In this document: piece by piece, positions 1 to 35,304 of the stretch
Numbering within the stretch: position 1 is the stretch's first letter
Layout: each line of letters opens with the position of its first letter
DNA from: a virus
Reading direction: 5' to 3' (one strand)
Length of the DNA stretch: 35,304 bases
Virus record (IMG/VR): IMGVR_UViG_3300030328_003703
Span: 1 to 35,304 of that record
The notes under the pieces: model-generated
The model's database searches: none
The model's input: only the letters and a program-made list of their open reading frames with translations
Told to the model about the DNA's origin: nothing
Program-made: the position numbers and the translations under genes

Positions 1-129
1 ATTATTTCCACTACCACTCATATCAGTCCAAGTAGTTGCACTACTCGAAGTATAACTCTTGGTATTTGCTGCATCTAAACACAATACAAGATTGTCAATA
101 ACTATTCGAGGGTTATATTCTGTTGCCAT
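1..129 (-). CDS. LamG/ConA-like adhesin paralogue, N-terminus only (cut by window edge)
   Basis: The first 43 codons of a gene that runs off the left end. The start is the ATG at 129, which overlaps the TAA of the preceding LamG gene by one base (TAATG), so the two are translationally coupled. The peptide begins MATEYNPRIV and continues IDNLVLCLDAANTKSY, followed by TTWTDMSGSGNN. This head is typical of phage LamG/concanavalin-like fibre proteins (LVLxLDAxNxxSY, then WxDxSGxGN). It is clearly paralogous to the N-terminus of the neighbour at 129..821. Role inferred: a surface-binding module on a tail or fibre structure. The rest of the domain is not visible, so length and fold completeness are unknown. 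Confidence 0.8.
   Translation of the reverse strand, partial: MATEYNPRIVIDNLVLCLDAANTKSYTSSSATTWTDMSGSGNN
52..106 (-). repeat. 55-bp near-identical direct repeat, copy 1 (LamG gene head)
   Basis: This stretch matches 744..798 at 53 of 55 positions by eye; the two differences are G/C and A/G. It encodes the IxDNLVLCLDAxNTKSY segment of the partial LamG gene. The flanks of the two copies diverge at once, so identity is confined to the N-terminal head. Confidence 0.85.
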
Positions 130-821
130 TATAATCCATATCTCCCTTTAAGTGCATTATGGTTTTGTTTTACTTCTGCTGCTGTTAGTGCTCTATTGTA
201 TATCATATAAAATCCTATTAAACCAGGATACCAATATGGATTTCCTCCTTCTGCAAATCTACCCATCTTAAAAGCCCGATTTAAATCACTATCTATTGTA
301 ATAGAGGTAGAAGAAGCAAATTGAGTAGTATTATTGTACAATGAAGCTGTATTATTCCCTTTATCATAATTAAACGTAACTGATTGCCATACACCATTAG
401 TAATAGTATTTGTACCACTATTAATATTAGTTCCTGAAGAACCATTTCCATACTCTAGGTACATTTTATTATCAGATGTATTCCACGCATTTAAAAAACA
501 AGTAATACCATCACCAGATCCACCAGGAGCAGTATTTCCAAATAATGTTCTTATAGTACCATAACTTGTTGGATTGATAAAAGCAAATAAAGAAAATGCC
601 GTTCCAAAATCATATTGATCAAATTGTATATAATCATTTGATCCATCAAAAGAAAAATGCTTAGGGCTGCTACTTACATATGTTGCTCCTTCAATTGTAC
701 CATCATTATCACCCATCATATCATTCCAAGTTCCAGTACCAGGATAACTCTTGGTATTTCCTGCATCTAAACACAATACAAGATTGTCAGTAACTATTTT
801 TGGTGAATGTACAAGTGCCAT
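129..821 (-). CDS. LamG/ConA-like lectin-fold tail or fibre protein
   Basis: A 230-aa protein with a Laminin-G/concanavalin-like (jelly-roll) architecture. The head NLVLCLDAGNTKSYPGTG and the following WNDMMGDND (residues about 13-40) are the usual entry to this family. HFSFDGSNDYIQF (about 55-67) is the first core strand with the FDGxNDY motif. GVWQSVTFNYD (about 143-153) is the central strand. The end GLIGFYMIYNRALTAAEVKQ then HNALKGRYGL (about 201-230) is the classic closing strand plus helix. No signal peptide is seen. It probably binds host glycans or decorates a fibre. It sits just downstream of the S74 fibre (4-bp gap) and overlaps a second LamG gene by one base, so the three form a host-recognition block. 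Homologues are common in marine phages; the ligand cannot be read from sequence. Confidence 0.85.
   Translation of the reverse strand: MALVHSPKIVTDNLVLCLDAGNTKSYPGTGTWNDMMGDNDGTIEGATYVSSSPKHFSFDGSNDYIQFDQYDFGTAFSLFAFINPTSYGTIRTLFGNTAPGGSGDGITCFLNAWNTSDNKMYLEYGNGSSGTNINSGTNTITNGVWQSVTFNYDKGNNTASLYNNTTQFASSTSITIDSDLNRAFKMGRFAEGGNPYWYPGLIGFYMIYNRALTAAEVKQNHNALKGRYGL
744..798 (-). repeat. 55-bp near-identical direct repeat, copy 2 (LamG gene head)
   Basis: Second copy of the repeat at 52..106, 692 bp away, in the same frame and at the same position in the gene (encoding TDNLVLCLDAGNTKSY). It is long enough to be a substrate for homologous recombination between the two LamG genes. Confidence 0.85.
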
Positions 822-825
822 AATA

Positions 826-3800
826 TTATTCTAATTTAGAAAGTCTTTGATTTAGATTATCTATCTGAGTTTGCTGCTCCTTGACTGCCTCAATTAATAA
901 TCCAATCAATCCATTATAATTAACCGTCTTAGGATCATCACCACGAACCAATTCTGGTAATATATCTTCTAATTGATCAGCAATAACACCAAGTGCTGGT
1001 ATATTATTTTCCTTCCAATTAAATGATACACCCTCAATCTGTATAACCTTGGCAAGTGGAGCTCCAATAGGTTTAATATTAGTTTTAAGTCTAATATCAG
1101 ATGTGGCATCAAAATCAGTGGCAGTTGCAACACCAGTAATTTTTATATCTCCTACAACATGAAGTTTTGATGTTGGATTTGTGATTCCTAATCCAATATT
1201 TTCACTAGCACTATAAGGTGCTAATTGAATTGTACCATCAGCATCAACATCTATGGATGGTATGCCAGTAATATCATTAACAGAGAATATAGAACCTGAT
1301 GAGAGACTATTGGTTACAGAGAATAATCTTCCTTCTGAACCCTGAACCACTACCGCAGTGGATGCAGTACCAACATCAACCGTAAGAGTTGCATCAGATA
1401 CTGCAGTAGTTCCAATACCAATATTATCACCAATAGTAGCAGGATGGATACCACCAGAAACAGTTGTCCATTTACTGCTACCACCACCTCCACCAGCAGT
1501 TGCCCAAGTATTATCTCCTCTTAAGAATACAGTATTATCAGCCGTTCCAGAACCAAGTCTTGCTGTTGGAACAGTACCTGATGCTAAGTTAGTTGCATTA
1601 AGTGATGTAAGGTTAACACCAGAACCCTTAAATGTAGTGGCAGTAACAGCACCAGAAACCCATACGTCGGTAGCAGTAGCAAATCCAACTGTGGTGATAC
1701 CAGTTACATTAATACCAGTATCATTAACCTCTAATTTTGTAGTACCCGACGTATCTTTAAATTCTAAATTTCCATTATTACGCAGTATAACTCTATTATT
1801 ACTGGTGCTGTCACTTAGGTATAGAGTTGAACCAATTGTGACTGCATTAACTCCTGCTGTATGGCCAATTATAAAATCATTATCTTCACCAAAATATAAA
1901 AATTTGTCATCTCCAAAATAAGCATGATTCTGGAAAGTAGAAAGACCAGATACCCGTAAAGTATCAGTCTCAACATGTCCCGTTACATCAATACCATGAG
2001 TTGTGGTTTTTATCTTCTCACTTCCATAATTATAAAGAATCGCTTCACCAGTTGAACCGTCTGCCTTAAAATAATTTGTTGTACCACCACTACCATTATC
2101 ACTACTAATATCTACATCAAGATCATTAGCATAGTTTGTTATTTGTATATTACCAGTCGTCTCCTGTATTTGAAGATTAGCTCCAGTATGTTTAATTTTG
2201 CCATCATCATCAGTACCAAATAATACCGATATATTATCAGGTACATTAATATCACTAGAGAATGTAGATACACCAGTTACATTAAAGTTTCTACCAACTC
2301 TTACATCTTCTTGAGCAGTTATAATACCAACCGAGTCTATATTCGTTACATCTTCATATGTTAGTGTTCCACCTATTGATACATCACCAGTTACACTTAA
2401 AGAATTAAGAGTTCCAAGTGATGTAATGTTAGTTTGTGCAGCAGTTTGAATAGTACCTTCTAAGTTCCCTTTAAAAGTGGTAGCAGTTAAAATACCCGAT
2501 ACAGTTACACCATCTTGATTTACGGTTAGTATTCCAACAGGAGTACTAGTACCATCTCCAGCGTACAACTTAGTTATACCCTCCTTACCTGGTATTAACT
2601 CAATTTCATTAATCTTATTTGTATTAGCTTGACCTATTGTAATTACATCAGCCTGTTTTTCTAGAAGTCTTATTAACCAACCTCCAGAAGATTCATGGGT
2701 GTAAATAGCTTGACCCTCATCTATAACTAATGCTGCATCTGTTTCATCATCACTACCACCATGAATTGGTCCAAAATTACCACCCGTTACATGGATAGTA
2801 GAAACCGTAACAATACCAGCACTAGCAGTGATAGCAGTTCCTACTTTAAGAGTATCAGTTACTAATGTAGTGGCACTAACAATACCAGCATTACCATAAA
2901 CACTTACACCAGTTCCAACTTGCAAATCTGCTAAAGGATTTGTGGTTCCAATACCAACATATGATGAGGTATTAATACCAGCATCAGTTTGGGCCCAAAG
3001 TCCAGCGGCTCCTCCACTAGAGTTAATAGTAACTTGTCCAGTAGCACCAGATATTGTTATATTCGAACCAGCAACAATAGAAGTTACAATTCCTGTTAGA
3101 TTTATACCAGAACCATAAAATGATGTAGCAGTTATTATTCCAGTAGTATTGATATTAACTGTAGTTCCTATACCTACAGGAGCTTCCTTTCCATCTTTAT
3201 CAGCAAATTCTATATTACCCGTTGATTCCGATTTCTTAATAGTAATAGCTGTAGTACCACTACCAATCTGTATTTCATCCAAACCTGTTAGTTTTTTGGC
3301 ACTTGGATCAAGAGTAATTGATGCTTCACCAACAGTTAAAATACCAGTGATTCTAGCATCTCCTTGAACATATAAAGAATAACCATCTTTAGCTGTAGTT
3401 CCTATTCCTACACTCTTTGTAGTACTAATACCAACATCATCAATAGCCCAAGTTCCACCTACACCTGTGGATCCTCCACCACCACTAGCAGTAACAACAC
3501 CATCACCATCTATTGATAATCCACTACCAATCTTAATACCACCAAGAGTTCCAGCAGCTGCAGTAGGCAATTCATATCCACCACCAGAAGTTGTTGCAAA
3601 TACAAAATTCTTTCCTGCTGGTTGTGATGTATCTACTTTAAGAAACTTTCCATTATAATCACTTAAATTAGTAGCAATACCAACAATATCATCAAGGTAT
3701 TGTAATTGTGTTTCACCACCTCCACCAAGAGTTGATAACTGTTGTTGAATACGATTGATGAATACTCTATAATGTTCTTGTAATTGATCAAGAGTAACAA

Positions 3801-4935
3801 AATTTTTATTGAGTGGAGTTAATGTATCAGAATTATTAGTTTCTGGTGTTATATTAAGAATACCTTCACTTAAAATATCTTTTTCACTAAACTTTTCAAA
3901 AACTTCTTCAAGATATTTAATTTTATCAGTAAGTTTAGAATTCTGTCTTTCTAATTCATCTAAATTAAGTCTTTTAAGTGTAGAACGAACTTCTCCTTGA
4001 ATTTTTTCAATATAATTATTATTTTCTTTTAGATGAGATTCATTTCTAATTATTTCTATTTCTAATCCAGAAACTTTTTTAGTTACTTCATTTTTATAAT
4101 TCTCACTAGTTTCTAAATCTTCAATAATATTTTTCTTAAGATTTTTTACTTCCTTAATTTTTTTCTGTAAATTCTTAAATAAACTGTCCTTATTATCTCT
4201 AACACCATCAATTTCAATTTCTATCTTAGAAATTGTCTCATCTAAAGTATCTTTAAATTCATTTAAGTTATTTTCAGATTTTAATTTATTATCAACAATA
4301 AATTCTCTATATTCAGCAATAGATTCTGTTTTTAAAGTTTTTATCTCCTTTTCTAAATCTTTATTTTTATTTTCAACTACAAGATTTATCTTCTCATCAA
4401 GAGTAGATAAAGTTTCTTCTTTTAATTGAGATACCGATTCCTTTTTAAAATCTTCTACAGAATCTTCAATTCCCTCAATAATATTGTTAATTTTTTCTTT
4501 AAATTCTTTAAGATGATTTGATGATCTTAATTCAGATTCTACAACTACTGATTTATATTTTGGAACTTCTATTTCAACAAACTCATTTATTTGTTCTGTT
4601 AACCCAGAAACATCACCCTGAATTTGTAATAAATCCTTTTTATTAATACTTTTTACATCATCCTTTAATTTATTAATACTTTCTTCAAGTAAGAAAGTAT
4701 AAGCCATCATTGAATTATCAAGATCTTCTTTTTTAATAAAATCTTGTATTTCTGATTTAATATCTTCTACACAATTTATAGTATCTGCTAAATTATCTAA
4801 TTTGGATAAATTATTTTTATAGGCATCAAAAGCCTCAGAAAAAGACTGTAATTCTGGTCTTTTTACTAATTCATGAATAGTATCGTCTGATTTATTATCC
4901 TCACGAAAAAAATCTGAGGGTTTCTTTAGTGCCAT
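826..4935 (-). CDS. Tail fibre/spike with N-terminal coiled coil and C-terminal S74 chaperone
   Basis: A 1369-aa fibre protein in three parts. Residues 1 to about 350 are charged (Lys/Glu/Asp/Leu) and read as a long coiled coil, probably a trimeric stalk or virion attachment. Residues about 400-1270 are Gly/Thr/Ser/Ile-rich beta repeats: recurring VSGxxTATTFKG, VTGxSTF and GIGTT units, plus the common fibre motif ASGTVPTARLGSG and FLRGDNTWA. Residues 1279-1369 are a Peptidase_S74 intramolecular chaperone starting SDIRLKTNI and ending in a Leu/Gln-rich helix. It starts 3 bp after gp16, in a place where T4 has no fibre gene. Expected role: receptor binding, with self-cleavage after trimer folding. 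Long-tail-fibre, side-fibre and spike cannot be distinguished from sequence. Confidence 0.9.
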   Translation of the reverse strand: MALKKPSDFFREDNKSDDTIHELVKRPELQSFSEAFDAYKNNLSKLDNLADTINCVEDIKSEIQDFIKKEDLDNSMMAYTFLLEESINKLKDDVKSINKKDLLQIQGDVSGLTEQINEFVEIEVPKYKSVVVESELRSSNHLKEFKEKINNIIEGIEDSVEDFKKESVSQLKEETLSTLDEKINLVVENKNKDLEKEIKTLKTESIAEYREFIVDNKLKSENNLNEFKDTLDETISKIEIEIDGVRDNKDSLFKNLQKKIKEVKNLKKNIIEDLETSENYKNEVTKKVSGLEIEIIRNESHLKENNNYIEKIQGEVRSTLKRLNLDELERQNSKLTDKIKYLEEVFEKFSEKDILSEGILNITPETNNSDTLTPLNKNFVTLDQLQEHYRVFINRIQQQLSTLGGGGETQLQYLDDIVGIATNLSDYNGKFLKVDTSQPAGKNFVFATTSGGGYELPTAAAGTLGGIKIGSGLSIDGDGVVTASGGGGSTGVGGTWAIDDVGISTTKSVGIGTTAKDGYSLYVQGDARITGILTVGEASITLDPSAKKLTGLDEIQIGSGTTAITIKKSESTGNIEFADKDGKEAPVGIGTTVNINTTGIITATSFYGSGINLTGIVTSIVAGSNITISGATGQVTINSSGGAAGLWAQTDAGINTSSYVGIGTTNPLADLQVGTGVSVYGNAGIVSATTLVTDTLKVGTAITASAGIVTVSTIHVTGGNFGPIHGGSDDETDAALVIDEGQAIYTHESSGGWLIRLLEKQADVITIGQANTNKINEIELIPGKEGITKLYAGDGTSTPVGILTVNQDGVTVSGILTATTFKGNLEGTIQTAAQTNITSLGTLNSLSVTGDVSIGGTLTYEDVTNIDSVGIITAQEDVRVGRNFNVTGVSTFSSDINVPDNISVLFGTDDDGKIKHTGANLQIQETTGNIQITNYANDLDVDISSDNGSGGTTNYFKADGSTGEAILYNYGSEKIKTTTHGIDVTGHVETDTLRVSGLSTFQNHAYFGDDKFLYFGEDNDFIIGHTAGVNAVTIGSTLYLSDSTSNNRVILRNNGNLEFKDTSGTTKLEVNDTGINVTGITTVGFATATDVWVSGAVTATTFKGSGVNLTSLNATNLASGTVPTARLGSGTADNTVFLRGDNTWATAGGGGGSSKWTTVSGGIHPATIGDNIGIGTTAVSDATLTVDVGTASTAVVVQGSEGRLFSVTNSLSSGSIFSVNDITGIPSIDVDADGTIQLAPYSASENIGLGITNPTSKLHVVGDIKITGVATATDFDATSDIRLKTNIKPIGAPLAKVIQIEGVSFNWKENNIPALGVIADQLEDILPELVRGDDPKTVNYNGLIGLLIEAVKEQQTQIDNLNQRLSKLE
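829..1101 (-). other. Peptidase_S74 intramolecular chaperone domain of the fibre
   Basis: The coding segment for residues 1279-1369. The motif Ser1279-Asp-Ile-Arg-Leu-Lys1284 has the Ser(+5)Lys spacing of the known S74 catalytic dyad (Ser911/Lys916 in endosialidase NF). Cleavage is expected just before Ser1279. The segment FNWKE followed by LGVIADQLEDILPELV is the conserved body of the family, and the final EAVKEQQTQIDNLNQRL helix is the terminal coiled coil of the released trimer. Confidence 0.88.
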
Positions 4936-4938
4936 TAT

Positions 4939-5388
4939 TTAATTGTTTTTATTATCAGTCTGTGTATTATTATTTAGAAACCCTTTTTTAAGTAGTTTTG
5001 AAAGTTCTGAAGTTGAACCAACAAATAGTGAATTATTAGTAACGGTATTTGGTTGTTTATTCATTTCCTCATCAACCTCCTTAACTTTCTTTTGCAATTC
5101 CATTAACTTATCAGTTGTATCAGCAACAGACTTAATAATCTGTCCTGCAACTTCATATGCTCTTGGACTTGCACTTTCACCCGCCAATTCCATTATACCA
5201 TTAAGAGACTCTTGCCCCTTTTCAATTAAAGAATATAAGTTAGCACGAGTATAATCATAATCATGCTTAATATCATCACTTACATTTTTTAATTGATCTT
5301 TTCGTTTTACACAACCATTTTCTGGTATAGTACTCACTTCTATACTGGTAGTATTGAGTGCTTCATCAATAGAATCATAACTAGACAT
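4939..5388 (-). CDS. 16: Terminase small subunit (T4 gp16-like)
   Basis: 149 aa, close to the 164 aa of T4 gp16. Landmarks match my recollection of the T4 protein in order: an acidic N-terminus leading to HDYDYTRANLYSLI (residues 42-55; T4 has DDYGVVRRN), SASPRAYEV in the central helix (72-80; T4 ADSPRHMEV), a Lys/Glu-rich helix (95-110), and LFVGSTSEL (121-129; T4 VFMGSPTEL). The family forms a ring that regulates the large terminase gp17 during headful packaging. It starts 3 bp after gp15 with an AAGGA sequence upstream. In T4, gene 17 follows directly; here a fibre gene follows instead and gp17 is not in the window. Confidence 0.9.
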   Translation of the reverse strand: MSSYDSIDEALNTTSIEVSTIPENGCVKRKDQLKNVSDDIKHDYDYTRANLYSLIEKGQESLNGIMELAGESASPRAYEVAGQIIKSVADTTDKLMELQKKVKEVDEEMNKQPNTVTNNSLFVGSTSELSKLLKKGFLNNNTQTDNKNN

Positions 5389-5391
5389 GAT

Positions 5392-6189
5392 TTAAATATC
5401 CTTTCCTTGTGTTGGACTATAAGTCTTACTATCACTAAAATCAGTCCAAGTTTCACTAAATCCAAAGTCGTCAGCAGGTCCAGCATCAGCAGGAACTGGT
5501 GTTGCAGTATATCTCATTTCCCTCTTAGCAGTCTTAGTATCCGTACTTGTATATAAATCAGTCTGTACTTTTCTAATAAGTCCATCTGTAGTATCTGCAA
5601 TAGGGCCGAATAGATATGTTTTTGCAGTAAAATTAAATGTATATATTAGTGCTCTTCTAGTAGAAAAATCACCCTCATAATCATCTTGAAATGATATATT
5701 ATCCAATACAAGTGCTATATCTCTTTTTTCCCCAATAGAACTAACTAAATCTACTGTTAAATTGAATGAAGGTTGAAAATATGGTAAAATCTGCTCTACA
5801 ATTTGTAGTGCATCATCATTTAATTTTGTAAAAACATTTAACTCAAATCCAACATTATATGGAACAGGCATATAAACCTTTTTTAAATTAGTTCCATCAG
5901 ATGTCTTAAATGTCTGAGTAACACCTGCTTTTCTAGTTGAATCATAAGTAACATTATTCATCTCAAACGACATTCTAGGTAACGTAGTTTGAACTGGTTT
6001 ATTTAAATCTGCCTGTTGTTCAAGTCTTGCAAGAAATTTTTGTGCAGGTCCGTATGATAATGGAATTTTAATTTCACTATAATTACCACCAGAAGAATCT
6101 TTATGACGAATATTTATATCATTAAAAACAGTACCAAAAGCAATAATGGTTTTTCTAATAATTTCGTGGTAATAATAAGTTCCTAACAT
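5392..6189 (-). CDS. 15: Tail sheath stabiliser/terminator (T4 gp15-like)
   Basis: 265 aa compared with 272 in T4. The segment DDALQIVEQILPYFQPSFN (residues 125-143) is almost identical to the T4 gp15 signature as I remember it. LPRMSFEM (70-77) and the late GLIRKVQTDLYT also fit. The protein forms a hexamer at the head-proximal end of the tail, capping the sheath and docking the tail to the neck. The start codon overlaps the gp14 stop by one base (TAATG). A TATAAATA sequence at 6111..6118 lies inside this gene and is probably just coding sequence. Confidence 0.93.
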   Translation of the reverse strand: MLGTYYYHEIIRKTIIAFGTVFNDINIRHKDSSGGNYSEIKIPLSYGPAQKFLARLEQQADLNKPVQTTLPRMSFEMNNVTYDSTRKAGVTQTFKTSDGTNLKKVYMPVPYNVGFELNVFTKLNDDALQIVEQILPYFQPSFNLTVDLVSSIGEKRDIALVLDNISFQDDYEGDFSTRRALIYTFNFTAKTYLFGPIADTTDGLIRKVQTDLYTSTDTKTAKREMRYTATPVPADAGPADDFGFSETWTDFSDSKTYSPTQGKDI

Positions 6190-7640
6190 TATACTTGTCC
6201 GAATGGATTTGATTCAGTGAAGTCCAAAATATCATCTGCTTCACTTTCGATTGTTTCGCTCTGGTCGTATTTATCCTCAAATTCAGCTGACTCAACATAA
6301 TCAACTGTATATTGTGCTGTAGAAGTAGATCCAATTGCAACATCTCCTGCAACAAATGTACCACTAGTTGTTCCTAATTTAAGAATATTGGTATCTTCAT
6401 CCCAACTCTTCACTCTACCCTTAGCACCAGAAATAGATCCAACAACAAGTTCATTAAATTTATATGTACCAGTACCAATAATTAATGGAGGAGATGCAAC
6501 TGTTGCGATTCCTGTTCCTGCAGTATATCCAATACCAGCATCAGAAAGAAGTATTTGAGTAACAGTATTTGCAATACTTACAACAGATCTACCAACAGCA
6601 GTTCCAATACCAGAAGTTGGTGTATTGAAATAAACTATAGGTTCGGTTGGATATCCACTACCAGAATTAGTAATTGATATTGTACCAATACCACTATCAG
6701 TAGTTACTAAAGTTGCAGTAGCAGCTGCACCAACACCATGAGTCTCTGTAATACCATTAGTTTGAGTAGATGTAGCACTAACAATAGTAACAGTGGGAAT
6801 TTCAGTATAACCTGCTCCTGGATTTGTTAATAATATTTCCTTTATGTAGGAATCAGGTGCGTCAGAGTTATCGGAATTAGATGGTGACGTTGTTATTGCA
6901 ACAGCAGTAGCATCTATACCACCTGGAGGTGCTGTACTAATTGAAACAGTTGGAGTTATTGAATAACCATAACCATCATGATTTAATATAATATTTCTAA
7001 TATATCCTGATGTAGTAGTTATTCCTAAAGTTGCAGTAGAACCTATAGAAATTAATTGCAAAGATGTCATATATCCTTGATCAACTAATACATCATCAAT
7101 TTCCTCACTAGTCGTACTGAGTTGATCCCATCCACCCATCTCATCTTCAAGTTCAAATAATTCACATTGTAGTTCATAAACATAATTTTTACCTAATTGA
7201 TAAAAAGGTTTTTCATGCTCTACAAACTTAACCTCAAAAATTCTTTTACCTAATGGAAAATATATTAAATCTCCTTCACGAGGTCTTGTAGTAACTTCTA
7301 CTTCACTAGCAGGTAATGTTGATAAAAATGGTGCAATAAAATCTTCAAACCTTTCTTTTGATATTGTTATTATTAATTCATCCTTTAAACTCATTCCAAA
7401 TTTAGTCATTATATCACCAGCACCCGTATACCCTTCATAGGTATTCACATATGCTTCTATAGCAAAATTATCATTAAAAGTGGATGACTCAAGTTCTCTG
7501 AAGAGTGTATCCTTCCTAACTATCTTTCGTGGTAAATAAGTTACTTCAACACCAAAAATTTTTAATTGTTCATTAATTAAATCCTGAACAAGTCGTTGTT
7601 CACTCTGAGATCCTTGTAAAAAATAAGAATTAAGAGCCAT
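6189..7640 (-). CDS. 14: Neck protein gp14 with inserted Gly-Tyr repeat region
   Basis: 483 aa, nearly twice T4 gp14 (256 aa). Residues 1-190 look like the conserved gp14 body: QRLVQDLINEQLKIFGVEVT, YLPRK, and EGDLIYFPLGKRIFEVKFV followed by KPFYQLGKNYVYELQCELFE. The ending DFTESNPFGQV (473-483) is also gp14-like. Between them lies a repetitive beta-rich insert (about 195-390) with four Gly-x-Gly-Tyr motifs: DGYGY (222), GAGY (275), GSGY (327) and GIGY (369), the first three each followed by a Pro-x-Val strand. gp14 joins gp13 to close the filled head and receive the tail. The insert probably projects from the neck as decoration. A TAGGA sequence precedes the start. Confidence 0.9.
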   Translation of the reverse strand: MALNSYFLQGSQSEQRLVQDLINEQLKIFGVEVTYLPRKIVRKDTLFRELESSTFNDNFAIEAYVNTYEGYTGAGDIMTKFGMSLKDELIITISKERFEDFIAPFLSTLPASEVEVTTRPREGDLIYFPLGKRIFEVKFVEHEKPFYQLGKNYVYELQCELFELEDEMGGWDQLSTTSEEIDDVLVDQGYMTSLQLISIGSTATLGITTTSGYIRNIILNHDGYGYSITPTVSISTAPPGGIDATAVAITTSPSNSDNSDAPDSYIKEILLTNPGAGYTEIPTVTIVSATSTQTNGITETHGVGAAATATLVTTDSGIGTISITNSGSGYPTEPIVYFNTPTSGIGTAVGRSVVSIANTVTQILLSDAGIGYTAGTGIATVASPPLIIGTGTYKFNELVVGSISGAKGRVKSWDEDTNILKLGTTSGTFVAGDVAIGSTSTAQYTVDYVESAEFEDKYDQSETIESEADDILDFTESNPFGQV

Positions 7641-7644
7641 AATA

Positions 7645-8490
7645 CTATCCTATCATATCTAAAGGTGGTACTTCATATTCAGAAGACATTTTTTCCCTGA
7701 TACTTTCAAGTTCTCTTTCAGCATCTTCATACATTTCTCTTCCATTCAATTCAACTCCACCAGGAAGTTTAACACCTCTAAATTTAATTAAATTTTGACC
7801 CCATTGACGTTTAATTAATTGTGTTAAGTATTTTTTTAAAAAACTATCATTATATACACCACTAAATTGATTAGGATCCAATGCCCTATAACAATCAATA
7901 ACTAACCAATTATCTGCAGTTTCAGAACCCCAATCAATATCCAAATATAATCTATCTTGTCTTTTATTAAATCTTATCTGCTTATCTGTAGATAATAAAA
8001 AATCAATATCTTCTAGGTATGTTTTTACCATAGAATATTGAAGTAAATTGATTGAATTAAATTGATATAAATCATTTAAAAATAATTGATATTTAATACT
8101 AAACATACCAGATGATATGGTACTACTATCAAATTTAAATACCTTTTCAATTCCTATTACAGCATCAGGAACTTGAATAAAATTTGAATTTTCATACCAA
8201 TTGGAAGTAATAGTTCCATATCCTGATATATTAGTTGATGTTGCATTTGTAGTTGCAATACCAACTCCAGATGTTCCTGATGCTTTTCCTCTATCTATAT
8301 CATCTTGCGATAATTTATATTTTAAAAACATTCTTTCAACACCATCAAAATGACGCTCATTGAAGAGTTGAAGAGCATCATCCACTGCGTCATCTATTTG
8401 ATCATCATCAACGTTAACCTCCAACACAGGAGCACCTAGCTGCCTTAGACAGTAATCTATCAATCCTTGTCTAGTACTTGGTTTAGCCAT
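7645..8490 (-). CDS. 13: Neck protein gp13
   Basis: 281 aa compared with 309 in T4. The N-terminus has the conserved pattern LIDYCLRQLGAPVLEVNVDD, then DAVDDALQLFNERHFDGVER (residues 10-53), matching the T4 LRRLGAP...ALELYGEYHFDG segment. The C-terminus has KLPGGVELNGREMYEDAERE (241-260), matching the T4 LPGGVTIDGQRLIEEA segment. gp13 forms the ring below the portal together with gp14. It is coupled to the upstream 71-aa ORF by a one-base TGATG overlap, with 4 bp to gp14. A short Ser/Thr/Gly-rich stretch (about 70-95) may be a loop insertion. Confidence 0.92.
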   Translation of the reverse strand: MAKPSTRQGLIDYCLRQLGAPVLEVNVDDDQIDDAVDDALQLFNERHFDGVERMFLKYKLSQDDIDRGKASGTSGVGIATTNATSTNISGYGTITSNWYENSNFIQVPDAVIGIEKVFKFDSSTISSGMFSIKYQLFLNDLYQFNSINLLQYSMVKTYLEDIDFLLSTDKQIRFNKRQDRLYLDIDWGSETADNWLVIDCYRALDPNQFSGVYNDSFLKKYLTQLIKRQWGQNLIKFRGVKLPGGVELNGREMYEDAERELESIREKMSSEYEVPPLDMIG

Positions 8491-8705
8491 CAGAATGAAC
8501 CTCCATCTATTAATCCAGCAGCTAGGGTTCCTTCAATAAATACATTATCCTGATATGTAGCAATTCCACTAACATTTAAAGTAGTAACAGAACCAATTCC
8601 ACCAATAACATTAAAACTTGTTTCTATAATATTAGATGGACCAACATTACTGGCAATAACCTTTACGGCATTTTGTTGTCCAACCCTAACTTTGATATCT
8701 GCCAT
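8490..8705 (-). CDS. Small fibre-like virion protein, unknown function
   Basis: A 71-aa protein. The N-terminal half (MADIKVRVGQQNAVKVIAS) is a short beta-strand region. The second half, SVTTLNVSGIATYQDNVFIE then GTLAAGLIDGG, is the same style of repeat that builds the shaft of the 1369-aa fibre, here as a single unit. It is coupled by one-base overlaps to the genes on both sides. It occupies the place just before gp13 where T4 has wac (fibritin, neck whiskers). A neck-associated or fibre-cap role is possible, but this is inference from position and composition only. Confidence 0.8.
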   Translation of the reverse strand: MADIKVRVGQQNAVKVIASNVGPSNIIETSFNVIGGIGSVTTLNVSGIATYQDNVFIEGTLAAGLIDGGSF

Positions 8706-9040
8706 TATCTAGTTACTCCTTCTCTAACAAGAACATTACCTTCAACCACAGTTGTTTTAACTCCTCCTGTTGAAGTGATTACAACATCATAAACATGTCT
8801 ACCAGGTGTTAATAATGCAGTTTCAGTATCCGTTAAGTCTAATTTAATTATCCCTGCAGGATCAGCAATCACAGCAGCAAAATCCGTCTTAGATGAACTA
8901 CTAGCATGTTTTCTTATCTGAGCACTTACTGAATAACCCGTCAAATTCATTACTGAAAAAGTATCAGCTGATTCTAATGTAAATGTTTGTGAAAAAGTAG
9001 TTCCCGTATTAATTACAAGATTACTAACATATACGGCCAT
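8705..9040 (-). CDS. Small beta-sandwich-like virion protein (BppU-N-like), function unknown
   Basis: 111 aa, first gene of the third late unit. The pattern NTGTTFSQTFTLES (11-24), then NLTGYSVSAQIRKH, then a strand pair closing with HVYDVVITSTGG and GNVLVREGVTR resembles small all-beta phage proteins of the BppU N-terminal type, which sit on baseplates or receptor-binding complexes. This likeness is by eye and distant. It follows an exact late promoter (9068-9075) by 27 nt. It lies in the T4 gp12/wac slot between the DUF4815 protein and gp13, so a tail or neck accessory role is likely. Confidence 0.8.
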   Translation of the reverse strand: MAVYVSNLVINTGTTFSQTFTLESADTFSVMNLTGYSVSAQIRKHASSSSKTDFAAVIADPAGIIKLDLTDTETALLTPGRHVYDVVITSTGGVKTTVVEGNVLVREGVTR

Positions 9041-9067
9041 CTATTTTGATATAAAATCCCTACTTGT

Positions 9068-9075
9068 TATTTATA
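9068..9075 (-). promoter_or_regulatory. T4-type late promoter box
   Basis: The minus strand reads TATAAATA exactly, the T4 late promoter consensus (recognised by gp55 in T4). It lies in the 42-bp gap between the 67-aa gene and the 111-aa gene, 27 nt before the ATG at 9040. It would drive the 111-aa gene through gp16 and probably the fibre block. Confidence 0.82.
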
Positions 9076-9082
9076 TTGTATT

Positions 9083-9286
9083 TCAATCCGTACTTTTTTC
9101 TAATACTTTTTTAAGAAGTGCTTTTAACTCATCAATCTCAGATTTCATCCGTTTCAACTCATTTTTTTCATTTTTAATAGAAGAAATGCTCTTCAATCTA
9201 TTAGAATATTCAACATTATCAGAATTTATAATAGCACCAGATTTTTCATCTCGATATAAATGAGAATATCCATCTACTTTTATCAT
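9083..9286 (-). CDS. Small conserved-type coiled-coil protein
   Basis: 67 aa. The N-terminus has YSHLYRDEKSGAIINSDNVE, resembling a small protein seen in many T4-like marine phages (recollection, not searched). Residues about 38-64 (NEKNELKRMKSEIDELKALL, then KKVLEK) are a strong heptad coiled coil. Its ATG overlaps the stop of the 2433-aa gene (ATGA), so expression is coupled. A structural adaptor or oligomerisation role is plausible; no catalytic motif is present. Confidence 0.8.
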   Translation of the reverse strand: MIKVDGYSHLYRDEKSGAIINSDNVEYSNRLKSISSIKNEKNELKRMKSEIDELKALLKKVLEKSTD

Positions 9287-12200
9287 TTTAATGCAATAGT
9301 ACGAATATCTTTAATTCTCACTGGATATGCTTGATTAGTTCCAGACATTACAATTTTAATTTGATAACCAACAAATTCTCCTATATTATCCACAGTAAAT
9401 TGATAATCTAAGAACTGATTGTCCAAACTAGCAGGAACAAAAGCATCTGGTTTACCATCATTATTAGTAACATCTATCACATCATCACCAAAACCATCTC
9501 CAGTTGTATCATTAAGATTATCATAACCAGGGAATAATTCAAACTCTTGTGGGATTTCATCCGAATCTGGCCTCTTTATAGAATAAAGAACTCTAAAATC
9601 TGATGATGCATCCCTATATGCGGATAATAATACTTTTAAACCATCTGCAGGTTTATTTAATGTTACTGGAGGTGAAATATAGATAGAACTATGTGGATCA
9701 ACAGCATTTCTAGAATTTACTCTATTATCTGTAATATAATTAGATACTGGATTATTTAATCTATTACTTCTGAATTCAGTACTAGAACTGTCAAGGTAGA
9801 TTAATGGAGATACACTTTCATTAGTTGTTGTTAATAATATTCCTGTAGTAAGAGACTTATTTCTTCCAATATTATTCAAATACTCAATTTCATTAACTTT
9901 AGAACATATAAGTCTTACGCTATTTAATTTATTTGGTTGATTTAACTGAACAGGTTCAAATCCTTGATCTACAAATGAAATTTCATTACCACCAACACTA
10001 GTACCACTGACAGTTCTAATAGATGCTGATGCAGAAGTTACATCCGATGGTGTAAATATATCATAAATCGGTGCTATTGTATCATATAGTATATTTCTAG
10101 TTGCGGTTGCCTTTGAACCTCCAACAGAAGATTCGCTAATATTGAAAGATAACTCTGGTTGTGTTCCAGTAGAACTTCTATCTTTAATAATAGTTCCTGT
10201 AGCTCCTTTATCAATTTCAATACCATAACTATCCAAATCTATACCATTCGTTGATATAGTATGTGTCTTATTAATTCTTAATAAAGAAACTCCATTAAGT
10301 TCATATTTTTCTACAGTAGCAGTAGCACTATGTAATTTATTAGTATTAATTTCGGATGTACTATTTACACCTCTTCCAAGATTAAATAATATATTCCCAT
10401 CCTTAACTTCCTTATAACTAATAATTTCATTTTCAATTAGTACATATCCTGGATTAGTGGCACTAACAGGAAGTCCTTCAAAAGTAGAGAAATTTTCACC
10501 TGAGTCAACCGTAAGAGATGAGGCCTCATCCGCATCTAAAGCATTTGAAAGTTTAGTTGTATCTACATCACTCGCAACACCCTTAATAATTACTTTATTA
10601 TTAGATGCATACATTCCATGATCTAACTCATCATTTATTTTAAAATATTCTCCAGAATTAACTCCACCATCAGGAACTAAATCAGTAGTTAAATTTATAC
10701 TAGTAGAAGTGGGTGTTGTTGCACCATCTGCAATAAATTTAAGAATTTCACCTGATTTAAATCCATTAGAACCTGCACTTCCATGTATATCATCCAAATA
10801 TAATGTATCAACGCCTTCAACATTACCTATTGAAAATTCAGCACCTCTACCAACATCTCCATCAGTATCAGCAGTAATGATACCAACCCTGTCTCCCATA
10901 GTATATCCATGTCCTACATTGGTACCACTTACATCTACTCCAGTAATTAATCCTTCAGAATTTGAACTAATATTTAATTTCAAATCTCTACCCTGCCCAA
11001 CAATATTATAAACACCAACAGGTCCATAACTTGACATATTTGCTTTATAATTAAATCCACTTGATGCAATACTTACATTTCCACTTATTACAGAAGAACC
11101 AGTACCAACAATAACACCTGTTACATCATCATTACCATGTCCTATAACAGTTCTTCCTCTAGAATATGAGGAAATTCCAGTATTATCATAAACAGTATTA
11201 ATTCCAATATAACCTTTCTTAGAAAATGTAATAATAGGATTAGTATTAAGTTCAGTTACATATCCATTACTTTTATCTAATGTAGGATTAGCAAAGAAAG
11301 CTGTTCCTGGAGTAGTTGAAAATTTAGCTTTATATAATCTAAATTTTAGATCTTCCGCTTGACTTTCAGTCCAAGTAGAACCATTTTGAGATTTAAATAA
11401 ACTACCTAAAGCCCATTGCTGACTATATAAAACCTGTTGATCCCTGGGAAGTTCTTGTGTTGCAATTGTTGGCATCTTATATTCTGCTATAAAAACTTCA
11501 TACTCAATGCTTGATGGAGCAAGAAGAACAATTGCATACTCTTTTCCAGGTGATAAGTATATTGGTTCTGGAAATTCAAAATTAGTTGCAACGTCAGCTG
11601 TAATAGAAGTTGTAATTTCTTCAGGGGTTTTAGTTGAGGATTTTCCAATACGAAGTGTAGTAGGCCTTCCTAACTCCACAGTACGAATTTCACATCTTAC
11701 TGGAGCATTTTTATTAGATTTAAGTGCAAAAAATACATCTACTGAAGTAATAAAAACACCATGATCATCCGCATCCAATTCAAAATTTGGATCTGGAGCC
11801 TCTACAAGACCACCAACACTAAAGGTTTGTGCTAAAGGATCAACACCAAATACACAACCTTTATTACCTTTTGTTGTATTTGTTGTTGTATTGGTTGTTT
11901 GTAGTTGCCATTCTTCCCATGTACCAACTGATTCATATGGAGTTGATGCTGAAGAAATTGATTCTGAATTTTTTACATTAGGTGAATTAATAGGGCTGCT
12001 TGATAATTTATAATTTTTCTTACCAGTCTCTATTCTAATACTTGGTGGTGGAGTAGTTAATGGATCTTTTAAGAAAAAGCATCCTTGCAAATTACCATTA
12101 ATATCAGTAATTAATCTTAAATCTTTTACATAAGCAACTGCTCCCGATTCATGTCCAATTAATTTTGTACCTTTTTCAACATATCCACTATATAAACCCT

Positions 12201-15200
12201 GTTCTTCACTTGCCAATGAACAAGTATCAATATTTAATACTTTAGAAGAAGTTGTATAGTTAGCCTGTAAAGTTTCTTCAGGAAAATATGGATTATTTGA
12301 ATAAGTTCTGGAAGGATTATTATAATCTCCTTGTTTATGATCTGATTTAGCTAATCTAAAACTAATAATCTCTACACCATTTATATCATCACTATAACCA
12401 GTAACAGTTTCACCCGTCTTAAATTCATTTAATGATGAATCTGAACCATAATTTGATAAAGAAATATCAGGAGATATTTCTAATAATTTTGGAATATAAT
12501 GTACATCATCATTACCATCAAGGAATTGATAATGCAATTCATTAGCTCTTAAACCTTCAGCATTAAATCGCACATTCCTGGATCTCATCCATTCCTCAGC
12601 TCCACTATTAACAACTACATCCTCACTAACACTACTAAATTTCTTTTTCTTTTTCTTATTACTACCCCAACCAAAACCACTCTTTTTCTTTTTATTAACT
12701 GTTTTATTAATTTCTATATCTTCTAATCTAATTGTTCTTACCCAAGTATCACTATCTGGAGTTAAAACAACATCTCCCACATATTCTGCAACATTAAATG
12801 GATTAATATTTTGTTGTTTTGTTGCATAAGTTTGCTCAATCCAAGGAACTGGATCATACTTCAACGTAACCACATTACCTGTCTTTTTGACATTATTATC
12901 CAATAAATCATAATTTGAATCTAAATTTAATTTACTATCAACTATTTCTGCATCTGGCAAAAGTTGATTTGTTATACTATTTCTAGAAACAATAGGTCTT
13001 ATTTCATGAATATCTGTATCAACTGCTATTGATGATGAACCATCTATCAATTCATCTGTATTAAAATTGTCAACAAAAAAACCACTTTTAAATCTATTTC
13101 TACCATTTGCATCCTGAATTGTTAAAGATTGAGTATTTGTTTCTAATAAAGATAAGGTAGTTACTCTTTCTAATTCATCAAGTCTATCTTCAAGTACTCC
13201 AATATCTCTCATAGTATATCTTCTATTATCAACTAAAAGAAGTTCAGCATCTCTAGGATCATAAAGATAAGGTGGCAAAATAATATTTGCTAATTTCATA
13301 AGATTATTAGCACTTACCGGTTCTAATGGTGTACGAGATGATTGTCCTTTCTCTACTGATACAATACCATACTGACTCAAATAAACAGAATCTATTCTTC
13401 CTAGATAATACTCATATCCTAAATTTGTTGATTCATTAGGAGCTAATAAGTATTTGGGAGAATTCTCAAAATTTCTTTCAGCAAAATCGAATGGAGATCT
13501 ACTTGCTGAATTAAAATCAGATACTCTAGGTCTAAAATCAAGAGTATCTGTTGCTCTTATTTCAGAATCACCAATTAGAGGTATATCTTTATTATATCTT
13601 TCTTTATCATAACTTAATACCGTAAACGCATCTCCTGTATCATCAGAAGGTACTGTATACTTATCAAATATTACCATCAACTGTTTAGAAGGTATTGATA
13701 AATTATTTTTTCTAACTAATCTAGAATAATCATAATATTCATCTCTTTGTCCTCCATCTAAGGTATAGAATCTTGAAATATCGTTATAATTACCAATTTG
13801 TATACTTTCAATACTACTAACTATTTGTGATTCTTCAAATAAAACATTTTCAGAAGTAATTAATTTTTTATCATTTAAATATACAATTCCTAAAGAATTA
13901 GCACCTCCAGATGAAGGAGATGAACCATTATTTGTAATTATTCTTGCAATGGCATTAGAACTTTCACCTCTAATAGTTTCACCTATAATAGCATTAGTTC
14001 CTACACTAGCAGTTGAAGTAAATGTAATAGTATCTAATGTTGGTGCAGAAGAATTTTTTGATTCATAAACTGCTAAAACTTTAACTACATCAGGAACATT
14101 TAATGAAATATGTTCATCTTGAACTCTTAATCCATATGCCATATTATTATACGTTAATCCATCTTGTAATGAATTTCCAGAAGTAGTTCCAGATTCTGGA
14201 TTTCGAGATCTAGTTATATTAAGTATTTGACTTTTCTCGTAATTTTTTCTTTTACTTTGAATACCTTGTTTAGTTGCTGTTATATTAATAGCAGAATTGG
14301 CACCATTAGTTAATCCTGTAAAAGTTATTGTAGAATTACCACTACTTCTAACCATACTATCATAAGTTACGTTACCAATTCCAGTAGTTGCCCCATAAAA
14401 AATTGAATATCTTCCAGATTGATATGCCTCAAAAAATGCACTAGAAATACCAACATCATTCCCATCTTTAATATCAGAAAGACTAACACTAACGTTATTG
14501 CTACCAATAGTTTTACCTGTTATTTGAGTTGTTATTGGAAGTATTGAATTTGAAAGATCAACAGAAGAAATATTAGGATCTGGTAATTTTACATATAATC
14601 CATCTCTTTTTGTTATTGTGGGAATTCCCATTTCAATATTATAGGTACCATCTCCTCCAATTGCTGCCTGATATACACCACTAACATCACCAACATGAGC
14701 AGCAATATATAATGTTTGAGCATCAGAACTAATAGCAATTACTTTATTAAAAGTTTCATCCCCACTACCAGTTTGATATCTAATAATAGTACCAACTGGT
14801 ACTTTACCAAATGCTCTTCCTGGACTTACCAATGTCCCTGCAGATTGATTAATCGTTCCTGTAGTTATCCTATTTGGTAATGGAAATGGTTCTAAGAAGG
14901 AATCTGCTTTAAAATCTTGTGCATGATCTGATGAAGAACTAGCAGATTGTTTTATTGATCTAACATCTCTAGCACCATATGCAACAATTGCTGTAATAGT
15001 TCTTTTACCAAATGAAGGATTCTTAGCACCATTAAAAGATACCTCTTCTCCTCTCATGAAAGAACCTGATGTCTGTCTTAATGTAATATTAGTTGAAGAA
15101 CGAGATACGATATATCCAGTAGCACCACTACGCAATCCCTTTACATATGTTGTATTGGGTACGTCTGCAACAGCTACTGCTTGTGTTAAAGTTAAGACTG

Positions 15201-16584
15201 TATAAGTTTGTATATCATAAAGATGTACATTCCATTTTGAAGATGCTAAAACCTCAGAAGCACCTGTTAAATGTATTGAATATAATCTTGCATCTCCTAT
15301 TTGTGTTCCAGTAGAACCTAATGAATCATATAATTCAATCGTATTTCTTAATTGAGGTTGTCCACTAACATTATTAACCTTTAAAATATTACCCATAGTA
15401 AAATCAATGTTTGTTACAGGTATTTTTCCAATATCTCTAGGTTTTTCAACATCTATGACATTATTCATATTATCATGAATTGAAACATCATAACCATTTA
15501 CATAAGCTTTACCAGGTGAAACTGTTACACACATCAAATCATCTGAAGGAGTATTTCCCTGATGTGTATTTTGATTACTATAATATATTCCATTACTATC
15601 TAATCTATCATTTAATGAATTATTAACAGTTACATCAAATTCAGTAACTGCATAATCTCCAGATTCGTCTTGAGTTCTACCAGCTATCCAATTTCTATCT
15701 ATCTTTTCAAATGTAGGATTTATAAATTTTTTAACTTCTCCATTAACTATTCTCATTATCTCCACAAAATCTGTATCATTCGTGTCTGATAATATTTTTT
15801 TTGTAAGAGTTAATCCAATCTTAAGTCTATCAGCACCAGGAGCAGCATAATTTGAAAATCCCTTAGCATTATCATATAATGTACCATCATCCTTTGCACG
15901 AATAACAGATTCATCAATTTTTAATCCTACCCTATAAGATGGAGTATTGGTATAATGATCTAAAATTATTGTCTGTTTATCAACATTAACAAAATTTCCT
16001 CTAATATAATAAACACCATCATCAACAGAAGCAGATGAACCTATTGCAGTAGCATTTGAAGATATAAGAGTTGCAAAAATAGATCCAGTAGATATTGTTG
16101 TAGTTCCATAAATTATATTTTCATCAGATAATAAAGATTCTCCATCTAGAAAAGTAACCCTAGTAAAATCTACAGTACTAGCAGCAATATATTTAACATA
16201 TATGGTTATATCTTCAACCTTATTCCCATCAGGTAGAGCAACAGATTCTACAGTTGCAGTTATACCAGAAGTTTGTCCCTTTATAGTTTTTCCAATAAGT
16301 TGAGTAACATATAAAGAAATATCAACACCAAATTGAGAAGAATTAAGTCTTACTGAATTATATTTGCCTTGATAACTAGGAGCTCCATTATCAACAACAG
16401 AACCCTCTTTTAGACCTGAACCACCACCAAAAGTTTCTACTTGATTTTGTAGAATAGACTGTAAAGTAGTTAATTCTCTGGCCTGAACTGGAAATCCTGG
16501 TTTAAAAAGAACTTTATGAAAATTCTTAGATTTATCAAAATCGTCATAATAAGGACTGATATTTAAATTCTTTTTCTGTGCCAT
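9283..16584 (-). CDS. Giant DUF4815-type baseplate/tail structural protein
   Basis: 2433 aa. The N-terminus (NISPYYDDFDKSKNFHKVLF, then KPGFPVQARELTTLQSILQN, residues about 8-48) is the DUF4815 signature found in tail-associated proteins of T4-like cyanophages. Around residues 1325-1370 there is a second conserved-looking stretch, EEWMRSRNVRFNAEGLRANE, followed by LHYQFLDG. Between these, about 1294-1315, sits an odd Lys-rich linker with runs of four and six Lys around GFGWG. The last third is Gly/Ser/Thr beta repeats, ending in a C-terminal domain with VDNIGEFVGYQIKIVMSG and YPVRIKDIR. By position between gp8 and the neck genes it fills the T4 gp9-gp12 slot (baseplate pins and tail-fibre sockets). 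That role is inferred by synteny, not homology. Confidence 0.85.
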   Translation of the reverse strand: MAQKKNLNISPYYDDFDKSKNFHKVLFKPGFPVQARELTTLQSILQNQVETFGGGSGLKEGSVVDNGAPSYQGKYNSVRLNSSQFGVDISLYVTQLIGKTIKGQTSGITATVESVALPDGNKVEDITIYVKYIAASTVDFTRVTFLDGESLLSDENIIYGTTTISTGSIFATLISSNATAIGSSASVDDGVYYIRGNFVNVDKQTIILDHYTNTPSYRVGLKIDESVIRAKDDGTLYDNAKGFSNYAAPGADRLKIGLTLTKKILSDTNDTDFVEIMRIVNGEVKKFINPTFEKIDRNWIAGRTQDESGDYAVTEFDVTVNNSLNDRLDSNGIYYSNQNTHQGNTPSDDLMCVTVSPGKAYVNGYDVSIHDNMNNVIDVEKPRDIGKIPVTNIDFTMGNILKVNNVSGQPQLRNTIELYDSLGSTGTQIGDARLYSIHLTGASEVLASSKWNVHLYDIQTYTVLTLTQAVAVADVPNTTYVKGLRSGATGYIVSRSSTNITLRQTSGSFMRGEEVSFNGAKNPSFGKRTITAIVAYGARDVRSIKQSASSSSDHAQDFKADSFLEPFPLPNRITTGTINQSAGTLVSPGRAFGKVPVGTIIRYQTGSGDETFNKVIAISSDAQTLYIAAHVGDVSGVYQAAIGGDGTYNIEMGIPTITKRDGLYVKLPDPNISSVDLSNSILPITTQITGKTIGSNNVSVSLSDIKDGNDVGISSAFFEAYQSGRYSIFYGATTGIGNVTYDSMVRSSGNSTITFTGLTNGANSAINITATKQGIQSKRKNYEKSQILNITRSRNPESGTTSGNSLQDGLTYNNMAYGLRVQDEHISLNVPDVVKVLAVYESKNSSAPTLDTITFTSTASVGTNAIIGETIRGESSNAIARIITNNGSSPSSGGANSLGIVYLNDKKLITSENVLFEESQIVSSIESIQIGNYNDISRFYTLDGGQRDEYYDYSRLVRKNNLSIPSKQLMVIFDKYTVPSDDTGDAFTVLSYDKERYNKDIPLIGDSEIRATDTLDFRPRVSDFNSASRSPFDFAERNFENSPKYLLAPNESTNLGYEYYLGRIDSVYLSQYGIVSVEKGQSSRTPLEPVSANNLMKLANIILPPYLYDPRDAELLLVDNRRYTMRDIGVLEDRLDELERVTTLSLLETNTQSLTIQDANGRNRFKSGFFVDNFNTDELIDGSSSIAVDTDIHEIRPIVSRNSITNQLLPDAEIVDSKLNLDSNYDLLDNNVKKTGNVVTLKYDPVPWIEQTYATKQQNINPFNVAEYVGDVVLTPDSDTWVRTIRLEDIEINKTVNKKKKSGFGWGSNKKKKKKFSSVSEDVVVNSGAEEWMRSRNVRFNAEGLRANELHYQFLDGNDDVHYIPKLLEISPDISLSNYGSDSSLNEFKTGETVTGYSDDINGVEIISFRLAKSDHKQGDYNNPSRTYSNNPYFPEETLQANYTTSSKVLNIDTCSLASEEQGLYSGYVEKGTKLIGHESGAVAYVKDLRLITDINGNLQGCFFLKDPLTTPPPSIRIETGKKNYKLSSSPINSPNVKNSESISSASTPYESVGTWEEWQLQTTNTTTNTTKGNKGCVFGVDPLAQTFSVGGLVEAPDPNFELDADDHGVFITSVDVFFALKSNKNAPVRCEIRTVELGRPTTLRIGKSSTKTPEEITTSITADVATNFEFPEPIYLSPGKEYAIVLLAPSSIEYEVFIAEYKMPTIATQELPRDQQVLYSQQWALGSLFKSQNGSTWTESQAEDLKFRLYKAKFSTTPGTAFFANPTLDKSNGYVTELNTNPIITFSKKGYIGINTVYDNTGISSYSRGRTVIGHGNDDVTGVIVGTGSSVISGNVSIASSGFNYKANMSSYGPVGVYNIVGQGRDLKLNISSNSEGLITGVDVSGTNVGHGYTMGDRVGIITADTDGDVGRGAEFSIGNVEGVDTLYLDDIHGSAGSNGFKSGEILKFIADGATTPTSTSINLTTDLVPDGGVNSGEYFKINDELDHGMYASNNKVIIKGVASDVDTTKLSNALDADEASSLTVDSGENFSTFEGLPVSATNPGYVLIENEIISYKEVKDGNILFNLGRGVNSTSEINTNKLHSATATVEKYELNGVSLLRINKTHTISTNGIDLDSYGIEIDKGATGTIIKDRSSTGTQPELSFNISESSVGGSKATATRNILYDTIAPIYDIFTPSDVTSASASIRTVSGTSVGGNEISFVDQGFEPVQLNQPNKLNSVRLICSKVNEIEYLNNIGRNKSLTTGILLTTTNESVSPLIYLDSSSTEFRSNRLNNPVSNYITDNRVNSRNAVDPHSSIYISPPVTLNKPADGLKVLLSAYRDASSDFRVLYSIKRPDSDEIPQEFELFPGYDNLNDTTGDGFGDDVIDVTNNDGKPDAFVPASLDNQFLDYQFTVDNIGEFVGYQIKIVMSGTNQAYPVRIKDIRTIALK

Positions 16585-16590
16585 GTGTCT

Positions 16591-18180
16591 TTAAAATTCC
16601 AGAATAATTTTAACGTCTTCTTTTTGTTTACTGTCTCGTGTCACTATTTTTCGATTATCGATATAAATTATGTCACCAGTATTTCTATTTATCTCTGGAT
16701 TTGCAAGACCATTTGTAAAATTGACTCCCAAATCTATTTGTTTTGATGCAATTGTTGTTGTAATTCCACTAAAATTAGAATCGACAGGTTCTTCAACTCC
16801 AGCACTATATGAAAATACAATTTTTTGACTACTAGATTCAAAAGGTAATACATTACCAACAGTACTCAATCCAACATAATCTGTATGGGTTCCATCAGAA
16901 TTAAAATATAAACTTCTATCTTGATAATATTTTAACACTTTAGTTTCATCATCATACGATGACACATATCCTTTTGCAACTCCAAACTCTTGTGATTGTG
17001 ATATAGTAGAACCTATAGATGGTAATGAAGTAAAAGTAGGTGCAAATTTAATTGAATATACTGAAGAATATTGACTTCCTGTAAAAAGTGTATTTAAATC
17101 AGAAAATGTAGATGGATTTTTTATAATACCAACTTGAGAAAATTTTGTATTTGTTGGAAAATCTTTAGTAGAATCATCAAATCTTGCATAAACTAAAACT
17201 CTATCAGCACCCAATTCTTTATAGATGTCATAACCATGACCTCTAGAAGGAGGAATGATTGGAATTAATTTTGCAGGTCTGTTTGTAGTATCTTCTGCAA
17301 AACTTTCAGGTCTAATACCAGCAAAATCAATTAGTCCATAAGTATATCCGCTACCACCTGAAATAACAGTAACATCACTAATTACTCCATTTTCAGCGAA
17401 ATCAATAGATACCTTAGCACCACTTCCATCACCAATTATTGGAACATTTGTTCGTGTACCAGAAAGTCCATCATTATAACCATAACCACCATCTTCAATA
17501 TATACTTGTTTAATCTGGTTAAAGTTTATAGTAGAATCACCAGCCTCTCTTACATTTTGAATCTGAGTATCTGTAGATGTTTCCCAATCATTAGGTACAA
17601 CAATATACTCAGTTGAATCAAATTTAATAACATCACTAGGTGATATTGAAAAAAGATATTTCCAAATATATCCATCTCCACTATTTCCTGCAGCACTCGG
17701 TTCTAAATCCGTAAAAGTTGGTTCATCTTTAGAGGTACCACCTTTAGCAGTAGTAGAATTTGCAGTACCATATCCACCATTATCTAAACAAATATAAACA
17801 TTAAAATCACTATTAATAACAAAATATTGTGCATCATATAATCTAGTGGTTGATGAATTAGGTGTTAAATTAGTAGGACTATAATCATGCCTATACATAT
17901 CATAACGATTATTAGCAACCCATTGAACTTTAGGAACAACTCTTCTAATATTTTTACTGTTAATTTTTTTACCAAATAATGAAGTATCTCTATAATGAGA
18001 TTCATATTGATAATTATCAGTTGGATTTGATGGCCAAGATGAATATCTACCAAATCCACTTGCAGAACTAGGATTGGAAAGTCCTAAGAATACATAGTAG
18101 GAATTATTAGTATCGAGTACAGAATCTACAAAATTACCCGCATTTGATATTCTAAATTGATCTGTTACTACAGCAGACAT
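16591..18180 (-). CDS. 8: Baseplate wedge protein gp8
   Basis: 529 aa against 334 in T4. Conserved points in T4 order: N-terminal TDQFRISNAGNFVDSV (6-21); RRVVPKVQWVANNRYDMY (79-96), matching T4 AVIPRRDW...RYPD; GDGYIWKYLFSI (168-179), matching GDGYVWEYLFEI; TEYIVVPNDW (190-199), matching NEYIVVPWP; and the end GDIIYIDNRKIV...EDVKIILEF, matching GEMIYMENR...EEINILFTF. gp8 is a dimer in each baseplate wedge, bound to gp7 and gp10 in T4. Some of the extra length lies in an insert with GGYGY (231) and GGSGY (275), the same motif as in gp14. An exact late box sits 17 nt upstream of the ATG; no clear Shine-Dalgarno sequence is seen. Confidence 0.93.
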   Translation of the reverse strand: MSAVVTDQFRISNAGNFVDSVLDTNNSYYVFLGLSNPSSASGFGRYSSWPSNPTDNYQYESHYRDTSLFGKKINSKNIRRVVPKVQWVANNRYDMYRHDYSPTNLTPNSSTTRLYDAQYFVINSDFNVYICLDNGGYGTANSTTAKGGTSKDEPTFTDLEPSAAGNSGDGYIWKYLFSISPSDVIKFDSTEYIVVPNDWETSTDTQIQNVREAGDSTINFNQIKQVYIEDGGYGYNDGLSGTRTNVPIIGDGSGAKVSIDFAENGVISDVTVISGGSGYTYGLIDFAGIRPESFAEDTTNRPAKLIPIIPPSRGHGYDIYKELGADRVLVYARFDDSTKDFPTNTKFSQVGIIKNPSTFSDLNTLFTGSQYSSVYSIKFAPTFTSLPSIGSTISQSQEFGVAKGYVSSYDDETKVLKYYQDRSLYFNSDGTHTDYVGLSTVGNVLPFESSSQKIVFSYSAGVEEPVDSNFSGITTTIASKQIDLGVNFTNGLANPEINRNTGDIIYIDNRKIVTRDSKQKEDVKIILEF

Positions 18181-18197
18181 ATTAATAGTTTTTTAGA

Positions 18198-18205
18198 TAT
18201 TTATA
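18198..18205 (-). promoter_or_regulatory. T4-type late promoter box
   Basis: The minus strand reads TATAAATA exactly, between the stop of the giant gp7-related gene (18213) and the gp8 start (18180), with 17 nt from box to ATG. It would start the gp8/DUF4815/67-aa unit. No terminator hairpin is visible in this short gap, so read-through from upstream is likely as well. Confidence 0.83.
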
Positions 18206-18212
18206 ACATTAA

Positions 18213-21200
18213 TTAAGATGGTTCAATACCCCCAGTATCTCGCAAGCCTTGAAGCCTTCTTTGTATCGTTGGGAAAGTAGTTAATCCAGCATCAATTGTA
18301 AGTCCCGTAACCCCTATTGAGATAGGATTTACTCCTCTTGTAATATTTCCAGTATCATTGTTATATAATCTACCCCATGATACTTCACCTGCATATACTG
18401 TTCCACTAGTACTACCAAGTCCAACAACAGAAGTATTAGAAGATATATTACATGTAATAATACCAGTAGTGGAATTCCATGCACTAACATTATATACATT
18501 ATCTAAAAATGTTGTTCCAATACCAACAATATTATCATCAGAAATATAAATTGAAGTTACACCACTTCCAATTGAAGTTCCATGTATGTAAATAGGATAA
18601 TTTACTACTAGATTATTATATGTTCCACCATCCTTTAAATTAAATTCCAGTGCTAATGATGCTCCATCTATACCAGAAGCAGTACTAATACCAGTAATAA
18701 TACCAGTAAATCCCTGAATAGCATTAATCTTAGAAACTTCCTCTAATTTATTAGACATGGGTAATGATGCAAGAACATTAGGTACTTTACTTTGATTATA
18801 CCCAAATCCTTCATTGGTAATAGTAATTGGTGTAGTAATAGAACCATTGGTTATAGTTGCTGTTGCCGTTGCTGTTGTTCCAATACCCACACCTATACCA
18901 GTTGTTGGTATTCCAATAGATACTGAAGTTGTTGCTCCAATATATCCACTACCACCACTAACAATACTCAATGCCGAAATTGTACCCGCAGCAGAAACAA
19001 TAGCAGTTAATCCAGCAGCTACAGGGGAAATACTATCAATGATAAACCCACCAATAGGTTTAATGGATATTTCTTCTTCATCATCAAATATTCCTTTATT
19101 ATCAATGAAAATATTTGTTAATGAATCTGTGGAAGAAATATCTCCAATTATTTTTGCTGTTGGGAATATTAATGGTTCTAAACTAGGTCTAGATTTAGAA
19201 ACAGATTCACCATCAATAATTCTATCAGATTTCTGTTTTGTCCATTTTAAAGTTTTATCCAAATCATTAACACCATCACCAGAATATAAATCAGTTTCTA
19301 CATACCCAGAACCTATAGTCGCAATCCCAAGCATTACTCTGGATTTTTGATTAACATCATTGTCATGTATTCTAAGCAATTCTAATTTATCACCAGATTT
19401 TAATGATGGTCTAATACCTTCTTTTAATTGAGTATCACTTTCAGATGTTCCTCTATAAAAGAATATTGAAATATTATCTTCAGGTTTAGGTGCATTAGTA
19501 AAGACAAAAGATGTTCCACCATTAAATTTATAAGAAACATCTGGTTCTTGAATTATACCATTTATAATAATTAATAGTGCATTTGAAAGATTTATATTAA
19601 AATCACTATTTAAAGCTTTATCAAAATTCAAAAATTCATCATCATATTTAAGATTAAACCTTGTTCTCTTACCATCTTGTTGATCTTTAATAGAATCAAT
19701 ATAATCAAATTGTCCAAATTGCCAAGCTGCAAATGAATCAGTAAAGGTATCCACTACCGTTAATTCAAATTGTGATATTGGAGATTCTAAACTAGCATCA
19801 GTAACTAAACCAACAGGAGTAAATACATCTCCTTTTTTAAACGAATAACCATTTCTTGTTATATTCCAATCAGTAACAGAGAATTGAGTGGCACCTGTAC
19901 CTGTCGTAGAACTTGCTCCAATAGTAACATCAAGTAATAAACCTATTCCAGTATCTGTAGTTGTACCACTACCCAATCTTGATACTCCTTTAACTTCTAA
20001 ATTTGTATAATTTGGTTCAGGAACAGTAATTTCAGGATTCTTATAATTAGTACCTGCAGCACCAATATTGAATGCTAAAGTTCCACCAGCACCAACTGTA
20101 GCAGTAATATTACCATTACGTCCTATACTAGAACCAACATTTACAGTAAATGTATCATCCGTCTTTGAATTAATTGATGTTAGTATACCTGATACAGGAT
20201 CTGTAGATCTTGGATAAACATGAATAGATTTATAATCATCTTTAGAACATGAGAATATTAATGAATCTGTGTTTATACCAACATTATCGGACGTAGTAAG
20301 TCCATGAGAAGGAATAGTTAATATTAAATCACCACTAGATGGCTCATAACTTGCATTGGTAACCGTTTTTGGAGTACCTGCCCATGAGTTTACAAATATA
20401 CTAGTACCAGAAGTTCCGACAAATTTATGTGTAAATGGCACATCAGTTATTCCAATTGATACTGAACCTCTATAACCAGATCCATAATTAGCATCATACC
20501 AAGGCATAACAGTACCACCTCGCATATAATTATGAGGAATTGTAGATATACCTACATTAGTTTTAAATCTGTATGTTGGAGATTTTCCAACAAATACAGT
20601 AAATGTATTTCCAGAAACATCATATATGTATATTGTGGTTCCATATACTGGATCAGTTGTTCTTGGATAAGGATGTTCAGTTGTATGACTATCTGCATCA
20701 CAAGTAAACACTAACGAACCATTACGGAATTTTATTGCTTGATTATGAGAAAGACTAGCTCCGTCATGTGTGACAATTAGAGTACCTTTTGTAGGAGAAT
20801 ATACTGCAGAAGTTACTTTTCTATCTCCAAATGGACTGCCCATTAACTGTATAGCACCAGTACTACCTTCATATACATCTCTTACAAATTTATGTTCAAA
20901 GTCTCCAGGAATAGTATCGAGAACACTATATGACACACTACTAACTCCAGTAACAGTATCAATATCTTCTGGGAAGAATGTTGTAGTTACTCCAACATAT
21001 TGTCCAGAACAATCAAACTCAAGATTATGTAATTTAAATTGATTAACAATTCCCAATTCAAAATCATGTGGATCTTTAGTAGTAATAATAATATCACCAG
21101 TTACATTGTCATAATTTGCAGTAGTAATAGAATTACTAGGGCCTGTTGCTCCAGTACTAACAATTGACGTAATCTCACCATTAGCATTTGTTTTAGCAAA

Positions 21201-24200
21201 AGTTCTTGCTCCAACAAGAGGTGCATATCCCAATCCTGGAGTGGATCCAAGAGAAACAATCAATCCACCTCTTGGTACTTCATTTTGATTTACATCACTA
21301 TGACTAATAAATATATCTCCCGTATCAGTCGTAATGCCCGTAAATGAAATACTACTAATACCTGACACAGTATCCTCTATTATCTGATAATTATTTCCAG
21401 GATTATTTTCTGCAGTAGGTCTTTGATAAAGATTGTTTATTAATAAAAGTCCATTTCCACCAGAATTTCCCAATCCTGTAGTATTTGCACCACCGACTGT
21501 TAAATTAAATGTTTGACCTATACCAGTAAATTGCTCAGAAATATCATCATATACTTGATTGGTAGAATAATCATTTCTAAGATAAACTCTTCCATTAAAA
21601 TCAGATTTAGGTTCAAGCAAATTACTACTATTTCTCAATCCTCCACTTCTTCCTCTTGGTGGATGTACAAAATGTATTTTTTCATCCACAATATTATAAG
21701 AACCTCTATAAAGTTGAACTGTGCTGCCATCAGTATGATTAGTTGCAGAAGTTCCAACAAAGCCACGTTCTGTCACAACTAATGCAGTTGTTCCTATACC
21801 AGTAGTAATTGGACCTATAGTAGTAGTACCAAAACCAACATTAACTACCTTAAGATATTCATCATTAATTTTTAGAATATCATTAAAAGTAATAGAAGAT
21901 ATACCACTTAATCCGAAAATTGTTGATGCTGTTCCAATTTGTCCACCAACATTATCCTTTAATGTATATGAAAGTAATGTATTTGCTACTGGAGATTGTA
22001 AAATATTATCAATAGACACCATAGCCTTAGTATTGCTCTTTGCCATTGCAAATTTATGATAATTTCCCCCTCCTACATCAACAAAAGTAACTGCTGTACC
22101 TACAGAAGCAGGAGATGTTGTTGAAATATAAAAAGAGTTTTCATTATTTCTAACAGCAAAAACAGTTGTTGGTAACTCCCCTATACCACCACTACCTTTA
22201 TATTCCATAGCAGTAGCACCCACACCAACAAATGTAGATGCTGGTGTATAAACTAACTCCTCATTAGTTCTAAAGAAATGATTATCAATAGTGAACAATC
22301 CAGTAGAAAGATTAACTTCTGTTGAATCACTAGGATCAAAAGATTTTGCAAAAATAGGTATATTATTATTTGTTAAAGTAAACTCAGTTTTTTGAACACG
22401 ACTACCATATGGTGCATTATATGCATACAAATCAACAGATTCTACAATATTACCATAACTTAAATCTGGAGTATTAAGTGTATTTGATACATCAATATCA
22501 TTATAAATGCATAAATTTAATGCAGATACTTGAATATTAGAAGAATTAAATGATGAATCAGGATAAAATTTTAATAAGAAATTATTAGAAGAATCGAAAT
22601 TAACTCCAAATGTACCTATTCCAAGAATATTATCATATTCCTCTATAGATGTATTAGCTATTGTTCCACTTGCAGAAAGAAATGGTAATTGATTCATACA
22701 AACACCATCTGAATTATGAACTACCATTACTTGATGAAGTGCTTTTGTAGAACCAACACTAACTTCAATTACAGATTTAACACTATTAAAAAGACTTTTA
22801 CTTAATTCAAATACTGTTGATATACCAATTGATTTTGAATAATTAGATTGATAAATTGCTGTTCTTTCTTGTCCATCTGGTTGATTAGGCAACTTAAATC
22901 TATGAGTTCCTGTTCCAACAGAAGTTGTACCAAATCCAACTATATTAGATTTAATATCTATTATATCCTCTGTATTATTTTCATAATTCAATGTAAATTC
23001 AGTTCCACTAATAGAACCTTTAAAAGATCCTATTCCGATAGATGAATATCCTTCTTGCTGTAAATCATCAATGAAATATTCTGAAATATAGGTATTAGAA
23101 CCATCATGTGTAACATAGACTTCTACATAATTAACTTCCTTTGTTGTTCTATTAATTAAATAATTTTTTGCATATAATGATGTAACTTTTTCCGAATGGC
23201 TAGTAACAATACCTGTAGTTGTTGGTATACCATCATCAATACCTCCGATAGCAACAGTACCAGATAAATTAATAAATCCTATAGGATATGTTCCAGTCGC
23301 AGGTGTAAATATAAATCTACTATCAATTATTTTGATATCATAATCAGTTGATTCTGGACTTTCTAAAGGTGTAAATCTAAAATAATGATCACCTAAATCA
23401 TCTTCAATTAAATCAAAAGAACCCAATGAGCTAGAATCGCCATAAGATGTTGTAATACCAGAATATAATTGTCCTTTTTCTAATAAAAATCTATTATTAT
23501 TCTTCTGTAATAATACTAAATCAGATAATTGTACTTTAGAATTTACTAAATCAGAAACCCTAATAACTAAATTTTGATAATCTAATACAGGATTTTCAAA
23601 AATATTTAAATATTCATGAGGTTCTGAGTCTAAATTAGAAAATTGTGAATTTATATTATCTATTTTAAGAACTTCATTACTCGTTGATTCAATGTAGTTA
23701 CTTAACTTTTTGTTCTGTAATGATATAAATTTAGAGTTATTATTACTGTTTATACTATTTGCAATATCAAAATTGTAAATAGTATCAACTCTATTATCTC
23801 CTATATAATCTCTAATAGAAATTGTAGCATCTGCACTACCAATTCCAACATTTGAAGTTGATTTAATTCTAGTATCAGCAAAATTCTTAAGTCCACTAGT
23901 ATGTAATAAATTATTAACAGTAGATCTTAATTCATCATAAGTACGAGAACTTTTTACAGAGTATGAAAGATTTTGATAATAATCATTATCAGGTGTTACT
24001 TGAGTATCTTCACTAAGTTTTCCAACATTATCATACCATCCTATATTTTTCTTATTTGAATAATCTACTATAAATTTTCCATTATTACTAGTAATACTAT
24101 CAATAGTTGCTATTACTCCAGATTCTTTTCCTATAATAATATCACCAATTAATAAATTATAATTACCAAATATTTTAATAAAATCACTTTCACTTTTAGT

Positions 24201-27200
24201 AATATATAAATCTCTTAATTCACCATCTATTAATAATTGTTCACCTATAATAAATCTTGTAGATTTTAATGTAGACTCAAAGATAGGATAATTCTCTTTA
24301 TTTACAACACTAGCTAAAGAATTAATTGTATCAGCTATTCCTGTATTTGTTGTTAAATTGGTAATATCAAATACAACTTTAAAATCAAGTCCAGTATCAT
24401 CACAACTAAGAACTTTAAAGAATTCAAATCCATAATCTTTAGAGTTAAATCCAGATCCAGTTATACTATTTTTAGTAATACCTTCTACAAATGCTTCATC
24501 ACCTGGTGAAAATGGTGGATTTGTAAATCCTGCAGGTGGAGTAGTTATTGCACATGTAAAAATACCTGATGAATTAGATAATACAGTTTTAATACCAACA
24601 CCATTACTATTATTTGTAGTAAATAAATTTACTGGATTATCAGAAAGGCCGTAAGGATTTGATAAAATATCAACTCTATTAATTGAATTACCTATTAAAT
24701 CAAGAGAAAAAATACCTTTATCAAGTACTTTTTTTGTTACAGAATCTACAATATTAATTGTTGGTTCATTTAAATATCCTCTACCACCACTAGTAACAAA
24801 AATATTTCCAATAGTATTTGATTCTTTTATAGTAATGAATGGAGATATAGATGCATTTGGCTTTAAAGTATTATCAGATGAATATTCAAAACCTTCATTT
24901 ACAATTCTTACTTGATTTACATTTCCAATATCTTTTGATTTAGAAATTATAAGAGCACCTGTTCCTTCTGTTGATGATGTACCAACAAAATTAGGTAATT
25001 TTTTATAACCAAATCCACCATAATCAATAGATACTTTATCAATACCACCTTTTTCTGTTAAAGAATTTGTTGAATATAATAAAGAATCACAATCACTTTG
25101 ATTATATGATAATCTCTCTGGTAATGATTTTAATGCAATATCAAATGTAGTTGTACCAGTACCAATAATATTATAAGTATCATTATAACCACTATCTACA
25201 AATTTAATTTCAGAATAATTTTTAACATTTATATCAGATGTACTAATAAATCCAGATTTTTCAAATGTATAATATAATTGATTTGGTAATGATGGATTAT
25301 AATCAATTGTAAATGTTGCAGTATCTCCAATACCTGGTGTTCCTTCACTTATTAAATCAAAAATAGTAGATGCTGTAGATACAAATTCATTTTTAAAATC
25401 TACATCATAATAAAGTTTTAATTTATAATCTTGTAGTGAGGAATGAGTTAGATCAAAAACTAAACTATTATTACGAACAACATTAATTTGTGGATTAATT
25501 AAAGAAATAGATTGTGATATACCACCCGTACTTGCAATACCTACAGTTACTGGTGGATTAGATATAGCATCATTTAATGTTTCTGATAATTTAAACTTAT
25601 TATTATCAACTTTATATACAAAATAATCTCTAATTGATAATCCTTCAGGAATTATATTAGGTTCAGTAGTTGTATAAGATATTTTATCACCTGTTTTTAA
25701 TCCATGAGATATAATTTCAAGTTGACTAGTTGAAGTATTAATTCCTGTTGAATTAAATTCTATTGAATCTAATAATGAAAAACCAGTTATTTCATCTCTT
25801 CTAATATTAACTATAGAAGTTGTATCAATTCCAACTGATAAATTTGGTTTAATATTTAAACTAATTTCATCATCTACTTGCAAACTATGAGAAGTTGAAA
25901 CTGAAACTGTTGCAACATTTTTTTGTATATTTCCAAATAATTGATTATACTTACTTTCAAAAGAATACGTATTATCTTCATTTGCACCACCACTTACAAA
26001 AAATACATCAGAATAAGATGATCCATTTAAATCTGTACCAATACCAGTTCTTATTCCAATAGTATTATTACTAGTATTTGAAATATAAACAGTTGATGGC
26101 AAACTAAATGTAGGATCTGTTCCATCAGTAGATATTGCTATATTAGATGTACCAGCAGTAAATACTACTTCTTGGCCTTCAGTAAATGGATGTTTTTCAA
26201 TATAAATTCTTTGTGTAGGTATATTTCTTACAATACTATCTGATATTCCAAAACCAAAAGTTACAGAGGATGAAATACCAGAAATAGTTCCAAATCCTAT
26301 TGATTCTTTTGGGTTAAAATAAACTTTATTATTTAATTTAGAATCAAAAGAATTTATACTTTTATTAATTATAAATGAATCTGGTAAATAAGATATTTTA
26401 AAAGGTATTGTATGTGCTATTCCAGTAAGTCCTCTTTCAACTCTTAAAATCTTAAGATTTCTATAAATATCCAATACTTTTAATGTTTCTGTACCAATTC
26501 CAATACTACTACCTATAGATACTGATTCTGGAATTGAAGAAACATATATTTCAGTGGTTATTCCAGAAGATGCTAATATTGTACCAATTCCTGATGCTGA
26601 AAAAGTAGTAACACCAATAGGATAATTTCCATTTAATTCTGACAATGTTGATGCAAATCCAGAAATTGTAATATTATCCTTATCTTTCAAAGAATGATAA
26701 GGTAAAATAGAACCTTTTATTCTATTTCCATCATCCCAAGTAAATATCACATCATTAATAACAGTGGAATCTATATTAATGTCTACAATATCTTTACCTT
26801 TTAAAGAAGAAACTCTAGCTGTTAATCCATTACCTTCAGTACCATCATCATCAAATTCTAAAAGATTATCAATTTGATAGTTATCACCAGATGAAACTAT
26901 ACTTAATTCATCAACACTACCAATTGTAACCGAATCTACTATAGATTTTTGTTTAGCAATTTCATCAGTTTCTATAATAAAATCATTATCAATATATTTT
27001 TCAGATACTTTATATGGAAATGTATTTCTTAAAAGTTTTGATTTAGTAAAATCAAATGATTGATCAATATCTTGCTGTATAGGAGTTGATCTATAAGAAT
27101 CTCCAATAAAATATGGAAATGTTGGATTATTTTCATTATCTATAGTTGCAAAATATGCATAAACACCCGCAGGAAACTCTGGTGTTTTAGTAAATCTACC

Positions 27201-30200
27201 ATTATTTCTATCTAAATCACCATTATCTGTAAATTTATAGTCATCTATAAAATAACCTAAAGGAAAGACGTTTGTATTAGGCCTATCAACAATATTAGAA
27301 GAATCTAATTCATATCCAGTTATTAAACGCTGATTATTTAATTGCTCTTTAGGATCCTTATATCCAAATGATCCGTATATAGGATTTCCGTCATATGCCC
27401 ATCCAATAATTGGTGAATGAATATTTGTAATTTCAGTGGCAGTATCACCAAAATAGTCTCTTAAAGTTTGATTATAACCACAAATACTATATTGTAAATT
27501 ATTATTAGACTCTAATAATAATTGACCAACATCAGTATATTTAATAGTACCTTCTGTAGCACCAAAACTCTTTTTAGCATATCTAAAATTATTATTAACA
27601 TCTAATTTTCTTACTTTACTATCAATAATTGCATTTTTTCCAGCTGCAACAACATTTATTGATGTATCAATACTTGAATAACCAATTCCAGCATTAATAA
27701 CTTTAACATCTGTTATTCTTCCATTAACAATAATTGGTAATAATTCTGCACCTGTTCCATAACCAGAAGAATCAATTACATTTAAATCAGGGATAGATAC
27801 ATATTCATTACCACTAAAAGATACAGATACAGAATCAATTTTTCCATTTATTATATTAGGTTTTAAAGATGCATTTTTACCACTCTTAATAGAAATAATA
27901 GGATTATTTTCAAAATTTATTATTGATGAACCATATCCAGTACCAGTTTCATACAAATATGCATCAATAATACTACCCCTAACAATTGGAGTTACTAGAA
28001 TTTCTTCAATATTTCGAGTATCGGTTCCAATACCAATAGGAGCATAAGTTAAAGAAATTGAAATATCAGGATATGAAAAATTATGATATCCACCACCAAC
28101 TGATTCAAACCTTACATAATTTCCTCTTGTATAATTAGATGTTATGGATCCACCAATACCAGCATCAGAAAGTCTAAATGAGTTATCATCAAGTTTAATA
28201 ATTTGATATTGATTTGTAGTAGTTGATATTCCAGTAGATGTTGTCAATCCACTTATTTTAGTTCCAGTCGTAGAATATACAATTTTATCTCCATCATCAA
28301 ATCCATGATTATCAAATATAATTTTATCATAATGAGTCGAAATTCCAACAGGTTTAACAATTAATTTTCTATTAGTAAATGTACCACCATCAATTAGATT
28401 TAATCCTGCAACATATTTCTGGTTTGAAAGTGTTGAAAATTTATGATCTCTTCCTAATGCATTAATAGTATTTAAATCTATAGGATTAGTTTGAGTTACT
28501 GCGTCGTTAAAAGAGGAATGTAATTTAATTGTTTTTTCATTAATAATATCAACAAAATAACTTGCACCATTAGATAATGTAGATGTTCCAATACCTACAC
28601 CAACACCTGGACTACCATTAGAATTATAAATTACTTCTTGACCCTTATAAAATGCATGATCTGTATCAAATTTAATTGTATCAAACTCTTGACTAACTCC
28701 ACCAAAATCAGACGTTGATAACCCACTAAACGAAACATCTCTATATCTAACATTAACTATAGGTTCAATTATAGCATTTCCATTACCACCTTTAACATTA
28801 ACAGAAATAACATCTTTGATATCAAAATTTTGAGTATCAACAAATACTTTCTTAATACTACCTTGAATTACTGGTTGAATTAATGCAGTAACACCAAATC
28901 CTGTAGCTACGTCAATTTCTGGTAAATTAATAACATCATAATTAGTACCAGAATTCAACACACTAACAGATTCTAAATTTCCATAATATACTTTATCCTT
29001 TGATTTATAATTGGTAATTTCTACACCATTAACAAGCATTCCTGTTGTACCAGGAGTGGTGATAGATTCTTTTGATTTAATACTATCAACATTTAATGGG
29101 AATTTCTTTAATAATTTTTGAGCTCCTATTTTCCCAGATTTTTGAGAATTTAATGTAAATGTATGATTTCCAGGAGAATCTTGTATTCTTAAATAATCTG
29201 ATGAACCAATAAATGTAGGTGAACTATATAATTTTATCTTTTGATTGTCAGTAGAATCAACTTCCACAAAATAAGTTCCTTCAGTCAAACCACCATAAGG
29301 ATCTCCTGAAGGTTTATAATAAACTTCATCACCATCTATAAAAGGAACAATATCAGAAAATCTAATTGATGCATATTGATTTGTAAGACTATCTGAAATT
29401 TCATCCCATAAACCATAAGCACTTGTATGATCATCAGGAATAGTTGCGGATTTAATCTCAATATCAATACCACTTAAATATTTTATAAATTTATTTTGAA
29501 TATCTTTAAGTTTGTCAAAATTCTTATCCAATCTATGAGATGGTAATGAATTTGATGCAATATAAACTAGTTCATTTTCTTCTTCAACATACAAATTCTG
29601 TACATCTGAAGTGATATTATCATATTCTAAAGGAGTTTTAGTACTTATGGGAGTATTAATTTTTCTCCTTAAATCATATTCTCTATCAGATTTAATAAGA
29701 TTATCAGGTATATCAGCACTAAGTTTAATTTCATTATTATCAAAAGTTTGTTTAATATAACAAAGTTCATTTTTACCAAATATAATATCATTAGAACCTC
29801 TTCCAAGTATTTCTACAGCATCACCTTCTTTTAAACTTGATCTATCATAAGTTGCAGCATTTAAAGTTAATATATTATCATCTATTGGATTTTGAATTTG
29901 GTATCTTGTACTTGTATTGTATATTAGACTATTAGCCAAAATCTCCTTATATGTTTTATTTTCAGATGGATTTTTTATTAATTCTCCAAGATTTCTTACA
30001 CCTATAATTTCTCCTTCATCAACAGTGACATCTTCCGAAACTTGTTCAAATTCTGATAAAACTCCAGTCAATCTAAATTCTACTTTCCTAGTAGTATCTC
30101 CACTCTCATATCCAAAATAAGTATCCTCATTACTTCTTATATTATCTGTTGAAGAAATTGGTTTATTAATTCCACTACATCCAAAGAATTGATTAATACT

Positions 30201-31298
30201 TTTATCTGTATAGGAGATATTATTATCACCAGATACTACACTACCACTTGCTCTAAATCCGATAGTAGAATCTACTGCAATTACAGAAGAACCCACACCA
30301 ACATCACCAATAACTTTAGTTGCTGGTGTAATATTAAAATTACCTTGAACAGTAGATGCACTATCATCATAACCAATGAATAAAGAAATTTTATAATATT
30401 GTTGTGATGCTGTTACTGCTACACCAATTCTTGTAAATGGTTCTACTTCAGATATAGCTGCATTAGTGTTTAAATCGGATGTTTTATATAATGTTTGTCC
30501 AATTAAATTTTTAGGATTTGGTGGTTCTCCATCAGGAGAATTTTCATTAACAATTTCTCCTATAACAACTTCACGTCTAACATATTGTGCTGCTGATGAT
30601 TTTATTAGATAATCTTCTAAATTTATAATAGAAGGTGTTTCATTATAAAGTATACCGAATAATATTCTAAATGATTCATTAGTACCTTTTGATTGATATA
30701 AAGCTCTTGATTCTTTTAAAAAATTACCAACATTTAATGTAGGAGTAAAATCAACATCTTCTAAACCAGGTACTAAACTAAATTTTAATTTCTGATAAAA
30801 TTCTTTAAGAAATAAAGAACTTAAATTTTGTACAGAACTACCAGAAGAATGAGATGCTGCTATTGAATCAGAAAATATTAATTCTTCTCTATTTAAATCT
30901 TGATGATAACCAGTTATTCCACTAAATCCACGTTTGCAACCTATAAATGAATTGGTAGTAATACCAGTATATGTGATTATTTCATCATCAATTTTTAATA
31001 ATCCATATTCATCAGGAAATCCTTTTGTACTAGATACCTGAATCGTTTTATCATCTGCAGTAATATCTACACTAAGATTTGAATTATCAACTATAACTTC
31101 AGGAATTAAACTATCTAAACTCAAATATTGATCTAAATTATTTACTATATCAACTGGACCACCTTGATATTCCTGAGAAATATAATATTGCTTTAAAAAA
31201 TCTAATGCTTTAGGACTTTCAGTTTTAATAAATTCTGGAAGTTGGTTATCAATAATTTGTTGAATCTTCACTCTAGATTCAAAAACGTTTTGTATCAT
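18213..31298 (-). CDS. 7: Giant gp7-related baseplate wedge protein with repeat modules
   Basis: 4361 aa, over four times T4 gp7 (1032 aa). Residues about 150-300 resemble the C-terminal part of T4 gp7: FLKESRALYQSKGTNESFRI then LFGILYNETP (193-222), and LIGQTLYKT (265-273), against T4 FFESRSYDFYSTKGIEASYK, FLFKVLYNEEV and LVGQTIYTA (recollection). Later parts: many HGFxxGDxVxYxT units, a YHYH-like segment (about 1288-1403: WAYDGNPIYGSFGY, LDRNNGRF, GVYAYFAT), a cupredoxin-like stretch without ligands (about 1930-2022), several GGxGY repeats, and three modules with YPRxTDPVxG-like motifs (about 3390-3730). It lies 1 bp after gp6 and before gp8, the T4 gp7 slot. Likely role: wedge scaffold, with large outer decorations. 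The gene symbol is by synteny plus partial likeness; it could be annotated simply as a virion structural protein. Confidence 0.85.
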   Translation of the reverse strand: MIQNVFESRVKIQQIIDNQLPEFIKTESPKALDFLKQYYISQEYQGGPVDIVNNLDQYLSLDSLIPEVIVDNSNLSVDITADDKTIQVSSTKGFPDEYGLLKIDDEIITYTGITTNSFIGCKRGFSGITGYHQDLNREELIFSDSIAASHSSGSSVQNLSSLFLKEFYQKLKFSLVPGLEDVDFTPTLNVGNFLKESRALYQSKGTNESFRILFGILYNETPSIINLEDYLIKSSAAQYVRREVVIGEIVNENSPDGEPPNPKNLIGQTLYKTSDLNTNAAISEVEPFTRIGVAVTASQQYYKISLFIGYDDSASTVQGNFNITPATKVIGDVGVGSSVIAVDSTIGFRASGSVVSGDNNISYTDKSINQFFGCSGINKPISSTDNIRSNEDTYFGYESGDTTRKVEFRLTGVLSEFEQVSEDVTVDEGEIIGVRNLGELIKNPSENKTYKEILANSLIYNTSTRYQIQNPIDDNILTLNAATYDRSSLKEGDAVEILGRGSNDIIFGKNELCYIKQTFDNNEIKLSADIPDNLIKSDREYDLRRKINTPISTKTPLEYDNITSDVQNLYVEEENELVYIASNSLPSHRLDKNFDKLKDIQNKFIKYLSGIDIEIKSATIPDDHTSAYGLWDEISDSLTNQYASIRFSDIVPFIDGDEVYYKPSGDPYGGLTEGTYFVEVDSTDNQKIKLYSSPTFIGSSDYLRIQDSPGNHTFTLNSQKSGKIGAQKLLKKFPLNVDSIKSKESITTPGTTGMLVNGVEITNYKSKDKVYYGNLESVSVLNSGTNYDVINLPEIDVATGFGVTALIQPVIQGSIKKVFVDTQNFDIKDVISVNVKGGNGNAIIEPIVNVRYRDVSFSGLSTSDFGGVSQEFDTIKFDTDHAFYKGQEVIYNSNGSPGVGVGIGTSTLSNGASYFVDIINEKTIKLHSSFNDAVTQTNPIDLNTINALGRDHKFSTLSNQKYVAGLNLIDGGTFTNRKLIVKPVGISTHYDKIIFDNHGFDDGDKIVYSTTGTKISGLTTSTGISTTTNQYQIIKLDDNSFRLSDAGIGGSITSNYTRGNYVRFESVGGGYHNFSYPDISISLTYAPIGIGTDTRNIEEILVTPIVRGSIIDAYLYETGTGYGSSIINFENNPIISIKSGKNASLKPNIINGKIDSVSVSFSGNEYVSIPDLNVIDSSGYGTGAELLPIIVNGRITDVKVINAGIGYSSIDTSINVVAAGKNAIIDSKVRKLDVNNNFRYAKKSFGATEGTIKYTDVGQLLLESNNNLQYSICGYNQTLRDYFGDTATEITNIHSPIIGWAYDGNPIYGSFGYKDPKEQLNNQRLITGYELDSSNIVDRPNTNVFPLGYFIDDYKFTDNGDLDRNNGRFTKTPEFPAGVYAYFATIDNENNPTFPYFIGDSYRSTPIQQDIDQSFDFTKSKLLRNTFPYKVSEKYIDNDFIIETDEIAKQKSIVDSVTIGSVDELSIVSSGDNYQIDNLLEFDDDGTEGNGLTARVSSLKGKDIVDINIDSTVINDVIFTWDDGNRIKGSILPYHSLKDKDNITISGFASTLSELNGNYPIGVTTFSASGIGTILASSGITTEIYVSSIPESVSIGSSIGIGTETLKVLDIYRNLKILRVERGLTGIAHTIPFKISYLPDSFIINKSINSFDSKLNNKVYFNPKESIGFGTISGISSSVTFGFGISDSIVRNIPTQRIYIEKHPFTEGQEVVFTAGTSNIAISTDGTDPTFSLPSTVYISNTSNNTIGIRTGIGTDLNGSSYSDVFFVSGGANEDNTYSFESKYNQLFGNIQKNVATVSVSTSHSLQVDDEISLNIKPNLSVGIDTTSIVNIRRDEITGFSLLDSIEFNSTGINTSTSQLEIISHGLKTGDKISYTTTEPNIIPEGLSIRDYFVYKVDNNKFKLSETLNDAISNPPVTVGIASTGGISQSISLINPQINVVRNNSLVFDLTHSSLQDYKLKLYYDVDFKNEFVSTASTIFDLISEGTPGIGDTATFTIDYNPSLPNQLYYTFEKSGFISTSDINVKNYSEIKFVDSGYNDTYNIIGTGTTTFDIALKSLPERLSYNQSDCDSLLYSTNSLTEKGGIDKVSIDYGGFGYKKLPNFVGTSSTEGTGALIISKSKDIGNVNQVRIVNEGFEYSSDNTLKPNASISPFITIKESNTIGNIFVTSGGRGYLNEPTINIVDSVTKKVLDKGIFSLDLIGNSINRVDILSNPYGLSDNPVNLFTTNNSNGVGIKTVLSNSSGIFTCAITTPPAGFTNPPFSPGDEAFVEGITKNSITGSGFNSKDYGFEFFKVLSCDDTGLDFKVVFDITNLTTNTGIADTINSLASVVNKENYPIFESTLKSTRFIIGEQLLIDGELRDLYITKSESDFIKIFGNYNLLIGDIIIGKESGVIATIDSITSNNGKFIVDYSNKKNIGWYDNVGKLSEDTQVTPDNDYYQNLSYSVKSSRTYDELRSTVNNLLHTSGLKNFADTRIKSTSNVGIGSADATISIRDYIGDNRVDTIYNFDIANSINSNNNSKFISLQNKKLSNYIESTSNEVLKIDNINSQFSNLDSEPHEYLNIFENPVLDYQNLVIRVSDLVNSKVQLSDLVLLQKNNNRFLLEKGQLYSGITTSYGDSSSLGSFDLIEDDLGDHYFRFTPLESPESTDYDIKIIDSRFIFTPATGTYPIGFINLSGTVAIGGIDDGIPTTTGIVTSHSEKVTSLYAKNYLINRTTKEVNYVEVYVTHDGSNTYISEYFIDDLQQEGYSSIGIGSFKGSISGTEFTLNYENNTEDIIDIKSNIVGFGTTSVGTGTHRFKLPNQPDGQERTAIYQSNYSKSIGISTVFELSKSLFNSVKSVIEVSVGSTKALHQVMVVHNSDGVCMNQLPFLSASGTIANTSIEEYDNILGIGTFGVNFDSSNNFLLKFYPDSSFNSSNIQVSALNLCIYNDIDVSNTLNTPDLSYGNIVESVDLYAYNAPYGSRVQKTEFTLTNNNIPIFAKSFDPSDSTEVNLSTGLFTIDNHFFRTNEELVYTPASTFVGVGATAMEYKGSGGIGELPTTVFAVRNNENSFYISTTSPASVGTAVTFVDVGGGNYHKFAMAKSNTKAMVSIDNILQSPVANTLLSYTLKDNVGGQIGTASTIFGLSGISSITFNDILKINDEYLKVVNVGFGTTTIGPITTGIGTTALVVTERGFVGTSATNHTDGSTVQLYRGSYNIVDEKIHFVHPPRGRSGGLRNSSNLLEPKSDFNGRVYLRNDYSTNQVYDDISEQFTGIGQTFNLTVGGANTTGLGNSGGNGLLLINNLYQRPTAENNPGNNYQIIEDTVSGISSISFTGITTDTGDIFISHSDVNQNEVPRGGLIVSLGSTPGLGYAPLVGARTFAKTNANGEITSIVSTGATGPSNSITTANYDNVTGDIIITTKDPHDFELGIVNQFKLHNLEFDCSGQYVGVTTTFFPEDIDTVTGVSSVSYSVLDTIPGDFEHKFVRDVYEGSTGAIQLMGSPFGDRKVTSAVYSPTKGTLIVTHDGASLSHNQAIKFRNGSLVFTCDADSHTTEHPYPRTTDPVYGTTIYIYDVSGNTFTVFVGKSPTYRFKTNVGISTIPHNYMRGGTVMPWYDANYGSGYRGSVSIGITDVPFTHKFVGTSGTSIFVNSWAGTPKTVTNASYEPSSGDLILTIPSHGLTTSDNVGINTDSLIFSCSKDDYKSIHVYPRSTDPVSGILTSINSKTDDTFTVNVGSSIGRNGNITATVGAGGTLAFNIGAAGTNYKNPEITVPEPNYTNLEVKGVSRLGSGTTTDTGIGLLLDVTIGASSTTGTGATQFSVTDWNITRNGYSFKKGDVFTPVGLVTDASLESPISQFELTVVDTFTDSFAAWQFGQFDYIDSIKDQQDGKRTRFNLKYDDEFLNFDKALNSDFNINLSNALLIIINGIIQEPDVSYKFNGGTSFVFTNAPKPEDNISIFFYRGTSESDTQLKEGIRPSLKSGDKLELLRIHDNDVNQKSRVMLGIATIGSGYVETDLYSGDGVNDLDKTLKWTKQKSDRIIDGESVSKSRPSLEPLIFPTAKIIGDISSTDSLTNIFIDNKGIFDDEEEISIKPIGGFIIDSISPVAAGLTAIVSAAGTISALSIVSGGSGYIGATTSVSIGIPTTGIGVGIGTTATATATITNGSITTPITITNEGFGYNQSKVPNVLASLPMSNKLEEVSKINAIQGFTGIITGISTASGIDGASLALEFNLKDGGTYNNLVVNYPIYIHGTSIGSGVTSIYISDDNIVGIGTTFLDNVYNVSAWNSTTGIITCNISSNTSVVGLGSTSGTVYAGEVSWGRLYNNDTGNITRGVNPISIGVTGLTIDAGLTTFPTIQRRLQGLRDTGGIEPS
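20100..21130 (-). repeat. Three related beta modules within the giant gp7-like protein
   Basis: Three copies (approximate borders) share a strand pattern NASYEPSSGDLILT / SAVYSPTKGTLIVT / TANYDNVTGDIIIT. Each is followed by a segment FxCxxD/G and then YPRSTDPVSG / YPRTTDPVYG / FPEDIDTVTG, and FTV or YSV strands. The third is the most diverged. They correspond to residues about 3390-3730. These look like tandemly duplicated decoration domains; no enzymatic motif is seen. Confidence 0.6.
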
Positions 31299-31299
31299 A

Positions 31300-33243
31300 T
31301 TACTGTCGTATTAATTGTCCGTTGAGATAACTTGATGTATAAAAATCTTTTATAAAGGCGGTTCCTGTTATTTCGTCACCTGAACTAATAACATCTCTTA
31401 CAATATTTATTGTACTTTCTGGGATGTTAAAACTCAAATATAAATCTTTCAATCCAATTACATCATTAGATTCTGGTACTGCTTGTATTTCAACAACATT
31501 ACTTCCATCCACTGTTGATGTGATATTTAAAGTTTGTAAAATAATTTCACCTTTAATATAATCTACAGTTCCCGCAGATTTTGCTACAACAACTATATCT
31601 CCTACAGTTGATAATTGTACTAAAGAAAGTCCACCAGTTTTTAAATCAGGATTCGGAACATCAGTTAAATAAACGGGTTTAGATTGACCAGAAATATAAA
31701 ATCCTTTAGATTTTATATTAAAACCAGCAGCATTTACATGAAATTGATTACCATAACACAGTTCATACTGAGCAAATTGATTAAAAGCAACTTTAAGATC
31801 CCTTCTAATTCTTACTTTAGTTATATTGGATGTTATTGCCGTATGAGTATTATCTATTACTTGCTGTACCTTACTATATTTGAATCTTCCACCAAATTTA
31901 TTAACATCTAATGAATTTGCATATGAATTAAGACTATCAATTACTTTTGCTTTTAAAGATTCTGCCGTAGATACCTTTGTATCATCAAAATATACAGCAG
32001 AATCAAGTTCAATGTATAATATCTTCAAATCTGTCAATTTTTGCGTAATTCCTGATATAGAATACTGCTTTAATTGTGATAAAATCCTATTTTTATTAAA
32101 ATCAGATACAAAACTACCATTTTTTGGTTTTATGCTGATGGATACAGTACCAAATTCTGGTGGATCCAACTCTTCTCCACCAATAACTGCAACAGATTCG
32201 GTATCTGGGTATATTCTTTTAATAATTGTTTCATAATCCCTAGAAGTAACTGCTCTAAATTGTGAAGAATAGATTTTTGGAGCAAAATATTTAATAGAAT
32301 TTATAGATTCTGACTCAGCACCATTTTGAGAAACTTGATTTGTTGTTACATTTGGTACTGTAAATGAAAATGGTACTGTATTGGTGACTGATTCTGGATT
32401 ATTTTGTAATATTTTACCCACGAATTCAAAACTATTCTTATTGCCAACACCATTTCCATCTTGACCATCAGTAATGATATATTTTACATTTATTTTTGCA
32501 CCATTTGGCAATTTTTTTCCAATTATACCATCACCAAAGATTAATTCATACTTTTCATCCTGTACTTCTTGAATTAAATAGACTTGTGATGTTGAATTTA
32601 CATCAATAATATTGTTAACTAATGAATATTCAACACCAAGTCCTTCCTCTCCTTCATTTATATACACTTTAATGGTAGAAGTATCAATTCCATCATTATC
32701 TAATATGAATTTTTGATTTATTGAAGCATCAATAGTGAATGTTTTTTCTAATAATGTACCTTGTTTAAGAAGAATATTATTAAATGATGCACTATATCCC
32801 GTGTCTGATGTTCCTTTTATTGGTGCAACCCAGTTTTCGGATGTTGAGAATACAAATGAAGTATTATTTGCATTACCCACACATATCAAACCAGATGGTA
32901 AAATTGCATTTGGTGTTGCATTAATATTAGAAACTTCTAAACCAGTAATAACAAAGGATACCTGTGCCGTGGCCGCCGTCCTGGAGCGTGGTACATAACC
33001 AATGTTTCTTGCTAAGGAAACCACATTTTGACGCATTGTCGCTGATTCCAGAAAGGACTCATTGACAATCATGTTGGAATTGAATGCTGTAATATAGGTA
33101 TTATATGCCAGTGTGTCTATTAGGACTGAAAAATTAGAGCCTTCAAAATCAAAGTCAGTAAAATCGCTATTCGCACGTAAATAATCTTTAATTGAAGTCT
33201 TTATTTGATCAAAATCAAGATTTGTAAATTTAGTAAACGGCAT
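31300..33243 (-). CDS. 6: Baseplate wedge protein gp6 (baseplate J-like)
   Basis: 647 aa, close to the 660 aa of T4 gp6. The N-terminus FTNLDFDQIKTSIKDYLRAN, then SNFSVLIDTLAYNTYITAFN and MIVNESFLESATMRQNVVSL ARNIGYVPRS, is the highly conserved gp6/baseplate_J opening (residues 4-105). The central part has YELIFGDGIIGKKLPNGAKI, the baseplate_J core motif FGDGxxGxxxP. QFRAVTSRDYETIIKRIYPD is the second conserved block, and a beta domain ends the protein. gp6 dimers form the continuous inner ring of the baseplate and bind gp25 and gp7. It starts 1 bp after gp25, and the gp7-like giant starts 1 bp after it, matching direct assembly partners. Confidence 0.95.
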   Translation of the reverse strand: MPFTKFTNLDFDQIKTSIKDYLRANSDFTDFDFEGSNFSVLIDTLAYNTYITAFNSNMIVNESFLESATMRQNVVSLARNIGYVPRSRTAATAQVSFVITGLEVSNINATPNAILPSGLICVGNANNTSFVFSTSENWVAPIKGTSDTGYSASFNNILLKQGTLLEKTFTIDASINQKFILDNDGIDTSTIKVYINEGEEGLGVEYSLVNNIIDVNSTSQVYLIQEVQDEKYELIFGDGIIGKKLPNGAKINVKYIITDGQDGNGVGNKNSFEFVGKILQNNPESVTNTVPFSFTVPNVTTNQVSQNGAESESINSIKYFAPKIYSSQFRAVTSRDYETIIKRIYPDTESVAVIGGEELDPPEFGTVSISIKPKNGSFVSDFNKNRILSQLKQYSISGITQKLTDLKILYIELDSAVYFDDTKVSTAESLKAKVIDSLNSYANSLDVNKFGGRFKYSKVQQVIDNTHTAITSNITKVRIRRDLKVAFNQFAQYELCYGNQFHVNAAGFNIKSKGFYISGQSKPVYLTDVPNPDLKTGGLSLVQLSTVGDIVVVAKSAGTVDYIKGEIILQTLNITSTVDGSNVVEIQAVPESNDVIGLKDLYLSFNIPESTINIVRDVISSGDEITGTAFIKDFYTSSYLNGQLIRQ

Positions 33244-33244
33244 G

Positions 33245-33646
33245 TTATCTAGTTGCCTCTAGGAGGAAGGTATATTCTTGTGTTGGAAACTCTTGTCCAA
33301 TAATATCGTATATAATTGTTATTTCAAATGCATTAGTATCTGGTTGTGCATCCACACTAACATCTACATTAGCAATTCTTGGTTCAAAGTTGTCTAGTGC
33401 AACTCTAATTTGATCTTGAATATTAGATGCAGTACCAAAATCTACAAAATCAAAGAGACTATTATAAACATCAGAACCAAATAAAGGATCAAAATGTCTT
33501 TCAGTTGGAATTGTTTGAACTATATTGCGTACAGATTTACGAATGGCACTCTCATTTTTTAATATCTTCAAGTCTTGTGACACAGGATGTGGCTCAAATG
33601 ATAAACTAATATCCTTAAATGATCGTGATATCCTAGTAATCGCCAT
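33245..33646 (-). CDS. 25: Baseplate wedge protein gp25 (GPW/gp25 family)
   Basis: 133 aa, the family's usual length (T4 132 aa). The frame stays open upstream to 33853, but the start chosen is the ATG at 33646 (MAITRISRSFKDISLSFEPH): it gives the family length, and the upstream part overlaps a terminator, a late promoter and another gene. The GPW/gp25 core is NIVQTIPTERHFDPLFGSDV, then YNSLFDF (41-67), followed by the EPRI motif (88-91) and a closing strand pair. gp25 is lysozyme-fold-like and binds gp6 and the sheath at the inner baseplate. The start of the first late unit; an exact TATAAATA lies 20 nt upstream, with no strong Shine-Dalgarno sequence. Confidence 0.95.
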   Translation of the reverse strand: MAITRISRSFKDISLSFEPHPVSQDLKILKNESAIRKSVRNIVQTIPTERHFDPLFGSDVYNSLFDFVDFGTASNIQDQIRVALDNFEPRIANVDVSVDAQPDTNAFEITIIYDIIGQEFPTQEYTFLLEATR

Positions 33647-33666
33647 TAATAAACAGAGTTTTTCTT

Positions 33667-33674
33667 TATTTATA
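33667..33674 (-). promoter_or_regulatory. T4-type late promoter box
   Basis: The minus strand reads TATAAATA exactly, 20 nt before the gp25 ATG (33646) and just downstream of the terminator at 33689..33715. This order (terminator, then late promoter) separates the cassette upstream from the baseplate operon. Confidence 0.88.
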
Positions 33675-33688
33675 CCACTACTTAACAT

Positions 33689-33715
33689 AAAAAAGGCACC
33701 CTTGCGGATGCCCTT
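33689..33715 (-). terminator. Rho-independent terminator with GNRA tetraloop
   Basis: The minus-strand transcript folds as GGCAUCC-GCAA-GGGUGCC followed by six U. The stem is 7 bp with one U-G wobble, can extend by three more pairs (AAG with UUU), and has a GCAA tetraloop. It starts 4 nt after the stop of the 49-aa gene (33720) and precedes the gp25 late promoter. The only convincing intrinsic terminator in the window. Confidence 0.92.
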
Positions 33716-33719
33716 CATA

Positions 33720-33869
33720 TTATCTGCCTTGTCCTCTGTATCTTTTACGAGCCGAGTTACGAGAGGTTGCCGTATATTTTGAATGTTTGCCCCTCCCTTG
33801 ACGAGTCTTCTTCGGTGGAGATTGTATAAAATTCCCACCACTGATTCCACCACTAAACGTTTTAGCCAT
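33720..33869 (-). CDS. Very basic 49-aa protein, unknown function
   Basis: A short ORF read directly from the sequence: MAKTFSGGISGGNFIQSPPK, then KTRQGRGKHSKYTATSRNSA, then RKRYRGQGR. About a third of its residues are Lys, Arg or His, with no acidic residue, and Gly/Ser fill the rest; it looks disordered and nucleic-acid- or surface-binding. The ATG overlaps the stop of the 57-aa gene (ATGGCTAA) and has the best Shine-Dalgarno sequence of the window (GGAGG, 33873-33877). It is the last gene before the terminator. I believe similar mini-proteins exist next to gp25 in other T4-like cyanophages, but this is memory only. Confidence 0.8.
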   Translation of the reverse strand: MAKTFSGGISGGNFIQSPPKKTRQGRGKHSKYTATSRNSARKRYRGQGR

Positions 33870-34035
33870 TTTCCTCCAAATAAGTTTCAGTTTTAATTGT
33901 ATCGGGATGTGGAGAACCTGTCTGATAATATTGTATCGATAAGTCCTCCATTGTGTTAAAGTATTCAGATTCTCCTAAGTCACCGAATACTACCTTATTG
34001 TCTATAAGAATATTATATAACTCTCGTTTTCTCAT
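33862..34035 (-). CDS. Small acidic protein, unknown function
   Basis: 57 aa beginning MRKRELYNILIDNKVVFGDL and ending KTETYLEENG. The frame is open further upstream (to 34203), but that part lies wholly inside the glycosyltransferase gene and looks like its shadow. The ATG at 34035 gives the usual short overlap (23 nt) with the end of that gene. The stop overlaps the start of the basic 49-aa gene. The protein is Glu/Asp-rich with a predicted helix around FNTMEDLSIQYYQTG. Its opposite charge to the next gene product might reflect a pair, but nothing proves that. Confidence 0.75.
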   Translation of the reverse strand: MRKRELYNILIDNKVVFGDLGESEYFNTMEDLSIQYYQTGSPHPDTIKTETYLEENG

Positions 34036-34771
34036 GCCCGACTCTAATACGAGGATCACACCAGATTTCGAAACCCGCTTCCTTGGCATCAAGACAGAAT
34101 GAGACATCTTCTCCACACATGTCCTGTACCTCACCAGACTCAAAGACTTGCATCTTGGGTGCGAACCAAGGATAAGGTAGTCCTTCGTGCTCGAAGACTC
34201 CATTCTTAATCAATAACCATCCGAAACCTGTATAATCCACTGTGAAAGGTTTGCGTCTCTTGGATATACTTTCGACAGTCTCGTGATTCATCACACCACC
34301 ATTGCTTCGAAAATCTTCCTCTTCTAACCAATGGGCAACAGAAGTTGTCCTACCATCTTCGGTGGCATACCATCCTCCTGCAATGTCTTGATCTACTAAT
34401 ATTAATTGCCAGAATTTTTCACTGTTAAACACAATGTCACTATCAATCCATAATTGCCAATCATATTTTAGCTTACCGTCCCAAGGAATCTGATTCGGTC
34501 CTCGCAGTACATTCGCACCAAGGCACTTGCATCTTGCAAAGTTTACCATTGATGAATAATCCTGCGAAATTTGAATGCTTGCTCCTGATTGTACTAAGTC
34601 AAAACAAAGTTGTACAAAACTTTTAAGAAACTGATAGGATACACCTCTTCCAGGTAGACAGAAGACAATGGTTTTTCCCCTCACCATTTCCTTTGCCTTT
34701 TCATAATCCCATTCAGATTCTTGCTTTTTCTTCATCGGTGCTTTCGCTTTCACCGTAAATCCTTTAGCCAT
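34013..34771 (-). CDS. GT-A type glycosyltransferase-like protein
   Basis: 252 aa. A basic, probably flexible N-terminus (1-20) leads to KTIVFCLPGRGVSYQFLKSF (33-52), the first strand and nucleotide-sugar loop. DWQLWIDSDIVF (104-115) carries the Asp110-Ser-Asp112 DxD-type metal site. DIAGGWYATEDGRTT (129-143) and TGFGWLLIKNGVF (181-193) fit acceptor-side strands. CGEDVSFCLDAKEAGFEIWC then DPRIRVGHEK (219-248) gives the usual Glu/Asp pair and a late His (246). All key positions appear intact. A likely substrate is phage virion protein or DNA, or host envelope; unknown. It is first in a three-gene cassette behind a perfect sigma70 promoter, so it may be made early, unlike its structural neighbours. 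Confidence 0.82.
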   Translation of the reverse strand: MAKGFTVKAKAPMKKKQESEWDYEKAKEMVRGKTIVFCLPGRGVSYQFLKSFVQLCFDLVQSGASIQISQDYSSMVNFARCKCLGANVLRGPNQIPWDGKLKYDWQLWIDSDIVFNSEKFWQLILVDQDIAGGWYATEDGRTTSVAHWLEEEDFRSNGGVMNHETVESISKRRKPFTVDYTGFGWLLIKNGVFEHEGLPYPWFAPKMQVFESGEVQDMCGEDVSFCLDAKEAGFEIWCDPRIRVGHEKTRVI

Positions 34772-34809
34772 AATCGAATTCGCTATGTTAAAATTACTTA
34801 AGTATCAAT

Positions 34810-34838
34810 ATTATACTTCATTATATATTAGGTGTCAA
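34810..34838 (-). promoter_or_regulatory. Consensus sigma70-type promoter
   Basis: The minus strand has TTGACA (34838-34833), exactly 17 bp of spacer, then TATAAT (34815-34810): both hexamers perfect and spacing ideal. The transcript would begin near 34803, about 30 nt before the glycosyltransferase ATG (34771). The -35 box overlaps the stop codon of the upstream 57-aa gene. Such host-type promoters are typical of phage early genes. Confidence 0.88.
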
Positions 34839-35008
34839 TAAGAGTGCTCCATATAACTTTCAGTATTATCCGTATCCTCTAATTCTTCGTAAGTTAGATT
34901 ATCTATGTAACTGTGATATAATCTTCCCCATATTATATTAAACTCCTCATCATTCAGACACTTGAATAAGCATTTATCATTCAAGTATATGTGATAGGTT
35001 TTATTCAT
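34835..35008 (-). CDS. Small acidic protein, unknown function
   Basis: 57 aa from the ATG at 35008: MNKTYHIYLNDKCLFKCLND, then EEFNIIWGRLYHSYIDNLTY and EELEDTDNTE. A longer frame (66 aa) from an ATG at 35035 exists, but the inner start overlaps the previous gene's stop by 8 nt (ATGAATAA), the coupling style of this genome. Predicted beta hairpin plus helix, with many aromatics and an acidic tail. I recall similar small proteins in cyanophages but cannot name a function. The stop codon is embedded in the -35 box of the next promoter. Confidence 0.75.
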   Translation of the reverse strand: MNKTYHIYLNDKCLFKCLNDEEFNIIWGRLYHSYIDNLTYEELEDTDNTESYMEHSY

Positions 35009-35174
35009 CGGCACTTGTGAGAAATAGCTCACCATTATCTACATTCCATTTTAACACAAGGTCTTCGTACCAGTCAAACTCATTAATGATTTCTTCAGGA
35101 ATAGTCATGTGATATCTATCAGTTACTGGATCAATCTCTATAGTCGAAAAAATTTCATCAAAATTTTTTTTCAT
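35001..35174 (-). CDS. Small AbrB/MazE-like protein
   Basis: 57 aa, read directly: MKKNFDEIFSTIEIDPVTDR, then YHMTIPEEIINEFDWYEDLV, then LKWNVDNGELFLTSADE. The core (residues 23-53) follows the swapped-hairpin AbrB/SpoVT pattern: strand, IPxEIxxxF, then W-x-x-x-x-x-L-K/W-x-V-D-N-G-x-L-x-L. It differs in that the DNA-contacting basic residues common in AbrB are mostly replaced by acidic ones, so it may bind a protein rather than DNA. It overlaps the next small gene by 8 nt. The start codon is preceded by AT-rich sequence with only a weak GAG element. Confidence 0.72.
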   Translation of the reverse strand: MKKNFDEIFSTIEIDPVTDRYHMTIPEEIINEFDWYEDLVLKWNVDNGELFLTSADE

Positions 35175-35246
35175 ATTCTCAAAATCCTGTATATGTTTTT
35201 ATATAGGGAAAAAAATTTTTATATGAGAGGGAATTATAGCTGCCTT

Positions 35247-35278
35247 CCGTAACACTTTGTAGGTTAGGGTAGTTACGG
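35247..35278. repeat. Inverted repeat CCGTAAC/GTTACGG
   Basis: CCGTAAC (35247-35253) and GTTACGG (35272-35278) are perfect complements around an 18-nt loop, in the short non-coding stretch upstream of the AbrB-like ORF. On the minus strand it lies about 8 bp before a TATAAT (35238-35233) with a poor -35 region, so it could be an operator overlapping a promoter. On the plus strand it is followed by GTTTTT. The remainder of 35175-35304 has no clear gene; two frames at the edge might be the tail of an upstream gene. Confidence 0.45.
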
Positions 35279-35304
35279 GTTTTTAATAACGGGGGGGCAT
35301 CACG

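Follow-up and report, generated by a model that had tools for sequence, protein, structure and literature searches.

A predicted GT-A glycosyltransferase operon with a conserved sigma70-type promoter at the gp25 border of T4-like cyanophages

How a short gene group with a host-type promoter, set directly before the baseplate gene gp25, is read during infection, and what its enzyme does, are the questions raised by this locus. The window, meaning the whole stretch of 35,304 nucleotides that was analyzed (of 37,023 bases in the IMG/VR record), is T4-like cyanophage DNA whose closest annotated matches are Synechococcus and Prochlorococcus myoviruses. The best explanation as a whole, which we consider probable, is an early sigma70 operon for a GT-A enzyme that is terminated before the late gene gp25, with the enzyme perhaps acting on a host glycan precursor. 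Gene content, promoter, terminator, late box, conservation, predicted fold, and active-site residues were all read from the sequence itself.

The locus belongs to a T4-like cyanophage (Kyanoviridae) and occupies the end nearest gp25 in the small-gene region between gp46 and gp25. In cyanomyoviruses this region is a hot spot for small genes (Sullivan and colleagues, PMC3037559). A preliminary description had placed the unit inside the late structural cluster. The unit instead lies at the upstream edge of that cluster, bordering the small-gene region, and numerous small ORFs lie upstream of the unit. The genomic place is thus identical to that of the published hot spot. The difference is that the three genes of the unit (here, the trio) form a conserved edge and the variability sits around them. 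The features, all on the minus strand, are as follows.

35001-35174, minus strand: 57-aa protein of PHROG 661, with a probable AbrB/MazE-type DNA-binding fold (individual scores weak)
34838-34833, minus strand: -35 hexamer TTGACA, overlapping the stop codon of an upstream 66-aa ORF
34827-34820, minus strand: spacer element TATATAAT (consensus TAnATAAT), between the -35 and -10 hexamers
34815-34810, minus strand: -10 hexamer TATAAT, after a 17-nt spacer; predicted transcript start near 34803
34013-34771, minus strand: 252-aa GT-A type glycosyltransferase (predicted), PHROG 1574, first gene of the unit
33862-34035, minus strand: acidic 57-aa protein (pI 4.4), PHROG 3252, overlapping the enzyme gene by 23 nt
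33720-33869, minus strand: basic 49-aa protein (pI 12.0), PHROG 516, overlapping the acidic 57-aa gene by 8 nt
33716-33691, minus strand: intrinsic terminator with a GCAA tetraloop (dG -18 kcal/mol, z -5.3)
33674-33667, minus strand: T4-type late box TATAAATA for gp25, preceding the gp25 ATG at 33646
33245-33646, minus strand: gp25 baseplate wedge protein (PF04965, 2.1e-16), the first late-module gene here

The perfect promoter, the three overlapping genes, the strong GNRA-loop terminator, and the gp25 late box of the preliminary description are therefore all present. Just past the window, the contig carries a HicA-type toxin gene at 35299-35497 (PF07927, 8.8e-08; locus L095, 2300-2498, minus strand). 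The end of this ORF falls in a scaffold gap, with a run of N alongside, and no partner antitoxin was identified for it.

The promoter and its spacer element

Promoter and terminator calls were made as sequence matches. In a promoter scan of positions 16000-35304, TTGACA-N17-TATAAT was the sole 12/12 sigma70 match, and weak promoter-like sites numbered 132 compared to 134 in shuffles. Since about 0.15 perfect sites per window are expected by chance under a first-order model, the perfect promoter alone is only modestly surprising. What makes the call secure is conservation across relatives. We compared 93 enzyme-encoding loci, 80 from IMG/VR and the remainder from named phages. Selection was by closest similarity to the enzyme, and the loci are related to one another, with several near-duplicates, so that counts across them are not independent.

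Within 120 nt upstream of the enzyme, 89/92 loci had a sigma70-like site of at least 10/12, compared to 8% of shuffles. Sites of at least 11/12 were found upstream of the enzyme in 74/92 loci and upstream of gp25 in 0/85. The spacing between hexamers was 17 nt with almost no exceptions among the aligned loci, and the -10 hexamer mostly ended 22 to 23 nt before the enzyme ATG. The unit thus has the conserved TTGACA-N16..18-TATAAT close upstream that is looked for in an early-type promoter for host sigma70. Of the three loci that lacked a site this close, two (L061 and L065) carried the same promoter about 530 nt upstream of the enzyme. Between this intact promoter and the enzyme gene lie HNH homing endonuclease-like genes (L061, 2339-2833; L065, 4519-4995), an assignment judged from sequence without a profile search. 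In most of eight cyanophage genomes, the coding strand carried an excess of sites of the form TTGAC-N18-TATRAT (as many as 18 versus 0 to 3 in the control); ACG-2014f and Sf-FS3 had little or no such excess. Because of this enrichment, we regard the enzyme promoter as a member of a general class.

Column statistics on the aligned enzyme promoters picked out TAnATAAT in the spacer at a fixed register, together with a G directly before the -10 hexamer. The TAnATA core stood in register in 56 of 74 distinct enzyme promoters and in none of 78 other sigma70-like sites from the eight genomes. A search for the pattern of promoter plus spacer element gave at most one further candidate per genome. Spacers of enzyme promoters are also A+T richer (71% versus 56%), which accounts for part of TAnATAAT but not for its register. 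We considered TAnATAAT as a second, overlapping -10 hexamer, 10 nt upstream of the first, but rejected it because no -35 fits that position. Candidate roles for the element are operator, sigma-contact element, and bend.

In most relatives, the PHROG 661 gene sits just upstream of the promoter. Its 57-aa product has a predicted beta-beta-alpha-beta-beta topology, and 7 of 15 homologues gave a weak MazE/AbrB match. Foldseek matches include SpoVT, MazE, and AbrB, none of which is significant alone. We consider it unlikely that the spacer element is an operator bound by a dedicated regulator, e.g., this AbrB-like protein, and the link between the element and the PHROG 661 protein is a guess.

A conserved noncoding leader was also seen at 35196-35298 of the window (minus strand), with its core AACTACCCTAACCTACA at 35258-35274. 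Across about 60 loci, it lies mostly about 95 to 145 nt upstream of the AbrB-like 57-aa gene, and the core is present in one copy each in P-SSM2, S-SRM01, Bellamy, and Sf-FS3. Leader variants resemble a block mosaic, with TAACTACCCTAACCTACA or GATGGATCCCTTAAGCTATA followed by AAGTGTTACGGAAGCGAG, ACGACCCAGATCGACC, or AAGTCTTGCTTTTGCCA. No common RNA fold was found for this leader, and an Rfam search of the whole window plus the upstream leader returned no match.

The enzyme and its possible protein acceptors

The 252-, 57-, and 49-aa proteins of the trio have significant profile matches to PHROG 1574, 3252, and 516, respectively, all listed as "unknown function." For the 252-aa protein, the match to PHROG 1574 reached 2e-120. 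Searches of Pfam and NCBIfam with the window protein gave no match, and PDB sequences likewise gave none, whether queried with the enzyme or with its profile. The window protein fell short of the Glycos_transf_2 (PF00535) cutoff, and one distant homologue (35% identical) just passed it (24.0 versus 23.3 bits).

Five residues (D110, D112, E221, D222, and H246) are identical across 38 homologues, giving a DxD metal motif and an ED catalytic pair. The DxD, ED, and H residues are as expected for GT-A enzymes. An AlphaFold model of the enzyme (pLDDT, 82.8; pTM, 0.81) was compared to the PDB with Foldseek, and of 79 matches at an E value of ≤0.001 the top ones listed were almost all glycosyltransferases. 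The best were Mnn9, the LH3 and COLGALT1 domains, and mimivirus R699. The PDB fold matches lie at TM-scores of 0.45 to 0.6, and models of phage GT-A enzymes match at 0.62 to 0.64. The model and these matches both point to a GT-A fold. Taken together, the 252-aa protein is a predicted GT-A glycosyltransferase, and PHROG 1574 is assigned here to this class in place of its "unknown function" listing. With known GT-A enzymes (GT2-like phage enzymes, Mnn9, and LH3/COLGALT1), it shares the predicted fold, the DxD motif, the ED pair, and a C-terminal His. Unlike them, it has no significant match in Pfam, NCBIfam, or PDB sequence searches.

The structural matches bear on the acceptor. One possible but doubtful reading is that the enzyme glycosylates a virion or host protein, perhaps one first hydroxylated by 2OG-Fe(II) oxygenases in the manner of LH3/COLGALT1. 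The LH3, COLGALT1, and R699 matches fit this reading, as do Pfam-confirmed 2OG oxygenase genes just upstream or downstream in P-SSM2 relatives, other 2OG oxygenase genes annotated nearby in relatives, and a collagen-repeat gene nearby in S-CAM7. However, the GT-A fold is common to enzymes with many types of acceptor and cannot tell them apart, the TM-scores are 0.5 to 0.58, and the PDB contains many LH3 entries. In addition, the 2OG genes vary while the enzyme is constant, and none adjoins the enzyme in the window. We tentatively favor a host envelope glycan precursor as the acceptor over a protein and, after that, over DNA. No linked sugar-nucleotide pathway was seen beside the enzyme.

The enzyme gene is strongly constrained, with a median dN/dS of 0.057 versus 0.19 for gp25, and its distances track those of gp25-gp6 (Mantel r, 0.62; P = 0.001). 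These two results argue for long residence. Divergence of the enzyme was below that of gp25-gp6, which is partly due to how loci were chosen and is not taken as proof. The GC content of the gene (41.5% versus 30.7% for the window) deviates from its surroundings and may also reflect protein constraint.

Gene order, borders, and timing of the unit

The same arrangement is found in P-SSM2, where PSSM2_106 (T4-GC 102) and PSSM2_107 lie upstream of gp25 and encode the orthologous enzyme (86.5% identity) and the acidic 57-aa protein. As in the window, a 49-aa gene, unannotated in P-SSM2, comes after PSSM2_107. The promoter there is TTGACT-N17-TATAAT, again with the spacer element. Unlike in the window, a 2OG-Fe(II) oxygenase gene separates the P-SSM2 trio from gp25, and the trio is not immediately followed by a terminator. 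More broadly, the order enzyme, 57-aa gene, 49-aa gene, and gp25 is kept in more than 80 loci. The gap between the 49-aa gene and gp25 varies from 70 nt to 1.8 kb and holds genes such as the S-adenosylmethionine decarboxylase gene (speD) and those for 2OG-Fe(II) oxygenases.

We asked whether the trio is a moron, i.e., an independently acquired mobile cassette, carrying a promoter and a terminator of its own, that landed here by chance. As with phage morons, the unit in the window has its own sigma70-type promoter and terminator and a GC content unlike that of its neighbors. The enzyme is patchy: it is found in 104 phage records (57-aa gene, 68; 49-aa gene, 397), so that many cyanomyoviruses do without it, and it is absent from many genera. 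In IMG/VR, the PHROG 1574 family has at least 600 matching stretches. Yet comparison of gp25 neighborhoods, which had been proposed as a way to reveal a variable insertion, found the trio and promoter fixed, with gene order and flank unchanged in more than 80 loci. The low dN/dS of the enzyme and its agreement with gp25-gp6 distances also argue against a moron. The enzyme-less phages compared differ from carriers over a larger stretch than the trio. The 49-aa gene is not part of a mobile unit, since it adjoins gp25 in the enzyme-less Syn10, S-RIM2, and ACG-2014a and also in S-WAM1.

The terminator likewise did not behave as the end of a cassette. It followed the 49-aa gene in 15/15 loci, the window included, in which that gene abuts gp25, with stem sequences that differ among these loci, and it was usually absent where other genes come next. 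Because it is general only in the former arrangement, we read it as a border to gp25 and not as a fixed cassette end. A terminator within 150 nt before gp25 was tried as a general border and rejected, being found almost only when the 49-aa gene abuts gp25. Thus, of the proposed moron architecture, the promoter, high GC content, and patchy enzyme stand, and the fixed synteny and nongeneral terminator speak against it. The term self-contained cassette does not hold, since most relatives run on into further genes. We consider a moron improbable; the trio and its promoter look like a fixed, syntenic, long-standing early block and not a recent add-on.

Timing was approached through the late box. 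On the minus strand of the window, TATAAATA has only four copies (33674, 18205, 9075, and 6118), and so the statement that surrounding genes use late boxes is too general. Among relatives, TATAAATA lay within 120 nt of gp25 in 59/85 loci. Over the stretch that starts 150 nt before the enzyme and runs through the 49-aa gene, 0/88 loci had it, and the first gene of the unit thus does not have the upstream box of a T4-type late promoter unit.

A late trio, reached by read-through or driven by a hidden late promoter, with the basic 49-aa protein as a baseplate or packaging part, would fit the place of the 49-aa gene in enzyme-less cyanophages, where it comes after a baseplate wedge gene and a PAAR-like gene. 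Against this stand the lack of TATAAATA in the 88 loci and a strong sigma70 site in place of the late box, and we judge late expression to be quite improbable. In Syn10 (L179), the genes ahead of the PHROG 516 gene are, by profile match, a PHROG 719 baseplate wedge gene and the PAAR-like gene, and gp25 comes after it; S-RIM2 (L180) and ACG-2014a (L181) have similar-sized genes in the corresponding places.

Cyanomyoviruses lack alt, modA, modB, motA, and asiA, and their early genes are thought to be read by unmodified host RNA polymerase at sigma70-like motifs (PMC2984593). Given this account, the conserved sigma70 site, and the lack of a late box in the unit, early transcription by host RNA polymerase is a well-founded inference. 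"Early or constitutive" expression had been suggested, and its early part is well supported by the site counts above. For some middle genes of cyanomyoviruses, an early promoter overlapping a late one may drive transcription (PMC2984593), and early here could mean early to middle. A literature search for the expression timing of PSSM2_106 found nothing.

The glycosylation of DNA known from T4-like relatives, together with 2OG oxygenases near the enzyme in some phages, could suggest phage DNA bases as the acceptor, as for T4 AGT/BGT, but the T4 DNA glycosyltransferases have a GT-B fold and this enzyme a predicted GT-A fold, and with no base-hydroxylating enzyme seen in the stretch examined we consider this very improbable.

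Under the early-operon explanation, the host RNA polymerase, carrying the vegetative sigma factor, would read the promoter at 34838-34810 early in infection. The single resulting transcript would encode a soluble GT-A glycosyltransferase together with two small proteins, and early transcription would end at the terminator at 33716-33691, so that early RNA stops short of the baseplate genes. Late transcription of the gp55 type would later begin at the TATAAATA box and read gp25-gp6 onward. The enzyme would take sugar from a nucleotide-sugar donor and attach it to a glycan precursor of the host envelope, and this transfer may alter the infected cell's surface or precursor pool. What we infer in this explanation is the timing, the donor, the acceptor, and the benefit.

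PHROG 1574 is a strongly constrained family present in more than 100 cyanophage records that previously had no assigned function. Naming it a predicted GT-A enzyme behind an early host-type promoter makes remodeling of host glycans or proteins before virion assembly concretely testable in cyanophages. The spacer element and the terminator border offer simple sequence rules that locate the end of early and the start of late transcription. If the operator reading were true, this T4-like cyanophage, otherwise driven by a cascade, would have in the glycosyltransferase operon an early unit under regulation of its own.
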